Positions 1-64,000 of a stretch of DNA of 64,000 nucleotides are shown piece after piece. The notes beneath the pieces were generated by a model. The model was not told the DNA's origin, ran no database searches, and saw only the letters and a list, made by a program, of their open reading frames with translations. Position numbers and translations under genes: made by a program. How positions within the stretch are numbered: the stretch's first letter is position 1; each line of letters begins with the position of its first letter. The DNA comes from Methanoregula formicica SMSP (GTDB lineage Archaea > Halobacteriota > Methanomicrobia > Methanomicrobiales > Methanospirillaceae). The stretch covers positions 868,001 through 932,000 of the forward strand of contig NC_019943.1 of the NCBI RefSeq assembly GCF_000327485.1, read 5' to 3'.

Positions 1-2
1 AC

Positions 3-497
3 GATCATGAGACGGCAGTGTCACCGGTTGTTGGCGTTATGCTGATGCTCTCGGTTACCGTTCTGATTGCGGCTATCGTGAGCACCTATGCGGGCGGTTT
101 CACTGGTGGCGCGGAGAAGAGTCCCCAGAGTTCGGTCAAGGCGAACCCAAACCTGCTCCAGCACCGGATCTATTTCGAGCACAATGGCGGCGACCCGTTC
201 ATGCTCAGCTCTGTCCAGGTAGTTCTGCGCGAGCATGACAACAAAACCGCGCTCTCCCTCATCGATGCAAAGAGCAGTCGTGTCCAGAATTTCACGGAAG
301 TGGGTATTGAGGCTCTGAACAGCGATACCACCATCCAGGCCGGTGATACCTTCTATATCGAGAGTGTTGACTGGAAAGCGGGTGAGGTGTGGATGAAATT
401 CGGGAACCTGGATCTGTCCCCGGATCAAAAAATTACCTGGCTTCTTGTCGACAAAGGGACGGGAAAGACTATCTCGACCGGGTCGTTCTACCTGTAA
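3..497 (+). CDS. archaeal type IV pilin, 5' end cut by window edge
   Basis: Secreted pilin subunit of the archaeal type IV pilin N-terminal family (Pilin_N, formerly DUF1628). The visible reading frame opens D-H-E-T-A-V-S-P-V-V-G-V-M-L-M-L and continues into one hydrophobic helix ending at AGG, the class III signal-like segment used both for prepilin peptidase processing and for filament packing. The rest is a polar beta-rich domain of about 130 residues. No start codon lies in the window: the GTG at 18 is an internal Val, because the four other pilins here carry a short charged leader before the same AVSPVVGVMLML block. The start is therefore upstream of base 1. It stands alone here, with no assembly gene within 25 kb. 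Confidence 0.85.
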   Translation, partial: DHETAVSPVVGVMLMLSVTVLIAAIVSTYAGGFTGGAEKSPQSSVKANPNLLQHRIYFEHNGGDPFMLSSVQVVLREHDNKTALSLIDAKSSRVQNFTEVGIEALNSDTTIQAGDTFYIESVDWKAGEVWMKFGNLDLSPDQKITWLLVDKGTGKTISTGSFYL

Positions 498-609
498 TCC
501 TTCACTGGTTCTGTAATCGGATTCCTACATTTTCTCTGGTTTTGCTGGATTGAGTCAGATTGCCTCTTAGCATGTTCTGTCTGACAGGCATCCGTTAATG
601 GACATATAA

Positions 610-675
610 ATATGGAAAAATCTCACAAAAAAATAATGTTTTTATAAAAATTATTATTACGATTATTTTCCATAT
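610..675. promoter_or_regulatory. AT-rich promoter region flanked by 10-bp inverted repeat
   Basis: ATATGGAAAA (610-619) and its exact reverse complement TTTTCCATAT (666-675) bracket an AT-rich stretch containing TTTTTATAAAAA, a plausible TATA element. The right arm overlaps the first possible ATG (674) of the next gene. Either an operator or a stem that could mask the start; function not known. Confidence 0.4.
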
Positions 676-694
676 GGTTGGTTTGGGGAGTATC

Positions 695-1003
695 ATGCGA
701 TATCAGAGGAAGTTACCTCCGGATCAACGGGATTGGTTGGGTCGTCTAAAAAATCAACGCATTTCAGCCAGTACAGTTGCTTTTATCCAGGGTATTCTGA
801 TTTTGGTTGGGATGCTATATCTGGCATATATCACACCCGGAATCGTGGAATCCCTGATGCGATCCATTCTTGGTGATAATTCGGCGTTTCTGCAGGGCAA
901 TCTCTATAACAACACCAGTACCAGATTCCAGATTAACGGGCTGACTTACGATACAAAAGAATTAGTCATTCAATTTTTCCAGACGGGGAGAGTTCCTGTT
1001 TGA
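695..1003 (+). CDS. small single-pass membrane protein, unknown function
   Basis: A 102-residue protein of unrecognised family. Residues about 1-25 are basic (MRYQRK...LGRLKNQR), followed by one hydrophobic segment at about 27-50, then a polar tail that is probably extracellular and carries N-linked glycosylation sequons (NNTS). The start at 695 is preferred because GGGGAG lies 4 bases upstream; an in-frame ATG at 674 would add seven residues but has no ribosome binding site. It is monocistronic and followed by a clear hairpin terminator. The leader is not of pilin type, so it is not simply another pilin. The gene call is good; function unknown. Confidence 0.6.
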   Translation: MRYQRKLPPDQRDWLGRLKNQRISASTVAFIQGILILVGMLYLAYITPGIVESLMRSILGDNSAFLQGNLYNNTSTRFQINGLTYDTKELVIQFFQTGRVPV

Positions 1004-1013
1004 AATACCTGCT

Positions 1014-1039
1014 CATGCATTGATGCATGGCCATTTTTT
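1014..1039 (+). terminator. hairpin plus T-run terminator
   Basis: CATGCAT-TG-ATGCATG is a perfect 7-bp stem, followed by GGCCA and six T residues (1034-1039), just after the small membrane protein gene. Confidence 0.65.
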
Positions 1040-1091
1040 AAACCGTCATGTGAAAAAACGAGGTGCCGCTGCCCCACTATCTGCCGGATGG

Positions 1092-1868
1092 TTAATTGGA
1101 TGCCCTTGCCCGGAATGGTACCAGGAATTTCCCCTGCTCGTTCTCGACAACAAATGCATCCACGCCGTATACCTTCCGGATGCACTCCGGGGTCAGGATC
1201 TCCTGCGGTTTACCGTAACCGGCCATCTTTCCCCCGTGCAGTACGACAACGGTGTCTGCATAACGGTATGCAAGGTTGAGGTCGTGGACAGCGATGATCA
1301 TACCGGCCCCGCGTTCCCACGTGATCTCCCGCATGGTCTCCATCACTTCGATCTGGTACCGGATGTCCAGTGCACTGGTTGGTTCGTCGAAGAGGAAGAG
1401 CTTCGGATCCTGGGCAAGCGCCCGGGCAATGAAGACCTTCTGGCGCTCTCCCCCCGAAAGCTGGTCCATGTAATTCCCTGCCATGTGTTCCATCTCCAGT
1501 GCTTCAAGCGAGTGCTGGACCCGGGAGAGTTCCTCGTCTGAGACCGACCACTTGATGTGCTGGCGCCGGCCAAGGAGGACGGTCTCGAAAACCGTGGAGT
1601 ACAAGGTGTAGGTGAAATGCTGGGGGACATACCCGATGCATTTTGCCAGATCAATGGGATCGAGCTGGCGAGTATCCGTCCTGTCGATACTGATGGTTCC
1701 CGAGCTCTGGCCATGCACTCCCGCAACAGCTTTGATGAGTGTTGACTTGCCTGAACCGTTCGGGCCTACCAGTGCAACGATCTCTGCTTTGCCAAGGGAG
1801 AACGAGATGTCATCCAGCACCCGTTTTTCACCATACTCCTTACAGATCTTCTCCAAGGCCACTTCCAT
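1092..1868 (-). CDS. ABC transporter ATPase, BtuD/FecE type
   Basis: ATP-binding subunit of a metal-chelate importer (FecE/BtuD/FhuC family, 258 residues, normal length). Walker A is GPNGSGKS at residues 35-42, the signature LSGGERQK is near 139, and a Walker B with LFLFDEPTSALD follows. It would energise the FecCD-type permease directly upstream, 12 bases away. The operon reads ChlI-type ATPase, ChlI-ChlD ATPase, permease, this gene. No binding protein is in the operon; the nearest is the lipoprotein at 8076-9161. Substrate inferred only as a corrinoid, tetrapyrrole or metal chelate. Confidence 0.9.
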   Translation of the reverse strand: MEVALEKICKEYGEKRVLDDISFSLGKAEIVALVGPNGSGKSTLIKAVAGVHGQSSGTISIDRTDTRQLDPIDLAKCIGYVPQHFTYTLYSTVFETVLLGRRQHIKWSVSDEELSRVQHSLEALEMEHMAGNYMDQLSGGERQKVFIARALAQDPKLFLFDEPTSALDIRYQIEVMETMREITWERGAGMIIAVHDLNLAYRYADTVVVLHGGKMAGYGKPQEILTPECIRKVYGVDAFVVENEQGKFLVPFRARASN

Positions 1869-1880
1869 CCTTCACACCCC

Positions 1881-3056
1881 CTAGTATAATCCCCTACCTT
1901 TTCCCCGCATGATCAGGAACAGGAAGAAGACGCCCCCGATTGCGTACATGATGATCCCGACCGGGATCTCGACCGGGCTCATGATTGTCCGTGCAACGGT
2001 ATCGGAAAGAAGCAGGATCGCTGCGCCCATCAGGCCGGCGCAGGGAATGAGGTACCGGTGGTCGCTGCCTATGATCATCCGGCAGATATGCGGCCCCATG
2101 AGGCCGACAAAGCCGATGATGCCGGTGAAGGCAAGGCAGCAGGATGCAGCAAAGGTAGATATCATCAGTCCTGAAAGGCGGAGGCGTTCGACATTGATCC
2201 CGAGATTCTTCGCCACGTCGTCCCCCGCCGAGAGTGCGTTCAAGTCCCATGCCCTGCGTTCGAGCAGGAAGAAGCAGATGATAACGAGAGGGATGAGGAG
2301 GAGGACGGCGTTCCAGCTTGCCCCCCACATGCCGCCCATAAGCCAGACCATCAGTTCCCGGAGCTTCTCGTTGTTGGTGATGTATTTCAGCGCCATGACA
2401 CCGGCGGTGAAGAGATATCCTATGACGACTCCGGCAAGGATAAGAGTGGACTGCGTTGTTCCCCGCGACCGCGAGATCCCGTATACAAGGAGCATCGAGA
2501 GCCAGCCGAAGATGAAGGCGAAGACCACGATCCACATGTCGTAACTGAGCAGGAAGTATGAGACCAGGATCCCGGGCCCGAGTACGATGGCAAGCGCAGC
2601 GCCGAACGATGCTGCGGAGGAGAGTCCGAGCGTGAACGGGCTGACAAGCGGGTTCCGGAGCAGGCCCTGCATGACAGCGCCTGCCCCCGCAAGGCTAATC
2701 CCGGTCAGGATAGCGAGGAAGATCCGGGGCAGCCGGAATCCGACCACGATCAGTTCTGCCTGCGGGTTTGAGGGTGCCGGGATCGTGAACGGGATTGTGT
2801 CGTACCATGCGGCTACCGACGGGAGGTACGTGTGCAGGAGGTTCTGGACTGATACTGCACAGGAATGGCCTATCGCAAGGATGGTGTCCTGCGGGGTGAT
2901 GGAGACGGTGCCGATCCCCGCAGACAGGATGGCGGCAACCATCACGAAGATCGAGAGCCCGGTGATGAGGGTGATGCGCCGGGTGCTGCCTGCTTTGTAC
3001 AGGGTATGGACGGATACGTTTACCGGATCTTTATCCTGCGTTGCCTCTGTCATCAA
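1881..3056 (-). CDS. ABC transporter permease, BtuC/FecCD type
   Basis: A 391-residue polytopic permease of the FecCD family with about ten membrane segments, starting with a roughly 30-residue cytoplasmic leader. It carries the family blocks GFRLPRI, NPLVSPFTLGLSSAASFGAAL, GIIGFVGLMGPHICRM and DTVARTI. Two copies form the import channel for an iron-siderophore, cobalamin or similar chelate. A loop of about 30 residues between segments 1 and 2 (PSVAAWYDTIPFTIPAPSNP) is longer than in the permease at 50944-52014. It follows the ChlI-ChlD gene by 56 bases and precedes its ATPase by 12, so this transporter is genetically tied to the chelatase genes. Confidence 0.92.
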   Translation of the reverse strand: MMTEATQDKDPVNVSVHTLYKAGSTRRITLITGLSIFVMVAAILSAGIGTVSITPQDTILAIGHSCAVSVQNLLHTYLPSVAAWYDTIPFTIPAPSNPQAELIVVGFRLPRIFLAILTGISLAGAGAVMQGLLRNPLVSPFTLGLSSAASFGAALAIVLGPGILVSYFLLSYDMWIVVFAFIFGWLSMLLVYGISRSRGTTQSTLILAGVVIGYLFTAGVMALKYITNNEKLRELMVWLMGGMWGASWNAVLLLIPLVIICFFLLERRAWDLNALSAGDDVAKNLGINVERLRLSGLMISTFAASCCLAFTGIIGFVGLMGPHICRMIIGSDHRYLIPCAGLMGAAILLLSDTVARTIMSPVEIPVGIIMYAIGGVFFLFLIMRGKGRGLY

Positions 3057-3112
3057 CCCGCCCTGCTGCCTGTTGTTTTCTTTCTTTCAGGGATGCCGGG
3101 GGCCCTGCACAT

Positions 3113-5062
3113 TTACATCCCTATTCCTTTCACCACATCGGCGATCTGGTCTGCCTGCAGGTCTTCCAGTTTCAGGTATTTTGCCCCCATCTCCTGCGAC
3201 AGGGTCTGCGCGAGCCCGAAGGCGATATACCCCTTCTCCGAATCGATGACGAGCGAGGAGATCCCTGCATCCTTTATGCGGGCAGCAACCTCGTTTGCAT
3301 CGTCCAGCGGCGAACCGGATCCCCGGCTCACGTTCGCCTTCCCGTCAGAGATGAGGATAAGCCGGGGAATGGTGTGCCGGTTGATCATCTTCTCGCGCTG
3401 GAGCACTTCGAAGGCTTTCGAGAGCCCGTGGGCGAGCGGGGTCTTTCCCCCGACCGGGAGCTGCTGCATATACTTCCGGGCCAGCTCCACGCTGGATGTC
3501 GGGGGAAGGAGGACTTCAGCGGTCTTTCCCCGGAATACCACAAGGCCGACGCGGTCGCGTTTCTGGTAGGCATCGATGAGGAGCGAGAGGATGGCACCCT
3601 TGACCGCAGTCATCCGCTGCTGGGCGCCCATGCTCCCACTGGCATCGACGACGAAGAGGACGGTGTTCCCCATCTTCCGTTCGCGGACTTTTTCCCTCAA
3701 ATCCGAGGATTCGATTTTAACTGCAAGCGGCCCTTTCCTGTCTTTCTGGTGGGGGGCTGCCGCCCGGATCGTGGCGTCCAGCGCAATGTCCGGTCCTATG
3801 GTCTCGGGAATCCGGCTCCGGACATATTTCCCATCCCGGGACTCGGTCACGCTCCTCCTGCCGCTCCCATCCCGCTTGAATGAATCGATCCGCCGCGGCG
3901 TGGCCAGCGGCTTCTGGTTGACTTTGAACGGCTGCCCTTCGGCGAACTGTGTTGTCGTCGATCCGTCCGGTGTCGTGTTCTCCTTTGGCTTCTGGTTCTC
4001 GGGGTTCTGCTGCTGCTGTTCGGGCTGCTTCTTTTCCTGTTGGGACTTCTCTATGGACTGCTCCACCTTCTCCTTGTCCATCTGCTGGTCGGAGAATGGC
4101 TGCCTGCGCATGCGGTGGGAGAGGACGAGTTCGGCTGCCTCGCGGACATCCTCTTCCGTTACTTCTTTTCTGCCGTTGAATGCCGCGATGGTTGCGGCGG
4201 TCTTCAGCATCACGATATCTGCCCGGTGGCCGTCGACTGCCATGTCGATGCAGATCTGTGCGATCATGGCGAGCATCTCTTCGGATACAGAGACCTCCGG
4301 CAGCAGTTCTTTTGCTCGTACAATGCGCTCTCTCAGACCCTGTTCTTCCTCCTGCCATGATTCGATGAATGTGCCAGGAGCCTGTTCGTACGCCTGTCTC
4401 CGGCGCACGACCTCAACCCGCGTATCGGCATCATCAATCCCGACGATATCCACGCAGAGCCCGAAACGGTCGAGGAGCTGGGGCCGGAGTTCGCCCTCTT
4501 CCGGGTTCATCGTTCCGATCAGGATGAATTCCGAGGGATGGACATAGGAGACTCCTTCGCGCTCGATAATGTTCATCCCCATTGCAGCAGCGTCGAGGAG
4601 GACGTCCACGATATGATCGTTGAGGAGGTTCACTTCATCCACGTACAGGATGTTCCGGTGTGCTTTCGCCAGTACGCCGGGCTCGAACTTCCGCTCACCT
4701 TTCTTGAGGGCATACTCGATATCCAGACTGCCGACCACTTTATCTTCGGTGGCGCTGATCGGAAGTTCGATAACTTTCATGCGGGTGGTCTTCACCGTGA
4801 GTGTGGATACGCGTTCCCAGCATTCAGGACAAAGTCTTTTGGAATCTGATGGATCACACCCGCAAGTACACCCATCAACCACCTGCTTATCCGGGAGGAG
4901 GCGGGCAAGGGCCCGGGCTGCCGTGGATTTTGCGGTCCCCTTCTCTCCCTTGATCAGGACTCCCCCGATACGGGGGTTGATTGCATTCAGGAGCAGCGCC
5001 TTCTTCATCTGCTCCTGGCCGACGATGGCGGAGAACGGGTATATATCGTCGAAATGGTGCAT
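3113..5062 (-). CDS. ChlI-ChlD fusion chelatase subunit (AAA+ plus VWA)
   Basis: A 649-residue motor subunit of the Mg/Co-chelatase type. The N-terminal AAA+ domain (about 1-335) has Walker [10 protein letters not shown] at 39-47, a Walker [11 protein letters not shown] near 137 and a conserved [20 protein letters not shown] block. A Gln/Pro/Lys-rich linker runs about 340-385. The C-terminal von Willebrand A domain (about 463-649) has the MIDAS sequence DASGSMG. In the family these proteins drive metal insertion by a large CobN/ChlH subunit, and a CobN lies at 11197-15006. A cysteine cluster at about 64-85 (CTCGC...CPEC) may bind a metal. It lies downstream of a paralogue that shares almost the whole AAA+ part. 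The natural tetrapyrrole is unknown: methanogens make cobamides by the early-cobalt route, which does not need CobN. Confidence 0.9.
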
Positions 5063-5098
5063 TCGTGTACCTTGCTGGTTGAATTGCGAGACCGTCGC

Positions 5099-6172
5099 TC
5101 AGTGCCGGTGGGTGTGCTGCTGTGCGGCTGCGACGCCGGCTTTCTGCCCCTGGGTCTTCTGGATGGATTGCTCCATCTTTCCCGTATCCATCTTCTGTTC
5201 TGAGAACGGCCTCCGGCGCATGCGGTGAGAGAGCACCAGTGCTGCCGCTTCCCGGATATCTTCATCAATCACGGCGTTCCTGCCGTTATATGCTGCAATG
5301 GTTGCCGCGGTCTTCATCATCGTAATGTCGGCACGGTGACCGTCCACGGCCATGTCGATACAGATCTGGGCGATCATCTTCAGCATGTCATCGGATACAG
5401 AAACCTGCGGGAGCAGTGCCTGTGCCCGGACAATTTTTTCCCGCATTTCCTGTTCCTGCGATTCATATATGCGGGAGAATTCATCCGGTGTATCCTCGTA
5501 TTTCTGTCTCCTGCGAATCACTTCAACGCGTGTCTCTGCATCGTGGATCCCTTCGATATCCACGCAAAGCCCGAACCTGTCGAGGAGCTGGGGCCGGAGT
5601 TCTCCCTCCTCCGGGTTCATCGTCCCGATCAGGATGAACGCGGCCGGGTGGACGTAGGATACTCCTTCGCGCTCGATGAAGTTCATTCCCATGGCCGCGG
5701 CATCCAGCAGGACATCGACGATATGGTCGTTCAGGAGATTGACTTCATCCACGTACAGGATGTTCCGGTGCGCCTGGGCAAGGATACCGGGCTCGAACTT
5801 CTTCTCGCCTTTCTTCAGTGCGTGTTCGATATCCAGGCTTCCCACGACCTTGTCTTCCGTGGCACTGATAGGGAGTTCAACAACCCGCATAGGAGCTTTC
5901 GTGACCTTCAGGTTCCCGGCATGCGCCTGACAGTCAAGGCAGAGTCCTTTCGAGTCCGCAGGGTCACACCCGAAGATGCACCCGTCAACAACCTGCCGGT
6001 CCGGGAGGAGGCGGGCAAGGGCCCGGGCTGCCGTGGATTTTGCCGTCCCCTTCTCTCCCTTGATGAGGACGCCCCCGATACGGGGATTGATCGCATTGAG
6101 AAGGAGGGCTTTCTTCATCTGTTCCTGGCCGACGATGGCGGTGAACGGGTAGATGTCGTTGAAGTGGTGCAT
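5099..6172 (-). CDS. ChlI-type AAA+ chelatase ATPase
   Basis: A 357-residue AAA+ ATPase, a paralogue of the N-terminal half of the next gene and very similar to it from MHHF to the RPFS motif near 325. Walker A is GEKGTAKST at 39-47. It stops just inside the linker and ends in a short His-containing tail (AQQHTHRH), so it has no VWA domain, matching a stand-alone ChlI/BchI subunit. The first cysteine pair of the neighbour's cluster is altered here (CIFGC instead of CTCGC). First gene of the operon that continues to the BtuCD-type transporter, 36 bases from the next gene. Either a functional ChlI partner or a partial tandem duplicate; the intact ATPase motifs favour function. Confidence 0.88.
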
Positions 6173-6400
6173 ATGGGGGCTCCGTAATCTGGCGTAGTGT
6201 CAGGACATTTATACTAAAAATTTCTGATACGCATTATCTGTTAGATCAATTAAAGATATTTTAGCATTTAGTGTTACCTATTTTGTTTTCATAGTACTCA
6301 ATCTAACGAATAAATATAATTTTAACATCGGGAGAGAAAAGATCTCACCATCAATGAAGGTGAAATTTTAAACCGGCGCTTGACAGGGGTGTAAATCAAA
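6173..6400. promoter_or_regulatory. divergent promoter region
   Basis: AT-rich spacer between the chelatase operon (minus) and the ABC-2 operon (plus). It contains TTTATACTA (about 6209-6217), AATAAATATAATTTTAAC (about 6310-6326) and a 7-bp inverted pair GTTAGAT (6240-6246) / ATCTAAC (6301-6307). The last could be a shared operator; this is not demonstrated. Confidence 0.45.
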
Positions 6401-7357
6401 TTGAACTTAATTGAGACATATAACCTGACAAAATATTATGGCGATCTCTGTGCTGTGGATCACCTTACGTTGTCCGTGAACAATGAGATCTTCGCGCTCC
6501 TCGGGCCAAACGGTTCCGGTAAAACAACGACTGTGCTGATGCTGACGACGCTGCTTGGCCCCAGCGAAGGACGGGCAGAGGTCTGCGGGTTCGATATCCT
6601 GAAGGAAGGTGAGCAGGTGCGGAAATCCCTTAGTTATGTTCCGCAGGATATGGCCGTTGATATCAAACTGACCGGGCGGGAAAATGTCCGGTTCTTTGCC
6701 GATTTGTACGGCGTCCCGGATGCAGGAAACCGTGTTGACGAAGTTCTTGCTGTCATGGAGCTGACTGACCGGGCAGACGATCTCATCAGGACATATTCCG
6801 GGGGGATGCGGCGGAGGCTGGAGCTTGCCCAGGCGCTTGTCCATGAACCCAAGGTCCTGTTCCTTGACGAGCCCACTATAGGGCTCGATGTTGCCGCCCG
6901 GAAGAAGATCTGGGAGCATATCCAGACTCTGCGAAAGAAAGGGATGACAATCTTCGTCACCACGCATTATATGGACGAGGCGGACCAATTCTGCGACCGG
7001 GTCGGCATCATCAGTAAAGGCCGGATCGCTGCCCTTGGTGCGCCTAAGGAACTCAAGGCACGGCTGATGAAGGATGTCATCACTGCCAAAGTCGAAGGGA
7101 CATTTGTTCCCCCGGAGCTGGAGGGGATTGTTTATCTCGGCAGCAATAATGACGAGGTCTCCTTCACCGCCGAGAATGGGCAGGAAGCGCTCCCAGCTCT
7201 TGCAGATGCTCTTGGAAAATCCGGGGGGGTCGTCCGATCGATGTCGTTGCGGGAACCTACGCTCGATGACGTATTTATTCAGGCTGTCGGGCAGCAGGAA
7301 GAGTCCCACGGTTTTGACTATAACAAGTTCAGGATAATGCTGCGGAGGAGAAAATGA
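6401..7357 (+). CDS. ABC-2 type transporter ATPase (DrrA-like)
   Basis: ATP-binding protein of 318 residues, with Walker A GPNGSGKTT from residue 35, signature YSGGMRRRLELAQ, Walker B VLFLDEPTIGLD and a C-terminal regulatory tail typical of DrrA/NodI-type ATPases. It begins at a TTG codon (6401), the only in-frame start that keeps the strand before Walker A, with AGGGGTG just upstream. Its stop overlaps the ATG of the ABC-2 permease by 4 bases, and that permease likewise overlaps a substrate-binding lipoprotein, so the three are one transcription unit divergent from the chelatase operon. ABC-2 systems normally export; the third gene makes the direction of transport uncertain. Confidence 0.9.
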   Translation: MNLIETYNLTKYYGDLCAVDHLTLSVNNEIFALLGPNGSGKTTTVLMLTTLLGPSEGRAEVCGFDILKEGEQVRKSLSYVPQDMAVDIKLTGRENVRFFADLYGVPDAGNRVDEVLAVMELTDRADDLIRTYSGGMRRRLELAQALVHEPKVLFLDEPTIGLDVAARKKIWEHIQTLRKKGMTIFVTTHYMDEADQFCDRVGIISKGRIAALGAPKELKARLMKDVITAKVEGTFVPPELEGIVYLGSNNDEVSFTAENGQEALPALADALGKSGGVVRSMSLREPTLDDVFIQAVGQQEESHGFDYNKFRIMLRRRK

Positions 7358-8079
7358 ACGGCACTGTCACCTATATGAAACGCGATTTTGTCAAATGGGG
7401 CCGGGGGAAAGTTGCCGTCATATCTGCGCTGATCATGCCGGCTGCCTGGCTTGTTTTTGTAGGGCTGGCCCTGCCGGTGAAGTTTACCGGGAATTATCTC
7501 GATTTCATCGTGCCGGGGATCCTTGTCATGACCATGCTCTCGGCAGGGCTCTCCGGGGGGGCGCTCCTGATGTTTGACAAGATCCTCGGTTTCCTCAATA
7601 AGTTCCTTGCCCTCCCGACCCCCCGGAGCAGCATCCTTGTCGGTAAGATCCTCTTCATCACTGGCCGAGGACTGATCCAGGCAACCATCATTCTCGCCAT
7701 AGCGTTTCTCATCGGAGCAACCCTGATGAATCCCGTTCAATACTGCCTCACGTACTTCATCCTCTTCCTTTTCGGTGTCATGATCTCGGCATTTGCAACA
7801 ACTATTGCATTATACCTCGAAGATCACGATTCATATTCAGCCTTCAACACGATGATCTCGATGCCACTCTTTTTCACGTCAAGTGCCCTGATGCCCTACA
7901 ATGTGATGCCGGCGTGGCTTGCAACCATCGCCCATCTCAACCCGCTCAGTTATGCTATCGATGCAGTGCGGGATGTGACTGCGGGCGGATTCCCTGTGAT
8001 TCCCATTCTGATTCTCTTCGTTCTGACAGCCATCCTTCTTGCAGCCTGCGTGCAGGTCTTCCGGAGAGTGACGATATGA
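7354..8079 (+). CDS. ABC-2 type permease (DrrB-like)
   Basis: A 241-residue membrane protein with six predicted helices and the ABC-2 family arrangement: a cytoplasmic N terminus, then blocks such as FIVPGILVMTMLSAGLSGGALL, a central LPTPRSSILVGK loop, and the LNPLSYAIDAVRDVTAGG motif before the last helix. It overlaps the ATPase gene by 4 bases at its start and the lipoprotein gene by 4 bases at its end (ATGA at 8076). Members of the family export drugs, lipids or glycans. The substrate here is unknown, though the coupling to a metal-chelate binding lipoprotein and the flanking chelatase genes suggest a metal-tetrapyrrole or chelator. Confidence 0.88.
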   Translation: MNGTVTYMKRDFVKWGRGKVAVISALIMPAAWLVFVGLALPVKFTGNYLDFIVPGILVMTMLSAGLSGGALLMFDKILGFLNKFLALPTPRSSILVGKILFITGRGLIQATIILAIAFLIGATLMNPVQYCLTYFILFLFGVMISAFATTIALYLEDHDSYSAFNTMISMPLFFTSSALMPYNVMPAWLATIAHLNPLSYAIDAVRDVTAGGFPVIPILILFVLTAILLAACVQVFRRVTI

Positions 8080-9161
8080 GCGTAACTCGTTCGACCCTCT
8101 TTGCCTTGATAAGTGTCGTATTTCTTATTCTGGCGGCAGGATGTACTGGACCAGAAAAGGTGCAGCCGACAAGCCCTTCTCCATCGGTGGAGCCGGTTGC
8201 TGTTGGCGTTTCAAGCCAGATCACCGGGGCCTGCACGCCTGTCACGATCACCCAGACGGACGGTACAGAGATAACCCTTCCATGTCACCCTGAGCGGATC
8301 ATCGTTACCAACAGCAATGCCGCCGAAATGATGATCGCGATCGGGGCCGGGGATAAGATTCTGGGTGTCACCCAGTCCACGACCAATGTTTCGTATATCA
8401 TGGAGAAGATCCCTCAAGCGGAGAACATCGGGGACTGGCAGATCCCCAATGTCGAGAAGATCCTGGCCCTCCACCCGGACGTGGTGATCGCGTACGCGAG
8501 CTCGAAACCCAAGAATACAGACCAGCTCGCCGCGGCAAATATCACGCTGGTGTATCTTGACTGCTTCCGACTCCCGACGCTTGCGCACGATGCCCGTGCC
8601 CTTGGGACGCTGACCGGGCACAAGAATGAGGCAGAAGTGTACGCCCGGCTCGTTGAGGATACGGTGGCGGATGTGACCGCCAAGGTCAAAACGATCCCGG
8701 AGAATTCGTACCCGGCCGTGTACTCGGAGTCGTATACGGATTATATGGCAGCTGGCCCGGGGTCCGGCTCGGATGAGCTTCTTTCGCTTGCCGGGGGGAA
8801 GAACATTGCTGAGGACGTGGCCGCGTCATCCATGAAAATCAGTACCGAATGGGTGGTTGCACGCCAGCCCACGTACATCTTCAAGGTGATCTCTTCCGGC
8901 AACTCAAAACCATTCCCGGAGATCCATGCAGCGCTCGTAAACCGGACCGGGTGGGATACGATTCCGGCCGTGAAGAACGACCGGGTCTATCTCTTTGCAA
9001 ACGATGTCCAGTACGGCCCGCGGGCGTACATCGGGCTCGTATACACGGCGCAGCTTCTCCACCCGGACGATTTCCGTGAGCTGCACCCGCGTGCGATGCT
9101 GGATGAGTACGCTCTGCGCTATGTCTCCGGTACGAACCGGACCGGGATGGTCTATCCATGA
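8076..9161 (+). CDS. metal-chelate substrate-binding lipoprotein (BtuF/FepB family)
   Basis: Periplasmic-binding-protein-like domain 2 family (361 residues). The signal peptide ends in a lipobox (LAAGC, Cys at about 25), so it is membrane anchored. The mature part has the family blocks PERIIVTNSNAAEMMIAIGAGDKILG, VEKILALHPDVVIAY and a C-terminal YTAQLLHPDDF helix. The ATG at 8076 sits in an ATGA overlap with the permease stop; longer in-frame starts upstream lie inside the permease gene and would bury the signal peptide. It resembles the four tandem binding proteins at 21-25 kb, sharing the xYSExxxDYMA pattern. Being the last gene of an ABC-2 operon is unusual; it may instead serve the BtuCD pair at 1092-3056. 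Confidence 0.88.
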   Translation: MSVTRSTLFALISVVFLILAAGCTGPEKVQPTSPSPSVEPVAVGVSSQITGACTPVTITQTDGTEITLPCHPERIIVTNSNAAEMMIAIGAGDKILGVTQSTTNVSYIMEKIPQAENIGDWQIPNVEKILALHPDVVIAYASSKPKNTDQLAAANITLVYLDCFRLPTLAHDARALGTLTGHKNEAEVYARLVEDTVADVTAKVKTIPENSYPAVYSESYTDYMAAGPGSGSDELLSLAGGKNIAEDVAASSMKISTEWVVARQPTYIFKVISSGNSKPFPEIHAALVNRTGWDTIPAVKNDRVYLFANDVQYGPRAYIGLVYTAQLLHPDDFRELHPRAMLDEYALRYVSGTNRTGMVYP

Positions 9162-9410
9162 CCAGTGCCTGAGTTCTGCCCGATGAAGTTCTCGCAATGT
9201 ATAGTACTGTCTGTGGTTTGATACATGATCCTTCTGGAGCTTGAAAGACGGTAATAATTGAAGCAGCATTTGCTTATGTTTTGCTACCGTAATCATCAAC
9301 GCAGTCAGAAGATATTGAAAACCGGCAGCGGCCGAAAAAGAAATCACTCGATATTACCACAGGCCGCACTCTGGTCTCAATAAATATACTTCCGGTTCAT
9401 CGGCGATCCA

Positions 9411-10175
9411 TTATATCGTTTGGCCAGTTTTAAACGCATATGCACCAAGAAAGAGCATCCCGGTTGCAGTAGCCATGAGAACAAGGCAATCCGTGAGAAC
9501 CGGAAATGCCGACATGCCTATGAGGAGTCCCCGCAGGGCATCCACCCCGTACGTCAGCGGATTAAACAGTGAAAAAAAAGTTATTCCGGCAGGAAGGTTT
9601 TCAATCGGGAACATGGCCCCTGAGAGGAGGAATACCGGGAATAACAGAAAGTTCGTAATATTGTAATAATCATGGACATCCCGCAACCGGGATGCCAGGA
9701 TCAGTCCCATGCTGATGAATATTATGGATATCAGCAGCATAATAACCAAGGATGCGGCCAGCTGGAACAATCCCGTCACCTGAAAACTCATCAGGACTGC
9801 AAGTATGATGATAATGATCGATTGAAACAATGAAGTGGTCGCTCCTCCCAGTGTCCGGCCAAGCATGATAGAAACCCGGCTGGCCGGTGTCACCATGATC
9901 TCTTTTAAAAAACCGAACTGCCGGTCGGACAAAACAGATAATCCAACCATGGATGCAGTGAACAACAACGTCATCCCAATGATCCCTGGGACAAAATACT
10001 GGAAATATCCTATGGATGAGGGTACACCCGGAATATTTATCTGACGGAATCCCAATCCCATAAAGATCAGAATAAAAATCGGCATCGCAATCGCATTTAT
10101 AATCCTGAACTTGGTTCGTGAGAATTTGATCATTTCACGCAGCCAGAGAACGTATACCGCTTTTGCTTCGATCAT
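9411..10175 (-). CDS. ABC-2 type permease (DrrB-like), second system
   Basis: A 254-residue ABC-2 permease with six helices, carrying FVPGIIGMTLLFTASMVGLSVLSD, a central MVTPASRVSIMLGR loop and FNPLTYGVDALRGLLIG. It begins at an ATG overlapping the stop of the ATPase gene (TAATG), so the two are co-translated. It is last in the order cobN, ATPase, permease, on the minus strand. It is clearly diverged from the permease at 7354-8079, so the window holds two distinct ABC-2 systems on either side of one locus. Substrate unknown. Confidence 0.88.
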   Translation of the reverse strand: MIEAKAVYVLWLREMIKFSRTKFRIINAIAMPIFILIFMGLGFRQINIPGVPSSIGYFQYFVPGIIGMTLLFTASMVGLSVLSDRQFGFLKEIMVTPASRVSIMLGRTLGGATTSLFQSIIIIILAVLMSFQVTGLFQLAASLVIMLLISIIFISMGLILASRLRDVHDYYNITNFLLFPVFLLSGAMFPIENLPAGITFFSLFNPLTYGVDALRGLLIGMSAFPVLTDCLVLMATATGMLFLGAYAFKTGQTI

Positions 10176-11167
10176 TATCGTGTATTCCTCCGAATATAGG
10201 CACGAACTTGGTCTCGGGAAGAGCCTTTCTGGTCCCGGATAGCAGAGCCGGTATAGGCAAGAAATGCCTCCTCAAGACTGGGTTTCGTGACGGTCACTGA
10301 AGATACGGAGATCCCCTTTGAGAAAATGTGTCCCAGAATCGACGGGATCTTTTTTTCCGCGTGAGTCATGGATATCGTGACCGCGTGGTCACACGAATTT
10401 ATGCTTGTTGTCTCTCCGTATTCCCTGAGGAGAGTTTTGATTGTCTCGATGTTTTTTGTGTCCGATTCAATACACACGAAATCTTCACCGGCTTTTATCT
10501 TCAGGTTCTCCGGAGTGTCGAGGGCAATGATCTTTCCATGATCGATGATGGCGATCCGGTCGCAAAGGAAATCAGCCTCTTCCAGATAATGTGTCGTAAG
10601 TATCAGGGTGATACCGAGACTGTGGTTTAATTCACGGATGTAATGCCATATTTTTCTCCGGGTCTGCGCATCGAGACCAAGGGTCGGTTCATCAAGGAAG
10701 AGGATACGGGGACGGTGCATGAGTCCCCGTGCAATCTCCAGCCGTCTCCGCATACCCCCGGAGTACTCCCGGACCACCTGATCAGCCCTGTCCTGCAGAT
10801 CAACCAGTGCAAGGACTTCCCTGATCCGCTGCTCTCTCTCGGCAGATGGCATATCGTACATCATGGCGTGAAAATCGAGATTCTCCCGCCCGGTCAGTTC
10901 GATGTCGAGGGAAGGATCCTGGAAAACGATACCGATCATTCTCCGGATTTTATCCGGATCGGTATGAATACTATGTCCCGATATGGTAGCAGTTCCGTGA
11001 CTGGGCTTGTCCAGCGTTGTGAGGATGTTGATAATTGTCGTTTTTCCCGCGCCATTGGGCCCCAGCAGGCCGAACAGTTCCCCTTCCTGCACAGTAAGGG
11101 ATACCGCATCGACCGCGGTCAGCGATCCAAACGAGCGTGTCAGGTTATCAAGAACGATTGCGTCCAT
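10175..11167 (-). CDS. ABC-2 type transporter ATPase (DrrA-like), second system
   Basis: A 330-residue ATPase with Walker A GPNGAGKTT at 36-44, signature YSGGMRRRLEIARG, Walker B ILFLDEPTLGLD and a C-terminal accessory domain of about 90 residues. It follows cobN by 29 bases on the same strand and overlaps its permease at the stop codon. Tight linkage to a CobN-type chelatase subunit suggests the exporter handles the chelatase product, substrate or a related metallophore; this is inference only. Confidence 0.9.
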   Translation of the reverse strand: MDAIVLDNLTRSFGSLTAVDAVSLTVQEGELFGLLGPNGAGKTTIINILTTLDKPSHGTATISGHSIHTDPDKIRRMIGIVFQDPSLDIELTGRENLDFHAMMYDMPSAEREQRIREVLALVDLQDRADQVVREYSGGMRRRLEIARGLMHRPRILFLDEPTLGLDAQTRRKIWHYIRELNHSLGITLILTTHYLEEADFLCDRIAIIDHGKIIALDTPENLKIKAGEDFVCIESDTKNIETIKTLLREYGETTSINSCDHAVTISMTHAEKKIPSILGHIFSKGISVSSVTVTKPSLEEAFLAYTGSAIRDQKGSSRDQVRAYIRRNTR

Positions 11168-11196
11168 ACGGTCTCTCCGTAATACCGAAAAATGAA

Positions 11197-14100
11197 TTAG
11201 TGGGGGCGATTGGCTTTCACTTTTGCGAGGACGTCCCGCATGGACTCACCCCAGGATCCCACATCCTCATGGGTGAAGATATCGACATTCCCCCCCTGGT
11301 GGTCGCCTTCGGTCACTTGGTCCTCCATCCAGGACTCGATCTCCAGGTAATTATTTCTGAGATCCTGCAGGGTCTGCTCATCAGCATCCCATAATCCCCG
11401 CTGTTCGGCTTCCAGTAACCTGCGTGCTATCTCTTCGAGTGCATAGGGGTTGTTTTCCTCGAAGAATTCCCGCATCTCGTCATCGTTCACAAAAGTATTG
11501 GCAATATCGTCAAAGATCCAGTCATCGACTTCCTGGGTCGAGGCCTCCCAGCCATAGACATGCGTGATCCTTCGCATGATATCGGCAGCACCTTTATACC
11601 CGTGTTCTTTCATGCCTTCGATCCATTTCGGATTGAGGAGTTTTGTCCTGACCACCCGGCGGATCTCGTCAGAGAGGTCGCGTACTTCTACGTTCTCCGG
11701 TTCCCGCGTGTCTCCGTAATACGGTTTCACGTCCTTTCCGGAATAATGACGGGCTGCTGCCGTCATCCCCCCCTGCGTGCCGAAATAGCAACAGCACCCG
11801 AGGAGATCGTATTCGTCGGAGATGACACTGTTGAACGTCACTGCAACGGTTGACAGGCTGGACGCCAGGTGTTCGTGGGCTGCCGTTCCCTGGATATCTT
11901 TTCCGTACGCATACCCGTTCCAGACCACGAAGATATCGGCAAGATCTGCCTCGGTCTTCCATGCACTTGCGAGAACTGCAAGGTTCACACCGCTGGAGTA
12001 CGTGCCTGGCGGGGATGAAAAAATACGGAGGGTGGCATCTCTCCAGGACGTTCCCTCCTTCTCCTGCATTTTCTCAAGGGCATGTTTCCGGACGAAGTTC
12101 TGTTCCGTAGGTTCGTCCAACGCAGCCACAGCCTGAATTGCTTCATCAAGTAATTCATAACAGTTCGAGAAATTGTCCCGCAGGATACCTGACGATCTGA
12201 TAGTGACATCAATCCGGGGACGGCCGAGTTTTTCCAGAGGGATAATGGAAAAAGCCCGTACCTGCCCATTGGACTGCCATACCGGTTCGACCCCCAGCAG
12301 CGCCATCAACTGCGCGTACATCTCCCCATCGGATGACATTACATCCGTGCACATCCAGTAAAACCCGATATTCTCCGGGAGCTTGCCCTCTTCTTTCTCG
12401 TATTTTGCCAGGATGGATTCTGCAAGCCGTTTTCCTACTCTCCATGCAGGTTTTGTCGGCACTTTGTACGGATCCAGCGAATAGAAATTCCGACCGGTAG
12501 GCAGAACCTCCTCATGTCCGCGGGAGATCTGGCCGGAAGGTCCGGCAGAGAGATATCCGCCCGCAAGTCCGTTGAGCAGTGACTCAATCTCCCTGGATTC
12601 ATCGACTCTCTTGTTGATATCGAGGATCCTTGCGCGGATCTGGTCGAGTGCTTTAGCTTGAGCGGGACTAATCGGTCTGCCGAATATTTCCTGCGATGAT
12701 GCCGGAGTATCCGAGAGAGCTGAGTCGATGAATTTTTTTGAGGTACTTTCGAGCCGTTCGAGCAGTGCCCCGTACGATGCCTGGTGCTCGTCCGAATACT
12801 TGTTCTGGTTTGTCAACAGCTCGGTAAGGTCAAAGCCCATCACTTCGGCAATTGTGCGGCGGGCAGAGGGATCGCCGGTATCGAACCGGATGATGGAATT
12901 GATGAAATCCAGACGTTTATCTCCTATGGGAAGTTCGCCGAAGATATGCATCCCGGACTGGATCTGGGTATTCCGGATTTTCGATAAGGCCTCGTGCGCA
13001 CGGCTCACAACTTCGGAGAGGGGGAGATCGTGGGTGAGATGCATGTCCTTGTCGAGGTTAATTGCAGTCACCGCATCGATAATCAGGTGCTGGAGTGCAT
13101 GGGCACGGGCTGGATCGATCTTGGCCGTTTCATACTGGCTGAGAAGGTTATCGAGTTCCTCGAGGCCCTCGTACAGGCCCCCCTGAGTCATAACCGTCTG
13201 CATATGATCGCAAAGAACCGCATATGCCCGGCGTTTGGCAATTGTACCTTCGGGGGGATTGTCGGAATTGTAAATATAGATGTACGGGACTGTGCCGGCT
13301 GCGATGTCCGGGTAGCACTCTTCGGATAAGCCAAGCCCCTTGCCGGGCAGGAACTCCAGCGTGCCATGCGTGCCGACATGGATGACAATATCAGCTTTCT
13401 GAATGTGTTCGATCCAGTAATAGGTGGCAAGGTACTGGTGCGTTGGGGGACAATCCGGATCATGCAGGATTTTACAGACCTCTCCATCGCACCGTGCACC
13501 GTAACACCCGCGTTTTGGCTGGACGTGAACCGTTGCGTTGCCGTATGAGACCCCGACGATCAGGATCTTGTTGTCATATACCATGCCGAGGCCTGGCGGC
13601 TCGTTCCAGGTCTCAGTCATTTTCTGCTGGACGGCGGGCGGGAGTGATCTGAAATAAGGGAGATAGGTTGACATCTCCATCTGCATCAGAGCGCCCCCAT
13701 GAGAGACGATATCCTCGATCGTGGTCCAGCGGAACTCGGACTTCGCCCGCTTGTCAATAATTGTCTGGATCAATTCCTTGCCGGATTCCGGGGCCGAGAC
13801 GTTGTACCCCGCCGCTTTCATGCTCTGGAGGATCCGGGCCACGCTCTCGAGGGAGTCGAAATGGGCCCCGCCTCCGATGTTCGCGTCGGAGTTTCCGCAG
13901 GGGCTGTTGTTCAGGATAAATGCCACCTTTCTCTCATGTACCGGCTTTTTCGCAAGGGCGATCCATTTCCTGACGCGAAGCGACACTTTCCTGATCCGGT
14001 CCGCAACGAATTCCTTGGTGTTGTTTCCATCGGAGATACTGCCGCTGGACCCGATATAGATCGGTTCGATAACACCATCGAATTCGGGCATTGCCACCGC

Positions 14101-15006
14101 ATGACCGGTGTCGTGAGTCAGGCCCTTCGATTCCTTCCATTGCTCGACCGTCAGGTACCCGGAGACGACCGGCTGGAAAATTGGGATATTGAGGGTTTTT
14201 AAAAGATCGATACCGGAAATAATCGCCGTTGTGCTTTCAAACTCCCCGGTCTTCGTGGCTCCCAGGAGATAGGGTACCAGCTTGATAATCGCATCGACAC
14301 GAGAGACCCCGTTCTTCATGAGGTAGTGATTGATGTCCTCGGCAATTCCCCGGGCTCCCACGCCTTCGTCCCGTGCCCAGTACGTGAACATGGGAATAAC
14401 ATTCATGCCCTCCGATTCCAGCTGGCGGATCAGCGCGTCCTCGATTGCCAAGTTCCCCGCAATCCACCAGAAGCGCAGGAAGATGACACTGACCCACGGG
14501 GCATCCCGTTTTTTGGGTTCATACCATTTCAGGTAATCCTCGGTGTTGGAGAATATTTTTTCGGCATCCGGATGATAGATACCATCCCACGGGAGTTTTG
14601 CCGGGGGATCCACCGGAACATCTGCGTTGAGCAATTCCTTTCCCAGATAATTCAGGAGGTTTTTGAGATTGTCATCGCCTCCGTAGGTAAAGTAAATCTG
14701 GCACCCCGATACGATCTCCGGTTTGACTGTCGACAGCGCCCAATAGGAGGGGTCACCGATGCTGACAACGGGTACTTTCTGACCAATGGACTTGAGTTCC
14801 TTATCGATCTGGTCCCAGACCAGTTCGGAACTGTGGTGAATCAGAATAATATCCGATTTTTTCATCTCCTCCAGTGCATTGTCCAGTTTTTCCTGGGACT
14901 GTCCCAGTACCGTTGAGGAAAAGAACGAGAGATCGATTCCCTCCTTTTCCGCAACCCGCTTCAGTGTGGGCCCGTACGCTCCCATCATGATCGATGTGAC
15001 TTTCAT
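11197..15006 (-). CDS. cobN: CobN-type large chelatase subunit
   Basis: A 1269-residue protein of the CobN / magnesium-chelatase H family, the tetrapyrrole-binding subunit into which metal is inserted by an AAA+ motor. Length and blocks such as CYGARCDGEVCKILHDPDCPPTHQY, HVGTHGTLEFLPGK and FVVWNGYAYG agree with full-length CobN. The aerobic B12 pathway uses CobN with CobS and CobT. Methanogens lack that route, and archaeal CobN proteins paired with ChlI/ChlD-like subunits remain without a firmly assigned reaction. The matching ATPases are 5 kb away on the same strand. It starts an operon with an ABC-2 transporter. The upstream region holds nested palindromes. Confidence 0.93.
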   Translation of the reverse strand: MKVTSIMMGAYGPTLKRVAEKEGIDLSFFSSTVLGQSQEKLDNALEEMKKSDIILIHHSSELVWDQIDKELKSIGQKVPVVSIGDPSYWALSTVKPEIVSGCQIYFTYGGDDNLKNLLNYLGKELLNADVPVDPPAKLPWDGIYHPDAEKIFSNTEDYLKWYEPKKRDAPWVSVIFLRFWWIAGNLAIEDALIRQLESEGMNVIPMFTYWARDEGVGARGIAEDINHYLMKNGVSRVDAIIKLVPYLLGATKTGEFESTTAIISGIDLLKTLNIPIFQPVVSGYLTVEQWKESKGLTHDTGHAVAMPEFDGVIEPIYIGSSGSISDGNNTKEFVADRIRKVSLRVRKWIALAKKPVHERKVAFILNNSPCGNSDANIGGGAHFDSLESVARILQSMKAAGYNVSAPESGKELIQTIIDKRAKSEFRWTTIEDIVSHGGALMQMEMSTYLPYFRSLPPAVQQKMTETWNEPPGLGMVYDNKILIVGVSYGNATVHVQPKRGCYGARCDGEVCKILHDPDCPPTHQYLATYYWIEHIQKADIVIHVGTHGTLEFLPGKGLGLSEECYPDIAAGTVPYIYIYNSDNPPEGTIAKRRAYAVLCDHMQTVMTQGGLYEGLEELDNLLSQYETAKIDPARAHALQHLIIDAVTAINLDKDMHLTHDLPLSEVVSRAHEALSKIRNTQIQSGMHIFGELPIGDKRLDFINSIIRFDTGDPSARRTIAEVMGFDLTELLTNQNKYSDEHQASYGALLERLESTSKKFIDSALSDTPASSQEIFGRPISPAQAKALDQIRARILDINKRVDESREIESLLNGLAGGYLSAGPSGQISRGHEEVLPTGRNFYSLDPYKVPTKPAWRVGKRLAESILAKYEKEEGKLPENIGFYWMCTDVMSSDGEMYAQLMALLGVEPVWQSNGQVRAFSIIPLEKLGRPRIDVTIRSSGILRDNFSNCYELLDEAIQAVAALDEPTEQNFVRKHALEKMQEKEGTSWRDATLRIFSSPPGTYSSGVNLAVLASAWKTEADLADIFVVWNGYAYGKDIQGTAAHEHLASSLSTVAVTFNSVISDEYDLLGCCCYFGTQGGMTAAARHYSGKDVKPYYGDTREPENVEVRDLSDEIRRVVRTKLLNPKWIEGMKEHGYKGAADIMRRITHVYGWEASTQEVDDWIFDDIANTFVNDDEMREFFEENNPYALEEIARRLLEAEQRGLWDADEQTLQDLRNNYLEIESWMEDQVTEGDHQGGNVDIFTHEDVGSWGESMRDVLAKVKANRPH

Positions 15007-15273
15007 TCTGATCTCTCCATGAATTTCCCCAACAGATTCTCCCGGTCATTCAACCGGTCCGGTTGCTGGCCATGTCGGCAGATTTTCCGGTTGAATATCG
15101 CGTGAAAGCTAGTGAAGATCTGATGTTGTGATCATCGGCATGTATTCTTAAAAATGTTACGAAACTTCATACTCTGAGTTAACAATATAATAAAAAAGAC
15201 TACTTAGTCTTATGGAAATAAAATTTATTGTTAATATTGGAAATTCAAAATATACAGACACGGATTGGGCTTC
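15007..15273. promoter_or_regulatory. cobN upstream region with nested palindromes
   Basis: No gene seen. TTAACAATA (15179-15187) and TATTGTTAA (15226-15234) form an outer inverted pair around AAGACT-ACTT-AGTCTT (15196-15211) and an A/T-rich core (ATATAATAAAAAA) that could hold a TATA box. It lies about 170-230 bases before the cobN start. Confidence 0.45.
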
Positions 15274-15387
15274 ATGCAACCATCTTGGGCAATCATCGCA
15301 GGTCTGGCAATGATTCTATGCTGTTATCCTGCTCATGCTGCCGATTACTGGACGGGAGAAGATGTATGCGGGGGCGTAAATGACTGA
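15274..15387 (+). pseudogene. truncated 5' end of a secreted-protein gene
   Basis: An open frame of 37 codons gives MQPSWAIIAGLAMILCC then YPAHAADYWTGEDV, a textbook signal peptide with an A-H-A cleavage site followed by only a few mature residues. From about 15365 the sequence becomes homologous to the minus-strand cassette DNA (GGGGGCGTxAATGA is shared with 18721-18733) and a TGA follows at 15385. The best reading is the beginning of an exported-protein gene whose remainder was replaced when the cassette locus formed. It might instead be a tiny secreted peptide. Confidence 0.45.
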
Positions 15388-15863
15388 GCTTCACAAAAAT
15401 CACGACTTCTCCATTGACACTGTGATAATTTGTTGGCCAATCCTGAACCCAGATTGCCCCAGACCACACGAAGAATTGCATTGTGATGGCACATTGCATC
15501 CGTCCAGTCATTATTTGGACAACATCTAATTTGATCAACAGAGAAATCCACATAAGCTCCTGACAGCGAACATGGAACAATATGCCAGTATGCAAATGCC
15601 TCGCTTGTCCCGCCTACATTGCTTGCTATTACACGAATGGTATGATTTCCTGCAGTTGCACTATCCGCAGCAGGTGTTGAATAACTCGCAGAATGTCCAT
15701 AGGTCTGTTGAACTAAACCCCCATCATAGTAAAAACTCAATGTGGCTTGTATACCCCCATCCATTAAGGCAGTAAAAACTGAAGACTGATTCGAGCCTAC
15801 TCCCACACTTGCATGAGTTGGGGATAAATGTACGACCGGCGGACTCGGTGGCGGGCTTCCCAT
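15345..15863 (-). CDS. MGSPPPS Ig-like protein, cassette copy 3, 3'-truncated
   Basis: 172 residues, closely similar to the first about 155 residues of copy 1 (18357-19214): a proline-rich MGSPPPSPP start, an Ig/PKD-like beta domain (about 10-95) and a cysteine-rich block containing CCPNN, CHHN, QCQWRSRDFC. Homology stops at SFTPPH, where the frame runs into unrelated DNA and ends ten residues later, so the last third is lost. Start defined by ATG two bases after the TGA of the preceding P-loop tail, with GGAGGTGAA as ribosome binding site. No signal peptide is visible. Function unknown; the truncation makes activity doubtful. Confidence 0.6.
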   Translation of the reverse strand: MGSPPPSPPVVHLSPTHASVGVGSNQSSVFTALMDGGIQATLSFYYDGGLVQQTYGHSASYSTPAADSATAGNHTIRVIASNVGGTSEAFAYWHIVPCSLSGAYVDFSVDQIRCCPNNDWTDAMCHHNAILRVVWGNLGSGLANKLSQCQWRSRDFCEAQSFTPPHTSSPVQ

Positions 15864-15864
15864 T

Positions 15865-16236
15865 TCAGTTCACCTCCCGCCAGCCGTCGCGGATGAGATA
15901 CTGCGGGAGCACCCAGCCATCACAGAAAACCATGTTCCTGTTTCTCCAGACCGGCTCTTTCACGGAATATTCCTAGCGGACCAGATAATGGTCGTTATAT
16001 CCGATATAGGGCTCTCCTTCAGAAACATCGAAATATTTTACGGATTCTTTATCCAGGCTACTAATGACGGGTAGTCTCCCAAAAAAAGATTTCATTCTGT
16101 CTACTTCATTTATATCCAGTAGGATATCCAGTAGGGCCGATGGCTGGTAGCAGACAACCGTGCGGTTCTTAGGCTTACCGAGCAGTTTGAGGCCCACGTT
16201 AAGATATGTGCCAATGACTGCAAGATGGTTCATCAT
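15865..16236 (-). pseudogene. C-terminal remnant of the P-loop protein with in-frame amber stop
   Basis: The frame from 16236 encodes LAVIG...VVCYQPSALLDI...YNDHYLVR, aligning with residues from about 240 onward of the intact protein at 19216-20286 (LAVIG...VVCYQPTMYLDI...YNNRYWV). A TAG at 15973-15975 then interrupts. The same frame continues without a gap as EYSVKEPVW...WVLPQYLIRDGWREVN to the TGA at 15865, aligning residue for residue with the parent. About 240 N-terminal residues, including the nucleotide-binding motif, are absent, so this is a decayed copy. Confidence 0.8.
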
Positions 16237-16252
16237 AAGTATCTGAAAATTT

Positions 16253-16870
16253 TTAATACGATTGATTTGTCGAATTTGTAATTGTTGGTTTAAGTCGCCC
16301 CGCTAAAACAACTTCAACCCCCCATCCTTTGAGGGTTGTGTTGGAAAGCTTCTCGTTATCATGTGTTAAGGTGGAAACGTGCATGATAATTTTCTTGTCT
16401 GCGGGCATCATCTCAACTCCTGCAACATGCAAGTCAGAACTGTTTTCTATCCGTTTTAATTCAGCATATACTTCTTTTATTTCATCCTCAATTTCTGAGT
16501 CATGGATAACATATATCGTCCAGTTTCCAATTTTTTTATTTTGTAGCATATCAATTTCTTTTTTATCCTGGATATTATAGGCATAGATGATCAGTTGCTG
16601 GTTGGCTGTATCTACGCCCCATTTACTAATCCCGAATTTTCCGAAAAGAATGATGTCATCCATTTCATTTTTCAGTGAATCCGGAAGATCTTTCGTTACA
16701 TTTTTCCGTTCTTCCCATGTATCAGGGTAAATGCGTAATGACTGAGTCATAGTTTTCAATCCCTCTGTATTATTAGAATTCATTTCATTGAATAGCCACA
16801 ATCCGCTGCAAATAACGATTAAAATAATCACTATAGCAATGATGATTATCGTTGATCTTTTTATTGCCAT
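16253..16870 (-). CDS. membrane-anchored extracellular protein, cassette copy 2
   Basis: 205 residues: a short basic start (MAIKRS), one strongly hydrophobic helix (about 7-27), then a polar domain rich in Asn/Thr sequons, so probably an outside-facing anchored protein. It is distantly similar to the 173-residue protein at 17794-18315: both have xNWTIxxIxDxEI, a central V-G/A-x run, and a final W-x-(V/I)-x-x-V-x-A. It begins 6 bases after the MGSPPPS copy 2 stop, implying co-transcription. No family recognised. Confidence 0.65.
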   Translation of the reverse strand: MAIKRSTIIIIAIVIILIVICSGLWLFNEMNSNNTEGLKTMTQSLRIYPDTWEERKNVTKDLPDSLKNEMDDIILFGKFGISKWGVDTANQQLIIYAYNIQDKKEIDMLQNKKIGNWTIYVIHDSEIEDEIKEVYAELKRIENSSDLHVAGVEMMPADKKIIMHVSTLTHDNEKLSNTTLKGWGVEVVLAGRLKPTITNSTNQSY

Positions 16871-16876
16871 TACAAT

Positions 16877-17701
16877 TCACCAAAGTTCCACAGTTCCGTT
16901 ATGAAATATTCTGAAGGTTACAACAATCCGATCCTGATAGTGAATGCAATCAGTAAAGCCAATAACCTCTTTAATCTGAACTCTCGTGAAGTAACCCTCA
17001 TTTATTGGATATGGCATCTGATAATGTTCGGGCCATTCTCCTTTTTGGATGTTGAGATCGCCGTATTGAAAGAATCGCCAATTACTCCAATTTGTGTATC
17101 CTCCCGGTCCTCCAAGATATTCAGCGGTCATGTCATGGTTAACAGCTAAAGGATCAGGGAGATCCGGGGTCCATCTTCCCACGACGAATACATTCTTGTT
17201 TGCCGGCGAAGCAGGTAAAAAAGGTTGCTCTGAACAAGTTTCATTCCGTCTCCATTGGCAATTTGCTAATATGCCGCTGAATGGACCGCTATTTCCGGTA
17301 TATGCAAAATTTATTGCAGCATTTTGTGTACACGTAGCATTCTGCCATTCGCTTGCACTATTCGGGCGCCATTGACCAATCATCACATTCGGACCAAATG
17401 TAATAAAGGGGCCCAGAGGATTGCAGGAGTCCGGATCATACACATACCAATCGCAAATTGCTGAATTTGAACCCCCCTCATTCCACGCACGGGCTTCAAC
17501 AATGTGGTGCCCCAAGGTTCCTGCCCCGGCATTGTAAGATAAACTGGTTCCTGAACCGCTGATCACAAGGGTGCTATTAAAATAAATTGCAATTGAGCAG
17601 GAGATGTTTGTGGTTGCGGTAAATGTCCGTGAGGTTCCGACAGGATCATATCCCGGACAATTCATTGAAACGTTCGGCGGACTCGGCGGCGGGCTTCCCA
17701 T
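16877..17701 (-). CDS. MGSPPPS Ig-like protein, cassette copy 2
   Basis: 274 residues. It shares the MGSPPPSPP start and overall plan with copies 1 and 3 but has a different body: an Ig/PKD-like beta domain (about 10-95) ending in CDWYVYDP, then a domain with paired cysteines (CTQN, CQWRRNETCSEQPF) and a C-terminal part with SNWRFFQYGDLNI...YQMPYPINEG, which parallels EDYRFFQYTNSDI...LIQMPKGYK in copy 1. The start ATG lies two bases after the TGA of the retained P-loop tail, with GGAGGTGAA upstream. No signal peptide is evident despite many sequons and cysteines. Function unknown. Confidence 0.7.
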   Translation of the reverse strand: MGSPPPSPPNVSMNCPGYDPVGTSRTFTATTNISCSIAIYFNSTLVISGSGTSLSYNAGAGTLGHHIVEARAWNEGGSNSAICDWYVYDPDSCNPLGPFITFGPNVMIGQWRPNSASEWQNATCTQNAAINFAYTGNSGPFSGILANCQWRRNETCSEQPFLPASPANKNVFVVGRWTPDLPDPLAVNHDMTAEYLGGPGGYTNWSNWRFFQYGDLNIQKGEWPEHYQMPYPINEGYFTRVQIKEVIGFTDCIHYQDRIVVTFRIFHNGTVELW

Positions 17702-17702
17702 T

Positions 17703-17782
17703 TCAGTTCACCTCCAGGAACCCGTCACGGATGAGATACTGCGGGAGCACCCAGCCGGTACAGAACACCATATTGCCATCTT
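17703..17782 (-). pseudogene. last 24 codons of the P-loop gene, retained before copy 2
   Basis: Encodes DGNMVFCTGWVLPQYLIRDG...EVN and a TGA, the exact C-terminal end of the protein at 19216-20286. Upstream of this the homology breaks into the end of the anchored-protein gene. The block keeps the GGAGGTGAA site used by the following MGSPPPS start, which may be why it persists. Confidence 0.75.
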
Positions 17783-17793
17783 CAGAGTATTCT

Positions 17794-18315
17794 TCATGTT
17801 GCCCGTACAAAGACAATTCTCCAACTTTCGATCATAACCTCGGAACCGAGAATTTCCGGAGTGATATTGATTACTTTAACATACACCGTTTTTTTACAGG
17901 AATCGGGACTCCATGACCCTACGTGCTGGAGAGGGTGTTCATTTGCCCACTGTTTGACGTAGTTTTCATATGCATCCACTGCAGTGTTGTTGTAGATTTC
18001 AGGATCCTGAATCCATCTGATCGTCCAATTATCAATAACCTTATCCGGTTTCTTGCGTGTCAGAGGACTACAATTCAGATATATAGTCACCGTTTGTCCT
18101 GTTTCATTCGCTTCCCAGCTGCTGAAAAAAGAACGTTCATCAGACTGAGTGTTATTTATTTCTTTCATGATGCTCATGGGTAACGAGGTGTACGTTTTTT
18201 CGGGTTGCCCCATATTTTCGAATTGTGGCATTCTCAAGGAAAAAAAAGACGCAATTACAAGAATTACAATAGAAATTACAAGAAATATTGTTAAATTTTT
18301 ACCGTTGATATTCAA
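17794..18315 (-). CDS. membrane-anchored extracellular protein, cassette copy 1
   Basis: 173 residues with one N-terminal hydrophobic helix (about 9-27) and a sequon-rich polar domain (NNT, NET, NWT, NIT). Weak similarity to the 205-residue protein at 16253-16870 centres on xDNWTIRWIQDPEI and the closing WRIVFVRA. It lies 41 bases after MGSPPPS copy 1. Family and function unknown; its repeated position after each MGSPPPS gene implies a shared role at the cell surface. Confidence 0.62.
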   Translation of the reverse strand: MNINGKNLTIFLVISIVILVIASFFSLRMPQFENMGQPEKTYTSLPMSIMKEINNTQSDERSFFSSWEANETGQTVTIYLNCSPLTRKKPDKVIDNWTIRWIQDPEIYNNTAVDAYENYVKQWANEHPLQHVGSWSPDSCKKTVYVKVINITPEILGSEVMIESWRIVFVRAT

Positions 18316-18356
18316 TTATCATCATCCCTGGAGGACTATTCGGTATCTACCATTCC

Positions 18357-19214
18357 TCATTCGACATCACCGTTTTCATCGATTAGAAAAGAGGCAATTT
18401 CGGTATAATCAACAGGTCGATATTTAATTGAGTTTGTGTCACAATCAACATAAACATCGTTCAATTCTCTTATACTAACTTCCGTCTTCGTAACTTGATG
18501 AGTTACTGGGTCTTTATACCCTTTCGGCATTTGAATTAATTCATCATAGTTATCTTTCTCATTTATCTGAATATCAGAATTCGTATACTGGAAGAATCGA
18601 TAATCTTCGAAATTTTCTAAATCATCCTCGTTTTCTGCGACAACATCATGTTGCAAAAGATTACCATTTGCATCTTTCCCTACAATAGAGACAAGATAAA
18701 TTTTCTTATTGTACTCTTGTGGGGGCGTGAATGATTGGGAAGCGCAAAAATCACGACTTCTCCATTGGCACTGTGATAATTTACCGGCCAATCCCGAGCC
18801 CAGATTACCCCAGACTACACGAAGAATCGCATTGTGATGGCACATTGCACTCGTCCAGTTATTATTTGGACAGCATTTAATTTGATCAATGGAGAAATCC
18901 ACATAAGCTCCTGACGGGGAACAGGGAACAACATGCCAGTACGAAAATGCTTCGCTTGTCCCACCTGCGTTGCTTGCTACTACACGAATAGTATGATTTC
19001 CCGCAGCTGCGCTATCTGCAACAGGTGTTGAATAGGTCGCCGAATTTCCATAAGTCTGTTGAACTAAACTCCCGTCATAGTAAAAACTTAAAGTGGCTTG
19101 TATACCTCCATCAATCGTAGCAGTATATTCCGATGATTGACTCGAACCCACTCCAACACTTGCATGGGTGGGATATAATTGCACGATTGGCAGACTTGGC
19201 GGCGGGCTTCCCAT
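18357..19214 (-). CDS. MGSPPPS Ig-like protein, cassette copy 1
   Basis: 285 residues, the longest copy. After MGSPPPSLP comes an Ig/PKD-like beta domain (about 10-95; GNHTIRVVASNAGGTSEAFSYW) and a cysteine-rich segment (IKCCPNN, MCHHN, SQCQWRSRDFC), then a C-terminal region with RFFQYTNSDI and a closing VYVDCDTNSIKYRP. Its ATG follows the TGA of the intact P-loop gene by one base, and GGAGGTGAA lies inside that gene's last codons, so translation is coupled. The extracellular-type composition without a signal peptide is odd: either secretion is unconventional or the protein acts in the cytoplasm. Confidence 0.72.
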   Translation of the reverse strand: MGSPPPSLPIVQLYPTHASVGVGSSQSSEYTATIDGGIQATLSFYYDGSLVQQTYGNSATYSTPVADSAAAGNHTIRVVASNAGGTSEAFSYWHVVPCSPSGAYVDFSIDQIKCCPNNNWTSAMCHHNAILRVVWGNLGSGLAGKLSQCQWRSRDFCASQSFTPPQEYNKKIYLVSIVGKDANGNLLQHDVVAENEDDLENFEDYRFFQYTNSDIQINEKDNYDELIQMPKGYKDPVTHQVTKTEVSIRELNDVYVDCDTNSIKYRPVDYTEIASFLIDENGDVE

Positions 19215-19215
19215 A

Positions 19216-20286
19216 TCAGTTCACCTCCAGGAACCCGTCACGGATGAGATACTGCGGGAGCACCCAGCCGGTACAGAACACCATATTGCCATCTTTCCAT
19301 ACCGGCTCTTTACTGTCATACCAGTCGTAGACCCAGTACCGGTTGTTATACGCAGAGAACAGGGCACCATCCTCAACGAGAGGAGTCCCGACCGGGGCGT
19401 GTTTGATCCGGGAGAGCATTGCGGGGAAATCTGTCAGCAGCGAAGGGTTTGCCTTGCGCCGGGGAATGTCGAGATACATTGTCGGCTGGTAGCAGACAAC
19501 GGAACCATGATCGGAACGCATGGACAGTTTCATGGCATCCGATCCGGCAGCACCGATTACGGCCAGATCATATTGCTTCCTGCGTAACGCATCCATGAAT
19601 CCTGCAAAATCAAAGCGGAACCACTTGAGATTTGGATAGATATCCCAGTACTCCGCAGGGAACGATCCGACTGCGATGACACGTTTCTTCCGGTCTTTTG
19701 GCAGTTTCATTCGCGGAGTGACTTCTTCCCTTGTTAACCGCTCCGGGTTGTAAAACTGTTTTGTTGTATCAATACAGGGACCATCGACCGGACCGGATGT
19801 TTTTGTCAGTACTCTTATTACATTCCTCGCGTGGATCCGGTTCCAGTGCCACATGGGATCGATTTTCGTAATTTCTGGTGAGTCCCAGCACCGGTCCCTG
19901 ATCTCTGTCATGTGATTAGCAACATGACGCTTCCAGTCTGCCGAAAATTCATTCGCGACTATCTCGTTAATATTGCTGAACAGGTCGATATAAGCTGCAG
20001 CGCTTGCATGTATTCCATAGGTGATTTCCAAGGTAAATGCATCATATCCCTCCGGGAGCCATTGCTCGAACTGTTCCCTGCTTTTCGTGGCTTCAAGAGG
20101 GATGGAATAATGATTACAGTTATCAGACAGGTACCGGTGGACATCGTATTTCCCTTTGATAGCCTGCAGACATGCAACGCGTTTACCTTCGCTCTTCAAC
20201 ATTTTTTCAAGAAGGATGGCGGTTGTGGTTTTCCCCTGGTTCGGAATTGAGGCGATGACATAGAGATCGGCCATTCTATCACTCAT
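19216..20286 (-). CDS. P-loop NTPase, possibly CobB/ParA-like, unknown function
   Basis: 356 residues. The N terminus YVIASIPNQGKTTTAILLEKML is a deviant Walker A (SIPNQGKT, residues 13-20, with Ser for the first Gly), followed by helix, strand and a Cys-containing loop as in dethiobiotin-synthetase/CobB-like NTPases. The middle has MWHWNRIHARNVIRVL. The C-terminal half (VIAVGSFPAEYW...DLAVIGAAGSDAMKLSM...VVCYQPTMYLDI) looks like a second Rossmann-type domain. A minus-strand TATA-like TTTTATAC (20316-20323) sits 30 bases upstream, so the transcript is probably leaderless; ATG at codon 5 is an alternative start. It heads the cassette operon and is the only intact copy. Confidence 0.7.
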   Translation of the reverse strand: MSDRMADLYVIASIPNQGKTTTAILLEKMLKSEGKRVACLQAIKGKYDVHRYLSDNCNHYSIPLEATKSREQFEQWLPEGYDAFTLEITYGIHASAAAYIDLFSNINEIVANEFSADWKRHVANHMTEIRDRCWDSPEITKIDPMWHWNRIHARNVIRVLTKTSGPVDGPCIDTTKQFYNPERLTREEVTPRMKLPKDRKKRVIAVGSFPAEYWDIYPNLKWFRFDFAGFMDALRRKQYDLAVIGAAGSDAMKLSMRSDHGSVVCYQPTMYLDIPRRKANPSLLTDFPAMLSRIKHAPVGTPLVEDGALFSAYNNRYWVYDWYDSKEPVWKDGNMVFCTGWVLPQYLIRDGFLEVN

Positions 20287-20315
20287 TTCTTTAATATTAT
20301 TTTAAGATAAATGGG

Positions 20316-20323
20316 GTATAAAA
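20316..20323 (-). promoter_or_regulatory. TATA box of the cassette operon
   Basis: Minus-strand TTTTATAC about 30 bases before the first codon of the P-loop gene, within an AT-rich spacer (20287-20560) that otherwise shows no gene. Confidence 0.5.
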
Positions 20324-20560
20324 TGACGATCATTTTAATATTCGTAGCAATTATTGCATAATAATATTAAAAAAAATCTCATCAACCTCCCTTCTTATGA
20401 TTGTGCCACCATTAAAGCGAGAGATCAATTTCTAAGATTCAAACATGGAGTTTGGGTATTTGAACTTGAGAGAACGGACAATAAGCAATTTTTTACACTG
20501 ATGAAGATCGTACTGCACGCCCCGGTGACACTTCCATTGGCGCAGGACCGCGGGATCCTA

Positions 20561-21085
20561 TCAATGCATTGTTCCCGCACTTCCCTTCGGACAAATCAAT
20601 TGCGAGACCGCTCTGACACTAAGTGTATCGCACAATCTTTCGGCTGTAATTACAGAAGTCTCATCCTGTCCTGCGATAGCACCCCTTACCAGATACGGAA
20701 TCAAGTCATGATCATAAGCTGCCAGATATGTTGACAAAACGCAATTTGTGGCACTAAGGCCTATCATTACCACGGTATCGCATCCACGCTCTTTCAAGAG
20801 AAATGCCAGATTCGTTTTATTGAACGCATTCTGATAGGTTTTTACCACTTTCAGATCGGACTCACGTACTTCTACTTCGGGAAATAAGTCAAACTGTCTG
20901 TTCCCTGGAGTTATACCCTCTTTGCGATAATTATGATACGTGAAGATGACCGGAGCTCCGGCCTTCCTGAATACCTTGATGGTCGCGCACATCGTGGACA
21001 ACTTTTCTTCAACGGATCTTTTTAATCCCGGGGACATCTCCAACCATCCATTTTGCAGATCAATGGCGATTAATGCGGCGTTCAT
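20561..21085 (-). CDS. isochorismatase-family cysteine hydrolase
   Basis: 174 residues of the isochorismatase-like / nicotinamidase superfamily. The three expected catalytic residues can be placed: Asp9 in AIDLQNGW, Lys82 in KVVKTYQNAF and Cys115 in GLSATNCVLST. The start has AAAGGGGG upstream on its strand. Members cleave amide or enol-ether substrates (nicotinamide, ureidoacrylate, N-carbamoyl compounds); nothing here fixes the substrate. It lies 109 bases downstream of the binding-protein operon and may be read from it. Confidence 0.85.
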   Translation of the reverse strand: MNAALIAIDLQNGWLEMSPGLKRSVEEKLSTMCATIKVFRKAGAPVIFTYHNYRKEGITPGNRQFDLFPEVEVRESDLKVVKTYQNAFNKTNLAFLLKERGCDTVVMIGLSATNCVLSTYLAAYDHDLIPYLVRGAIAGQDETSVITAERLCDTLSVRAVSQLICPKGSAGTMH

Positions 21086-21194
21086 CCTGTTCCCCCTTTA
21101 ACATACTACAGCATGGCTGGTTTAGCGAGTAATACGGTATCCATAAACTCCCGGATGACAGCGAAATCATGGATTGTCATGAAAATATTCAGAT

Positions 21195-22274
21195 TCATAA
21201 TCTCGGATAAAAGGCATCCCTGGCATCATATTCTCTCAGGAATTCCATTTTATATTCGTTGAGAATGTCATTCGGTGAGATATCACGGAAAAGATCCGGA
21301 TACAATGCCTTGGCGACGTAAACAAGTCCAGCTGCTGCCCGGGGACTTGCAACCATATCCCAATGCAGAACATAAACCCTGTTATCCTGAACCGCACGAA
21401 CTTCGGACAGGCCCGGCCGGTTCATGATCTCTTCATGGACGGCAGTCAGATTCATGTCATATGTAACAATTTTTATAATGACATCCGGATTCTGATTAAT
21501 TACCCATTCCGGACTTACTGTTGCTGATGACTGAGTGATATTTTCTGCAATATTTCTGGCATGAACGATTGTGAGTAAATCATTTACAAAGGTATCCGGT
21601 GTTGATAACGTATAATCATACCACGATTCAAAATAGACTCTGGGCCCGGGCTGATGGTTATCAGAAATATTTGCCAACCTGCTTTTCACAAGGGAGAGAT
21701 ATCTTTCTGAAAACTGTGCATATTTTTCTGCCCGTTCTTCATGACCGGTTATCCTGCTAAGTTTTCTGGTATCATTTGCAAGATCCTGGATATTATAGCA
21801 GTTGAGATAAAGAACTGTAATATTTGCTGCAACAACTTTATTGATGGACTGCGGGGGAGATCCCGGTTTACCGGCTGAAATCAACAGATCCGGATGAAGA
21901 GTAATAATTTTCTCCACATCTGGTGTCCAATAATTCCCGACACTTACCGCATTCGGGGCTTGATTCATAATAAAACTCTCATTTACAAACGATTGCGAAA
22001 CGCCAATTATTTGATCGCCTGCTCCAATAGCAGCTAATATCTCTGCTGCCTGCTCATTGAAACAGATAATCCGTCGGGCAGGCTGCGACAGGGATATGGT
22101 GTTTCCATAGTAATCCGTAACTGAAATATTTGTGGAATTGGTAGTATCTGTCGTTGTAGATGCAACTGTTGGAGATAATGATGAACAACCCGTTATCAGG
22201 ATAAATAGCAGTAACAAACTCCCGAGAGCACAGAGAAAAACCATCGGTAAATGCCATTTCTCTTTTTCAGTCAT
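21195..22274 (-). CDS. metal-chelate binding lipoprotein, tandem copy 4 (B type)
   Basis: 359-residue binding protein of the BtuF/FepB family with lipobox LILITGCSS near residue 30 and family blocks RRIICFNEQAAEILAAIGAGDQIIG, VEKIITLHPDLLIS and SPEWVINQNPDVIIKIV. Its YFESWYDYT motif groups it with the copy at 23419 rather than with its nearer neighbour at 22271. Overlaps that neighbour by 4 bases (ATGA). No permease or ATPase gene adjoins any of the four, so they may feed the BtuCD pair at 1.1-3.1 kb or another complex. Confidence 0.88.
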   Translation of the reverse strand: MTEKEKWHLPMVFLCALGSLLLLFILITGCSSLSPTVASTTTDTTNSTNISVTDYYGNTISLSQPARRIICFNEQAAEILAAIGAGDQIIGVSQSFVNESFIMNQAPNAVSVGNYWTPDVEKIITLHPDLLISAGKPGSPPQSINKVVAANITVLYLNCYNIQDLANDTRKLSRITGHEERAEKYAQFSERYLSLVKSRLANISDNHQPGPRVYFESWYDYTLSTPDTFVNDLLTIVHARNIAENITQSSATVSPEWVINQNPDVIIKIVTYDMNLTAVHEEIMNRPGLSEVRAVQDNRVYVLHWDMVASPRAAAGLVYVAKALYPDLFRDISPNDILNEYKMEFLREYDARDAFYPRL

Positions 22275-23416
22275 ACGCTATTCTCCAGTACGGTCGGTTT
22301 CTGTGCTACAGTGATTGTGGGATACTGCAATACACCGGACAATGACGGATAAAATGCGGTTTCTGTATCGGAGTCCGGTAAAAACTCCTGAGCATATTCG
22401 TGAAGTATGGCTTCTGGATCAATATCGGCAAATCTGTCAGGGTAGATTGCCTTTGCAATATACAGGGCCCCGATAACTTCGCGAGGACCGGACAATATTG
22501 TACCTGAAACACAATAGATCCTCTGGTTTTTTACAGCGTTTATTCGGGAAAAGCCCTGCCTGTTTTGCAGGTTATTTCTGATAGTTGCCATATTATTCCC
22601 GCTGGACACCATCCGGATAATGATATCCGGGTTCTGATCGATCACCCATTCCGGACTTACGACAGCATTCTGCTGATAGATGGATCCGGCTACATTTCTG
22701 GCATGGACCAGATTCAGGATATAATCTCCGGAACTACCGTTGGTGATGGCCATGTAATCGACGATCTGTTCAGAATAAATTTTAGGACTATCAGCGGGAC
22801 TGATATTCTTGACCCGATCTTTAATTAATGAGAGATATTTATCATTGAATGCATTCAGCCGATCCGCATCCACTTCATGTCCTGAAATCTTTCCAAGAAA
22901 TATTGTTTCATTATGGAGATTTCGGATGTCATATACTGTTTGGTAGACCACGGTCATATTATTGTTGAGGATCTTGTCGAGATTTCTCGGTTTGATGGTA
23001 GAATCACTATATGCGATAAACAGATCCGGTTTGAGCGTGATGAGTCTTTCAATATTTGGGGTATATGTATCGCCATAATTCTGTGCATTCGGTGTTTTGT
23101 TAATGAGATAATTTTTTTGCGATATCGTAGTATTGGAGAGCCCGATGATCCGGTCTCCTGCCCCTATGCTTGCAAGGATCTCCGCAGATCCACTGTTCTG
23201 GCAGACAATTCGCTCTGCAGGATGTGTGAGATCCACCGTATAGCCCAGACTGTCGGTTACGGTTAAGGAGGTGTTTCCTCCTGCCCCCACAACGGTATCA
23301 CCAGATTTTTCTGAATCCGTTATGCACCCGCATACTAGACAAATCAGGATTATACTGCCCATCATTATCACATGGGGGAATATACATTTCCCGCGGGGAA
23401 TGTATGATGAAGTCAT
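22271..23416 (-). CDS. metal-chelate binding lipoprotein, tandem copy 3 (A type)
   Basis: 381-residue binding protein. The lipobox is CLVCGC near residue 31. It has ERIVCQNSGSAEILASIGAGDRIIG, IERLITLKPDLFIAY and SPEWVIDQNPDIIIRMV. The motif YSEQIVDYMA...GSSGDYIL matches the copy at 24540 (YLEQLSDYMA...GSSGDYVL). The substrate pocket cannot be deduced; the family binds Fe-siderophores, haem or corrinoids. Third in a four-gene minus-strand operon, starting 2 bases after the stop of copy 2. Confidence 0.88.
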   Translation of the reverse strand: MTSSYIPRGKCIFPHVIMMGSIILICLVCGCITDSEKSGDTVVGAGGNTSLTVTDSLGYTVDLTHPAERIVCQNSGSAEILASIGAGDRIIGLSNTTISQKNYLINKTPNAQNYGDTYTPNIERLITLKPDLFIAYSDSTIKPRNLDKILNNNMTVVYQTVYDIRNLHNETIFLGKISGHEVDADRLNAFNDKYLSLIKDRVKNISPADSPKIYSEQIVDYMAITNGSSGDYILNLVHARNVAGSIYQQNAVVSPEWVIDQNPDIIIRMVSSGNNMATIRNNLQNRQGFSRINAVKNQRIYCVSGTILSGPREVIGALYIAKAIYPDRFADIDPEAILHEYAQEFLPDSDTETAFYPSLSGVLQYPTITVAQKPTVLENSV

Positions 23417-23418
23417 AA

Positions 23419-24540
23419 TTATACACCTGCCGGGGCGGTCGTGTTGTTTTTAATTATTACTTGGTTTTTCCCCAGACTTGGGTAAAATGTATCTTCTGAC
23501 CGGTACCCTGGCAGGAATTCATTCTCATAATCGTGTAAAATCTCGACCGGATCGATATCTGCAAACCGGTCCGGGTATAGCACTTTGGCAAGGTAGAGTG
23601 TGCCAACGGCTGACCGGGGACTGGTCAGCATGTCCGAATAGATAATATATACCCTACCATCCTGTACTGCCCGGATTCTCGATACACCGGGTCTGCTCAT
23701 CAATTTGTCGCGGATCTCGGTTGCATTATCCCCGGTGATTGCCAGTCTGAAGATCACATCCGGGTTCTGATCAATAATCCATTCCGGGCTCACATCCGCT
23801 TGGACGAGTGGAATATCTCCTGCAACATTATTTGCATTGAGTGTGGTAAGGATATCATGTTGTGGACTGTCACTTGCCAATGCGGTATAATCGGTCCACC
23901 GTTCGAAATAGAATCTGGGTTTTACAGCGCTGCCCTGACTGACATTTTCGAGTCGTTCCTGTGTTAAAGACATGTATTGCTCCGAGAAATGTGCTACGGA
24001 CTCTGATCTGGTTTCTGTTCCCGTAATTTTACCGAGCATGCGTGTTTCATTGGCCAAATCGCGGACATCATAGCATTTTACATACAGTACAGTAATATTT
24101 GCGGCAAGAATTTTATCGATATTCCCGGCTTTTGACTGTGAAATACCATAGGAAATTACAAGATCCGGATGAAGAGAAATGATCTGCTCAACATCCGGCA
24201 GCCACCAGTCACCGACACTGGTGGCATTCGGCATCCGGCTCATCAGATACGCATCTTTGGAGGTATATTCAGAAACCCCGACAATTTTATCTCCTGCTCC
24301 GATACTAACCAGCGTCTCCGCAGCAGTTCCCGGAAGACATATGATGCGCTTAACGGTATGTGGGAATGAGACCGTATTACCATAAGTGTCTGTGACAGTT
24401 ATGGATGAATCGTTGCCGATTGTGTGAGTATCCGTCGAGCTTCCTGATGAAGAGATACACCCGGATAAGATTATTGCAAGAAACATTGTAAAAAAGAGGA
24501 AAACAGCGCAATATGATCCAAGTAACCGGGGTTCAGACAT
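23419..24540 (-). CDS. metal-chelate binding lipoprotein, tandem copy 2 (B type)
   Basis: 373 residues. Signal peptide with lipobox ILSGC near residue 28, then KRIICLPGTAAETLVSIGAGDKIVG, VEQIISLHPDLVISYG and SPEWIIDQNPDVIFRLA. The YFERWTDYT motif pairs it with the copy at 21195. Its ATG overlaps the stop of copy 1 (TAATG), with GGGAGG a few bases upstream, so translation is coupled. Confidence 0.88.
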   Translation of the reverse strand: MSEPRLLGSYCAVFLFFTMFLAIILSGCISSSGSSTDTHTIGNDSSITVTDTYGNTVSFPHTVKRIICLPGTAAETLVSIGAGDKIVGVSEYTSKDAYLMSRMPNATSVGDWWLPDVEQIISLHPDLVISYGISQSKAGNIDKILAANITVLYVKCYDVRDLANETRMLGKITGTETRSESVAHFSEQYMSLTQERLENVSQGSAVKPRFYFERWTDYTALASDSPQHDILTTLNANNVAGDIPLVQADVSPEWIIDQNPDVIFRLAITGDNATEIRDKLMSRPGVSRIRAVQDGRVYIIYSDMLTSPRSAVGTLYLAKVLYPDRFADIDPVEILHDYENEFLPGYRSEDTFYPSLGKNQVIIKNNTTAPAGV

Positions 24541-25661
24541 TACATGCCTCCCGATTGGTTCCAGTTACCTGAAGTCTTTGGCAACTGAGGATCGAATGAA
24601 CCCGGAAGGTCCGATCCCGTCATGAACGTATTTGCATATTCTTTTAGTACTTCTTCCGGATCAATATCCGTGAACCGGTCTGGATGCACTGCCTTTGCGA
24701 TATAGAGGATTCCAATGATCTCCCGTGCACCTGAGAGCATGCTGCTGGAAAAGGCATAGACTCGCTGATCCTGGACCGCCCGTATCCGGGAAAAACCTGC
24801 CCGGTTAATGATGTCCTGCCTGACAGCAGAGACACCTTTCCCTCGTGTTACCTGTTTGATGATGATGTCGGGGTTCTGTTCGATCACCCATTCAGGAGAA
24901 ACTATTGCATATGGTACAGAGATATTTCCGGCAATGTTTTGTGCATGGACATAACTGAGGACATAATCTCCAGAACTGCCCTGGTGGGTTGCCATGTAGT
25001 CGCTCAGTTGTTCCAGATACACCCGCGGGCTTTCCGACTGGCTGATATTCTCTGTCCGGCTTTCTATCAGCGACTGGTATTTCTCGGTAAAGTCAATTAA
25101 CCGTTCTGCATTTGCTTCCCTGCCAGTAATCTTCCCCAACATCCGGGTCTCGTTCGCGATATCCCGGATATCGTACACCTTGGTATAGATAATGGTGATA
25201 TTCGCGGCACGGATTTTATCGATATTTCCCGGAATTGATCCGCTGTCACCGTATGCAATAAACACATCCGGGTGCAGCGCAACGATCTTTTCCATATCGG
25301 GGCTCCTTATCTCCCCAATACTTTTTGCATGAGGTATCTGATTCATGAGGTACTGCTCTTTTAATGCAGTATCTGTTACTCCGACAATCTGATCAGTCGC
25401 CCCGATATCCACGAGGATTTCTGCTGCGAGACCGTTCTGGCAGATAATACGTTCCACGGGATGGTTGAACGTATGGGAAGTTCCTGAAGAGTCCGTTATG
25501 GTGATTGAAGTATCTCCTATGATGCTTTGTCGTTGTGAGAAAGAGGTTTTTTCGTCTGATGAGGAAGAACAACCTGATACAATACAACATATGAAGATCA
25601 GGATAACCGCAAGAGAATATCTCTGAATCTGTTTGAAGGTCCACCAGCTTTTTTGAGACAT
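24540..25661 (-). CDS. metal-chelate binding lipoprotein, tandem copy 1 (A type)
   Basis: 373 residues, first gene of the four-gene operon. Lipobox CCIVSGC near residue 30, then ERIICQNGLAAEILVDIGATDQIVG, MEKIVALHPDVFIAYG and SPEWVIEQNPDIIIKQV. The YLEQLSDYMA...GSSGDYVL motif makes it the closest relative of the copy at 22271. The promoter side carries a perfect 7-bp-arm palindrome at 25738-25759. Conserved C-terminal ILYIAKAVHPDRFTDIDPEEVLKEYA is shared by all four. Confidence 0.88.
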   Translation of the reverse strand: MSQKSWWTFKQIQRYSLAVILIFICCIVSGCSSSSDEKTSFSQRQSIIGDTSITITDSSGTSHTFNHPVERIICQNGLAAEILVDIGATDQIVGVTDTALKEQYLMNQIPHAKSIGEIRSPDMEKIVALHPDVFIAYGDSGSIPGNIDKIRAANITIIYTKVYDIRDIANETRMLGKITGREANAERLIDFTEKYQSLIESRTENISQSESPRVYLEQLSDYMATHQGSSGDYVLSYVHAQNIAGNISVPYAIVSPEWVIEQNPDIIIKQVTRGKGVSAVRQDIINRAGFSRIRAVQDQRVYAFSSSMLSGAREIIGILYIAKAVHPDRFTDIDPEEVLKEYANTFMTGSDLPGSFDPQLPKTSGNWNQSGGM

Positions 25662-26197
25662 TATGTACTCATTCCTTTAGTATCGAACCAACTGCAACCC
25701 TCACGAGTCCTGCACACGCGAAAGAACAATTTTTTTATTATCCCGTTCTTTTGGGATAAGTGACTCAATTATTAATTATTATCACGTCGGTGTCTTAAAT
25801 ATTTTATTAATTGTAACACAAATTGTGATAATCATGCAATATGGTATGTGGAAGAAAAATATCCATAAATAATCCGAAAATCCGTCAGCAACATATCGAT
25901 AGGAGATTCGTGAAATTCAAGAAATTCCACTCGTTAAACCAAATTATCTGGAAACCGTGATCCTTTAACCACTAATACAAGAATTGGAGAGTGCGGAAGA
26001 TTCTGAACTGGGTGGTCAAACATCCAATCTTTTTTTCCATAAAAAACAAGAAGAATTTGTTAAGTGAATAAAAATTCTATCAACAAATCGGACATCATTT
26101 TTGATAATCTACAGTTACTTCATGACCCGGCGCTAATTCTGTCTTGTCGTTGATGAAAAAGTGGAATTAGGTTATATCTGGCAATTGTCCACCACAT
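25662..26197. promoter_or_regulatory. binding-protein operon promoter region
   Basis: No gene seen in this AT-rich spacer. It holds the palindrome TTATCCC-N8-GGGATAA (25738-25759), a second inverted pair ATTATCAC (25778-25785) / GTGATAAT (25825-25832), and CACAA-A-TTGTG just inside the latter. The half near 26198 presumably carries the 3' end of the pilin transcript; no clear terminator found. Confidence 0.45.
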
Positions 26198-26854
26198 TTA
26201 CCAAACCGGCATTAACAGTTGACCGTTGGCGATGGCCCGCTGAGTATTTATATCGAGGATATACCACTGTGTGCGCGAATTCGCAGACAGATACATATGT
26301 CCGCCGTTAATCCCTTTGGGCCCCCACATCAAAGTTCTTGATTTTCCACCGCTGCTAACATCATAACACTCGTCAGCATAGAACATAAATCTGTCACCGG
26401 GTGAAATAACCGTGTCCGATAATGATATGTTTCCTATCTTCAGGAAATACCCTCCGTTTGCGGTCCCGTAGGGCAGGATGGTATGGTCTGGGTCTAATTT
26501 ATCTGTGCCCCTGACCGTTTGTGTTGTTCCACTATCAGAGACTAATTCCACTATAATACTGTTAAGATTGAATGGAGTGCCCCCCGTGCTCTCGAACATA
26601 ATACCATTTTTAGCAGTAAAACCGTCAGGATATGTGCGTGTACATGTGAACGGGGCGACATTTACGCATGTAGATGTGCCCGTGACGTTATCGATCACAA
26701 CCGTTGCGGTAACCGTTGCGTGGGGTGTAATTTGTTGAGCGCCACCAAATCCCCCGGCGAATGCTGATACAACGGCGGCAATAATGATTGTCACCACAAG
26801 CATCAGCATAACACCGACGACCGGTGAGACCGCATCGTTGGACATTCTTGTCAT
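26198..26854 (-). CDS. archaeal type IV pilin
   Basis: 218 residues. Short leader MTRMSND, then AVSPVVGVMLMLVVTIIIAAVVSAFAGG, the Pilin_N helix processed by a prepilin peptidase. The exposed domain has one close cysteine pair (CVNVAPFTC) and a later single Cys, possibly disulphide stabilised. It overlaps the upstream pilin gene by 4 bases (26851-26854), so the two form one unit, transcribed away from the assembly ATPase operon at 27720. Confidence 0.9.
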   Translation of the reverse strand: MTRMSNDAVSPVVGVMLMLVVTIIIAAVVSAFAGGFGGAQQITPHATVTATVVIDNVTGTSTCVNVAPFTCTRTYPDGFTAKNGIMFESTGGTPFNLNSIIVELVSDSGTTQTVRGTDKLDPDHTILPYGTANGGYFLKIGNISLSDTVISPGDRFMFYADECYDVSSGGKSRTLMWGPKGINGGHMYLSANSRTQWYILDINTQRAIANGQLLMPVW

Positions 26855-27480
26855 AGTACAACAACCTCCTTGTCAAAGATGTATGTATTGCTCGGATTAT
26901 AGAGGATCTTAACATCCACCGTACTGCCGGACGTAAAGGAAGGATCCAGGCCAGCACCCCATCCCGCATCTCTCATACCCAGCAAAGCTGAAGTCCCCTC
27001 CGAATTAACCGAATTAAGTGAATCTCCGGGTTGCCATGTAAAGTTCCCGAAATTTTCATTAGGTCCTGTTGACCTTCCGCCATAGTCATTGTTTTTTACC
27101 ATATTGTAGCGAACTGGAAGGATCTTCGTAGCTTCGAACGCGCTACCTTTATTCATAATAACCCCGCTACTCTTGGCGGTACTTGTGTGTTTTAATATGT
27201 AGCCACTGCTATTTTTGTAATAGGTAATGATTGAAAGATCCTTGGTTGGAATATTATCACCACTAATATGGTTAAAAATCATCAGAATATTACCACTGTA
27301 CGCAGTGGTACTGATTTTTACATCAATTGCAGAACTTGGTGTCTTTTGAGTGCCGGATGTTAACCCTCCGGCAAACGCGCTCACCACCGCCGCAATAATA
27401 ATCGTTACCACCAACATCAGCATAACGCCGACGACCGGAGAGACGCCAGCGTCTCTGGACTTTTCGTAAGAATACATCAT
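26851..27480 (-). CDS. archaeal type IV pilin
   Basis: 209 residues. Leader MMYSYEKSRDAG, then VSPVVGVMLMLVVTIIIAAVVSAFAGG. The N-terminal helix is nearly identical to that of the next gene, while the surface domain is unrelated in sequence, as expected for pilins packed by a common helix. It stands head to head with the pilus assembly ATPase gene, which supports a shared filament. Confidence 0.9.
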   Translation of the reverse strand: MMYSYEKSRDAGVSPVVGVMLMLVVTIIIAAVVSAFAGGLTSGTQKTPSSAIDVKISTTAYSGNILMIFNHISGDNIPTKDLSIITYYKNSSGYILKHTSTAKSSGVIMNKGSAFEATKILPVRYNMVKNNDYGGRSTGPNENFGNFTWQPGDSLNSVNSEGTSALLGMRDAGWGAGLDPSFTSGSTVDVKILYNPSNTYIFDKEVVVL

Positions 27481-27561
27481 AACACCTTTGTCATTTTAAT
27501 GAGATGCACGCAACTTTTTCATACATCTAATCAAATTCGTAGCACTCAATGTTATAAATTA

Positions 27562-27596
27562 TTTTGTTTTTGCATTTTTGGTATAACAAAACAAAA
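27562..27596. promoter_or_regulatory. inverted repeat between divergent pilin and assembly operons
   Basis: TTTTGTTTT (27562-27570) and AAAACAAAA (27588-27596) are exact reverse complements separated by 17 bases, next to GTTATAAATTATT (about 27551-27563), a plausible TATA element. Placed to control both directions. Confidence 0.4.
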
Positions 27597-27719
27597 AAAC
27601 CATAGTTTTTATTGCGGCGAGACAAAACAGTACCAGATACCGGTAGCTGGGGGGAGGTTATGGGATATGTTCCCCGTCATTCTTCCATTCTGTGTATATT
27701 ATCTGGATAGCGGGGCATC

Positions 27720-29732
27720 ATGATTCAGGAGATTCTTATCCTCTTTCCGTGTGCGGTTCTGTTCGTCGGACTGAGCGGGCTCTTCACTACCCTGAAAAAC
27801 ATGGCTGGTTCCCTGAACAACCCGATCTCCCCCGCCAGAGAATCCCGCCCGTCCTCCACATCATCGCACAAAGAACTCCCGGCCATGGACATGAAGACTG
27901 CCCGTGAAGGTCTTGGGAAGATCTCCGCCCTGTTAACGGAACCATCGTGGGAAGGGCTTGTCTCGTTTGGCGCAGTCGCCGCCATCGCGCTTGTCTCGGC
28001 GTTCATCCTGATGTTTATCGACCTCCCCCTTCCGGCCATGGCCGGGCTGGGGATCGTTACCCTCGTATCCGCAGGTATAGGCCTCATCACCCTGAGGGCC
28101 CGGCACGCTGCCGGTGCCTGGCTGCCGATGGGTATTACGATACAGGGTCTTATCTCCGGGAAATTCCCTGCTGAGGCCAGCCAGCCTTCTTTGGGACCCG
28201 GGGCGGCAGCCGTTGCATCATCCACGGCACCTCCCGCGGATACCGCGGATATCGGGAACCTGGACAAGCACTCTTCGGACATCCCGTTCTTTGTAGCAGA
28301 AATGCCGGACGACCCCTCGCTTGCCACCCTGGAACGGTACTGGGTTGTCGAACCGTTCTCGTATGTGACGATCAAGCGGGTGGGGAACGAAGGGTTCACG
28401 TACGTTGTCAGCGAACCGCCGATCTCAAAAAAGGAGAAGACGATCCTCCTTGAAACGTACGCACACCTCCGGGACATCATCATCTACGATGAGACCGAAG
28501 CCGGCAGGAACACGAGGATTGACCCGGTTGCGGTTTCCCGGATTATCAGGAGTTTCGACCCGGAGATCGCAGACGACCGGCTGGCAATTCTGGACTATTA
28601 CATCCGGCGCGACCTTACCGGCTACGGCCCGCTCGAGACACTGATGCGGGACCCGGCTCTGGAGGACATCAGCTGCAATGGCAACGACCTGCCGGTCTTC
28701 ATCTTCCATCGTGCGTACGGCAGCCTGCCGACGAGTATCCTCTTCTCGGAAGCGGAACTGAACCAGTTCGTACTGAAACTGGCCCAGAAAGCCAACAAGC
28801 AACTATCGCTCTCGAACCCGATGGTGGATGCAACGCTGCCAGATGGTGCGCGCATCCAGATCACGTACAGCGAGGTCGTCTCGACCAAGGGCAGCTCGTT
28901 CACGATCCGGAAATTCCGTGCCGAGCCCATGACCCCGCTTGACCTGATCCGGTACGGTACATACGATGCAAGGACTCTCGCTTTCCTCTGGCTTGCCATC
29001 GAGCACCGCAAGAGCCTCCTCGTCGTTGGCGGTACTGCAAGCGGAAAGACCTCGATGATGAACGCGGTCTCGCTCTTCATCCCGCAGAATGCCAAGGTGG
29101 TCTCGCTTGAAGATACCCGCGAGATCCAGCTCCCGCATAAGAACTGGCTCCCGACCCAGACGCGGGAATTGAATTCTGAAGGGATAAGGGGAGACATCGA
29201 CCTCTTCGGCCTCCTCAAGGCCTGTATGCGGCAAAGACCCGAGTACATCATCGTCGGCGAAGTGAGGGGGAAAGAGGCGCAGACCCTGTTCCAGGCAATG
29301 AACTCCGGCCATGCTACGCTCTCGACAATCCATGCCGGGAGCGTATACGAGGCGATTAACCGCCTGACGCACGACCCGATCAACGTTCCGCCGGTGATGT
29401 TCCAGGCCCTCGACCTCGTCGTGGTCCAGTCCATTTATACTCTCGGAAAGACCCGGATCCGGCGCTGCCTCTCCATCCACGAGATCGCGGTGAATAAGGA
29501 CGGGGAGATCACACCGATCCCGCTCTTCGAATGGAATGTCCAGGATGACACGTTCCGAAAACTCTATACCCGGTCCAAAACACTGGAAGAGATCGCATTC
29601 CATAATGCCTGGGACGAAAAGGAGCTGGAACTCGAGCTGGCAAAACGCGAGGAGTTCTTTTCCTGGGCGCTCGATGTCCAGCCCCCGACCCTCCGCGATC
29701 TGGCAAACGCCATCCACGACCTGGGTGACTGA
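27720..29732 (+). CDS. type IV pilus assembly ATPase with membrane-embedded N terminus
   Basis: 670-residue secretion ATPase of the GspE/PilB/TadA/ArlI superfamily. The C-terminal half has Walker A GGTASGKTS near residue 440, an Asp box with EDTREIQLPHKNW, Walker B-type EYIIVGEVRGKEA and a His box GHATLSTIHAGS. Residues about 1-25 and 78-125 are strongly hydrophobic (two or three possible membrane helices), which is unusual because ArlI and PilB motors are normally soluble and recruited by a platform protein. Its platform gene follows 4 bases after the stop. With the divergent pilins it forms a complete pilin-type assembly set, apart from a prepilin peptidase, which is not in the window. Confidence 0.92.
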   Translation: MIQEILILFPCAVLFVGLSGLFTTLKNMAGSLNNPISPARESRPSSTSSHKELPAMDMKTAREGLGKISALLTEPSWEGLVSFGAVAAIALVSAFILMFIDLPLPAMAGLGIVTLVSAGIGLITLRARHAAGAWLPMGITIQGLISGKFPAEASQPSLGPGAAAVASSTAPPADTADIGNLDKHSSDIPFFVAEMPDDPSLATLERYWVVEPFSYVTIKRVGNEGFTYVVSEPPISKKEKTILLETYAHLRDIIIYDETEAGRNTRIDPVAVSRIIRSFDPEIADDRLAILDYYIRRDLTGYGPLETLMRDPALEDISCNGNDLPVFIFHRAYGSLPTSILFSEAELNQFVLKLAQKANKQLSLSNPMVDATLPDGARIQITYSEVVSTKGSSFTIRKFRAEPMTPLDLIRYGTYDARTLAFLWLAIEHRKSLLVVGGTASGKTSMMNAVSLFIPQNAKVVSLEDTREIQLPHKNWLPTQTRELNSEGIRGDIDLFGLLKACMRQRPEYIIVGEVRGKEAQTLFQAMNSGHATLSTIHAGSVYEAINRLTHDPINVPPVMFQALDLVVVQSIYTLGKTRIRRCLSIHEIAVNKDGEITPIPLFEWNVQDDTFRKLYTRSKTLEEIAFHNAWDEKELELELAKREEFFSWALDVQPPTLRDLANAIHDLGD

Positions 29733-29736
29733 AAGG

Positions 29737-31593
29737 ATGTACGTTCCCCCCGTTCTCCGCCGTGCCGAGAAACGGCTCACCGACTTTGAGCTGATGATCC
29801 ACGGCACAACGCTGAGAACGACCCTGCGGTCGGCTCACTTGCCGGTCACTGCCGAGGAATATCTCCGTACGGTCCGGGTCAACCTGGCCGGGACTCTCGT
29901 GATGTTCTTCACGCTCTGGTTCTTCTTTGTCATCAGCGGGCTCGAGCTGGAGATCTTCGGCCTGAAGACTACCGGCACGCTCCTCTGGCTCCTGCTTTTC
30001 GTGCTCATCGTGCCCGGGCAGTACGCAATGCAGATGTACTACCCGCAGATCATCGCCCACGGCCGGAAAAGCCGGATCGATCTCGATCTCCCGTATGCGA
30101 TCTCCTACATGCAGGCCCTCTCAACGACGATGGCCCCGTACGATATCATCCGGAAGGTATACGAGGAGCACGATATGTTCGGGGAGATCTCGAATGAATT
30201 CGGGATCATCGTCCGCGATGTCGAACTCTTCAGCGACGACCTGAATGCGGCTATCAAGGACCTCCAGCGGATCACGCCCTCGACCAATCTTCGGGATTTT
30301 ATGAACGACCTCGCAATCGTCATCGACAGTGGGGGCAACATCACGACCTATCTCGGCGCAAAGACCGAGTACTACCGCGACCAGGCCAAGCAGGAAGTCG
30401 AGCTCGTTTTAAAGACCATCGAGATCATGGCCGAGGTGTATGTGACTGCATTTGTGGCCGGCCCCATCGCCCTCATCATCATGATCGTTGCCCAGGGCAT
30501 GACCAACAGCCAGGAGATGTCCTGGATCCTCCCGATGATGTACATCTGCATCCCGGCAGGTGCCATTGTCATGATCTGGATCCTTTCCCTCATGCTCCCC
30601 CCGGAGAACCTCGAGATCTCCCGGAAGGAGACCGTGGAGCAGCACTTCGCGTCCGGCGTTCAAGCAGTGGAAGAAGACCTGGTTGCAGATGATGACCCGA
30701 AAAACAAGGCATTCTACAAGCGCATTGAGGAGAGCAAACGGAATAACTATTATATGAGCCTGCTACGTCATCCCTTCCGGACCTATATCCGGAGTTACTA
30801 TTACGGGATCGGTCTTGGGGGGATTATTGCCGGCATCATCGCCTTTATCTGGCTGACCGGGGGATTTGAGGCTCTGATCCCGCATGATCAGATGGAGGCG
30901 GTGATCTGCCTGATGATCATCGGGTTCATGGCACCGGTCGCTGTCTCGTTCGAAGGCCGGCGCTGGTATGTCCGCAACATTGAGGAACATCTGCCAGATT
31001 TTCTCCGTGAACTTTCTGACATGAAAGATATCGGCATCACCCTGCACGAAGCAATTCACCGGATCTCGGGGGCAAAACTCGGCGTCCTGAGTTCTGAACT
31101 CTCTGTTGCATCGCGTGATATCGAGTCCGGCGCCTACGTCAATTCAGCACTTGTCAAGATGGAAGAGCGGATCGGTCTCGTCTCGGTGAAACGTGCCATC
31201 TCCCTCCTCGTCCGCGCCAGCGAGATCACCACCAACTTAAAACAGATCTTCATCATCGCAATCACTGATTTTGAATATTACCTCAAGCTGAAACGGGAAC
31301 GGTCCAACACCACCATCATCTACGTGATGATCATCTACCTCTCGTTTGGCATCTACCTGTACACAGCATATCAGCTGAACGTACCGTTCCTTTCCGCTTT
31401 CAAAGGAATGAATGTCAATGTCGACACCGCCGGCAACCTTACTGAAATGTTCCGGATCGGCATCATCCTTGCGACCTTCTCCGGCATCATGGCCGGGCAG
31501 TTCAGCTCCAACAGCATACTCGCCGGTTTTAAGCACAGTATCCTGCTGCTTGCTGCAACGGTTGCCCTGTTCGTATTCCTTATCGGCGCATAA
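29737..31593 (+). CDS. type II/IV secretion platform protein (TadC/ArlJ-like)
   Basis: 618-residue membrane platform with two T2SSF-type halves (about 90-290 and 380-590), each a cytoplasmic helical bundle followed by membrane helices, as in archaeal ArlJ/PilC-like proteins. Conserved-looking segments are DLPYAISYMQALSTT in the first half and LPDFLRELSDMKDIGITLHEAI in the second. The ATG at 29737 is preferred because AAAGG lies directly before it and the ATPase stop is 4 bases upstream; longer in-frame starts lie inside the ATPase gene. It anchors the motor and pilin helices in the membrane. Confidence 0.92.
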   Translation: MYVPPVLRRAEKRLTDFELMIHGTTLRTTLRSAHLPVTAEEYLRTVRVNLAGTLVMFFTLWFFFVISGLELEIFGLKTTGTLLWLLLFVLIVPGQYAMQMYYPQIIAHGRKSRIDLDLPYAISYMQALSTTMAPYDIIRKVYEEHDMFGEISNEFGIIVRDVELFSDDLNAAIKDLQRITPSTNLRDFMNDLAIVIDSGGNITTYLGAKTEYYRDQAKQEVELVLKTIEIMAEVYVTAFVAGPIALIIMIVAQGMTNSQEMSWILPMMYICIPAGAIVMIWILSLMLPPENLEISRKETVEQHFASGVQAVEEDLVADDDPKNKAFYKRIEESKRNNYYMSLLRHPFRTYIRSYYYGIGLGGIIAGIIAFIWLTGGFEALIPHDQMEAVICLMIIGFMAPVAVSFEGRRWYVRNIEEHLPDFLRELSDMKDIGITLHEAIHRISGAKLGVLSSELSVASRDIESGAYVNSALVKMEERIGLVSVKRAISLLVRASEITTNLKQIFIIAITDFEYYLKLKRERSNTTIIYVMIIYLSFGIYLYTAYQLNVPFLSAFKGMNVNVDTAGNLTEMFRIGIILATFSGIMAGQFSSNSILAGFKHSILLLAATVALFVFLIGA

Positions 31594-31689
31594 TCCCGTC
31601 TGGCACTCCCGGGCCAGAGTATACGCCGGTATAGGAATGATTGATGAGCTTCTGCGGGCTGCCCTGCCTTGCGTGACGGGAGAAAAAGA

Positions 31690-32112
31690 TTATTCTTCAA
31701 TAGAAATCGTCGTCAGTTTCACGGACTCGACGCCCTTGTGGGACATCAGTTTCTCGGCAAGCGCCTTGAGCTGGCTTCCATCGCCGTGGACCAGGATCAC
31801 CTCAAGACACTTCTCGTGGGTTACATGGGAATGGAGCGAGGCCTTGATAATGTCGTGATAATCATGCTCGACTTCAGTGATGGCCTGCAGGAGGTTCCTT
31901 TGTTCGTGGTCGTATACCATCGTGATGACCCCCTCGCGTTCACCTTTGACATCTGACATCCACTTGTAATACGTAATATACGTCCGGATGGCATCGCGTA
32001 TGCCTTCAGAACGCGAGGAATAGCCCCGGTAGTTCAGGATCTCATCGAACTTGTCGAGCAGGTTCTTCGGCAGTGAAATGCCGATCCGGGAGAGGTCGTC
32101 GTCCATGGTCAT
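31690..32112 (-). CDS. nikR: nickel-responsive regulator NikR, copy 1
   Basis: 140-residue ribbon-helix-helix regulator. Residues about 8-50 form the RHH domain (RIGISLPKNLLDKFDEI...SRSEGIRDAIR); the ACT-like nickel domain follows, with His83, His94, His96 and Cys102 matching E. coli NikR ligands His76, His87, His89 and Cys95. Ni-bound NikR represses Ni uptake genes. It is almost identical to the copy at 53975-54397, and both share a 27-bp palindrome directly before the start codon, which suggests autoregulation. A start two codons later (Met3) is possible. Confidence 0.95.
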   Translation of the reverse strand: MTMDDDLSRIGISLPKNLLDKFDEILNYRGYSSRSEGIRDAIRTYITYYKWMSDVKGEREGVITMVYDHEQRNLLQAITEVEHDYHDIIKASLHSHVTHEKCLEVILVHGDGSQLKALAEKLMSHKGVESVKLTTISIEE

Positions 32113-32117
32113 GGCGT

Positions 32118-32144
32118 ATCAGTGATGGGAATATCGTTGCTGAT
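32118..32144. promoter_or_regulatory. candidate NikR autoregulatory operator, copy 1
   Basis: ATCAGTGATG (32118-32127) to TTGCTGAT (32137-32144): ends ATCAG and CTGAT are inverted with 17 bases between. A 27-bp element with the same ends and spacing precedes the second nikR (54402-54428), while sequence outside it is unrelated. Located 5 bases upstream of the nikR start codon. Confidence 0.5.
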
Positions 32145-32695
32145 TGGTCATAAGGATTTTGAATCATCGGGGATTTCTGTTGTACTTGGTAATATTATGC
32201 ATGACAAACCCGGGGATTTTACAATCCTGCCGGTACGGATGGTTTTTGGCCTTCCGCACGCAGCCAGCAAAAAAACCGGCCATCCATGGTGGGTGTGCAT
32301 GGGGCCGGAATTGTCTGAACAATGATTAATAAATAATCATACGAAAGTAAAATATTTTTATACTACATCATCCAATTACTCTATGGTGATGACCATGGGA
32401 TCTCATCGCCGTTTATCTGCCTCATCATCGATCATCCATTCTTGCATGTCCCATAAGACCCATCTTTTTTCTATCCCCGTACCCTCTCTTTGCCGGGATC
32501 GGAAGAATATCGTTTAAGAAAAATTCATACGAATTTAAAAAGTTTTATTACGAACGGTTGCCTACACCTATTCCGGGATGATGGGAACCACGGGGCTGCC
32601 GGATACACTCCCACCGTGCACACGATCGGATCTGATGGCCCCGTCTTCGCATCCCGGTTTACGAATCGACAGTCAGGATCGGAGTTGAATACTTT
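32145..32695. other. long intergenic stretch, mostly unexplained
   Basis: No confident gene. Two similar AT-rich blocks begin with TCATACGAA (about 32338 and 32532): the first runs into AATATTTTTATAC, a good TATA element; the second precedes the Lys-rich small gene. A weak 44-codon frame (32383-32517) starting about 25-30 bases after the first TATA would be leaderless and is rich in His, Ser and Met; I do not call it a gene. Confidence 0.35.
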
Positions 32696-32806
32696 ATGGC
32701 GATAACAAAAAAGACACCAGAGAAAAAAGAAGCACTGAAGAAGATTGAGGCAAAAAAACCAGCAACAAAGACTGCTGGAAAACCTGCCCCAAGGACCAAA
32801 AAGTAA
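32696..32806 (+). CDS. small Lys/Ala-rich basic protein (36 residues)
   Basis: Frame MAITKKTPEKKEALKKIEAK followed by a K-P-A-T-K type tail ending PRTKK. Composition (Lys, Ala, Pro, Thr) resembles the tails of histone H1-like or other nucleic-acid-binding peptides. GGAG lies about 11 bases before the ATG and an AT-rich promoter-like block precedes it. Too short for family assignment; the biased composition could also arise from A-rich DNA. A small DNA- or RNA-binding peptide is a guess. Confidence 0.45.
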   Translation: MAITKKTPEKKEALKKIEAKKPATKTAGKPAPRTKK

Positions 32807-32841
32807 TCTCTCTTCCTTACCTGTTACCTCTTTTTTTCCTG

Positions 32842-33687
32842 TCACCACCACTCCTCTTCCGGTATATCTAATGCCGGTACTGGTGTTGCAGATGCACTGA
32901 CTCCGGATGCGGCGGCCCCGGTCTTCACCTTCAGGTCAACATCGAGGAAGTTCCCTTCAAAGGTGATATCGAACACTCCCTCCCGGAAGACCCTGAGGAC
33001 CCGCGGGCCGGGAGTAACGGTATTCGTCCCGATCTCCCCCCCTGATGAGAGCAGACCATCGGTATTCTTACTCATCAGGATAAATTCATAGTCACCAGTA
33101 TCCGAGGAATATTCCCTCCCGTACCCGTCCTCGGCAACAATCTCGTGGGTCTGGTTGTCCCTGACGGTTATTGTCAGGTACGGACGGCTGACCGGCTTTG
33201 TCTTCTCCCCCCGGCAGGACTCCGGTTCCAGGAGGCAGTCGTTCTGCGGAGTCACGATGTAGATGAGGTAGAGCGGCCCTTCTGCAACATTGACCCGGAG
33301 ACCGGTTGCATTCCCCCGGAATACATAGGTCTTTTCGAACTCGTACGGGCCAGAATAAACGGGGTCCACTTTCAGTGTCTGGTTCAACTGCGAGCCGTGG
33401 ATGATCGGATAGGGATCCGGTGTCAGGACCGGGGCAACCTCCTCGACTGCCGCGGATTTTGAAGGCGTCAGTTCCGCAACGGTGACAATGGCCTGAGCCG
33501 GTGCCGGCTGGGACTCCTGGATTGTACCCGCGACATCATCCCCAGGGGCAACCGGTGTAGTGTCCGTTGGGGGGACTGGATCCATGGCGCTCTGCAGCGT
33601 TTTGATGCAGCCGCTCGAAACGACTACCAGAGCGAGCAGGGCCAGGATTGCCAGTGCGTGAAAGGGAGAGGGTCTTTTTGCATTCAT
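32842..33687 (-). CDS. extracellular lipoprotein, unknown function
   Basis: 281 residues. Signal peptide with lipobox VVVSSGC (Cys at about 27), a Pro/Thr/Ala-rich linker (about 40-85), then a beta-rich domain (about 95-260) with one cysteine pair (CLLEPESC). No family recognised. It lies just downstream of the PEGA/transglutaminase-like gene on the same strand, 53 bases apart, so the two may be co-expressed surface proteins. Confidence 0.75.
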   Translation of the reverse strand: MNAKRPSPFHALAILALLALVVVSSGCIKTLQSAMDPVPPTDTTPVAPGDDVAGTIQESQPAPAQAIVTVAELTPSKSAAVEEVAPVLTPDPYPIIHGSQLNQTLKVDPVYSGPYEFEKTYVFRGNATGLRVNVAEGPLYLIYIVTPQNDCLLEPESCRGEKTKPVSRPYLTITVRDNQTHEIVAEDGYGREYSSDTGDYEFILMSKNTDGLLSSGGEIGTNTVTPGPRVLRVFREGVFDITFEGNFLDVDLKVKTGAAASGVSASATPVPALDIPEEEWW

Positions 33688-33740
33688 TTCTCATCGTTCC
33701 TGTGTCTTGGTCTCATACGGGGTCCTGCGCTGCGGGCTGA

Positions 33741-35378
33741 TCACCCGAGGGGGATAACCTGTCCTTTCGCTGACTGGTATTTCGTATCCATCGTCCCGAG
33801 GGAAGTATAGCCCCCTTCGATCGCGGTCTCCAGATAATAGTATTTCCTGCCTTCGAGGGGGTAGTAATACCCGTTACAGGAATCGCATGCCACGGCAACA
33901 GCAGCATGTTCCGGCAGGAGGACAACAGCGACATTGTAATCCATCTCCCTGAGAAGTGCTGCTGCAAGGATGGCGGTATCCTCGCAGTCGCCACGCCCTT
34001 CGGCAAGCGTCTCGATGGGGTGTTTCGGGTATTCGGATTCTGTCCCGGTAACCGGGTCGATATCCTTCTCATAGGCGATGCTCTGGACAAACGCTACCAC
34101 ATTGTGGTAATCGTTCCGTGCACGGTAGCTCTTCGATTCGCTTGCGTCCTTGAGCCGGTTGACCAGTGCATGGAAATATTCCTGCTCCCGCTCGTTGATG
34201 GAATACTCTGAGAGGAGTGCTGGCGTGACGGTTGTCGGGTAGGTCCGGTTCAGCTTGTAGTAATCATAGAGTGACCGGGGGATATCGAGTGTTATTGAGG
34301 ACTCCTGGCCGTTTGCAGACCAGGTGAATTTCCGTTCGACAACCGGTACCGCGTTCTCGCTGATCCAGCCCGGCTGCCGTGTCGTGCGGCTGGTGTTCTG
34401 GTAAGCCCATTCACGATGATCGATGGATACTTCCGTCCCGTTTCCCGGCCTGGCAAGGATCTCATGGGTTGCCCCGGCTGCAAACGAGAAAGAATACTGT
34501 GCGGAAGTGTCGTTCAGGAACCGGAATTCTACCCGGTAGTCCCCTGATGGGAGAATTTCCATGGTTATCGGGGTAAATCCCTTGAAGGTTTCGTTGAGGT
34601 AGACACCGGCACCCTGCGGTGCGGAATCAAGGTACACCCTGCTGGTTGACGGGAACGCGGTCAGGTCGGCCTTTGCCAGAACGGACTCGCCCCCTTTCAC
34701 GAGAATAATACTGGTGAAGTTCCAGTACCCTTTCTTTGCAATTTCCACCGTATGGTTTCCTGCGGGGTACCTGAGAAGTGCCGATGGGGTCGTGCCGGCC
34801 GCTTTCCCGTCAATCCAGACATCGGCCCCTTCCGGGTACGAGGTGACACTCAGGAACCCGGCGCCCGGCAGCGGGACAAGATATTCCCGGTATTCTGTTG
34901 CGAATTCCGCTGAAACGGAGATTACGTCACGGTAGTTCTCGTATCCGGCCTTCTGGATCAGGACTTCATGCCGGCCCGGCAGCAGGTTGTCAAGGGTTGC
35001 GGGAGTCGTGCCGCGATATTTGCCATCAATATACAGGTCACCTCCCGGGGGTTCGGATTGGATGGTCACCTGCCCACGGTCCGGCACTTTTTCGAGATTT
35101 GCGATGACATCTTCCCGTGCGCCATCTGCCAGCACAACGGTTTTATGGTAAGCCAGGTACCCGCCTTCCTCTACACGGACGGTGTGCGACCCGCAGGCCA
35201 GGGGAATGTCCGCAAGCGGGGCATTACCAATATTTTTCCCGTCAATGGAAACCATCCCGTATTCGGGAATGGAAGCAACCGAGAGCGAGCAGGATGCACC
35301 TGCTGCATCTGCCGGAGCTATGATTGCGAGGGTGAGTGCCAGGAGAAAAGCAAGGGTGAGAGTAATACGGAATAGCAT
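33741..35378 (-). CDS. secreted PEGA-repeat protein with transglutaminase-like domain
   Basis: 545 residues with a signal peptide (LALTLAIIAPADA). Four or five tandem PEGA-type units follow (about 30-310), each with a turn such as SEPPGGDLYIDGKYRGTTPATL or SYPEGADVWIDGKAAGTTPSAL. The C-terminal part (about 390-530) has RGDCEDTAILAAALLREM and PEHAAVAVACDSC, the Cys and His boxes of the transglutaminase/protease-like fold. PEGA modules are common on archaeal surface proteins. A possible role in cross-linking or trimming surface proteins is inferred. A TATA box lies about 30 bases upstream. Confidence 0.85.
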   Translation of the reverse strand: MLFRITLTLAFLLALTLAIIAPADAAGASCSLSVASIPEYGMVSIDGKNIGNAPLADIPLACGSHTVRVEEGGYLAYHKTVVLADGAREDVIANLEKVPDRGQVTIQSEPPGGDLYIDGKYRGTTPATLDNLLPGRHEVLIQKAGYENYRDVISVSAEFATEYREYLVPLPGAGFLSVTSYPEGADVWIDGKAAGTTPSALLRYPAGNHTVEIAKKGYWNFTSIILVKGGESVLAKADLTAFPSTSRVYLDSAPQGAGVYLNETFKGFTPITMEILPSGDYRVEFRFLNDTSAQYSFSFAAGATHEILARPGNGTEVSIDHREWAYQNTSRTTRQPGWISENAVPVVERKFTWSANGQESSITLDIPRSLYDYYKLNRTYPTTVTPALLSEYSINEREQEYFHALVNRLKDASESKSYRARNDYHNVVAFVQSIAYEKDIDPVTGTESEYPKHPIETLAEGRGDCEDTAILAAALLREMDYNVAVVLLPEHAAVAVACDSCNGYYYPLEGRKYYYLETAIEGGYTSLGTMDTKYQSAKGQVIPLG

Positions 35379-35407
35379 ATTTGTATGATAGAATATGGAG
35401 AAAAATA

Positions 35408-35417
35408 GTATTTATAC
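35408..35417 (-). promoter_or_regulatory. TATA box of the PEGA-protein gene
   Basis: Minus-strand GTATAAATAC, 30-39 bases before the start codon at 35378; the transcript would have a very short leader. Confidence 0.55.
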
Positions 35418-35466
35418 ACATATCAAATGCATTCGTTTTAATTTTGTATGAATCGCGGGGAGTCAG

Positions 35467-35545
35467 CCGGACACCCCCTCCCCCTTTTGCGTTCCGGATC
35501 GATCATACCCCCCTGCCTGGGGGTGGGGGGGTGTCCGGGATACCC
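35467..35545. repeat. dispersed intergenic repeat, copy 1
   Basis: C-rich arm, core TTTTGCGTTCCGGATCGATC (35485-35504), then ATACCCCCC and G-tracts. The core and left arm match copy 2 at 46255 almost base for base. Confidence 0.75.
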
Positions 35546-35666
35546 CGCCCCCCTGTTTGCCGGAAGAGACCCCTTTCCCGGGTTTGAGGAAAGTAATGAT
35601 GTACTCTCTCCGCCGGAGCCAGGGTCCGGAATTATTATGCAATAATGCACGTTTTTTCACTTTTGA

Positions 35667-35765
35667 GGTGGGGGGGATCCGGCATACCTCCCCCCTACTG
35701 TGCGTTTCAAATCGATCATACCTCCCCACCTTGTGCCAGGGGGGTATACCTGATACCCCCCTCAG
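35667..35765. repeat. dispersed intergenic repeat, copy 3 (diverged)
   Basis: Same plan as copy 1: GGCATACCTCCCCCC, GTGCGTTTCAAATCGATCATACC, then AGGGGGGTATACCTGATACCCCCC. The core differs (TTTCAAATCGATCATAC in place of TTCCGGATCGATCATAC). Confidence 0.65.
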
Positions 35766-36018
35766 GCAGCTTGAAATTGCACGGTTATGGGAGGTGCCGG
35801 GCGGTCGTGCTGGTATGGTTTTACGTCAGGCAGATATTGTGATGAGGTGGGTTGGGGCCATAACTGGGGGGAGGGGGGTATGCGGGAGACCCCCCATGGC
35901 AGAGGTGGGGCGGGCAGGGAAATGGCGGGAACGGAGTGGTCACTCCCTATTAAGCAGAAATGGAAGGATGGTTTTTGGCAGTATTCCCTAGTTAATGAAC
36001 AGCTCCCTGGCTTAGAAA

Positions 36019-36054
36019 ATTTATATTTTGTTAAAGCAAGTATAATTGTTCTAA
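36019..36054 (+). promoter_or_regulatory. TATA box plus candidate operator of the wHTH regulator gene
   Basis: TTTATATTT (36019-36027), then the imperfect palindrome TTAAAGCAAG-TATA-ATTGTTCTAA (36031-36054, 10-4-10). The same architecture recurs at 37201-37224 and 37781-37804 and, loosely, at 55880-55902. Placed where a repressor would overlap the transcription start of 36127-36936. Confidence 0.5.
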
Positions 36055-36126
36055 TATCTCCCGTATCAGACCGCATATCAATGCACGATACCGAGACGAA
36101 GGTATGAAAAAGAAGGACGCACCTGC

Positions 36127-36936
36127 ATGACACCGGATACACGAGACCTGCCTATGTCGATCCTGCGGAGCAAACGCGATGTTTCACGGTTTCAGATCCT
36201 CGTCGAGATCACCGAACACCAGCCGGGCATCCGCCAGCAGGAGATCGCCACGAAACTGGGCGTGACGCCGCAGGCCGTTTCCGAATACATCCGGGAGCTT
36301 GCCGACGAGGGGATGGTCTCCGCGAACCGTCGCGGAAATTACGAAGTGACAAAGGCCGGCATTGAATGGATCCTTGAAAATGCCGAAGTCCTTGAATCCT
36401 ATGCCCGCCACATCCGGCAGGACCTTATCCAGCAGGTCGCCTTCTGGACTGCGATCGCGGCTGAAGACCTCAGGGCAGGAGAAGATGCCGGTGTGTTCAT
36501 GAAAGACGGGTTCCTGTATGCCGGAAAGCAGCAGTCTGCCGCACGGGGAACCGTTGTGGCGGATGCAAAGAGGGGGACGGACGTCGGGATAGCCAGGCTG
36601 AACGGCATCATCGATCACCACGAGGGGACGATCCACGTCTGCAAGGTACCCCGGATCCAGCAGGGCGGGTCACGCAGAGTACAAAAAGACCAGCTGAAGG
36701 AGATCATTGCAACCACCGCAATGGTGGCAGCAGTCGGGGTGGAGGCCCGTGCCGCGCTGAAGTCCGTTGGCCGGGATCCGGACCTGTTCTTTGGCGCACG
36801 GGAAGGCGTGATCGAGGCGGCGTTCCATGGCATCGATTGTGCAATCGTTATTGTGGACGAGGAGTTTGCGGACTTCGTCAAGCGGCTGGAGGGCAGGGAA
36901 CTCGTGTACGTAATCCATGATCTAATAGCGCCATGA
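36127..36936 (+). CDS. winged-helix transcriptional regulator (COG1497-like)
   Basis: 269 residues. An N-terminal winged helix-turn-helix (about 15-75: RQQEIATKLGVTPQAVSEYIRELADEGMV) is followed by a linker helix and a ligand/effector domain (about 110-265) with EGTIHVCKVPRIQQGGSRRV and an alpha/beta C terminus (IDCAIVIVDEEFADFVKRL). This fits the archaeal predicted-regulator group COG1497, whose effectors are unknown. It is monocistronic with its own candidate operator. The same palindrome precedes the NikR-domain gene, the pilin operon and, less clearly, cbiMNQO, so it may control them. Confidence 0.85.
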   Translation: MTPDTRDLPMSILRSKRDVSRFQILVEITEHQPGIRQQEIATKLGVTPQAVSEYIRELADEGMVSANRRGNYEVTKAGIEWILENAEVLESYARHIRQDLIQQVAFWTAIAAEDLRAGEDAGVFMKDGFLYAGKQQSAARGTVVADAKRGTDVGIARLNGIIDHHEGTIHVCKVPRIQQGGSRRVQKDQLKEIIATTAMVAAVGVEARAALKSVGRDPDLFFGAREGVIEAAFHGIDCAIVIVDEEFADFVKRLEGRELVYVIHDLIAP

Positions 36937-37375
36937 ATAATGGTTGCGGGTTTGGAATGTATTGATGGGAACATTTCTTTTAGTGAAACACGGTTTTTCT
37001 CATCAGGTTCAACGCTGCAGCCAAAGCTCATGCAGAAAACTTCGATGATACTCCAATGTAGTGCGTATGTTTTTGTCTCTCTCGCAGATTGTTCTGGAAA
37101 GTCTTACCGGTGCAGGAATTCTCGCATGGAGTAAAAAGGCTTTTATTTTTCCTGATTGTTGAAAATTTTCGCTGAGTCGTATTGGACAAAAAATTTTTAG
37201 TTAAGACAAACAAAATTGTTTTAATATCCGGATGGATGTTTTGACTGGAATAAAAAATTCCTCGTTCAAGCTGTGTAACGATGACAGGGAATCGAAGCAT
37301 TTCTCAAACATCCTCCAAGAATGTTTATGAATGGGAAACCGGTTGAACCAATGGAAAGATGGTGGGTGTAATGCG
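36937..37375. promoter_or_regulatory. intergenic region with candidate operator at 37201-37224
   Basis: No gene seen. TTAAGACAAA-CAAA-ATTGTTTTAA (37201-37224) is a 10-4-10 palindrome followed by TAT, as at 36031, and preceded by AAAAATTTTTA. GGTGGGTG (37361-37368) is the ribosome binding site for the ATG at 37376. Confidence 0.5.
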
Positions 37376-37642
37376 ATGAAGGTACAACAGGAACAGAGGG
37401 GTGCGATGACGGTGATCTATGATTACAGCCAGAAGAGTGTGTGGCTGACACTGGAACACGTCCAGCACCGGTACAGCGGGATCATCCGGGCCTCGGTCCG
37501 GTCGCAGATGACCGAGAACCTTGGCATGGTAGTTATGCTCCTTAAGGGGCAGGATGACCAGTGCGCTTCTCTCCTTGAGCAGCTGAAAGCAAAGAAGGGT
37601 GTCCGGTCGGTGAACCTTACCGTGATTCCTCCCGAACAGTAA
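37376..37642 (+). CDS. orphan NikR C-terminal-like domain without DNA-binding part
   Basis: 88 residues aligning without gaps to the ACT-like nickel domain of the two NikR proteins here (GAMTVIYDYSQK against GVITMVYDHEQR; KKGVRSVNLTVI against HKGVESVKLTTI). There is no ribbon-helix-helix segment. Of the four Ni ligands only the His76 equivalent remains (His31); the others are Arg42, Gln44 and Gly50. It probably cannot bind Ni in the NikR manner. It could hetero-oligomerise with NikR as a modulator, or bind another ligand through the ACT-like fold. ATG 37376 is chosen over 37331 because of GGTGGGTG seven bases upstream. Confidence 0.8.
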   Translation: MKVQQEQRGAMTVIYDYSQKSVWLTLEHVQHRYSGIIRASVRSQMTENLGMVVMLLKGQDDQCASLLEQLKAKKGVRSVNLTVIPPEQ

Positions 37643-37767
37643 TTCTCTTTTTACCGGTATTCTGTTGGTTGGCTCTTGATACATGGGATGTGTTTTTCCC
37701 ATTCTTGTTATTACTATTTTTAGATTTTTTGCTATTTGATGATACGTTGTGAGACACAATAATGATC

Positions 37768-37804
37768 AATTAAAATAGTTTTAAAGCAAGCGTACTTGCG
37801 TCAA
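37768..37804 (+). promoter_or_regulatory. pilin operon promoter and candidate operator
   Basis: ATTAAAATAG (about 37769-37778), then TTAAAGCAAG-CGTA-CTTGCGTCAA (37781-37804), whose inner arms GCAAG/CTTGC are a perfect inverted repeat and whose left arm is identical to that at 36031-36040. Confidence 0.5.
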
Positions 37805-37882
37805 TAGTGAGGGGCACGCGATTTCCCGGTGATGACCGGATACTGTGTGTCTTTCCTGGACCTGAACGATGTGAGGCAGATA

Positions 37883-38602
37883 ATGGAAAGATCCAAACCC
37901 ACTTCAGATGAATGTGCAGTCTCACCGGTTGTCGGTGTCATGCTGATGCTCGTCGTGACGATCATCATTGCCGCAGTCGTTTCTGCCTTTGCTGCAGGAA
38001 TGGGAACACAGAAAGAGAAGACCCCCCAGTCCTCCTTAGAATGCCATATCAAATGGGACAACGGGGCGATGTCCGGTGTCCCGGGTCCCTTGTTCACGCT
38101 GAGGCACATCGGGGGAGATCCCATCAATACAAAAAACACAAAACTCGTAACCAGCTGGGCGAATGCCACGGGAATTTATCATATCCAGTCCACGGTGGCC
38201 CCGGTGTGGGGGACGGGACAGGAGACCTATACCACCGCACGCTCACCGGGGACCAGCAATTATACGCTCTCCTCTCTGAACACCCATTATACATCAACAT
38301 CCGGAGCCTCGTTATACTACAATGCCCCCTACCTTGCTGTTCCCGGGAGCTATCCGACCGGAACAGGATTTGCCAATAACGATACGGTACTCTGGTTTGG
38401 CAACTATGTTTTCCGTGCCGGGGATGTCATCCAGGCAAACACGGATAATACCGTATCCGGAACAGCGAACTACCAGAACCAGGCAACACCGATTATCAAG
38501 GATGCCCAACTCCTGACACGCAATGATTATGTCAATGTCAAACTGATCGACGTGAAATCCGGTTCAACGATCTATGAAAAAGATATCCTGGTGGAGAGGT
38601 GA
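37883..38602 (+). CDS. archaeal type IV pilin
   Basis: 239 residues: leader MERSKPTSDEC, then AVSPVVGVMLMLVVTIIIAAVVSAFAAG, then a large Thr/Ser/Tyr-rich domain with several NxT/S sequons. The ATG at 37883 is preferred over an in-frame ATG at 37829 because it gives a leader of normal length and GTGAGG stands about 7 bases before it. It is followed 3 bases later by a second pilin gene. The candidate operator upstream links its expression to the nearby wHTH regulator. Confidence 0.88.
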   Translation: MERSKPTSDECAVSPVVGVMLMLVVTIIIAAVVSAFAAGMGTQKEKTPQSSLECHIKWDNGAMSGVPGPLFTLRHIGGDPINTKNTKLVTSWANATGIYHIQSTVAPVWGTGQETYTTARSPGTSNYTLSSLNTHYTSTSGASLYYNAPYLAVPGSYPTGTGFANNDTVLWFGNYVFRAGDVIQANTDNTVSGTANYQNQATPIIKDAQLLTRNDYVNVKLIDVKSGSTIYEKDILVER

Positions 38603-38605
38603 ATC

Positions 38606-39112
38606 ATGGATCGAATTATCAGGAATTCCGATGCAGTTTCGCCAGTAATAGGCGTTATGCTCATGCTCGTTGTTACGATCATCATCGCGGCAGTTGTCAG
38701 CGCTTATGCCGGAGGGTTTTCTCAGGGAGCGGTCAAAACACCGCAGGTAACCATCGGGGCAGAAGTCCGGAACAGCTCATACGTTCTCATCAGCCATGAT
38801 GGCGGAGACTCTCTTGACCCGGCATCGATAACAATCAAGACCTACATCCCGTCAGGCACGTACAAGGACATGAGTTATGGGGTGGATCTTTTAAAGGCAA
38901 TCAACCTGGAAACGGGAGATGCCGTGAAGGGAACATACAGTTCCCAGGTAATCAAGCCCGGGGACAAGATTAAGATCAACTGGCCGGATGCCTTTGCCAC
39001 TTCCAAGTATGGGCTAATGGCTCCTGGTGTCGATGAACCAGTCAACGTTGAAATCTATGACTCGGGAAGCGGAAAAGTGATTGCAATGGTCCGGACGAAT
39101 GTACTGCCGTAA
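38606..39112 (+). CDS. archaeal type IV pilin
   Basis: 168 residues: leader MDRIIRNSD, then AVSPVIGVMLMLVVTIIIAAVVSAYAGG and a compact domain. GGAGAGG lies 8 bases before the ATG, overlapping the end of the first pilin gene, so the pair is translationally linked. It resembles the N-terminal plan of the pilin at 3-497 (AYAGG/TYAGG with GA(E/V)KxPQ following). A hairpin terminator closes the unit. Confidence 0.9.
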   Translation: MDRIIRNSDAVSPVIGVMLMLVVTIIIAAVVSAYAGGFSQGAVKTPQVTIGAEVRNSSYVLISHDGGDSLDPASITIKTYIPSGTYKDMSYGVDLLKAINLETGDAVKGTYSSQVIKPGDKIKINWPDAFATSKYGLMAPGVDEPVNVEIYDSGSGKVIAMVRTNVLP

Positions 39113-39113
39113 G

Positions 39114-39141
39114 CCGGGTATATCCCGGTTATCGCTTTTTT
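39114..39141 (+). terminator. hairpin plus T-run after pilin pair
   Basis: CCGGG-TATAT-CCCGG stem (39114-39128) with TTATCGC and six T residues (39136-39141). Confidence 0.65.
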
Positions 39142-39178
39142 GACACCGATGTGTGATCTCACCAGATGGAGCAGCCAT

Positions 39179-39544
39179 ATGTCAAATTTTTTTGGAATCA
39201 AACCGCAATCGGAAACACAAAAACTCATCAAGAAGTTCGAAGACGAAGTCCTGATCCGTTACAACAACCAGCAGCTGCTGGGGACTGTGTACGTGGACAT
39301 GCAGGAAGATCGCTGGGCAGTCGCGTTTGCGTATAATTATACCCGGCATCCCGGATTGCACGGGCACGAGAACCCGCTTGAAGTGCGGTATTCGGCAAAG
39401 CCGCAGGATGCTGGCCGGATCCAGGTGTTCCGTTCCAATGCTGCAGCAGAAAAAGTGCTGGACGCAGGGACAATCCCGGATGAAAATGCATTCATCCGCT
39501 ATGTCCTTTTACAGGAGCGCTCGCTTGCCGGGCGTGCCGCATGA
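39179..39544 (+). CDS. small conserved-looking protein, unknown function
   Basis: 121 residues, soluble, no signal or membrane helix: MSNFFGIKPQSETQKLIKKF, a central DMQEDRWAVAFAYNYTRHPGLHGHENPLEVRY and a C-terminal helix (ENAFIRYVLLQERS). The ATG at 39179 has GGAG 7-10 bases upstream; an in-frame ATG at 39140 adds 13 unlikely residues overlapping the terminator. No family recognised. It precedes the corrinoid uptake operon by 40 bases and might be co-transcribed. Confidence 0.65.
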   Translation: MSNFFGIKPQSETQKLIKKFEDEVLIRYNNQQLLGTVYVDMQEDRWAVAFAYNYTRHPGLHGHENPLEVRYSAKPQDAGRIQVFRSNAAAEKVLDAGTIPDENAFIRYVLLQERSLAGRAA

Positions 39545-39584
39545 TGGCGGGGCACCATTCCGGGACCGGGAGTGATCATCTCCC

Positions 39585-40532
39585 GTGACCCGGACAATTC
39601 CGGTCATCACCGGCCTCATCATCGCAGCAGCGCTGACCATCATTGTCTGCACGTTCACCGGCCCCGCCGGTTTCGGCTTTGTCACAACCGCACCGGGAGC
39701 CGCAAACATCGTCGGGGGCATCCGGCTCCCCCGCGTTCTTGCTGCTTTTTTTGTCGGGGGAAGTCTGGCAGTCGCAGGCGCGGCTATGCAGGCACTCTTC
39801 AAAAACCCGATGGCCGATCCCTATATCCTCGGCACATCCTCCGGAGGAGCGCTCGGGGCCGCCCTTGCCATCGTCTTCTTTGGCGGATTCTTCGTACCGG
39901 TCTTTGCCTTTGCCGGGGCGATCATCGCGATCCTGATCGTCTGGGGAATTGCCGGCCGCAAAGGGGTTATCGCAACAGAGACGCTCCTGTTGACCGGCAT
40001 CGCGGTCTCGTACTTCCTCGCCGCCGTCCTCTCGTTCATGATTGCTGTTGCCGGCCAGAATGTCCACCAGATCGTCTTCTGGCTCATGGGAGGATTCTGG
40101 AATGCATCGTCGTCCGATGCCATTCTTGCAGCTGGTCTCCTTGTGTCGGCCGGGCTCCTCCTGTTCGTCATGGGCCGCGACCTTAACGCGCTCTCCTTGG
40201 GCGAGGAGACCGCCGCACATCTCGGGATCGATGCAGCCCGCGCCCGCTGGACCGTGCTTGGTGGCAGCGCACTGCTTGTCGCAGGTGCAGTATCCATTGC
40301 CGGTTCTATCGGTTTCATCGGGCTCGTCACCCCCCACATCATACGGTTGCTGCTCGGCCCGGACAACCGCGTCGTGATCCCCGCAAGCATTCTTGGCGGC
40401 GGGATCCTGCTGGTGATATCGGATACGATCGTGCGGACATTCTTCTCCGACCTGCCGGTCGGGATCATCACCGCATTCATCGGCGCCCCGTTCTTCATCT
40501 GGCTCATCTACCGGCGGGGGGAGGTATCATGA
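39585..40532 (+). CDS. btuC: corrinoid ABC transporter permease (BtuC-like)
   Basis: 315-residue FecCD permease with about nine or ten helices and the blocks GGIRLPRVLAAFFVGGSLAVAGAAMQALFKNPMADPYILGTSSG, LMGGFWNAS and GSIGFIGLVTPHIIRLL. It starts at GTG 39585 with GGGAG a few bases upstream. It overlaps the ATPase gene by 4 bases (ATGA). Assignment as a corrinoid importer rests on the operon: ATPase, TIM barrel, BtuF-like protein, CbiA/CfbB and CbiZ follow with almost no spacing. Confidence 0.88.
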   Translation: MTRTIPVITGLIIAAALTIIVCTFTGPAGFGFVTTAPGAANIVGGIRLPRVLAAFFVGGSLAVAGAAMQALFKNPMADPYILGTSSGGALGAALAIVFFGGFFVPVFAFAGAIIAILIVWGIAGRKGVIATETLLLTGIAVSYFLAAVLSFMIAVAGQNVHQIVFWLMGGFWNASSSDAILAAGLLVSAGLLLFVMGRDLNALSLGEETAAHLGIDAARARWTVLGGSALLVAGAVSIAGSIGFIGLVTPHIIRLLLGPDNRVVIPASILGGGILLVISDTIVRTFFSDLPVGIITAFIGAPFFIWLIYRRGEVS

Positions 40533-41824
40533 ACAGCCACGTTCCGGTGAATGCAGAGAACCTCGCTGCCGGCTATAATGGAAAGGAGATCGTCAGTTCC
40601 GTCACCTGTTCGTTTGCAAAGGGCACCTTCATCGGTATTATCGGACCGAATGGGTCGGGAAAGACTACCCTCCTCCGCGCGATCAGCCGCGTTATTCCCT
40701 CTAGCGGGATCCTTGAACTGGACGGCAGGCCGGTCAGCGGGTATACCCCGGCCGAGCTGGGCGTGGCGCTCGGTTTTGTCCCGCAGGACGAGGACCGGCC
40801 GTTCGCGTACACGGTCATGCAGGTTGTCCTGATGTCGCGGTATGCACGGGTGAGCAGGTTTGCCTCACTCTCTCCCAACGATTATGCCCGGTGTTACCGT
40901 GCCCTTGACCGGACTGGCATCACTCACCTGAAGGACCGGTCGATCCGCGCCCTCTCCGGGGGCGAGTGGCAGCGGGTGCTCATTGCCCGGGCCCTTGCGC
41001 AGGACACACCGGTGATCCTGCTGGACGAGCCCACGTCCCACCTGGACCTCGCGCACCAGGTTGGTATCCTCACGCTCGTCCGGGACCTTGCCCGTTCCGG
41101 GAGGACCGTTGTCGGCGTATTCCACGACCTCAACCTCGCCCTGCAGTACTGCGACCGGCTCCTGATGATCCAGGGCGGGCATATTGTTGCTGACGGGGCA
41201 CCGGGGGATGTCCTGACACCGGAAAATGTGCGGGAAGTCTACGGGGCCGAAGTGGTCACCACTTCGCACCCGGCAACAGGCCGGACCATCCTCGTACCGC
41301 TCGATACCCGGAATAATGGTGACGGTTCTCTGGAGAAACAAAAGGTACTTGTCATCTCCGGCGGGGGAAGCGGGGGCGATCTCCTCCGGGTCCTCTGCCA
41401 CAACGGGTACGCCGTTTCGGCCGGCATCCTCGCAACAACCGATTCGGACTATGCTGTTGTAAAAGCGCTGGAGATCCCCTGTATCCCCGTCCTCCCCTTC
41501 TCGCAGATCCCGGCGCATGCCCTGGAAAAACTCAAACGGCTGGTGGTACAGGCCGATCGCATTGTCCTTTCTGTGCATCCTGTCGGTGCCGGTAATTACC
41601 CGGTCCTCGAAATTCTCCAGAGCATGGAACCCGGGCGCCTCGTTATCCACCTTCCGGATGGCAGGGAGTTCTCGTCGTACGACTTTACCCGGGGAAAGGC
41701 GGCTGCCGCCTATGCTGCACTCTGTACTGCCGGGGCATCCTGCACCGGGACCTGTGACGGGATCCTTGTAATCCTGGAAGGGAATATCGGTAACCCCCCG
41801 CGATCTTCGGGGAATACACCATGA
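40529..41824 (+). CDS. btuD: corrinoid ABC transporter ATPase (BtuD-like) with extra C-terminal domain
   Basis: 431 residues. Residues 1 to about 262 are a normal FecE/BtuD ATPase (Walker A GPNGSGKTT, ALSGGEWQRVLIARAL signature, VILLDEPTSHLDL). About 165 further residues form a second, alpha/beta-looking domain starting VLVISGGGSGGDLLRVLCHNGYAV, with a Gly-rich loop like a nucleotide- or corrinoid-binding Rossmann unit and a Cys-containing end (LCTAGASCTGTC). The usual ATPase is about 260 residues, so this is a true fusion. It overlaps both neighbours by 4 bases. The extension may sense or process the imported corrinoid. Confidence 0.88.
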   Translation: MNSHVPVNAENLAAGYNGKEIVSSVTCSFAKGTFIGIIGPNGSGKTTLLRAISRVIPSSGILELDGRPVSGYTPAELGVALGFVPQDEDRPFAYTVMQVVLMSRYARVSRFASLSPNDYARCYRALDRTGITHLKDRSIRALSGGEWQRVLIARALAQDTPVILLDEPTSHLDLAHQVGILTLVRDLARSGRTVVGVFHDLNLALQYCDRLLMIQGGHIVADGAPGDVLTPENVREVYGAEVVTTSHPATGRTILVPLDTRNNGDGSLEKQKVLVISGGGSGGDLLRVLCHNGYAVSAGILATTDSDYAVVKALEIPCIPVLPFSQIPAHALEKLKRLVVQADRIVLSVHPVGAGNYPVLEILQSMEPGRLVIHLPDGREFSSYDFTRGKAAAAYAALCTAGASCTGTCDGILVILEGNIGNPPRSSGNTP

Positions 41825-42570
41825 CAAGCCCGTTCTTTCTCTCAACATTCTGCTGCATGGACCGTCCGCTGGACGCAGCGCTTGAAACTCTCGCCCCCCG
41901 CACGGGCCATGTCGAGATCGTAGCGGACGGGCCCCACGATATTCTCGCGGATCCCGGAGTATGCAGCTGCTATACCTGCTCATATTCCGTCCACGCGCCC
42001 ACAAGCGAGATCAACATCGCCTCGGTCAGCGAACGTATGCGGAAATTCTCGGTTGCCGTTCTCGGCGACGTGATGGCAGCCTGTGCTGCTATCGGCGCCC
42101 GGCACCTTGTTGTCCACCCGGGATATGCCGTGTATGAACAGGTCCGTGACCGGTCGTTTACCTCCCTGCTTCGTTCGCTTGACGATCTCTCCCACCTCCA
42201 GGAGGAGCACGGGGTCCGTGCCTGTGTCGAGAACATGGGCTCGTGGGAATGCTGCCATTTCCGGACTCCCACCCTCCTCCCCGAACTGGATTCGCGCGGC
42301 CTGGGTTTTGCTCTCGACTGCGGCCATGCCCGGCTGAATGGGAACCTCGATGCGTTCCTTGCCACCAGACAGTGCTGCCATGTCCACCTTCACGACAATG
42401 GCGGAACGAACGATGACCATGATGCATGCGGCAGCGGCACGATCGACTTTCCCTCCCTCCTCAATTTGGTCCCATCCCATGCAACCCTTGTTGTTGAGAC
42501 CCGCGAACTGGTTGCCGCGGACCGCAGCCTCACGTACCTTTCCTCATGCAAAAACGGAACCCTGTCATGA
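41821..42570 (+). CDS. AP-endonuclease-2-like TIM barrel, candidate cobamide-remodelling CbiR
   Basis: 249 residues of the xylose-isomerase/AP endonuclease 2-like TIM-barrel superfamily. Metal-site-type segments occur in order: YSVHAPTSE, HLVVHPGYA, CVENMG, LDCGHARLNG, HVHLHDNGG with DDHDACGSGTIDF, and VVETRE. Its place between BtuD and BtuF and ahead of CbiZ points to corrinoid chemistry. CbiR, a member of this superfamily, is known to cleave the lower-ligand linkage of cobamides, and this protein is a good candidate for that reaction. A sugar-phosphate isomerase is the alternative but has no contextual support. Overlaps both neighbours by 4 bases. Confidence 0.7.
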   Translation: MTSPFFLSTFCCMDRPLDAALETLAPRTGHVEIVADGPHDILADPGVCSCYTCSYSVHAPTSEINIASVSERMRKFSVAVLGDVMAACAAIGARHLVVHPGYAVYEQVRDRSFTSLLRSLDDLSHLQEEHGVRACVENMGSWECCHFRTPTLLPELDSRGLGFALDCGHARLNGNLDAFLATRQCCHVHLHDNGGTNDDHDACGSGTIDFPSLLNLVPSHATLVVETRELVAADRSLTYLSSCKNGTLS

Positions 42571-43601
42571 TGCCACGAACTTCACCCTTCAAAAACCCGC
42601 GGGCAGCTCTGCTTGCTGCCCTGCTGCTCGTTTCCTGCTGTGTCCTGCCGGTATCGGCTGTTGCAGTGACCGACGATGCCGGGACCACTGTCACGCTCAA
42701 TGCAACGCCCCAGCGGATCGTTTCGCTTGCCCCTTCCAACACCGAGATCCTTGCAGCCCTCGACCTGACCGGCCGCCTCGTGGGCATAACAGATGTCTGC
42801 AACTATCCCCCTGAAGTGAACACCGTTCCTCGCATCGGGGGGTATTCCTCCATCAGCACCGAGAAGGTCTCGGCTGCAAGGCCCGACCTGGTCATCGCAT
42901 CGGACATCACCCCGGCAGAGACGACAGCCCGGCTTCGGGCGCTCGGCCTGAACGTGGTGGTCGTTGCGCCCCGGAACATCGATGACATGATCCGGGATAT
43001 CCGAATGGTCGGGGCCCTGACCGGCACGGATGCGGAGGCAGAGCGGCTGGCTGCGAACCTCTCGTTGCGCCTCGCGGCCGTGGGGACTGCAGAGCGGCCG
43101 GCAGGCACCCGCCCGGCCATTGCGCACGTGGTATGGAATAACCCGCTGTACGTGAGCGGGAACAATACCCTCCAGAACGATGTGATCGAACATGCGGGTG
43201 GGAAGAATGCTTTTGCCGGCATATCCGGGTGGGGCACCGTCACCCTTGAGGAGTTCCTTGTAACGAACCCGGATATCATAATCGTCAGCGGGGGCGGCGG
43301 CATGGATAATTCGACCCGGGATGTAATTCTCGACGATTTCATGACCCGCCCGCAGTATGCCTCGCTCTCTGCGGTGAAGAACCACCGGGTATATGCCGTG
43401 AACGCCGATGCTATCAGCCGGGCAGGCCCGCGGATCGTGGACGCGACCGAACAGGTGGCAGCCGATATTCGGGAGATGACCCGAACCGGGACAGGCGGAA
43501 CGGCAGGGGCGGTCCCGACCACCAGAACGCCGGGGTTCTGTGCAGCAGGTACGGTCCTGCTCATCGCCGCGTTCGTGTGCCTGATACAATGGAGACGGTA
43601 A
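42567..43601 (+). CDS. btuF: corrinoid-binding protein (BtuF-like), C-terminally anchored
   Basis: 344 residues. A signal peptide ends at PVSAVA, without a lipobox, and the mature domain has TPQRIVSLAPSNTEILAALDLTGRLVGI, VSAARPDLVIA and a long central helix. The C terminus is a membrane helix (GTVLLIAAFVCLI) followed by basic WRR, so this binding protein is tail-anchored rather than lipid-anchored, unlike the other six here. The ATG at 42567 overlaps the TIM-barrel stop (ATGA); the in-frame ATG at 42546 adds seven residues. The mature sequence is closest in style to BtuF, supporting cobamide uptake. Confidence 0.86.
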   Translation: MMPRTSPFKNPRAALLAALLLVSCCVLPVSAVAVTDDAGTTVTLNATPQRIVSLAPSNTEILAALDLTGRLVGITDVCNYPPEVNTVPRIGGYSSISTEKVSAARPDLVIASDITPAETTARLRALGLNVVVVAPRNIDDMIRDIRMVGALTGTDAEAERLAANLSLRLAAVGTAERPAGTRPAIAHVVWNNPLYVSGNNTLQNDVIEHAGGKNAFAGISGWGTVTLEEFLVTNPDIIIVSGGGGMDNSTRDVILDDFMTRPQYASLSAVKNHRVYAVNADAISRAGPRIVDATEQVAADIREMTRTGTGGTAGAVPTTRTPGFCAAGTVLLIAAFVCLIQWRR

Positions 43602-43602
43602 C

Positions 43603-44976
43603 ATGGATACGGCGTTCAGGGATTTTGGTGAGGACGGCATCAATACCGAAATCCCCCGGCTCGTCATTGCCGGAACGGAGAGCGGCTGTGGCAAGACTTC
43701 CCTTGCAAGCGGCCTGATGAGTGCACTCCGTGAGCGCGGCCTTGTCGTCCAGCCGTTCAAGACCGGCCCGGACTTCATCGATCCCACCCATCATACCCGG
43801 ATCTGCGGCAGGACATCGCGGAACCTCGACCCGTTCATGATGGGAGAGGAGGGGGTCTTCAAGACCTTTGTAATCGCATCTGCGGGCGCGGATATCGCGG
43901 TTGTTGAGGGGGCAATGGGCCTCTTTGACGGGATCGATGGTTCTGACTTCAGCAGTACGGCTCACGTGGCGCGGATCCTCACTGCCCCGGTCGTGCTGGT
44001 TGTCAGCGCCGCTGCTTCCGCCCGGAGTATCCACGCCGTTGTCCGCGGATTCCGCGACTTCGATCCCCGGGTCAGGATTGTCGGGGTCATCTTCAACCGG
44101 CTCGCTACGACAAAGCATCGCGATATGATCGCGGCAGAAGAGTTCGTCCCTGCCCTTGGCTATATCTCCCGGCAGGAGGGGCCCGGGGTGCAGAGCCGCC
44201 ACCTCGGCCTTGTTATGGCTCACGAATCAGACGCGATGCAGTCGTACGGGCAGGTTGTGCGGGAATCGTGCGACCTTGATGCAATCCTTGCTATTGCCCG
44301 CGGTGCTCCGCCGCTTGCAGATCCGGGTTTTGCCATGCGTCCAAAAGGAGAAAAACGCGCTGTCATCGGTGTTGCCCGCGACAATACGTTCTGCTTTTAC
44401 TACCAGAACAACCTTGACCGACTCGTCCGTGCCGGTGCAGAGCTACGGTTCTTCTCGCCCATGGACGATGCGTTACCGGAGATGGATGCTCTCTATCTCG
44501 GCGGGGGATATCCGGAGCTGTTTGCAGACAGGCTCGAAGCTTCTCCCTGCAGGCATGCCATCTGCAGGCTTGCTGATCAGGGCATGCCGGTGTACGGCGA
44601 GTGCGGCGGCCTGATGTATCTGGGCAGGTCCATCACCACCGATCGTGAGTATCAGATGGCCGGTATTCTTCCGGCCTGTACGGAACTGACCCCGCGGATC
44701 CAGGCCCTGGGATATGTGAAAGGAACCTTTTCCAATCCCGTCGGTTTCTGGGCCGGTGGCTCCCGTGTCCTTGGCCATGAGTTCCATTTCTCCCGGACGG
44801 AATGCGACCGGGACGCCCGGTTTACCCTGCACTTAAAGCAGGGGACCGGGATCCGTGACGGGAACGACGGGCTGACCGAACAGAACACGGTAGGGGCGTA
44901 CACTCATGCCTATTTCAGCGACTCCTTCTGCGAACAGTTTGTTGCGGCAGCTGAAGTGTTCCGGAGGAACCCGTGA
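43603..44976 (+). CDS. cbiA: cobyrinate / Ni-sirohydrochlorin a,c-diamide synthase family
   Basis: 457-residue glutamine-dependent amidotransferase. The N-terminal P-loop domain has GTESGCGKTS and KTGPDFIDPTHH with DIAVVEGAMGLFDG; the C-terminal class I glutaminase-like domain has YGECGGLMYLG carrying the active Cys, and GHEFHFS. The family amidates the a and c carboxylates of cobyrinate (CbiA) or of Ni-sirohydrochlorin on the way to F430 (CfbB). Sequence alone does not separate these. The salvage operon and the downstream CbiZ favour CbiA, since no other F430 genes are nearby. One base separates it from the binding-protein stop, and it abuts the CbiZ start (TGA|ATG). Confidence 0.9.
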   Translation: MDTAFRDFGEDGINTEIPRLVIAGTESGCGKTSLASGLMSALRERGLVVQPFKTGPDFIDPTHHTRICGRTSRNLDPFMMGEEGVFKTFVIASAGADIAVVEGAMGLFDGIDGSDFSSTAHVARILTAPVVLVVSAAASARSIHAVVRGFRDFDPRVRIVGVIFNRLATTKHRDMIAAEEFVPALGYISRQEGPGVQSRHLGLVMAHESDAMQSYGQVVRESCDLDAILAIARGAPPLADPGFAMRPKGEKRAVIGVARDNTFCFYYQNNLDRLVRAGAELRFFSPMDDALPEMDALYLGGGYPELFADRLEASPCRHAICRLADQGMPVYGECGGLMYLGRSITTDREYQMAGILPACTELTPRIQALGYVKGTFSNPVGFWAGGSRVLGHEFHFSRTECDRDARFTLHLKQGTGIRDGNDGLTEQNTVGAYTHAYFSDSFCEQFVAAAEVFRRNP

Positions 44977-46098
44977 ATGGGAGCTGACAGGGTCGGCCTG
45001 CCGGAAACTATGATGGCCGTGTTGCCGGGCAACGAGCAGGTTAAAAACTACGGGGCTTCTCTGGTGGTCAGGTTCACAGGGCCGCGTTCGGTTCTTTCCA
45101 CATCATGGCTGAATGGCGGTTACCGCACGGATCTCCACGCAGTCTTCAATCACCAGATCCTGCTTGAGGCATGCGAGTCCTGCCATAATGGCGGGAGCGT
45201 GCGGGAATACCTCGAAGGGGTTGCCCGCGGTCTCGGGTTCGACCCGGAGACAGTCACCGGCCTGGTCACCCGGGCGGAGATGAGGAATACCGCAATTATG
45301 ACAGAACAGTTTCGGGACCTCGCGGTCACTGCCATCGTGACGGCAGGCATCGACAAGAACGGCGGCCGGGCAGGTGATCCTGCATCGTATTACGAGGACG
45401 GGGACTCATTTGAGCTGGTCGGCGGGACCATCAACACCATCCTCGTCATCGGTGCAGATCTGCCGGAGCACGCGATGGCCCGGGCCCTGATGACAGCATC
45501 GGAGGCAAAGGCTGCGGCCCTCCAGCAGCTGATGGCCCGGAGCCTGTACTCCTGCGGGATCGCCACCGGCTCCGGTACCGACATGATCGCCATCGTGTCC
45601 GATCCCGGATCCCGGTTCCATCTCACCGATGCCGGGAAGCACGCGAAACTCGGCGAATTGATCGGCAGGACGGTTATCCGGGCAACGACTGAAGCACTGG
45701 AGAAGGAGACCGGGCTCTCGGCCGAATCGCAGCGGGATGTGCTGGTACGGTTGTCACGGTTTGGCGTGACGGAAGAATGTCTCTGGGAGCATGCAAAACG
45801 CTGCAGTCTGTGGGATCCCGGAAAACGGGAATCGTTTCGTCTTGCACTGGTGTCATGGTCAGGAAATCCTGCCGCAATTGCCGGGATTGCCGCAGTCCTG
45901 CATATCGTTGATGAGGCAGCCTGGGGCCTGATACGTGAGACGGATGCAATCGGGACAATCGAACGTATCCTGTGCCAGGATGTCTGGTGTTCATGGGAAA
46001 GCCATGATCAGAATGGTCATATCCTGTGCGTTCTCGCAGGTGTTATCTGTGGCATTGTGACGGGCAGGCAGTCTTCTCCAGCAGGGGAGATTTTTTAA
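44977..46098 (+). CDS. cbiZ: adenosylcobinamide amidohydrolase CbiZ
   Basis: 373 residues, with the CbiZ block VLSTSWLNGGYR...AVFNHQ near the start and NTAIMTEQFRDLAVTAIVTAGIDKNGGRAGDP plus GGTINTILVIGADL in the core (about 100-165); the C-terminal 190 residues contain SLYSCGIATGSGTDMIAIVS. CbiZ cleaves the aminopropanol amide of adenosylcobinamide to give adenosylcobyric acid, allowing imported corrinoids to be rebuilt with the cell's own lower ligand. Last gene of the uptake/remodelling operon. The C-terminal extension after about 245 is longer than the minimal catalytic unit; its role is not clear. Confidence 0.9.
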   Translation: MGADRVGLPETMMAVLPGNEQVKNYGASLVVRFTGPRSVLSTSWLNGGYRTDLHAVFNHQILLEACESCHNGGSVREYLEGVARGLGFDPETVTGLVTRAEMRNTAIMTEQFRDLAVTAIVTAGIDKNGGRAGDPASYYEDGDSFELVGGTINTILVIGADLPEHAMARALMTASEAKAAALQQLMARSLYSCGIATGSGTDMIAIVSDPGSRFHLTDAGKHAKLGELIGRTVIRATTEALEKETGLSAESQRDVLVRLSRFGVTEECLWEHAKRCSLWDPGKRESFRLALVSWSGNPAAIAGIAAVLHIVDEAAWGLIRETDAIGTIERILCQDVWCSWESHDQNGHILCVLAGVICGIVTGRQSSPAGEIF

Positions 46099-46254
46099 AA
46101 GTATTTTGCGCGGTCGACATTGTCAGACGGAATATCAGAATAGGCAATGTTTGGTATGCTGGGGTGTACTCCGGCAACTCTTTTTTTACTGTTGGGACAG
46201 TGCCACTGGTCCTCCTGGCAGGATCTTGGGGGGCAGAACGAAAAGAGGGGTCTG

Positions 46255-46330
46255 TCGGACACCCCTCCCCCTTTTGCGTTCCGGATCGATCATATCCCCC
46301 ACCCGGGGTCAGGGGGGGTATACCTGACAC
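46255..46330. repeat. dispersed intergenic repeat, copy 2
   Basis: CGGACACCCCTCCCCC, the core TTTTGCGTTCCGGATCGATC (46272-46291), then CATATCCCCC and a G-tract (AGGGGGGGTATACC). Core identical to copy 1 at 35485-35504. Confidence 0.75.
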
Positions 46331-46547
46331 TCCCCAGTTGGACATTCCCATGGACTTGATGAGCCAGGGAAAAATCTTGCATGAACGGGCCATCACGACC
46401 GGTAGATGATTGCGTTAGAAACTCTATATGTCCCATCTGACAATGTATCGTGTCGCGATGCGATGTGCTCCAAAAATGTGTCACGACACTCCCGGCTGGG
46501 TGTACGTCGCATTGTGACAGATTTACGGTGGGGGACCTGTTCGTCAC

Positions 46548-46625
46548 TTCCCTGCCCCCCTTTTGTTGCGATTCAAACCGATCATACCCCCCTGCCTCAT
46601 CCCGGGTCAGGTACCCATCCTGCTG
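46548..46625. repeat. dispersed intergenic repeat, copy 4 (diverged)
   Basis: CCCTGCCCCCCTTTT, GCGATTCAAACCGATCATACCCCCC, then CATCCCGGGTCAGG; same order of C-tract, core and G/C palindrome as copies 1-3. Confidence 0.6.
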
Positions 46626-47052
46626 TTCCGGTTTCCAAAGGGGCTCACCGCACTGAAAACCCTGCTGAAAAAAATCATAATTTCCCCTTTCTCCGTGCGT
46701 CGTTCCTTCTCCAGCCTGGCGCAAAGATATCAGCTCTCAGGTTGCCGGATAAAAACCATCTAACCTCCACCATCCTAGTATTATATATACAGTTTACTGG
46801 ATAAAAGAAAATAATCACAAGTACCGCACGAAGTCTGCATACTGACAAGAGCCGATTTGACGGGATGAATTTCACCATCTGCGTCATGGTGTTTGGATGT
46901 GGCATTGACTGGTGTCCGTGTTGTGCTTCTCCGGGTATTGTGGGAAAGCAACCATCGAGGCAGGAGTCTCCGGGAAGATCCCCATGACGGGATCATAAGG
47001 ATGTATTCTGGACCGGGGACTTGCAGGGGATGCGATGGAATGAAAATCAGGA

Positions 47053-47619
47053 GTGGTACAAATAAGCACAACAAAAAAGACCGAAGGGAGACCACGCAGT
47101 GTCTCCCGCGCAGGAAAAACAAGGATCCCCTCCGTGAGAGGGAAGAAGGCCGGACAGAAGCCTACTCTGCAGGTACAGCACCGGAAGCCCCAAGAGATCG
47201 TACAGAAAAAGAAAGAGCCCGAGGTGATCGTCCATCCCCCTATGGATGTGACAGTAGAGAATGCACAACCGGGCCGGATGCGGAAGTATCCGATCGTGTA
47301 CGAGGCGATGGATCTGCTCAGGACGTACGGGTATGAGCCGGTACGGTTGAGCGAGCCCTCGATTCCGATCAATATCATCGGGATGAAGCAGAATGGCTCG
47401 CTGCTGATCCTTGCCCTGCGGTCACGTCTGCCTGTACCGAGCGCTGCACGGCTCCGCGAGATCTATACGGATAAGGTGGATTACCTCCGCAGCATGGCGG
47501 GGAGGGTGAAGGACCGGATCATGATCTGGGTATACTCCCCAGCCTGCGGCTGGAGGTATTACATTGTGTACCCTGGTGGTCTGCGGTTCGATCTGGACTT
47601 CCCGAAGTCCATAGAATAA
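47053..47619 (+). CDS. basic protein with possible nuclease-like C-terminal domain
   Basis: 188 residues. The first about 70 are Lys/Arg/Pro/Gln-rich and look disordered; the rest is compact: EAMDLLRTYGYEPVRL, INIIGMKQNGSLLILALRSRLPVPSAARL and a conserved-looking close IMIWVYSPACGWRYYIVYPGG. The helix-strand arrangement with a central GSLLILALRSR strand recalls restriction-endonuclease-like folds, but no catalytic D/ExK is clear, so this is a weak guess. The start is uncertain: the GTG at 47053 lies within the AGGAG that would be its own ribosome binding site, so a later start may be real. Confidence 0.6.
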   Translation: MVQISTTKKTEGRPRSVSRAGKTRIPSVRGKKAGQKPTLQVQHRKPQEIVQKKKEPEVIVHPPMDVTVENAQPGRMRKYPIVYEAMDLLRTYGYEPVRLSEPSIPINIIGMKQNGSLLILALRSRLPVPSAARLREIYTDKVDYLRSMAGRVKDRIMIWVYSPACGWRYYIVYPGGLRFDLDFPKSIE

Positions 47620-48306
47620 TCTTCCTCCTTTTTTGGGACTCTTATCTAACGCCCCCCTTGCGCCAGCCCGCCCCCCGGGGGTGCTGAGGGTCATAAGACC
47701 CGAAGCAGGAGAAGAATGCGGAAGCGTTCTTCGACTCGTGGGCGCTGATGATTCCTCCGTATTACCTCCATGCAAATCCCCTTCGATTTTAACAGGTAAT
47801 GCCGAGTCATCGCCACGCGGGGGATGCCCACGCGGCGGGGTCCGACTGGTTCATCAGAACCAGAAGGATGAGAAGAACTCGATAGAGTTCTTCGAAGCGA
47901 AGAATCGAAGAGCCTTCGGCTCTTCTCCTGTATCAGGTCTGATGACCTTCGACACTCCCAAGAACGTCAAATCTCCGTTATTTTCTCCAAAAAATGCCTG
48001 ATTGATGTCGGATCAATGCCAATCCGCGCCGGGCTGCCCAAATTCCAGTTTCCCCCTCACAATCGCCCCGGATCGATACCCCCCAAATTATCGGTTATAT
48101 CCCCAGCTTCAATGCTATTTGTCGGAGGAGTTCGGAGAACTCCGAAGACATGAGAAGGGAGGCATCAGCCGACCTTCGAATTGTCAAAGGGGCCCCGGCG
48201 ACACAGAAAACAGATGAGCCTCGAACAGGTCGAAGAACCCTTACGGTTTCTTCTCCTCTTCCTGGTTCTTCGAACCAGTCAGAAAACAAAAAGGAGGAAC
48301 CAACAA
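47620..48306. other. gene-free stretch rich in GAAGAA/TTCTTC hairpins
   Basis: No gene supported. Hairpins include GAAGAATGC-GGAA-GCGTTCTTC (47711-47732, one G-T pair), GAAGAACTC-GATA-GAGTTCTTC (47872-47893), GAAGAGCC-TTC-GGCTCTTC (47907-47925), GGAGTTC-GGA-GAACTCC (near 48128) and CTGGTTC-TTC-GAACCAG just before the ribosome binding site of the next gene. The family continues into 49.2-49.5 kb. Confidence 0.65.
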
Positions 48307-48810
48307 ATGGCAGATTTCGTACAGAACACCAACGTAAAGAGCGCGGCCCGCAGACTTGCGGCACCGATCGCTGATGTGGACGCATTCAACACGATCGTCC
48401 AGAACGTAATCTCGAACAACCCGTTCGGGTGTGTATCGTACATGAGCGGGGGGATGAACCACCCGCCCGTTGAGAAGACAAAGGAGTCCTACACGGCACG
48501 GTTCGTGTACCAGGACAACGATGCACGGTCGGTGGGGAAAGGCTCGGAGAGCTACAATACGATGGCTGGCTACAATGCCGGGATCGCTGCTGTGCTCGCA
48601 AACACCGCCAATAACACGGCGCATGCCGGCACACCGGTTCACGATTCGCCCTCCGACAACTTCTCGGCAACCCTGAAGTGCCACGATCCCAACGGAGAAC
48701 TCTACCAGGTGAACTTCTCCCGCCAGCAGGTGACCATCTCCAGTTACGAGGACGATGCCATCCGCACGAAGATCGAAACCTGGGCCGACGGCGTGACGGC
48801 CTTAGCCTGA
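48307..48810 (+). CDS. small protein of unknown family, strong ribosome binding site
   Basis: 167 residues: MADFVQNTNVKSAARRLAAP, a segment YMSGGMNHPPVEKTKESYTARFVYQDND, and ANFSRQ-like beta strands to TWADGVTALA. AAAAGGAGG lies 8-9 bases before ATG 48307, the best ribosome binding site in the window, so it is probably well translated. Longer in-frame starts (48181) run through hairpin DNA and are rejected. No signal peptide or membrane helix. No family recognised. Followed by a strong double stem-loop and two small membrane-protein genes. Confidence 0.72.
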   Translation: MADFVQNTNVKSAARRLAAPIADVDAFNTIVQNVISNNPFGCVSYMSGGMNHPPVEKTKESYTARFVYQDNDARSVGKGSESYNTMAGYNAGIAAVLANTANNTAHAGTPVHDSPSDNFSATLKCHDPNGELYQVNFSRQQVTISSYEDDAIRTKIETWADGVTALA

Positions 48811-48822
48811 ACACTGGGGGCA

Positions 48823-48899
48823 GATGACCGCGGGAGAGATATTTCTTAAATCCCTCCCGTTTCCGGTCATCTCTCTGGAGGGTGGTAATGTCACCACCC
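48823..48899 (+). ncRNA. two consecutive stem-loops in the leader of the next genes
   Basis: Stem 1: GATGACCG-CGGGAG pairs with CTCCCG...CGGTCATC (48823-48836 with 48854-48871), 14 pairs with a 4-base bulge. Stem 2: GGGTGGT-AATGTC-ACCACCC (48880-48899). There is no T-run, so a structured leader or processing site is as likely as a terminator. Confidence 0.45.
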
Positions 48900-48949
48900 C
48901 TCTCTAACCCCTCCACACCTTCTGCTGAGGTGTACTTCACGCGATCGGC

Positions 48950-49243
48950 ATGTTCGACCCCGCGGAGCAGCTGATGGATGAAGACATGCTGGCTGACCCG
49001 GCCGGGTACCGGACCTGGTTCTGCCTCGGCGAGGTCTTCATAGCCTGCCTCCTTGCAGGGACCATCGCGGTCCCTGCGGGGGTGTGGTTTGCCGGGCGGA
49101 CGGAACTGTCGCTTGCGTTCATCGGCGCCGGCATGCTCTTCCCGCCGCTCTTCATCTTCCTGAGGGTTCTTCAGACCCCGAAGGATGAGAAGAATGCGAC
49201 AGCGTTCTTCGAATTGTGCCCCGGTTCATCCGGTACGCCATGA
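48950..49243 (+). CDS. small two-helix membrane protein, unknown
   Basis: 97 residues. Acidic start (MFDPAEQLMDEDMLADPAGY), two hydrophobic helices (about 23-44 and 52-73, ending FPPLFIFLRVL), then a short tail KDEKNATAFFE encoded by one of the GAAGAA hairpins (49189-49210). Its stop overlaps the ATG of the next small gene (ATGA at 49240). A holin-like or anchoring role is possible but unsupported. Confidence 0.55.
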   Translation: MFDPAEQLMDEDMLADPAGYRTWFCLGEVFIACLLAGTIAVPAGVWFAGRTELSLAFIGAGMLFPPLFIFLRVLQTPKDEKNATAFFELCPGSSGTP

Positions 49244-49467
49244 AAGCGGACACGGACGCAGTTTCGAAGAATTCTTGCAAATTCTTCTCATCCTCAAATT
49301 GCACTTCGCGCAATTCTTCGGATCTGGAAACATTCGGCAAGAACGAACAGACAAAGAAGGTCTTCTGGACCCTCTTCCTCGCCACCGCCGGCTTCGTGCC
49401 GGTACAGATGGTCGATCCGGTAACGGCGCAGAAGATGGAGGAGATTCTCGCGGGTCTCGTGCCATAG
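49240..49467 (+). CDS. small protein with one C-terminal hydrophobic segment, unknown
   Basis: 75 residues: MKADTDAVSKNSCKFFSSS, a Ser/Asn-rich stretch translated from hairpin repeats, then KKVFWTLFLATAGFVPVQMV and a closing amphipathic helix (TAQKMEEILAGLVP). The ATGA overlap with the previous stop argues that it is translated. The middle probably arose by insertion of hairpin repeats into the frame. A terminator follows. Confidence 0.5.
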   Translation: MKADTDAVSKNSCKFFSSSNCTSRNSSDLETFGKNEQTKKVFWTLFLATAGFVPVQMVDPVTAQKMEEILAGLVP

Positions 49468-49490
49468 ACAAAAAAGACCGGGGAGCAAGT

Positions 49491-49519
49491 CGAAGAACGT
49501 TGTTCTTCTTCGGTTTTTT
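49491..49519 (+). terminator. GAAGAAC hairpin terminator
   Basis: GAAGAAC-GTT-GTTCTTC stem (49492-49508), then TTCGG and six T residues (49514-49519). A member of the GAAGAA hairpin family acting as a terminator. Confidence 0.65.
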
Positions 49520-49752
49520 GTGACCCTTAATGCTCCCCTGTCATCTCTTGAATAACCGGCATCCCGGTTTTCGTACGGATCCGGGAAAAAGGATTATCTC
49601 TCCCTGGCACCAGTCCCGCAAAACGAAAGGACTGAGTGATATATGCCCGGGAAAACATCATACGGGATTTTACATTTCTTCTTATTCAGCATACCAAAAT
49701 ATCATATGATCATACATTAATAACATCTGATCTTAATATTCTTAAGGTTCGT

Positions 49753-50931
49753 ATGAAAAAATCGTGTGCAGTTATCATGATTGCCGCCATCCTGATCGGG
49801 GCGTGCATCGCGTTTGCCGGCTGTACGGGAACTGCCTCCCCTTCGGCTGGTACCACAACGACTGCCCTGGGATCTTCTTCAGCATCCGGGACAGCCACTA
49901 TCACGGACGGCTTCAGGAGGACCGTAACGGTCCCGGCACATCCCACGCAGATCGTCTGCTCGGGCTCCGGCTGCCTCCGGTATGTTGTTTATCTCGGGGC
50001 GCAGGACATGGTTGTCGGTGTGGACAGCCAGGAAAAGAAAGCCCAGGTACAGGAAGGCCGGGCATATGCGCTTGCAAACCCCCAGTTCAAGAACCTGCCC
50101 CTGAGCGGGGAGATGAGGGGTAAGGACGATCCGGAGAAAATTATTGGTATCAGCCCTCAGATCGTCTTCAAGACCGGCTCGACCGGCACCACCTATGCGA
50201 CCAGCGGCCCTGAAGCAGACACACTCCAGAACAAGACCGGTATACCGGTGGTAGCCTTCCCGTACGGCTCCCTCAGGACAGATGCAGAAAAAGCAGAGTT
50301 CTATGCTGCCCTGCGGCTGATGGGGAAGACACTCGGAAAAGATGCCCGTGCCGAGGAACTGATCACCTATGTCGAAGAAGTGACAGCAGACCTTGAGAAA
50401 CGAACAAAGGATATCCCAGTGGATCAGCAGAAGAGCGTGTACATCGGCGGTGTCAGCTCCGCAGGGGCGCATGGAATTATCTCGACCGAGCCGGCATACC
50501 CGCCCTTCATCTGGGTGCATGCAAAGAACATTGCCGCCGGGTCTGACACCCAGCATGCCGACATCTCAAAAGAGGTCATTGTGAGTGGTGACCCGGAGTT
50601 CTTGTTCATTGACGTGGGAACAATCCAGATCGACAACGAAGGGGCCATTGGTGAACTGAAGACCAACCCGGCCTATGCCGGCCTTGCCGCGGTGAAGAGC
50701 GGGAACGTGTATGGTGTCCTGCCCTACAACTTCTACAGTGTCAACTACGAGACCGTCCTTGCCGATGCCTATTTCATCGGAAAGACCCTGTACCCGGACC
50801 GGTTCTCGGATGTCGACCCGCAGGTAAAAGCAGACGAGATTTACACGAAGTTTGTCGGGAAACCCGCATTTGCTCCCCTTAACGCGCAATACAGGGAGCT
50901 CGGGTTCACGAGGATAAACCTTACGTCATGA
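49753..50931 (+). CDS. metal-chelate binding lipoprotein of a third importer
   Basis: 392 residues, with lipobox FAGC (Cys at about 22) after MKKSCAVIMIAAILIG. The mature part has FRRTVTVPAHPTQIVCSGSGCLRYVVYLGAQDMVVGVDS with two nearby cysteines, a long insertion compared with the other binding proteins here, and a C-terminal YFIGKTLYPDRFSDVDPQVKADEIYTKFVG. ATG 49753 is chosen because it begins the signal peptide; the longer frame from 49636 adds 39 unlikely residues. First gene of an operon with permease, ATPase, FmdE-like protein and TrmO. Substrate probably a Fe, Ni, W or Mo chelate; context near nikR makes Ni worth considering. Confidence 0.86.
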   Translation: MKKSCAVIMIAAILIGACIAFAGCTGTASPSAGTTTTALGSSSASGTATITDGFRRTVTVPAHPTQIVCSGSGCLRYVVYLGAQDMVVGVDSQEKKAQVQEGRAYALANPQFKNLPLSGEMRGKDDPEKIIGISPQIVFKTGSTGTTYATSGPEADTLQNKTGIPVVAFPYGSLRTDAEKAEFYAALRLMGKTLGKDARAEELITYVEEVTADLEKRTKDIPVDQQKSVYIGGVSSAGAHGIISTEPAYPPFIWVHAKNIAAGSDTQHADISKEVIVSGDPEFLFIDVGTIQIDNEGAIGELKTNPAYAGLAAVKSGNVYGVLPYNFYSVNYETVLADAYFIGKTLYPDRFSDVDPQVKADEIYTKFVGKPAFAPLNAQYRELGFTRINLTS

Positions 50932-50943
50932 GCGGGGGCAGCC

Positions 50944-52014
50944 ATGCACCTGAATCAGGGAACGGTTCCGGAGGATTACCGTGCCTACCTGAACCGCAAG
51001 GTCCGGTGGATCCTCCTCGGGCTCATCCTTGTCTTCGTCTTCTTTGTCCTTGCCATATCCGTAGGGGCGGTAGCGATCCCCCCTCTCGACGTTGTCCAGT
51101 CACTGCTGGGCATCTCGTCTTCCGATAAGTGGGACAGAATCGTCTGGAACGTCAGGCTGCCCCAGGCAATCGCGGCCGTTGTCGCAGGGATCGGCCTTGC
51201 CATTGCCGGGGTTGCCATGCAATCCATCCTGCGGAACCCGATCGCCTCTCCCTTCACGCTGGGCATATCGAGCGCAGGTGCATTCGGTGCCGCTGTATCC
51301 GTGATCGTGCTGGGCGCCGGGACCATGCAGTCAACGGTGGCAAGCCCGGTTGCGATCTCCAATCCCTACCTCACTACCACCGTTGCCTTCATCTTCTGCA
51401 TGATCGCGACTGGTGTCATCCTTGCGATCTCCCACATTAAGGGGGCGTCCCCGGAAGTCATGGTCCTCACCGGGGTCGCCCTCTCCTCGCTCTTCTCTGC
51501 GGGTGTCATGTTCCTCCAGTATTTCTCCAACGATGCCCAGCTTGCCGCTGTCGTCTTCTGGACGTTTGGCGATGTCGGCAGGGCCACGTGGGACATGCTG
51601 CCGCTGATGGTTGTTGTCGTGGGGGCCGGGACACTCTATTTCATTGCCAACCGCTGGAACTACAATGCCATCGATGCCGGCGATGAGACGGCCCGGGGGC
51701 TTGGCGTGAACGTAACAAGGGTCCGGCTTGCCGGGATGACGGTTGCCGCGGTCATATCGGCAGTGATCGTTGCCCTGCTCGGGGTTATCGGGTTTGTCGG
51801 CCTGGTCTGCCCGCACATGATGAGGAGGCTTGTTGGCGATGACCAGCGTTATCTCATCCCGGGTTCGGCTATTGCCGGGGCAGTCCTGCTCCTTGCCTCG
51901 GACACCGTGGCCCGGATCATTGTTGCGCCGTATATCCTCCCGGTTGCCGTCCTGACGGCTTTCTTGGGAGCGCCCGTATTCATCTACCTGTTATTCAGAG
52001 GGTATAAACGATGA
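50944..52014 (+). CDS. ABC transporter permease, FecCD type
   Basis: 356 residues, about ten helices, with VRLPQAIAAVVAGIGLAIAGVAMQSILRNPIASPFTLGISSAGAFGA, FWTFGDVGRATW and GVIGFVGLVCPHMMRRLVGDD. A cytoplasmic leader (MHLNQGTVPEDYRAYLNRKVR) precedes helix 1. It starts 12 bases after the binding-protein stop and overlaps the ATPase by 4 bases. It is closer in block sequence to the permease at 1881-3056 than to the BtuC at 39585-40532. Confidence 0.92.
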   Translation: MHLNQGTVPEDYRAYLNRKVRWILLGLILVFVFFVLAISVGAVAIPPLDVVQSLLGISSSDKWDRIVWNVRLPQAIAAVVAGIGLAIAGVAMQSILRNPIASPFTLGISSAGAFGAAVSVIVLGAGTMQSTVASPVAISNPYLTTTVAFIFCMIATGVILAISHIKGASPEVMVLTGVALSSLFSAGVMFLQYFSNDAQLAAVVFWTFGDVGRATWDMLPLMVVVVGAGTLYFIANRWNYNAIDAGDETARGLGVNVTRVRLAGMTVAAVISAVIVALLGVIGFVGLVCPHMMRRLVGDDQRYLIPGSAIAGAVLLLASDTVARIIVAPYILPVAVLTAFLGAPVFIYLLFRGYKR

Positions 52015-52784
52015 CAAAGATGCTGACTGTAAATGAACTGAAATTCATGTACCGGAACCGGGATGTCCTGCAGCAGATTGGTTTCTCGATCGAGCAGGGG
52101 CAGGTTATCGCGGTGCTCGGCCCAAACGGCGTGGGGAAGACTACGCTCTTAAAATGCTTAAACCGCATCCTGAAACCCCGGGAAGGCACTGTGATGCTTG
52201 ACGAGGAGAACCTGCTCGACCTCGGAACCATGGAGATTGCCCGCAGGGTCGGCTACGTGCCGCAGCGGGTCGAGACCGGGCGGCTGACCGCGTTTGATGC
52301 TGTCCTCCTCGGCCGCCGGCCGCACATCGGCTGGGATGTTGTTCCCCGCGATCTTGCTATCGTTGATGCGATCTTCAGAAAACTGGGCATGGAGGCGCTC
52401 CGCCTCTCGTACATCGACGAGATGAGCGGCGGCGAGCTCCAGAAAGTTGCTATCGCCAGGGCGCTCGTCCAGGAGCCGCGTGTGCTCCTTCTCGATGAGC
52501 CCACGAGCAACCTTGATCTGAAGAACCAGGTCGATATCCTGACCACCATCCGCGAGGTTGTCCGTGATCACGGCATTGCGGCTATCATGACCATGCACGA
52601 CCTGAACCAGGCCCTGCGGTTCGCCGACACGTTCATCTTCATCAAGAACGGGAGAGTACATATCCACGGCAGCCACGATATCGTCACCCCCTCGGTCATC
52701 GAAGATGTGTACGGTCTTCCGGTCATGATCGGCGAACTGGGCGGAATCCGGTGCGTGATCCCCGGTGCCTGTAAAACAATATAA
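52011..52784 (+). CDS. ABC transporter ATPase, FecE type
   Basis: 257 residues, the normal length. Walker A GPNGVGKTT, signature MSGGELQKVAIARAL, Walker B VLLLDEPTSNLDL and the switch TMHDLNQA are all present. Unlike the BtuD at 40529 it has no C-terminal extra domain. Forms the importer with the two preceding genes; the FmdE-like gene starts 23 bases later. Confidence 0.92.
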   Translation: MTKMLTVNELKFMYRNRDVLQQIGFSIEQGQVIAVLGPNGVGKTTLLKCLNRILKPREGTVMLDEENLLDLGTMEIARRVGYVPQRVETGRLTAFDAVLLGRRPHIGWDVVPRDLAIVDAIFRKLGMEALRLSYIDEMSGGELQKVAIARALVQEPRVLLLDEPTSNLDLKNQVDILTTIREVVRDHGIAAIMTMHDLNQALRFADTFIFIKNGRVHIHGSHDIVTPSVIEDVYGLPVMIGELGGIRCVIPGACKTI

Positions 52785-52807
52785 GAGAGAACCAATGGAG
52801 TGAGACC

Positions 52808-53488
52808 ATGCACGACCACGATCACCATCATGACAGCAAAGGCGACCACGATCACGGGCACCACCATCACAACCACGGTGCGCCGCAGACAGTAACGTTT
52901 GAAGACTGCATCCGCTTCCACGGCCATTCCTGCCCGGGCCTTGCGTCCGGCTACCGTGCGGCAACCGCGGCCATGGAAGCTCTCGGTGTCTCCCGTCCCG
53001 AGGACGAGGATCTTGTCGCCATCTGCGAGACCGATGCCTGCGGGGTCGATGCCATCCAGGTCATTGCCGGGACAACGGCCGGCAAGGGCAACCTCATCAT
53101 CCATGACTATGGCAAGCATGCCTTCACGTTCTATAACCGCAAGGACGGCAAGGCAGTCCGGATCACGTTCTGTCGCAATGATACGTCAGAGAGCCCGGAA
53201 ATGATGGAGCTGCGCAAGAAGGTATTCGGCGGCACCGCAACAGAAGAGGAATCGGAGCGGTTCCATGCTCTCATGCACAAGGCCACCGTGGACCTCCTGC
53301 ATGCCCCTGCGGAGAAAGTCCTGAAGATCGAAAAGATCACCATGGATGCCCCGAAGAAGGCCCGGATCTTCGCCTCAATAACCTGCGAATGCTGCGGGGA
53401 ACCGGTGGCCGATGCAAAGACAAGAGTCGTAGACGGGAAGCGCGTCTGCATCCCGTGCGCTGAAGGAACGCACCCGGCAAAGAAATGA
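52808..53488 (+). CDS. FmdE-like protein with His-rich N terminus
   Basis: 226 residues. The first 24 contain 12 His (M-H-D-H-D-HHH...HGHHHHNH), a typical nickel/zinc-binding tail. The FmdE domain follows (about 30-160) with CIRFHGHSCPGLASGYRAA and CETDACGVDAIQ, and a C-terminal zinc ribbon (CECCGEP...CIPC, about 196-220). FmdE was first seen with formylmethanofuran dehydrogenase; its homologues are often found with metal transporters rather than the enzyme. Position after a BtuFCD-type importer and before nikR makes a metal storage or delivery role likely; inference only. Confidence 0.88.
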   Translation: MHDHDHHHDSKGDHDHGHHHHNHGAPQTVTFEDCIRFHGHSCPGLASGYRAATAAMEALGVSRPEDEDLVAICETDACGVDAIQVIAGTTAGKGNLIIHDYGKHAFTFYNRKDGKAVRITFCRNDTSESPEMMELRKKVFGGTATEEESERFHALMHKATVDLLHAPAEKVLKIEKITMDAPKKARIFASITCECCGEPVADAKTRVVDGKRVCIPCAEGTHPAKK

Positions 53489-53504
53489 TTGTGGGAAGAC
53501 CGCT

Positions 53505-53912
53505 ATGGATCTGACACTCAGGCCGATCGGGTTCGTACGATCCCCCTACAAGGTGAAGGGCGACGCACCGCGGCAGGGACGGTTGTCCGCCATGGTCTCG
53601 GAGATCGTCATCGCTGACAAGTACCGCGAAGGACTGAAGGATATCGGGAAGAAGTCTCATCTCTTTGTCCTCTTGTGGTTTGACCGGGCGGACCGCAGCG
53701 TTCTCGTGGCAACGCCCCCGCATGAGGGCATCGAGCACGGCGTGTTTGCAACCCGGTCCCCGAACCGGCCCAATCCTGTTGCGCTGTCACTCGTCGATCT
53801 CATCCGCTGCGAAGAGGGCATCCTAACCGTGCGCGGGCTCGATGCGTTTGATGGCACACCGGTGCTGGACATCAAGCCGTATTCACCGGAGATTGACAGC
53901 GTCGGGAAGTGA
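53505..53912 (+). CDS. trmO: TrmO/TsaA-type tRNA m6t6A37 methyltransferase
   Basis: 135 residues of the TsaA/YaeB beta-barrel family: LRPIGFVRSPYK, PRQGRLS, VLLWFDRADR, GVFATRSPNRPNPVALSLVDL, LDGTPVLDIKPY-type end. TrmO uses SAM to methylate t6A37 in tRNA-Thr(GGU). The archaeal single-domain form is shorter than bacterial TrmO, which has a C-terminal extension. Homologues sit next to metal-transport genes often enough that some may have other substrates; 16 bases after the FmdE-like gene. Confidence 0.85.
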   Translation: MDLTLRPIGFVRSPYKVKGDAPRQGRLSAMVSEIVIADKYREGLKDIGKKSHLFVLLWFDRADRSVLVATPPHEGIEHGVFATRSPNRPNPVALSLVDLIRCEEGILTVRGLDAFDGTPVLDIKPYSPEIDSVGK

Positions 53913-53974
53913 AGGCAAGGGATTCCCGCGCCCCGTCCCATGTAAGGGAAGAATCTCTTAAAAACAGGGATTGA

Positions 53975-54397
53975 TCAGCTCTCGATTGCAATTGTCGTGA
54001 GCTTGACCGACTCGACGCCCTTGTGGGACATCAGCTTCTCGGCAAGCGCCTTGAGCTGGCTGCCATCGCCGTGGACCAGGATGACCTCAAGGCACCGCTC
54101 ATGGGTGACGTGGGAGTGGAGCGAGGCCTTGATGATGCCGTGATACTCGTGCTCGATCTCCGTGATAGCCGAGAGGAGGTTCCGCTGCTCGTGGTCGTAC
54201 ACCATCGTGATGACGCCTTCCCGTTCGCCCTTGACATCCGACATCCACTTGTAATACGTGATGTAGGTGCGGATGGCGTCGCGGATCCCTTCCGATCGCG
54301 ACGAATACCCGCGGTAGTTCAGGATCTCATCGAAACGGTCAAGAAGGTTCTTCGGCAGCGAGATGCCGATGCGGGAGAGATCGTCTTCCATGGCCAT
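53975..54397 (-). CDS. nikR: nickel-responsive regulator NikR, copy 2
   Basis: 140 residues, differing from copy 1 at only a handful of positions (MAMEDDL for MTMDDDL, DRFDEI for DKFDEI, SAITEIEHEYHG for QAITEVEHDYHD, ERCLEV for EKCLEV). All four Ni ligands (His83, His94, His96, Cys102) and the RHH residues are kept, so it should be functional. It points toward the FmdE/TrmO operon end. The palindrome at 54402-54428 matches the one before copy 1. Confidence 0.95.
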   Translation of the reverse strand: MAMEDDLSRIGISLPKNLLDRFDEILNYRGYSSRSEGIRDAIRTYITYYKWMSDVKGEREGVITMVYDHEQRNLLSAITEIEHEYHGIIKASLHSHVTHERCLEVILVHGDGSQLKALAEKLMSHKGVESVKLTTIAIES

Positions 54398-54401
54398 AGT
54401 G

Positions 54402-54428
54402 ATCAGTGATGATTGTATGATTGCTGAT
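54402..54428. promoter_or_regulatory. candidate NikR autoregulatory operator, copy 2
   Basis: ATCAGTGATG to ATTGCTGAT, 27 bp, same ends and spacing as 32118-32144, 4 bases upstream of the start codon. The middle holds GTATGA, the left half-site of the E. coli NikR operator, but without the matching TCATAC. Confidence 0.5.
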
Positions 54429-54535
54429 AGTTCTTCAACATTTTGAAAAAAAAGCTGGGAAAAGTGTTACTTGGTAACATTCTGTTACCCGATTCAGGCA
54501 GGCTGGGGATCCCCCGGTGCAGATCCCGACACAGC

Positions 54536-54556
54536 GAAGAATCCTTCGGATTCTTC
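54536..54556. terminator. GAAGAATCC hairpin, possible terminator of the aminotransferase gene
   Basis: GAAGAATCC-TTC-GGATTCTTC, a perfect 9-bp stem 13 bases beyond the aminotransferase stop. No T-run on either side, so termination is uncertain; same family as the hairpins at 47.7-49.5 kb. Confidence 0.45.
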
Positions 54557-54569
54557 TCGTATATGAACC

Positions 54570-55754
54570 TTAAAGGGTCTCTAACCTTTTGCATGCTTCC
54601 TGGAGCGTCTCATCCTTCTTCGAGAACGTAAACCTGAGCTTCGTTTCGCCACCGTTCGCATAGAACGAGCTTCCCGGCACGGCCGCAACTCCTGCCGTCT
54701 CCACCAGGTGGCGGGCAAAGTCCGTGTCGCTCATGCCAAAGGAGCTGATGTCGGTGTACAGGTAATACGCACCCTCGGGGAGTTCGCAGGCGAACCCGGC
54801 CTTCTTCAGGCCTTTATAGAGGATCTGCCGCTTGCGGTCGTACTCCATGGCAAGTTCCTTGTAGTACGATTCCGGCAGGTCGAGGGCGGCAACGCAGGCC
54901 CGCTGGAGGGGTGCGGGGGCGCCGACGGTCAGGAAATCGTGGATCTTCCGGATCCGGTCCGTAAGCGCAGCATCCGCAAGAGCATAGCCGACCCGCCACC
55001 CGGTCACGCTGTAGGTCTTCGAGAAACTGCCGATGGTGATCGTCCGGTCCTCCATGCCGGGGAGTGACCCGATCGAAACGTGTTTATGCCCGTCATACAC
55101 GATGTGTTCGTAGATCTCGTCCGTGATGGCAACCGCATTGTGCTCGATGCAGAGGTCGGCGATGAACGAGAGTTCCTGCTTGGAAAATACCTTGCCGGTC
55201 GGGTTGTTGGGCGTGTTGATGATGATGGCCCGGGTCTTCTTTGAAAACACGGACTTCCATTTCTCCTCATCGATGGAGAGGTCGTCTGTAAGGGGGACAT
55301 AGCGCGGGGCAGCGCCCGAGATCTGTGCATCCGGGCCATAGTTCTCGTAGAAGGGTTCCGGCACAACCACCTCGTCGCCCGGCTGGATGATGGCAAGCAT
55401 CGAGGCCATCATCGCTTCTGTCGAGCCGCAGGTGACCGTGATCTCCGTCTCGGGATTGAAGGTCATCCTGTTGAACGTCTTCACCCGCCGTGCGAGCGCC
55501 TCGCGGAGGTCTTTTGCTCCCCAGGTAATCGCGTATTGGTTAATATCATCCTTGACGGCTTCGCAGGCCGCGGTCTTCAGTCCGGGAGGACAGGGAAAGT
55601 CGGGGAATCCCTGGGCAAGGTTGATCGCGTTGTGCTTCAGGGCGAGCCGGGTCATCTCCCGGATAACGGATTCAGTGAACGTGTCGGCCCGGGACGGGTG
55701 GGTGGTAAAGAAGGGGGCCTTACCCTTCCCCGTTCCGGCTCTCTTGTTCTGCAT
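54570..55754 (-). CDS. class I/II PLP-dependent aminotransferase
   Basis: 394 residues. PLP lysine in GSFSKTYSVTGWRVGYALAD; other fold-type I blocks are INLAQGFPDFPCP, VTCGSTEAMMASMLA, NTPNNPTGKVF and ITDEIYEHIVYDG. It resembles kynurenine/aspartate-type aminotransferases of archaea, probably acting in amino acid synthesis; donor and acceptor are not resolved. The start at 55754 is preferred because TTATATTTT lies about 30 bases before it and the family's N terminus begins near here; an in-frame ATG at 55862 would add 36 residues of atypical sequence. Divergent from cbiM. Confidence 0.85.
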   Translation of the reverse strand: MQNKRAGTGKGKAPFFTTHPSRADTFTESVIREMTRLALKHNAINLAQGFPDFPCPPGLKTAACEAVKDDINQYAITWGAKDLREALARRVKTFNRMTFNPETEITVTCGSTEAMMASMLAIIQPGDEVVVPEPFYENYGPDAQISGAAPRYVPLTDDLSIDEEKWKSVFSKKTRAIIINTPNNPTGKVFSKQELSFIADLCIEHNAVAITDEIYEHIVYDGHKHVSIGSLPGMEDRTITIGSFSKTYSVTGWRVGYALADAALTDRIRKIHDFLTVGAPAPLQRACVAALDLPESYYKELAMEYDRKRQILYKGLKKAGFACELPEGAYYLYTDISSFGMSDTDFARHLVETAGVAAVPGSSFYANGGETKLRFTFSKKDETLQEACKRLETL

Positions 55755-55879
55755 GCCGATCCGGTTCGCACGCCCGGAAAATATAATGAGAGGATTCGTC
55801 TCCCGGAGCCCCACCCATCGTGCATGATGCCCCGGAAAAGTCCCTTGTGCAATGTTGTTCATGAGAGATGGTGCACCAA

Positions 55880-55902
55880 TTAAGCAAGTTTTATTTACTT
55901 AA
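55880..55902. promoter_or_regulatory. candidate operator before cbiMNQO
   Basis: TTAAGCAAGT-TTT-ATTTACTTAA, a palindrome with 8 of 10 arm positions matching, and a further TTAATGCAAGTAAAA direct repeat immediately after. Related to the TTAAAGCAAG palindromes at 36031 and 37781, but with a 3-base spacer. Confidence 0.4.
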
Positions 55903-55929
55903 TGCAAGTAAAATTGATCCTGTATCATC

Positions 55930-56622
55930 ATGCACATCATGGAAGGATTCTTACCCTGGCAGTGGTGCGTAATCTGGTGGCTTGTCGCCCTCCCCTGCCT
56001 CATGCTCGGTATCTGGCAGCTCAAAAAGGTCATCAACGCAGACCGCGAGGCGCTGCCTCTGCTTGGCGTTACAGGCGGGTTTATCTTCATCCTCTCGTCC
56101 CTGAAGCTCCCGTCCGTCACGGGGAGCTGTTCGCACCCGACCGGCACCGGTCTCTCGGCTATCTGTTTTGGCCCGTGGATCACCGCCGTGATCTGCGCTA
56201 TCGTTCTCCTCTTCCAGAGCCTCTTCCTCGCCCACGGCGGCCTCTCCGTTCTGGGGGCAAACATCGTCTCTATGGGTATTGTCGGCCCCCTTGTCGGGTA
56301 CGCCATCTACCGGCTCTTAAAGGATACGTCGGTCAATATCTACCTGACAGTCTTCCTTGCAACGGCGCTCGCGGACATGTTCACCTACGTGACTACCTCG
56401 CTTGAACTTGCGCTTGCCTATCCCGCTGAGGTGGGCGGGTTTGCCAGTTCGTTTGTCATGTTCATGGCGATCTTTGCCGTCACGCAGGTGCCGCTTGCGA
56501 TTGTCGAAGGAGTTGTGCTTGCCCTCGTGTTCAAGTACATCGTCGCCCTCAAGCCCGACATCCTCATCCGGATGAAGATATTTTCCGAAGCACAAATCAC
56601 GGCAGCACGGGGTGAGGCATAA
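55930..56622 (+). CDS. cbiM: cobalt/nickel ECF transporter S component CbiM
   Basis: 230 residues, about seven helices, starting MHIMEGFLP, the conserved N terminus whose amino group and His chelate the metal in the CbiM/NikM family. SCSHPTGTGLSA and the LFLAHGGLSVLGANIVSMG motif are present. It binds Co(II) or Ni(II) outside and delivers it through the CbiQ/CbiO energising module. It overlaps cbiN by one base. Presence of a separate cbiN favours cobalt, but the two metals cannot be told apart from this. Confidence 0.94.
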   Translation: MHIMEGFLPWQWCVIWWLVALPCLMLGIWQLKKVINADREALPLLGVTGGFIFILSSLKLPSVTGSCSHPTGTGLSAICFGPWITAVICAIVLLFQSLFLAHGGLSVLGANIVSMGIVGPLVGYAIYRLLKDTSVNIYLTVFLATALADMFTYVTTSLELALAYPAEVGGFASSFVMFMAIFAVTQVPLAIVEGVVLALVFKYIVALKPDILIRMKIFSEAQITAARGEA

Positions 56623-56945
56623 TGGCGAAGAATTACACTCTCGAGATCCTTGCGGTCGTTGCGATCCTTGGTTTCTGTGCAGTCTTCCTCTACACAAGCT
56701 CGACCATGACCGGCGCCGAGTTCGCCGGTTCCGACAACGTGGGATCGGGCTTGATCGCGGAGCTCTCGGGGAAGGACGTTGAGAGTTTCACGCCGCTCAT
56801 CCCCCAGTGGGAACCGCCAAGCGGTGAGATCGAGTCGTGCCTCTTCGCCCTCCAGGCAGCCATCGGCGGAATCTTCGTTGGCGGGGTCTTCGGGTACTGG
56901 CTTGGCCAGCGGAAAGGTTTGAGTGATGCAAAGGTGAACCAGTAA
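56622..56945 (+). CDS. cbiN: cobalt ECF transporter component CbiN
   Basis: 107 residues with two membrane helices (about 8-27 and 80-98) and an extracellular loop containing SDNVGSGLIAEL and FTPLIPQWEPPSGEIESCLFALQAAIGG, as expected for CbiN. It supports metal loading of CbiM. TAATG overlap with cbiM; cbiQ follows 3 bases after its stop. Confidence 0.92.
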   Translation: MAKNYTLEILAVVAILGFCAVFLYTSSTMTGAEFAGSDNVGSGLIAELSGKDVESFTPLIPQWEPPSGEIESCLFALQAAIGGIFVGGVFGYWLGQRKGLSDAKVNQ

Positions 56946-56948
56946 GCT

Positions 56949-57737
56949 ATGTTTGAGGAGCTGCTGGAGGACGTTGCCCAGACAAATGGGCTGCGCGAAA
57001 CGAGCACGTGGCTCAAGCTTGCGGCAGGCCTCTCCGCCATTGTCCTCTGTCTCCTCTCGACCGGCTACGCGGCCCCGCTCTTCATCGCGCTTGTCCTCTC
57101 CGCGGCAATCCTCACCCTCGCCCGCGTTGACCTGCGGACTTACGCGGAACTCTTCCTCGTCCCGCTCTGGTTTGCCCTGATGAGCGTGGCAGTCATTGTC
57201 CTCATCTCCGGTGGGGAGCACGTGTTCTGGAACTGGGACCCCCTGCCGTTCCTCTCGCTCTCGGTCACCCGCGAGAGCATCAACACCGGGTTCTTTGTCC
57301 TCTGCCGGGTGATCGGCGGCATGTCCGCCCTCCTCTTCATCGCGCTGACAACGCCCATGACCGACCTCTTCGTGGTCATGCGGAAGGCCCGCGTCCCGGA
57401 TTTTGTCATCGACCTTGCGATGATCATCTACCGGACCATCTTCTTCCTTTTGGATCAGGTGCGGCAGATCTACCATGCGCAGGTGATGCGTCTCGGCTAC
57501 TCGGGCTGGAAGGAGTCGGTCCACACCTTCTCGGTGCTCTGCGGGTCGGCGTTCATTGCGAGCTGGGACGCGGGCGACGACCTGGTGCGGGCCATGGACG
57601 CCCGGTGCTATGACGGGAAGTTCGCGCTTCTCGGAGAGAACCGCCCGGTTGAACTCCGGCCGCTTGCCGCCCTCGCCCTCTTCCTGATCGCGGCATCGGC
57701 AGCCGTTGTCGCAACGCAGGGTATGACCTTACTGTAG
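56949..57737 (+). CDS. cbiQ: cobalt ECF transporter T component CbiQ
   Basis: 262 residues with five or six helices and the coupling-helix motif MRLGYSGWKESVHTF and AMDARCYDGKF (the two Ala/Arg-Gly-type motifs that contact the ATPase). Follows cbiN by 3 bases and precedes cbiO by 9. Normal length. Confidence 0.92.
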   Translation: MFEELLEDVAQTNGLRETSTWLKLAAGLSAIVLCLLSTGYAAPLFIALVLSAAILTLARVDLRTYAELFLVPLWFALMSVAVIVLISGGEHVFWNWDPLPFLSLSVTRESINTGFFVLCRVIGGMSALLFIALTTPMTDLFVVMRKARVPDFVIDLAMIIYRTIFFLLDQVRQIYHAQVMRLGYSGWKESVHTFSVLCGSAFIASWDAGDDLVRAMDARCYDGKFALLGENRPVELRPLAALALFLIAASAAVVATQGMTLL

Positions 57738-57746
57738 GAGAGAACC

Positions 57747-58925
57747 ATGAGCAGCATTGTCCTAGAAGCACGTGATATCCGATACCGCTACCCGCGGGGG
57801 CAGGAGGCGATCAGGGGGATCAGCTTCCACTTCCGCCGGGGCGAGAAGATCGCGCTGGTCGGCCCGAACGGCGCCGGCAAGTCCACGCTCCTCCAGATGT
57901 TCAACGGCATGATCCGCCCGGATTCCGGGATGATGCTCTTCGACAACAGGCCGATGGAATACGACCGGGCATCGCTCCGTGAACTACGGCGGAAAGTCGG
58001 GTTCGTGCTCCAGAACCCGGACCGGCAGATCATTGCCCCGACCGTATACCAGGACGTTGCCTTCGGGCCGACAAACCTCGGGTATTCCGAAGCAGAGGTG
58101 AGGGAGTCCGTCACGACCGCCCTCCGGCACGTGGGCCTTGCCGGCTTCGAGCGCCGCCCGCCCCACCAGCTCTCGGGCGGGGAGAAGAAACGGGTCGCCA
58201 TCGCCGGCGTGCTCGCAATGGACCCGGACGTGCTGGTTTTCGACGAACCCACGAGCGGCCTCGACCCGTCCGGCTCGGAAGACCTCATGGAACTCCTTGA
58301 CGAGCTGAACCACGAGGGCAAGACCATTGTCATCTCCACGCACGATGTCGAGCTCGCGTACCCGTGGGCGGATCGGGTCATCCTCCTCGCAGACGGTCAG
58401 ATCATCAAGGAGGACATCCCGGACGTGGCGTTCGGGAACACGAAGTTCGTCCGCATGGCTCATCTCTCTGTCCCAACCCTGCTCGAACTCTCGGCGGAAC
58501 TGGAGAAGCGCGGTTTTTTCATTCCCGGGCGAAAGCCCCGGAGTGTGCTTGATATGGTTCACATCATCGAGAGCCAGGCTCGTGGATCCTGCTGCCACCC
58601 GGCGCCGGGCACGATCACGGTCTGTAATGTTGATACGATTGCCCCAGGTACCACCCCTCTCTGGGTACAGGCCCATCCCGGCATCGCCGTTGGCGCCATG
58701 GGCACGCGGGCCAAGCAGTGCGCTGCAATGGAGCAGGTTGCGCTGGAGTTCACCTACGGGGTCATCGACAAGTGCATCCTCCGTGCCTTGCGAGGGAAGG
58801 ACTCGCTCATCCTCACGAATGGGAGCATGGTGGGTCGGGTTACGGAACGGGTGGAGGCGTACTGCAAGGAGAGCGGGAATGTCATTTCCGTCGCTCTCTT
58901 GGAAACGACAGACCGGTTATCTTGA
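57747..58925 (+). CDS. cbiO: cobalt ECF transporter ATPase CbiO with C-terminal extension
   Basis: 392 residues. The ATPase core (1 to about 275) has Walker A GPNGAGKS at 39-46, LSGGEKKRVAIAGVLA, VLVFDEPTSGLDP and STHDVELA. The last about 110 residues are an extra domain beginning GSCCHPAPGTITVCNV, with further cysteines (KQCAAMEQ, DKCIL, EAYC) and SLILTNGSMVGRV; usual CbiO is about 270 residues. The Cys/His cluster could bind metal and sense cytoplasmic Co/Ni, but no family was recognised. Last gene of the cbiMNQO operon. Confidence 0.9.
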   Translation: MSSIVLEARDIRYRYPRGQEAIRGISFHFRRGEKIALVGPNGAGKSTLLQMFNGMIRPDSGMMLFDNRPMEYDRASLRELRRKVGFVLQNPDRQIIAPTVYQDVAFGPTNLGYSEAEVRESVTTALRHVGLAGFERRPPHQLSGGEKKRVAIAGVLAMDPDVLVFDEPTSGLDPSGSEDLMELLDELNHEGKTIVISTHDVELAYPWADRVILLADGQIIKEDIPDVAFGNTKFVRMAHLSVPTLLELSAELEKRGFFIPGRKPRSVLDMVHIIESQARGSCCHPAPGTITVCNVDTIAPGTTPLWVQAHPGIAVGAMGTRAKQCAAMEQVALEFTYGVIDKCILRALRGKDSLILTNGSMVGRVTERVEAYCKESGNVISVALLETTDRLS

Positions 58926-58949
58926 AGGGATGAGAAACGGAGCGGGGGT

Positions 58950-58964
58950 GCGGGACTGTCCCGC
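58950..58964. terminator. GC-rich hairpin between convergent genes
   Basis: GCGGGA-CTG-TCCCGC, perfect 6-bp stem between the ends of cbiO (plus) and the VOC gene (minus); probably bidirectional. Confidence 0.55.
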
Positions 58965-59351
58965 TCACATCTTCGGCGTCCAGACCCCGAAGCCGTTCCC
59001 CTCAGTGTCCTGGAGGACCGCAACGAGCCCGACTCCCTTGATCATGAACTTTGGCATGACGATCTTCCCGCCGAGTTTCTCAACCTTCGCAACAACCTTG
59101 TCAATGTCGTCGACCATCACGTAATTCTTGATAGTCTCGTCTCCCTGCCGCTTGTACAGCCCGCCCATGTTGATGGTCCCGAGCGTTGGCTCGCCAAGCG
59201 TGATCTCGTTGTACTGGATTGCCTCCATGCTTTTGAGGTCCATCGTCGGGGTTTTGATCGGTTCGATCATCCAGCCGAGGAGGTTCTTGTAGAAGTGCTT
59301 TGCGCGGTCGACATTGTTGGCCGGGATCTCGAAATAGGCGATGTTTGGCAT
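58965..59351 (-). CDS. VOC (glyoxalase/dioxygenase) superfamily protein
   Basis: 128 residues with the paired beta-alpha-beta-beta-beta modules of the VOC fold: IAYFEIPANNVDRAKHFYKNLLGW at the start and VDDIDKVVAKVEKLGGKIV plus VGLVAVLQDTEGNGFGVW at the end. Such small single-domain members have varied or unknown roles, and no specific activity can be given. It stands alone. Confidence 0.85.
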   Translation of the reverse strand: MPNIAYFEIPANNVDRAKHFYKNLLGWMIEPIKTPTMDLKSMEAIQYNEITLGEPTLGTINMGGLYKRQGDETIKNYVMVDDIDKVVAKVEKLGGKIVMPKFMIKGVGLVAVLQDTEGNGFGVWTPKM

Positions 59352-59422
59352 GGGAATTAGTATTCCGGAAAATGTATTTTACTATTGGGATAGTACCAAT
59401 CCCCATGTCGTGCGCTATCCGT

Positions 59423-59770
59423 TCAGCACGTCACGTGCAGCACAGCAGCATACTTCCGCTGCTCCTTTGCGATCAGCGGGATGATATCCGGCACGGGCCG
59501 GACAATGTGTTCATACTCCGCGAGCAGTTTTGCGGCATTCGGTGTCACGGGGAGGTCCCCGTACTGGCCGGTGCCAATGTAAACGACCTCTGGGGTCTCT
59601 TCGTTTAGGAAGGCGAGTTCTTCAGCCGAGAGCGGCGTGTGCCCGAACTCACTTGCCCAGGGCTTTGAAAGTTTCTTCTTCCGTTTTGAGACCGAGCCGT
59701 CGGTATGGATGATGACATCATGTTCGTAGCGGGTGCCGCCGATCTCGACCCATCCGAATTCCGATCGCAT
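59423..59770 (-). CDS. Mth938-like domain protein
   Basis: 115 residues of the Mth938/DUF498 family: FGWVEIGGTRYEHDVIIHTDGSVSKRKK, GHTPLSAEELAFL and PEVVYIGTGQYGDLPVTPNAAKLL. The family includes assembly factors of respiratory complex I in eukaryotes; archaeal members have no assigned function. Monocistronic; 115 bases from the divergent phosphodiesterase gene. Confidence 0.8.
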   Translation of the reverse strand: MRSEFGWVEIGGTRYEHDVIIHTDGSVSKRKKKLSKPWASEFGHTPLSAEELAFLNEETPEVVYIGTGQYGDLPVTPNAAKLLAEYEHIVRPVPDIIPLIAKEQRKYAAVLHVTC

Positions 59771-59884
59771 GCAGATCCCTACGCGGGATACTCTCGGGTG
59801 CTAGGATATCAACCTTGCGACGCCGGAAGGCTCCCGGACACCGCGCCGGGAAAACGATTATCATTCAGCCTGCAAAATTGAACC

Positions 59885-60394
59885 GTGGTGGATGTTGTGC
59901 TGATTGGGATTATGTCCGATACCCATGACGAGATCGAACGGACAACGCGAGCCGTTGCCCTGTTCAACCGCGAGGGCGTGGGGCATGTGCTGCATGCCGG
60001 CGATTTCGTCTCGCCGTTCATGCGGGAGCCGCTCCGGGAACTCAAATCGCCGCTTACCGGGGTGTTTGGCAACAATGATGGCGACCGTTCGCTGATCGCA
60101 GAGAAGTTTTCGTCTGTGCCCGGGCTTACTATTGCCGGGACATTTGCACGGCTCGAGGCAGGCGGGATGCGGATCGGACTCCTGCACGGTAATGACCGCG
60201 TCCTCTTCGAGACGCTTGCAGGGTGCGGGAATCTTGACCTGCTCGTGTACGGCCATACTCACAAGCCCGAAGTCCGGAGAACCGGCTCCCTGCTCATCGT
60301 CAACCCCGGCGAAGTGTACGGGCACCTGACCGGGAAGAGCACGGTAGCGATCGTGGACACGGAGAAGCGGGTCGCAGAGATCGTGGAATTGTAA
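59885..60394 (+). CDS. YfcE/MJ0936-type metallophosphoesterase
   Basis: 169 residues with the calcineurin-like metal motifs in order: GIMSDTHDE, LHAGDFVS, FGNNDGDRS, GLLHGNDR and VYGHTHKPEV. Members are Mn/Ni-dependent phosphodiesterases whose natural substrate is not settled. The start GTG at 59885 places the first strand and DTH motif as in relatives; the in-frame ATG at 59912 would delete that strand. Confidence 0.88.
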   Translation: MVDVVLIGIMSDTHDEIERTTRAVALFNREGVGHVLHAGDFVSPFMREPLRELKSPLTGVFGNNDGDRSLIAEKFSSVPGLTIAGTFARLEAGGMRIGLLHGNDRVLFETLAGCGNLDLLVYGHTHKPEVRRTGSLLIVNPGEVYGHLTGKSTVAIVDTEKRVAEIVEL

Positions 60395-60678
60395 GAATCC
60401 CGGGCCTGTTCATACCCGCGGTTTTGGCCTGGCCATCACGATTTCTTCGTTTTTCCTTGTGCCGGTATTCTGTTGCACGCGCACCGGCTGGGTCTTCTCA
60501 CAGTATTGAAAAATTTGCCGGGAATAGAGAAATTGTGGTCCTTTCAAACGATTTTTTTAGAGATTCTGATATTGTGAGATTTCTCTCAATCAGATATATT
60601 TATATATAAATCTGGTTAAATGAGGGAAACCTTTAGGGTACCCTGCATTCTATTCATCACTTGTCGTTACTGAAGAAG
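60395..60678 (+). promoter_or_regulatory. archaellin promoter region
   Basis: ATATATTTATATATAAA (60594-60610) is a strong TATA region about 70-85 bases before the archaellin start. No gene is seen in the spacer. Confidence 0.55.
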
Positions 60679-61308
60679 ATGAGAAGGATGAAACAATTTT
60701 CTGCAGATGATGCGTTCACCGGCCTTGAGGCGGCTATCGTCCTGATTGCTTTTGTCGTTGTTGCCGCGGTGTTCTCGTATGTATTGCTTGGTGCAGGGTT
60801 CTACACCACCCAGACAGCACAGGAGACCGTGCATAACGGGGTTGTCCAGGCAAGTTCAAGCCTTGAGATCGTCGGAGATATCATGGCGATAGCGGAGGGG
60901 GCTGATCCGGCACGGCTTTCCTACATCAATACCTCGGTTGCCCTTACTGCCGGAGGCACTCCTATGGATCTTACCCAGATGGTCATATCATGCTCTGACA
61001 GCAATGGCGGCAGGAATCCCAGCATTGCCAACAACACCGACGTAAATTCCTGCGCTGATGTGTTTACCAATGCGGCTACGGTGGAAGATATGAGGTGGTG
61101 TGTTTCCGCGAAGTTCAACGATTTGAACCCCGAGTCTCCGAACAACCTGCTCGAGCCCAACGAGATCTGGATCCTCTCCATCGGTATGCCCCCGACGGCA
61201 ACGCCGAATACCAAAGGAACAATCAACCTGCAGCCGGCAGTTGGTGCCGTTGTTCCCCTTTCAAGAACGCTGCCCGGCGCTTTCACAAAGGTTCAGGCAA
61301 TTCATTAG
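60679..61308 (+). CDS. archaellin (archaeal flagellin)
   Basis: 209 residues. The leader MRRMKQFSADDAFTG is followed by LEAAIVLIAFVVVAAVFSYVLLGAGF, the archaellin signal that is cut by the preflagellin peptidase and packs into the filament core. The exposed domain has NxT/S sequons and two or three cysteines. The ATG at 60679 is chosen; TTG at 60661 (six more residues) and ATG at 60688 are alternatives. No other archaellum genes (arlC-J) are in the window, so the gene is isolated and must be assembled by machinery elsewhere. Confidence 0.85.
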   Translation: MRRMKQFSADDAFTGLEAAIVLIAFVVVAAVFSYVLLGAGFYTTQTAQETVHNGVVQASSSLEIVGDIMAIAEGADPARLSYINTSVALTAGGTPMDLTQMVISCSDSNGGRNPSIANNTDVNSCADVFTNAATVEDMRWCVSAKFNDLNPESPNNLLEPNEIWILSIGMPPTATPNTKGTINLQPAVGAVVPLSRTLPGAFTKVQAIH

Positions 61309-61416
61309 TCTCCCTCATTTTTCTTTTGGCAATGCGCAACCCGCAACAGGATCATCACTTCGTTTCTGACCCGACCAGGCATACCTTAAAGAGATCGGAC
61401 ACAGTCAGTTTCCTGT

Positions 61417-61785
61417 ATGCAAACGATCTCTCTCGTCTGCATGCTGCTCATCAGTGCTCTCCTCGCCTCAGGATGCACCATGTTGCCGGGCTACCACATC
61501 ATCAGTGATACGCCCGATCCCGTCATCGGCCAGTGGATCAGTGGCGAACCTCCTCAGTCAGAGATGCATATCGTCTTTTACGAGAACCGTTCCTATCTCA
61601 CGCAGAATTATTTCCTCAACCGCGGTGCGATCACTGAATATGGGACATGGACAAAAATTGAGCGGGGCTTCTATTCCGCACAATCGACTAGCGGCGGGAT
61701 CACCAACTGGACATATGATGCGTTCAGTGATTCGGTCTATATCCGGGATATCCCGCAGCAGAGATATTTCCGGTACCGCGGCTGA
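61417..61785 (+). CDS. small lipoprotein, unknown function
   Basis: 122 residues. Signal peptide with lipobox LLASGC (Cys at about 20), then a single beta-rich domain with IGQWISGEPP, MHIVFYENRSYLTQNYF, YGTWTKIERGFY and DIPQQRYFRYRG. The pattern resembles lipocalin-like stress-type domains (G-x-W start, repeated strands), but no family is assigned. Monocistronic. Confidence 0.7.
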   Translation: MQTISLVCMLLISALLASGCTMLPGYHIISDTPDPVIGQWISGEPPQSEMHIVFYENRSYLTQNYFLNRGAITEYGTWTKIERGFYSAQSTSGGITNWTYDAFSDSVYIRDIPQQRYFRYRG

Positions 61786-61851
61786 AACACAAAGCCTGCC
61801 GGCAATAGTTCATCATCGGACTCTTGTCCGTTCACCAGTCAGGACGGTCTC

Positions 61852-63834
61852 TTACTTTTCTGCCCGGATCGGCATGATCACGGTGGTGATGCCGCTGTAC
61901 TGCAGCCGGCGCTGGATGGCAAACGCCGTCTCGTTGTGCAGGTACTTGTGGAACGGGTTCTCATGCCGGAACACCAGTTGCCCGGTAAAGAACGTGGAAT
62001 TCTGGAACTCCCGTGCAATCTCCCGGCAGACCGGTACGGCTGTATCCACGACATCGGTGCCAATATCCATGCGGTAGTCCGCGGAAAAACCCATCTCCCG
62101 TGCCAGGTCGACATATTTTTCCAGCCCTTTCTTCGTCGATTCCGAGAGCGCCTTCAGTTCCGCTGCTCCCTTGAACGTGCCGGAGTCGACAACCGCGATC
62201 GAGACGAAGATGAAGTTCTCGTAGATCCCCGGGAAGTTCTTGATCACGGAGTAAAAGGTATTGACACCAAAGCCGTGGAAACCGGTAACCAGCTGGACTG
62301 CGGTCATCTTATGGGGATTTACCGGATCGATGTTCTTCGTGCCGGCCACGGGCATGACATCAAGCAGGGAATCCAGTTTCCGCAGGCCCCGCGTGACCTT
62401 CTGGTAATGCCGGTGGATCAGGAAACAGAGCCCGACAAGGGCCGATGTCAGGAAGATCGTGAGCCAGCCCCCCTCGCCCAGCTTCTCGAAGATGGTGATG
62501 GTGAGGATCGTACTGCAGAGCACGAGCCCGATGAGGTGGATCGGGATATGCTGTTTCCAGTCTTTCTCGGTTACCCGGTTCTTGTAGAAGAACCGGGACA
62601 TGCCGTACTCGGAGATGGAGAAGGTGAGGAAGACGTTGATGGCATACATGGTGATCAGGATCATAACAGAACCATGCGTGAAAAGCATGAGAAGGAGCGC
62701 CGCGCCACCCATCAGGAGGATGCCGTTTGTCATCGTGAGGCGCTCCGAGAGCAGCGCAAAGGAGCGGGGGAGCCAGGAGTCGATGGCCATGTTTGCCATG
62801 ACCCGCGGCCCGTCGATGAACCCCGTCTGGGCGGCCACGCAGAGCAGGGCGGCTTCTGAAAAAATGGTAATCAGGGCGAGAAGGCCCCCGAGAGGCCAGC
62901 CGGCAAACACGCTGCCGGCAAGGACCGCGTTCAGTGTCTGCCCCGCCACCGGCCGTATGTCCCAGAGGAGGTAGCAGGCAAAGAGTCCTGCGGAGAGGGC
63001 CGTCAGTGAGAGTGCCATGTACAGCATTGTCCGCTTGCCGGTCTTCACCCGGGGCTCGCGCATGATCTGCATCCCGTTTGCCACTGCCTCGATCCCGGTA
63101 TAGGTTCCGCCGCCGAGCGAGTAGGCCCTGAAGAAGACTGCCAGGATCCCGACCAGGCCGATGGCAGCGAGGTCGCGGGAGAAGCCGGACTGGATCGTCG
63201 CGGCAACCGGGACGATCTGCGGGGCGTGGGCGAGGAGGCCGTACCCGAGCAGAATGGCGTGGGCTGCGATGAATACGAGGAAGATCGGGGCAAGAATGAG
63301 AACGGATTCCCGGACACCCCGCAAATTGATGACGATCAGGATGAGGATAAGGAGGCAGGCGAACGGGAGCTTCCAGGGCTGCCACGACAACGGCAGGAAC
63401 GAGAAGACGGCCTCCCCGCAGGCGGCAATCGAAACCGTGATGGTCAGCATGTAGTCAATGAGAAGGGCGCTGCCGGAAACGACTCCCGCCCGTTCGCTGA
63501 TGGTGTGGGTAGCAACGATATAGCCACCGCCGCCACCCGGGAAATGCTCGATGATGCGGGTGTAGGCATACGAGATGATGAAGACCGTCAGTGCGGTTCC
63601 GATTGCAAGAAAAACAGCAAGATAGGTGTAGGGTCCAAGGGCGATGAACGCTTCAGGTGGACCGTAGGACGATGAAGAGACCCCGTCGGCCCCAAGGCCT
63701 ATCCAGGCAAGGAGGGGGAAGAGCGCGATCTTATGGAAGAGTGAAGGGTCTTCGATATTTTTCCTGGCGCCGATGATGGTTCGCCGGGCGCCGCTCCTGA
63801 TATCTTCCCAGTTCCATGAGTCACGGGATCCCAC
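61852..63834 (-). CDS. APC-family permease with C-terminal cytoplasmic domain
   Basis: 660 residues. Residues about 35-470 form 12 predicted helices of the amino acid-polyamine-organocation fold, with GADGVSSSSYGPPEAF in helix 1 and GGGGGYIVATHTISERAG in helix 3. The last about 170 residues are soluble and contain GFHGFGVNTFYSVIKNFPGIYENFIFVSIAVVDS. This layout is close to KimA-type potassium or APC amino acid transporters with a regulatory tail; the substrate is not resolved. The start at 63834 is the first codon giving the MGSRDSWNWEDIRSG leader. Confidence 0.85.
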   Translation of the reverse strand: MGSRDSWNWEDIRSGARRTIIGARKNIEDPSLFHKIALFPLLAWIGLGADGVSSSSYGPPEAFIALGPYTYLAVFLAIGTALTVFIISYAYTRIIEHFPGGGGGYIVATHTISERAGVVSGSALLIDYMLTITVSIAACGEAVFSFLPLSWQPWKLPFACLLILILIVINLRGVRESVLILAPIFLVFIAAHAILLGYGLLAHAPQIVPVAATIQSGFSRDLAAIGLVGILAVFFRAYSLGGGTYTGIEAVANGMQIMREPRVKTGKRTMLYMALSLTALSAGLFACYLLWDIRPVAGQTLNAVLAGSVFAGWPLGGLLALITIFSEAALLCVAAQTGFIDGPRVMANMAIDSWLPRSFALLSERLTMTNGILLMGGAALLLMLFTHGSVMILITMYAINVFLTFSISEYGMSRFFYKNRVTEKDWKQHIPIHLIGLVLCSTILTITIFEKLGEGGWLTIFLTSALVGLCFLIHRHYQKVTRGLRKLDSLLDVMPVAGTKNIDPVNPHKMTAVQLVTGFHGFGVNTFYSVIKNFPGIYENFIFVSIAVVDSGTFKGAAELKALSESTKKGLEKYVDLAREMGFSADYRMDIGTDVVDTAVPVCREIAREFQNSTFFTGQLVFRHENPFHKYLHNETAFAIQRRLQYSGITTVIMPIRAEK

Positions 63835-64000
63835 GGTATCTTCTTCCGGCAGCTGGCCGGGCCGTGATCAGATAACGGCAGGGCCATTCTGCACGATCCT
63901 TGCTGGTTGTACGGCTGTGGTCTATGCACTCAGGACTCAGATATCTGCACCCGGCTTAATTCGTTTCTGGTTTTGTTGTGGCAGCCGGGAGGGTATGTTC
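63835..64000. other. window end, no gene seen
   Basis: About 165 bases upstream of the permease gene with no supported gene; probably its promoter region. Confidence 0.4.

What the first reader, a model, noticed from the sequence alone, without database searches (positions are those of the whole stretch)
15274..20286. A decaying three-fold cassette locus: P-loop NTPase, MGSPPPS protein, anchored surface protein
Three gene types recur in fixed order on the minus strand, with only the first P-loop gene intact. MGSPPPS copies 1 and 3 are very similar in the Ig-like and cysteine-rich parts; copy 2 has the same plan with a diverged body. The membrane-anchored partners are also distant paralogues. 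No family was recognised for any of the three. The fixed grouping suggests that an NTPase, a Cys-rich Ig-like protein and an anchored protein act together. The AT-rich character against the GC-rich flanks suggests an accessory or mobile origin.
Basis: partly seen in the sequence, partly recalled or inferred. Interest (0 to 1): 0.82.

Follow-up and report, generated by a model that had tools for sequence, protein, structure and literature searches.

The report
Swappable protein cassettes in methanogen archaea
This stretch of a methane-producing archaeon's genome holds one constant gene followed by swappable pairs of genes for a probably exported protein and its membrane-anchored partner, laid out like the exchangeable toxin-and-antidote cassettes of bacteria but built from protein families that no database recognises.

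Summary
One intact P-loop gene is followed by three MGSPPPS genes (the third truncated) and two membrane-anchored partners. Two shorter P-loop relics precede MGSPPPS copies 2 and 1. Each MGSPPPS gene starts inside a 113-nt repeat that joins the P-loop 3' end to the MG start.

It is not a local oddity. All 28 P-loop homologues with an intact 3' end (Methanomicrobiales, Methanosarcinales, Methanophagales) have a gene starting MG/MCG (ATA in one decayed copy) a few bases downstream. Its Shine-Dalgarno overlaps the last P-loop codons. Behind a conserved start, and usually Ig-like domains, the C-terminus is one of at least five unrelated modules, each with a preferred partner. P-loops 96% identical can carry unrelated modules. 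Downstream orphan modules keep only the P-loop tail in four loci, and one orphan is the active cassette of a near relative.

Best explanation: a polymorphic, exchangeable-cassette locus whose constant gene, a SIMIBI-class NTPase, serves export or maturation of the MG proteins. Antagonism or self-recognition is inferred. All nine loci with an adjacent radical SAM gene have W-x-D/N/E leaders, the target motif of cyclophane-forming enzymes; only one of 19 others has a Trp leader.

Window: one intact unit, one complete orphan cassette, one decayed cassette.

The parts
19216..20286 (-). Constant gene: SIMIBI-class P-loop NTPase (356 aa), intact
   Evidence: Model pLDDT 90.1, pTM 0.89; residues 3-183 match SRP-type, ParA and GPN NTPases at Z 11-12.8; residues 200-356 without a match
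19183..19295 (.). Junction block at the active position: last P-loop codons, Shine-Dalgarno GGAGGTG, stop, ATGGG start of MGSPPPS copy 3
   Evidence: Repeat D2; synonymous conservation 0.83 in the last codons, Leu-Glu-Val, against 0.44 in the body
18357..19214 (-). MGSPPPS copy 3 (285 aa): proline-rich leader, one Ig-like domain, type A Cys/His module; the active position
   Evidence: same module type, 34% identical, in copy 2
17794..18315 (-). Membrane-anchored partner of copy 3 (173 aa)
   Evidence: One N-terminal hydrophobic segment, Kyte-Doolittle 2.82; profile match to the partner family
17706..17810 (-). P-loop tail relic (about 35 aa) before MGSPPPS copy 2
   Evidence: about 90 nt 90-100% identical to the intact junction, chance identity upstream
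17670..17782 (.). Junction block before copy 2
16877..17701 (-). MGSPPPS copy 2 (274 aa): orphan cassette, intact; Ig-like domain 5-90 and type A module 100-274
   Evidence: Model pLDDT 81, pTM 0.64; Ig-like domain Z up to 12; invariant C, N, H
16253..16870 (-). Membrane-anchored partner of copy 2 (205 aa)
15868..16236 (-). Relic of a second, divergent P-loop gene (C-terminal about 117 aa, stop inside)
   Evidence: 45% identity, E 5.7e-21
15832..15944 (.). Junction block before copy 1
   Evidence: 84% identical to the copy 2 block
15345..15863 (-). MGSPPPS copy 1 (172 aa): truncated after the Cys helix, no partner; decayed sister of copy 3

Best explanation
A polymorphic, exchangeable-cassette locus. 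SHOWN by sequence: a constant gene (a SIMIBI-class P-loop protein, with an adjacent radical SAM gene in a subset) is followed, with the Shine-Dalgarno overlapping its last codons, by an MG gene whose start is conserved and whose C-terminal module is replaced wholesale between close relatives. The next gene is a partner type that goes with the module type. Displaced modules sit downstream as orphans and in four loci carry only the last 60-100 nt of the constant gene. INFERRED: new cassettes enter by homologous recombination in the junction block and push old ones downstream, as with orphan Rhs tips. The P-loop protein recognises the short MG leader and drives export or maturation of MG proteins, which lack a recognised signal peptide. 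Outside the cell the module acts on other cells or on matching surfaces, while the glycosylated, membrane-anchored partner holds or neutralises it. Type A modules look like papain/transglutaminase-like cysteine enzymes (invariant Cys, Asn, His). In the window the active unit is P-loop, copy 3 and partner; copy 2 with its partner is a complete orphan; copy 1 is dead.
For: 28 of 28 intact P-loop 3' ends followed at once by an MG-type start. Close pairs: P-loop 96, 88, 91% identical, MG first 90 residues 67, 84, 52%, last 150 residues without meaningful similarity. Module types A-E recur across genomes behind different leaders. Preferred pairing: type A with the anchored partner or a PQQ propeller, type B mostly with TolB propellers. 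Type A plus partner also occurs without any P-loop gene, and both domains lie on one chain in two proteins, the type A part lacking its Cys half. Tail relics before orphans in four loci, junction 67-100% identical within a locus, chance identity outside. The orphan of L077 is 100% identical over 25 aa and 91% over 146 nt to the active cassette of L076. Copies 1 and 3 diverged under purifying selection, dN/dS about 0.14. Sequon excess 1.8-2.7 in partners against 0.4-0.6 in P-loop and radical SAM. A type A module ends an 800-aa protein with an N-terminal hydrophobic segment and kelch- and PKD-like parts.
Against: No module matches a known toxin or enzyme family. MG proteins have no sequon excess (ratio 1.0-1.2) and no recognised signal peptide, so export is inferred. 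Beta-propellers and Yip1-like proteins are unusual as immunity proteins. The type A fold was not matched; only the Ig-like part of its model was tested. Within-genome recombination was not seen directly, and one genome per species is held.
Confidence: 0.5

Rival explanations
1. Variable surface proteins (adhesion, cell recognition, or hiding from viruses): the MG proteins are displayed and their C-termini change under diversifying pressure; partners anchor or scaffold them; nothing is toxic.
For: Ig-like stalks, glycosylated propeller partners, no toxin domain, resemblance to the Ig-domain VARTIG modules of Thermococcales (PMC8416519).
Against: Preferred pairing of module and partner type also away from the P-loop gene, fusion of type A part and partner and an invariant Cys/His pattern suggest enzyme and inhibitor.
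Confidence: 0.3
2. An extracellular enzyme with its membrane-bound inhibitor or assembly factor serving nutrition or envelope upkeep; diversity reflects substrates.
For: Invariant C, N, H in type A; partner carried on the same chain in two proteins.
Against: Wholesale module exchange with kept junctions and orphan relics is typical of conflict loci, not housekeeping.
Confidence: 0.12
3. Plain tandem duplication and decay, with no cassette function.
For: Copy 1 and both P-loop relics are decayed.
Against: The same layout with tail relics recurs in three other loci; copies diverged under purifying selection; 28 of 28 neighbourhoods conserved.
Confidence: 0.06

Closest known systems
Orphan toxin/immunity cassettes of Rhs loci
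   Same: Constant upstream part, replaceable C-terminal module plus cognate partner gene, displaced orphans downstream that keep a short homologous piece of the constant part usable for recombination (PMC3967940)
   Different: Here the junction is a gene boundary: the constant part is a separate NTPase gene; no known toxin domain was found; partners are extracellular
VARTIG hypervariable Ig modules of Thermococcales
   Same: Archaeal, Ig-domain proteins with a hypervariable C-terminus followed by variable genes; polymorphic-toxin-like layout (PMC8416519)
   Different: VARTIG was reported only in Thermococcales and its authors found no counterpart elsewhere; it centres on a large Ig-domain protein, whereas this locus centres on a P-loop gene and smaller MG proteins without a recognised signal peptide
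Cyclophane-forming radical SAM/SPASM maturases (XncB, OscB, MscB, YxdB)
   Same: They link Trp or Tyr to Asn or Asp two residues on (PMC11002830); leaders beside the radical SAM gene read WSDWGDWMD, WGEWGDWSD, WAEYAD
   Different: Below the cut-off of every NCBIfam model listed; the target would be the start of a 130-420 aa protein, not a short precursor peptide; no close relative in the window's genome
SIMIBI NTPases (SRP54/FtsY, ParA, GPN, CobQ)
   Same: Fold of residues 3-183
   Different: Sequence similarity to CobQ-type and ParA-type families is limited to the Walker A stretch; extra C-terminal half without a match

Membership tests
Polymorphic toxin system | Conserved upstream part with an abruptly variable C-terminal module | tested here: met
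   (the constant gene is separate; the switch falls inside the MG gene)
Polymorphic toxin system | Partner gene type that goes with the module type, directly downstream | tested here: met
   type A with anchored partner or PQQ; type B with TolB in most loci, not all
Polymorphic toxin system | Downstream orphan modules with short homology to the constant part | tested here: met
Polymorphic toxin system | Module with a recognisable toxin fold or toxic activity | tested here: inconclusive
   No family matched; activity not testable here
Polymorphic toxin system | Partner gives immunity | not testable with these tools
   Needs co-expression
VARTIG | Large upstream Ig-domain protein (arCOG07710) | tested here: not met
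   The upstream constant gene is a P-loop protein; MG proteins at the P-loop loci are about 130-600 aa
SIMIBI-class NTPase | Fold of the NTPase domain | tested here: met
   Z 11-12.8 over about 150 residues
SIMIBI-class NTPase | Walker A GK[ST] | tested here: met
   GKT in the window protein; T replaced by I in two homologues; GK kept in every row that covers it
CobQ/BioD-type (PF13500) | Sequence similarity across the domain | tested here: inconclusive
   Only 33 columns, probability 44%; Pfam CbiA E 0.22
Papain/transglutaminase-like cysteine enzyme (type A) | Cys at a helix start, then His at a strand start | tested here: met
   Invariant C and H in 13 sequences; predicted helix 124-134 and strand 189-195 in copy 2
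Papain/transglutaminase-like cysteine enzyme (type A) | Structural match to a solved member | tested here: inconclusive
   Only the Ig-like part was effectively searched
Three-residue cyclophane-forming radical SAM | Aromatic-x-[N/D] motifs in the neighbouring substrate | tested here: met
   9 of 9 loci with the gene have [WY]-x-[DNE] in the leader, 1 of 19 without it; one of the nine, L085, has only WDE
Three-residue cyclophane-forming radical SAM | Catalysis of the Trp-Asp/Asn bond | not testable with these tools
   Needs co-expression and mass spectrometry

The most novel reading that the evidence does not exclude
A new kind of protein export and maturation route in methanogens: a SIMIBI NTPase recognises a leader of about 10 residues (MGSPPPS-like, or W-x-D repeats bridged by a dedicated radical SAM enzyme) and exports folded effector proteins without a signal peptide, whose modules are exchanged like toxin tips.
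Probability: 0.2. Interest if true: 0.92.

Novelty: new variant of a known kind. Interest (0 to 1): 0.74.

Why it matters
Archaeal weapons and self-recognition systems are predicted but hardly tested. This gives a defined locus type in methanogens and their methane-oxidising relatives, with a testable constant gene, testable module and partner pairs, and a readable record of cassette exchange. The match between a radical SAM gene and W-x-D leaders, if real, would extend peptide cross-linking from small peptides to the start of whole proteins.

Tried and rejected
Mobile element: no plasmid, phage or viral-contig match, no transposase or integrase seen at the window locus; such genes lie near a few relatives only. 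Defence system: no PADLOC match for the window proteins; the radical SAM matches viperin models, as expected from the shared superfamily. Rfam and promoter scans were not run. Solved structures by sequence: nothing significant for P-loop or type A. First scan of genome contigs with one protein found nothing; with the alignment it found 17 loci. CobQ or ParA membership: only Walker A aligned. The idea that the whole P-loop tail is conserved as DNA was rejected: synonymous identity there is close to the body (blocks of 0.47-0.58 against 0.44), and only the last codons, the Shine-Dalgarno, stand out. An ABC transporter as the exporter was looked at: an adjacent ATPase/permease pair in only two loci, an ATPase fragment in a third. 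Empty-site comparison was not done, because the neighbouring isochorismatase gene, meant as the landmark, is found in no other genome of the genus at the cut-off used. Structure matches for the P-loop C-terminal half, type B-E modules and the partner domain were not obtained (two prediction jobs only); this is no evidence that their folds are new.
Full report
OBSERVATION. The window lies in a 2.82 Mb closed genome. On the minus strand, 20286 to 15345, stand an intact P-loop gene, MGSPPPS copy 3, an anchored partner, a short P-loop relic, MGSPPPS copy 2, a second partner, a longer P-loop relic with a stop, and MGSPPPS copy 1, which is truncated and has no partner. A repeat of 113 nt links each P-loop 3' end with the next MGSPPPS start. 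Between the intact unit and the copy 2 relic the identity is about 20-37% upstream, rises to 60-100% over the block of about 100 nt, and falls to 23-40% in the body. Copies 1 and 3 stay alike further down and diverged with dN 0.084 and dS 0.60, so they were under purifying selection. Pfam, NCBIfam and PADLOC name none of the three families.

FAMILY. P-loop homologues occur in 17 of 232 genomes of the order, 5 of 238 of the Methanosarcina class and a few others of the phylum, among them Methanophagales. In all 28 loci with an intact P-loop 3' end a gene starting MG or MCG (in one decayed copy with ATA for ATG) begins within about 10 nt of the end of the last conserved codon. The sequence GGAGGTG, which encodes the Leu-Glu-Val at the P-loop end, is its Shine-Dalgarno: synonymous codon use is kept there (0.83 against 0.44 in the body). 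The MG protein has a short leader, none to four Ig-like domains and a C-terminal module; five recurring types, A to E, were distinguished. The window modules are type A.

EXCHANGE. P-loops that are 96% identical (Methanoculleus UBA208 and G088) carry type D and type E modules; pairs at 88% and 91% also carry unrelated modules, while the first 90 residues of the MG protein stay 52-84% alike. Orphan MG genes with P-loop tail relics occur in four loci: the window (twice), L077, L076 and L061. In L077 the orphan is the cassette that L076 has in first position: 25 of 25 residues, 91% of 146 nt. This is the pattern of displaced Rhs tips (PMC3967940), except that here the constant part is a separate gene.

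PARTNERS. Type A goes with the anchored partner of the window or with a PQQ propeller, type B mostly with TolB propellers, others with TolB, Yip1-like or further membrane proteins. Type A plus anchored partner also stands alone without a P-loop gene. In two proteins the His-half of type A and the partner domain lie on one chain. Partners have 1.8 to 2.7 times more N-glycosylation sequons than shuffled sequence; P-loop and radical SAM proteins have 0.4 to 0.6; MG proteins 1.0 to 1.2. So partners are probably outside and the P-loop protein inside; MG proteins, Ig-like, Cys-rich and poor in Lys and Arg, are probably exported, which is inference. One P-loop homologue (L089) carries a twin-arginine signal above the curated cut-off, which is unexplained.

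CONSTANT GENE. The model (pLDDT 90) shows a SIMIBI-class NTPase domain (SRP GTPases Z 12.8, ParF 10.9, GPN 11.1) and a C-terminal half without a match. Profile comparison with CobQ-type and ParA-type families aligns only the Walker A stretch, so it is not filed in either.

RADICAL SAM SUBSET. In 20 genomes a close relative of one radical SAM gene occurs in eight, each time at the P-loop locus. Counting all loci, 9 of 9 with the gene have a leader with one or more [WY]-x-[DNE] motifs; of 19 without, 18 have no Trp in the leader and the one exception (L134) has a P-loop gene cut at its 5' end behind a transposase-like gene. Fisher p is 1.4e-6, but the loci share ancestry: the P-loop tree needs two to three changes, so the independent evidence is modest. 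Characterised cyclophane-forming enzymes join Trp or Tyr to Asp or Asn at i+2 (PMC11002830). This suggests, and does not show, that the leader is cross-linked.

FUNCTION. Type A has an invariant Cys, an Asn three residues on and a His; in the model the Cys starts a helix and the His starts a strand. This resembles papain-like and transglutaminase-like enzymes (recalled from general knowledge of those folds), but no structural match was obtained because the Ig-like domain filled the search. The layout argues for a conflict or self-recognition system; no toxin has been shown. The Thermococcales VARTIG modules are the nearest archaeal parallel, and their authors found no counterpart in other archaea (PMC8416519). 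The 2019 survey of archaeal polymorphic toxins was not available, so an earlier mention there cannot be excluded.

Noticed in passing
window 21195-25661: Four neighbouring BtuF/FepB-like substrate-binding lipoprotein genes in a row on the minus strand (one checked against NCBIfam), next to an isochorismatase-like gene found in no other of the 39 genomes of the genus searched; the AT-rich stretch includes them.
   Followed up: partly
window 3113-6172: Two tandem chelatase-type AAA genes with nearly the same N-terminus ([18 protein letters not shown] and [18 protein letters not shown]), a likely duplication.
   Followed up: no
L089 9878-10996: P-loop homologue of Methanolobus psychrotolerans with a twin-arginine signal (TIGR01409, 22.2 bits, cut-off 16.7), odd for an NTPase expected in the cytoplasm.
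   Followed up: partly
L147 7524-10013 (-), L146 5928-6887 (-): Fused proteins: a type A part without its Cys half followed by the partner domain; the L147 protein also has PEGA-like repeats and a transglutaminase-like stretch. A NikR-like gene (L146) and corrinoid-uptake-like genes (L147) lie nearby.
   Followed up: partly
L144 8019-10421: An 800-aa protein of the same genus with an N-terminal hydrophobic segment, kelch- and PKD-like parts and a C-terminal type A module.
   Followed up: partly
L076: Contig filed under a Candidatus Marinimicrobia MAG whose P-loop gene is 87% identical in DNA to Methanoregula PtaU1.Bin051; probably a misbinned methanogen contig.
   Followed up: no
L079 and L080, upstream of the P-loop gene: ABC ATPase and permease pair directly upstream in two Methanosarcinales loci.
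   Followed up: partly

Follow-up and report, generated by a model that had tools for sequence, protein, structure and literature searches.

The window, a stretch of 64,000 nucleotides from the single-contig genome (2,820,858 bases) of Methanoregula formicica SMSP, contains a gene for an 88-residue protein that consists of a stand-alone C-terminal domain of NikR (NikR_C). Rather than a damaged regulator, the small gene is probably an auxiliary to metal uptake. Comparison of the sequences indicates that an old copy of nikR was stripped of the DNA-binding half and of the nickel site while retaining the NikR_C fold, and that it travelled with a pair of pilin genes under an operator with the core CAA-N6-TTG. 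The gene probably belongs to a cobalt/corrinoid-uptake regulon, presumably run by a DUF7839 protein, an assignment made because the operator is common to the DUF7839 gene, the pilin genes and cbiM. As to the mechanism, formation of mixed oligomers with canonical NikR ranks first, with a probability of about 0.4. The features of the window are listed in Table 1.

Table 1. Features of the window around the stand-alone NikR_C gene and at cbiM
Feature	Position	Strand	Remarks
Nearest canonical nikR	31690..32112	-	RHH + NikR_C, all ligands
Candidate operator 5' of the DUF7839 gene	36031..36054	+	same operator as at the stand-alone gene
Winged-helix + DUF7839 protein	36127..36936	+	candidate regulator; second copy, the other at G000:C1:458529
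Candidate palindromic operator of the stand-alone gene, TTAAGACAA-N6-TTGTTTTAA	37201..37224	+	directly preceded by an AT-rich, TATA-like stretch
Stand-alone, nickel-blind NikR_C domain protein	37376..37642	+	88 aa; open reading frame followed by stop, Pfam, alignment, structure model
Candidate operator 5' of the first pilin gene	37781..37804	+	same operator
Archaeal type IV pilin (Pilin_N) A	37829..38602	+	likely start further in, near 37883
Archaeal type IV pilin (Pilin_N) B	38606..39112	+	
Conserved small protein, family unassigned	39140..39544	+	recurs in these clusters
FecCD permease	39585-40532	+	
ABC ATPase	40529-41824	+	
TIM-barrel protein	41821-42570	+	
Peripla_BP_2 binding protein	42546-43601	+	
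CobB/CbiA-type amidotransferase + CbiZ adenosylcobinamide amidohydrolase	43603..46098	+	
Candidate operator core 5' of cbiM, TTAATGCAA-N6-TTG	55899..55916	+	
cbiM, substrate subunit of cobalt ECF transporter	55930..56562	+	end = end of Pfam match

The protein and its fold

The 88-aa protein passes the gathering cut-off of PF08753 (NikR_C) over the whole domain (E 7.4e-19, 68.2 bits versus a cut-off of 22), with residues 9-84 covering positions 2-77 of the 77-position profile, and no RHH family was reported by Pfam. The preliminary description had claimed a gap-free match to the C-terminal domain of NikR, the loss of three of the four nickel ligands and the absence of the DNA-binding half; all of this is borne out by Pfam and by comparison with both canonical NikRs of the window, to which the domain aligns without a gap. 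In the numbering of E. coli NikR, which we take to apply in the register of the gap-free alignment, His76 is kept and His87, His89 and Cys95 are replaced by Arg, Gln and Gly. The corresponding columns of canonical NikR domains read H/H/H/C in 72 of 73 rows and H/H/Q/C in the remaining one. Identity to the NikR_C domains of the same genome is only 36-37%. An alternative ATG upstream, at 37331, would yield a protein of 103 aa; the start of the 88-aa form coincides with that of its relative in Methanoregula sp. OWC_0058, a member of the same genus. A search of PHROGs with the 88-aa protein gave no match.

The NikR_C fold is retained in the predicted structure. The AlphaFold model of the single chain (pLDDT 88, pTM 0.77) found NikR structures as its best Foldseek matches, among them 2bj7 (E 6.8e-9, TM by query 0.88), and it also matched TM1266 (2nzc_A, E 3.9e-7, TM by query 0.82). 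With NikR (PRK01002/TIGR02793) the protein thus has in common the fold of the C-terminal domain and the gap-free sequence match, but it differs in the missing RHH half, the incomplete nickel site and scores below the cut-offs of all NCBIfam NikR models (57.4 versus 111, 35.1 versus 105, 30.9 versus 83 and 30.6 versus 175.45 bits), and its gene differs in its operator and in having pilin genes as neighbours. The TM1266-type NikR_C-like proteins (PDB 2nzc) have the same fold and also stand alone without a DNA-binding domain; the difference lies in the neighbours of the 88-aa protein, which are pilins and cobalt/corrinoid uptake genes. TM1266 itself may be linked to hydrogenase. No family of this type was reported for the 88-aa protein in Pfam or NCBIfam, and no model named after TM1266 appeared among its NCBIfam matches up to E 10, a search in which weak matches can be lost to the HMMER filters and the library is assumed to contain such a model. 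Lrp-family proteins that consist of a RAM domain alone offer a parallel, in that the sensor domain of a regulator lives without the DNA-binding half, but they belong to another fold family and derive from another regulator. In the open-licence literature we found nothing on the stand-alone protein, including searches for NikR with pilins, archaeal pilins with cobalamin and cobalt-responsive regulators of methanogens, and no paper on TM1266 with NikR, on truncated or paralogous NikR, or on M. formicica with NikR.

Distribution, descent and selection

The same stand-alone domain, which the preliminary description had suggested looking for in other methanogens, is conserved. Scans with PF08753 of 39 genomes of the genus and 69 further genomes of the family revealed eight stand-alone NikR_C genes among the 108 genomes, distributed over two genera, which rules out a gene unique to the M. 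formicica genome. Six members belong to the genus of the window: the window gene and those of OWC_0058 (locus L037), G029 (L038), G013 (L039), G020 (L043) and G001 (L103); two come from another genus, G175 (L150) and G169 (L155). The count leaves aside G033:C172, which runs into N, and G025:C27, a frameshifted copy with RHH. A scan of genome contigs with sequence patterns gave OWC_0058 alone because the patterns are narrow. A model built on the six members of the genus scores these at 139-151 bits and the next sequence at 94.5, a gap that arises partly by construction since the same six rows made the model; the G175 and G169 members were recognised by the search with that model, by the PF08753 scan and by their context. 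In 232 genomes of the order, searched in a way that mixes canonical NikR with stand-alone genes, the only further short frames among the matches listed were a NikR at a contig edge in G105 and one of 112 aa in G069.

None of the eight members has the full nickel site of four ligands, and in all eight the reading frame is intact. An upstream RHH region disrupted by a frameshift, named beforehand as the mark of a merely broken nikR, was looked for and is absent at all eight members: with the RHH model, the three forward frames of the 900 nt upstream of each member gave a best E value of 2, versus 8e-37 for the positive control. The lack of an RHH relic together with the intact frames therefore rules out a broken nikR. 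In trees of 86 columns with long branches, all eight stand-alone rows form one branch (support 94/88), as do seven of them when OWC_0058 is absent (96/90), and in a quick tree from which the four ligand columns were removed the stand-alone rows still lie on one side (88). The genus also contains NikR paralogues that have lost the nickel site (G000:C1:844127 and relatives); these resemble the stand-alone proteins in that loss but retain the RHH half and form a separate branch (99/94).

The gene is under purifying selection in the closest relatives. Four members give omega values of 0.07-0.17 among themselves, and the window gene compared with OWC_0058 gives 0.31; these figures are to be read with several synonymous distances near saturation and with up to 0.66 in more distant pairs. 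Canonical NikR has 37 nearly invariant columns. In the stand-alone set the four ligand columns rank with the most relaxed of these (a value as high came up in 76 of 20000 random draws), while fold-core positions such as G10, I37, I38, S41, L56, G59, L67, L71, G76, S79 and L82 are common to both. A nikR remnant that decays slowly and is kept by its position between a promoter and the pilin genes would account for the ligand columns that are free to vary, the long branches and the occurrence in only eight of 108 family genomes. In G175, moreover, the operator and the stand-alone gene are separated by a relic of the start of cbiM (L150, positions 8495-8640), so the cluster does carry debris. Arguing against such a passenger are the intact frames, the low omega values, the invariance of the fold core and the presence of an operator of its own in front of all eight genes, which together make a decaying remnant improbable.

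Pilins and uptake genes

In all eight loci, archaeal type IV pilin genes lie 3' of the stand-alone gene on the same strand. The distance from its stop codon to the pilin signature is 68-279 nt in seven loci; in G001, with cbiM and cbiN intervening, it is 1194 nt. Matches to Pilin_N number only 13 in the M. formicica genome, 12 of them over the cut-off, and the constant adjacency is therefore beyond chance, although the eight loci share descent. Downstream in the window, the four genes from 39585 to 43601 encode what is by sequence a BtuCDF-like corrinoid/metal importer. A BtuC-like gene follows in five of the eight loci (window, L038, L039, L103 and L150); in L037 a CobN-like gene, read from its translation, comes next, and no BtuC was found within the fetched stretches of L043 and L155. 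The small protein encoded between pilins and permease has no Pfam match over the cut-off and recurs beside pilins, BtuC and DUF7839. Further pilin groups of the window, at 18-497 and 26198-27480, lie one beside BtuCD-like genes and the other beside a row of binding-protein genes. In G011, which lacks the stand-alone gene, a fragment of the 3' end of nikR adjoins a pilin pair on the opposite strand (L159, 8447-8536).

The candidate CAA-N6-TTG operator and its probable link to cobalt

A candidate operator common to the regulator gene, the stand-alone gene and the pilins had been noticed earlier and was found at all three. The sites at 36031, 37201 and 37781 are palindromes of the type TTAARRCAA-N6-TTG; the 24-bp pattern was derived from these sites, so that its three perfect matches are circular. 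The core CAA-N6-TTG occurs in 19 copies, often in tandem with a 20-bp step, in 17 upstream regions (eight upstream of the stand-alone genes, eight stretches after them and one upstream of DUF7839), compared with 2.3 in shuffles. It precedes the stand-alone gene in eight of eight loci and is present in six of the eight stretches that follow it, five times before pilins and once before cbiM; the two stretches without a core are those of the other genus, in which the pilin begins at 68-76 nt. Across the genome of the window, TTAANRCAA-N6-TTG, a pattern partly shaped by the known sites, gave six matches at five distinct sites, four of which lie at DUF7839, the stand-alone gene, the pilin and cbiM; a control pattern gave four matches in the same genome. 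Among lead pilins in the scanned loci, eight of 14 have the core, and three of these eight do so without a stand-alone gene directly in front, which suggests that the pilins belong to the regulon more constantly than the stand-alone gene does.

The core is located 25-29 nt before the start of cbiM in seven of nine genes with an MHIMEG-type start, one of the seven being the relic in G175, and is absent before cbiM at L161 and L162. We take the MHIMEG start to mark cobalt transporters and the MHIPD start to mark nickel transporters; the MHIPD-type transporter gene of the window genome has no CAA-N6-TTG, and a third CbiM match of this genome (2610842), whose start did not fit the pattern, lies outside the comparison. 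The relic suggests that the cluster of stand-alone gene and pilins has taken over a cbiM promoter.

None of 26 upstream regions of canonical nikR contains CAA-N6-TTG. Eight of the 26 contain TTACCAAGTA, compared with 0.0 in shuffles. The nikR promoters show a conserved TACCAAGTA element, for example at 32113-32240 of the window, which is a candidate site of NikR autoregulation. Presence of the operator 5' of cbiM and its absence at canonical nikR point to a cobalt regulon and not to a NikR regulon. The operator might nevertheless be that of NikR itself, the cluster a nickel regulon and the 88-aa protein a product of NikR control that feeds back on NikR. Earlier predictions of NikR sites at Cbi/NikMNQO of methanogens are reported in PMC10617489 and form the chief argument from the literature against a cobalt regulon, and full NikR is described as regulating such transporters in other groups (PMC545781). 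The lack of the core at all nikR genes, where another element is found, and at the MHIPD-type gene, as well as the adjacency of DUF7839 copies to cbiM, make control by NikR the least favoured of the readings and quite unlikely.

DUF7839 is present in 35 of the 39 genomes of the genus. Copies adjoin cbiM in six loci (G012, G019, G194, G030, G009 and G003), and the operator lies upstream of DUF7839 in three of the 30 best loci examined (window, G031 and G194, the last by eye) and is missing in the other 27. On the basis of this neighbourhood the DUF7839 protein is a candidate regulator of the cobalt operon. DUF7839 as a constant neighbour of the stand-alone gene was ruled out; the two are close in the window genome only. 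No paper on DUF7839 was found in the open-licence literature. The locus supplies both a candidate operator of cobalt control and a candidate regulator family, and it places pairs of type IV pilins in a metal/corrinoid uptake module, where their presence would be unexpected.

Possible functions of the 88-aa protein

In the favoured model, the DUF7839 protein would repress the promoters with the operator under ample supply of cobalt or corrinoid, and the 88-aa protein would for this reason be made when cobalt is short. It would then combine with canonical NikR into mixed dimers or tetramers and weaken NikR at its own targets, since it would contribute no arms for DNA binding and no ligands for nickel, so that nickel control would become coupled to the cobalt status. 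Consistent with such mixing are the fold from which NikR tetramers are made, which is kept, the loss of the parts that bind DNA and nickel, and the occurrence of at least one copy of canonical NikR in all eight genomes with the stand-alone gene, in four of the eight loci within 5.6 kb. NikR is near-universal among the matches listed for the genomes of the order, and its co-occurrence with the stand-alone gene therefore says little. The low identity of the window protein to the NikR_C domains of its genome, the scarcity of the operator at DUF7839 loci and the distance of DUF7839 from the stand-alone gene in other genomes also weigh against the model. The most far-reaching form of the model, a two-metal switch by subunit mixing in which a nickel-blind NikR antagonist without DNA binding is controlled by cobalt and encoded with pilins that capture cobalt or corrinoid at the surface, is rather unlikely as a whole. 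Methanogens require nickel and cobalt alike, and we know of no link between the control of the two metals in these organisms. If the protein does poison NikR under cobalt shortage, such a link becomes testable.

Close behind mixed oligomers ranks a reading in which the protein acts alone or with a partner other than NikR. With the fold and the regulon taken from the analyses above and the ligand or partner supposed, a homo-oligomer of the NikR_C (ACT-like) fold might bind a different ligand within the cobalt-uptake module, or the protein might dock on DUF7839 or on a pilin-assembly factor. All eight genes precede pilins and use the pilins' operator, whereas canonical nikR lies within 5.6 kb of the stand-alone gene in only four of the eight loci; the link to pilins and cobalt is therefore tighter than that to nikR. 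TM1266 provides a solved structure of a stand-alone protein of this fold. Arguing against a function of this kind, the protein shows no obvious new pocket of conserved polar residues, the columns that once bound metal rank with the most variable, and no partner is known at the level of the domain. A different ligand or partner is nearly as probable as mixed oligomers with NikR, which are preferred.

Two further observations concern genes outside the cluster. The NikR paralogues without ligands but with RHH constitute a second type, found at G000:C1:844127-844354 (L040), L041, L042, L104, L105 and L106, the last of which is frameshifted. Elsewhere in the window, two neighbouring genes (3113-5062 and 5099-6172) have nearly identical ChlI/ChlD-like starts, with a CobN-like gene nearby at 11197-15006.
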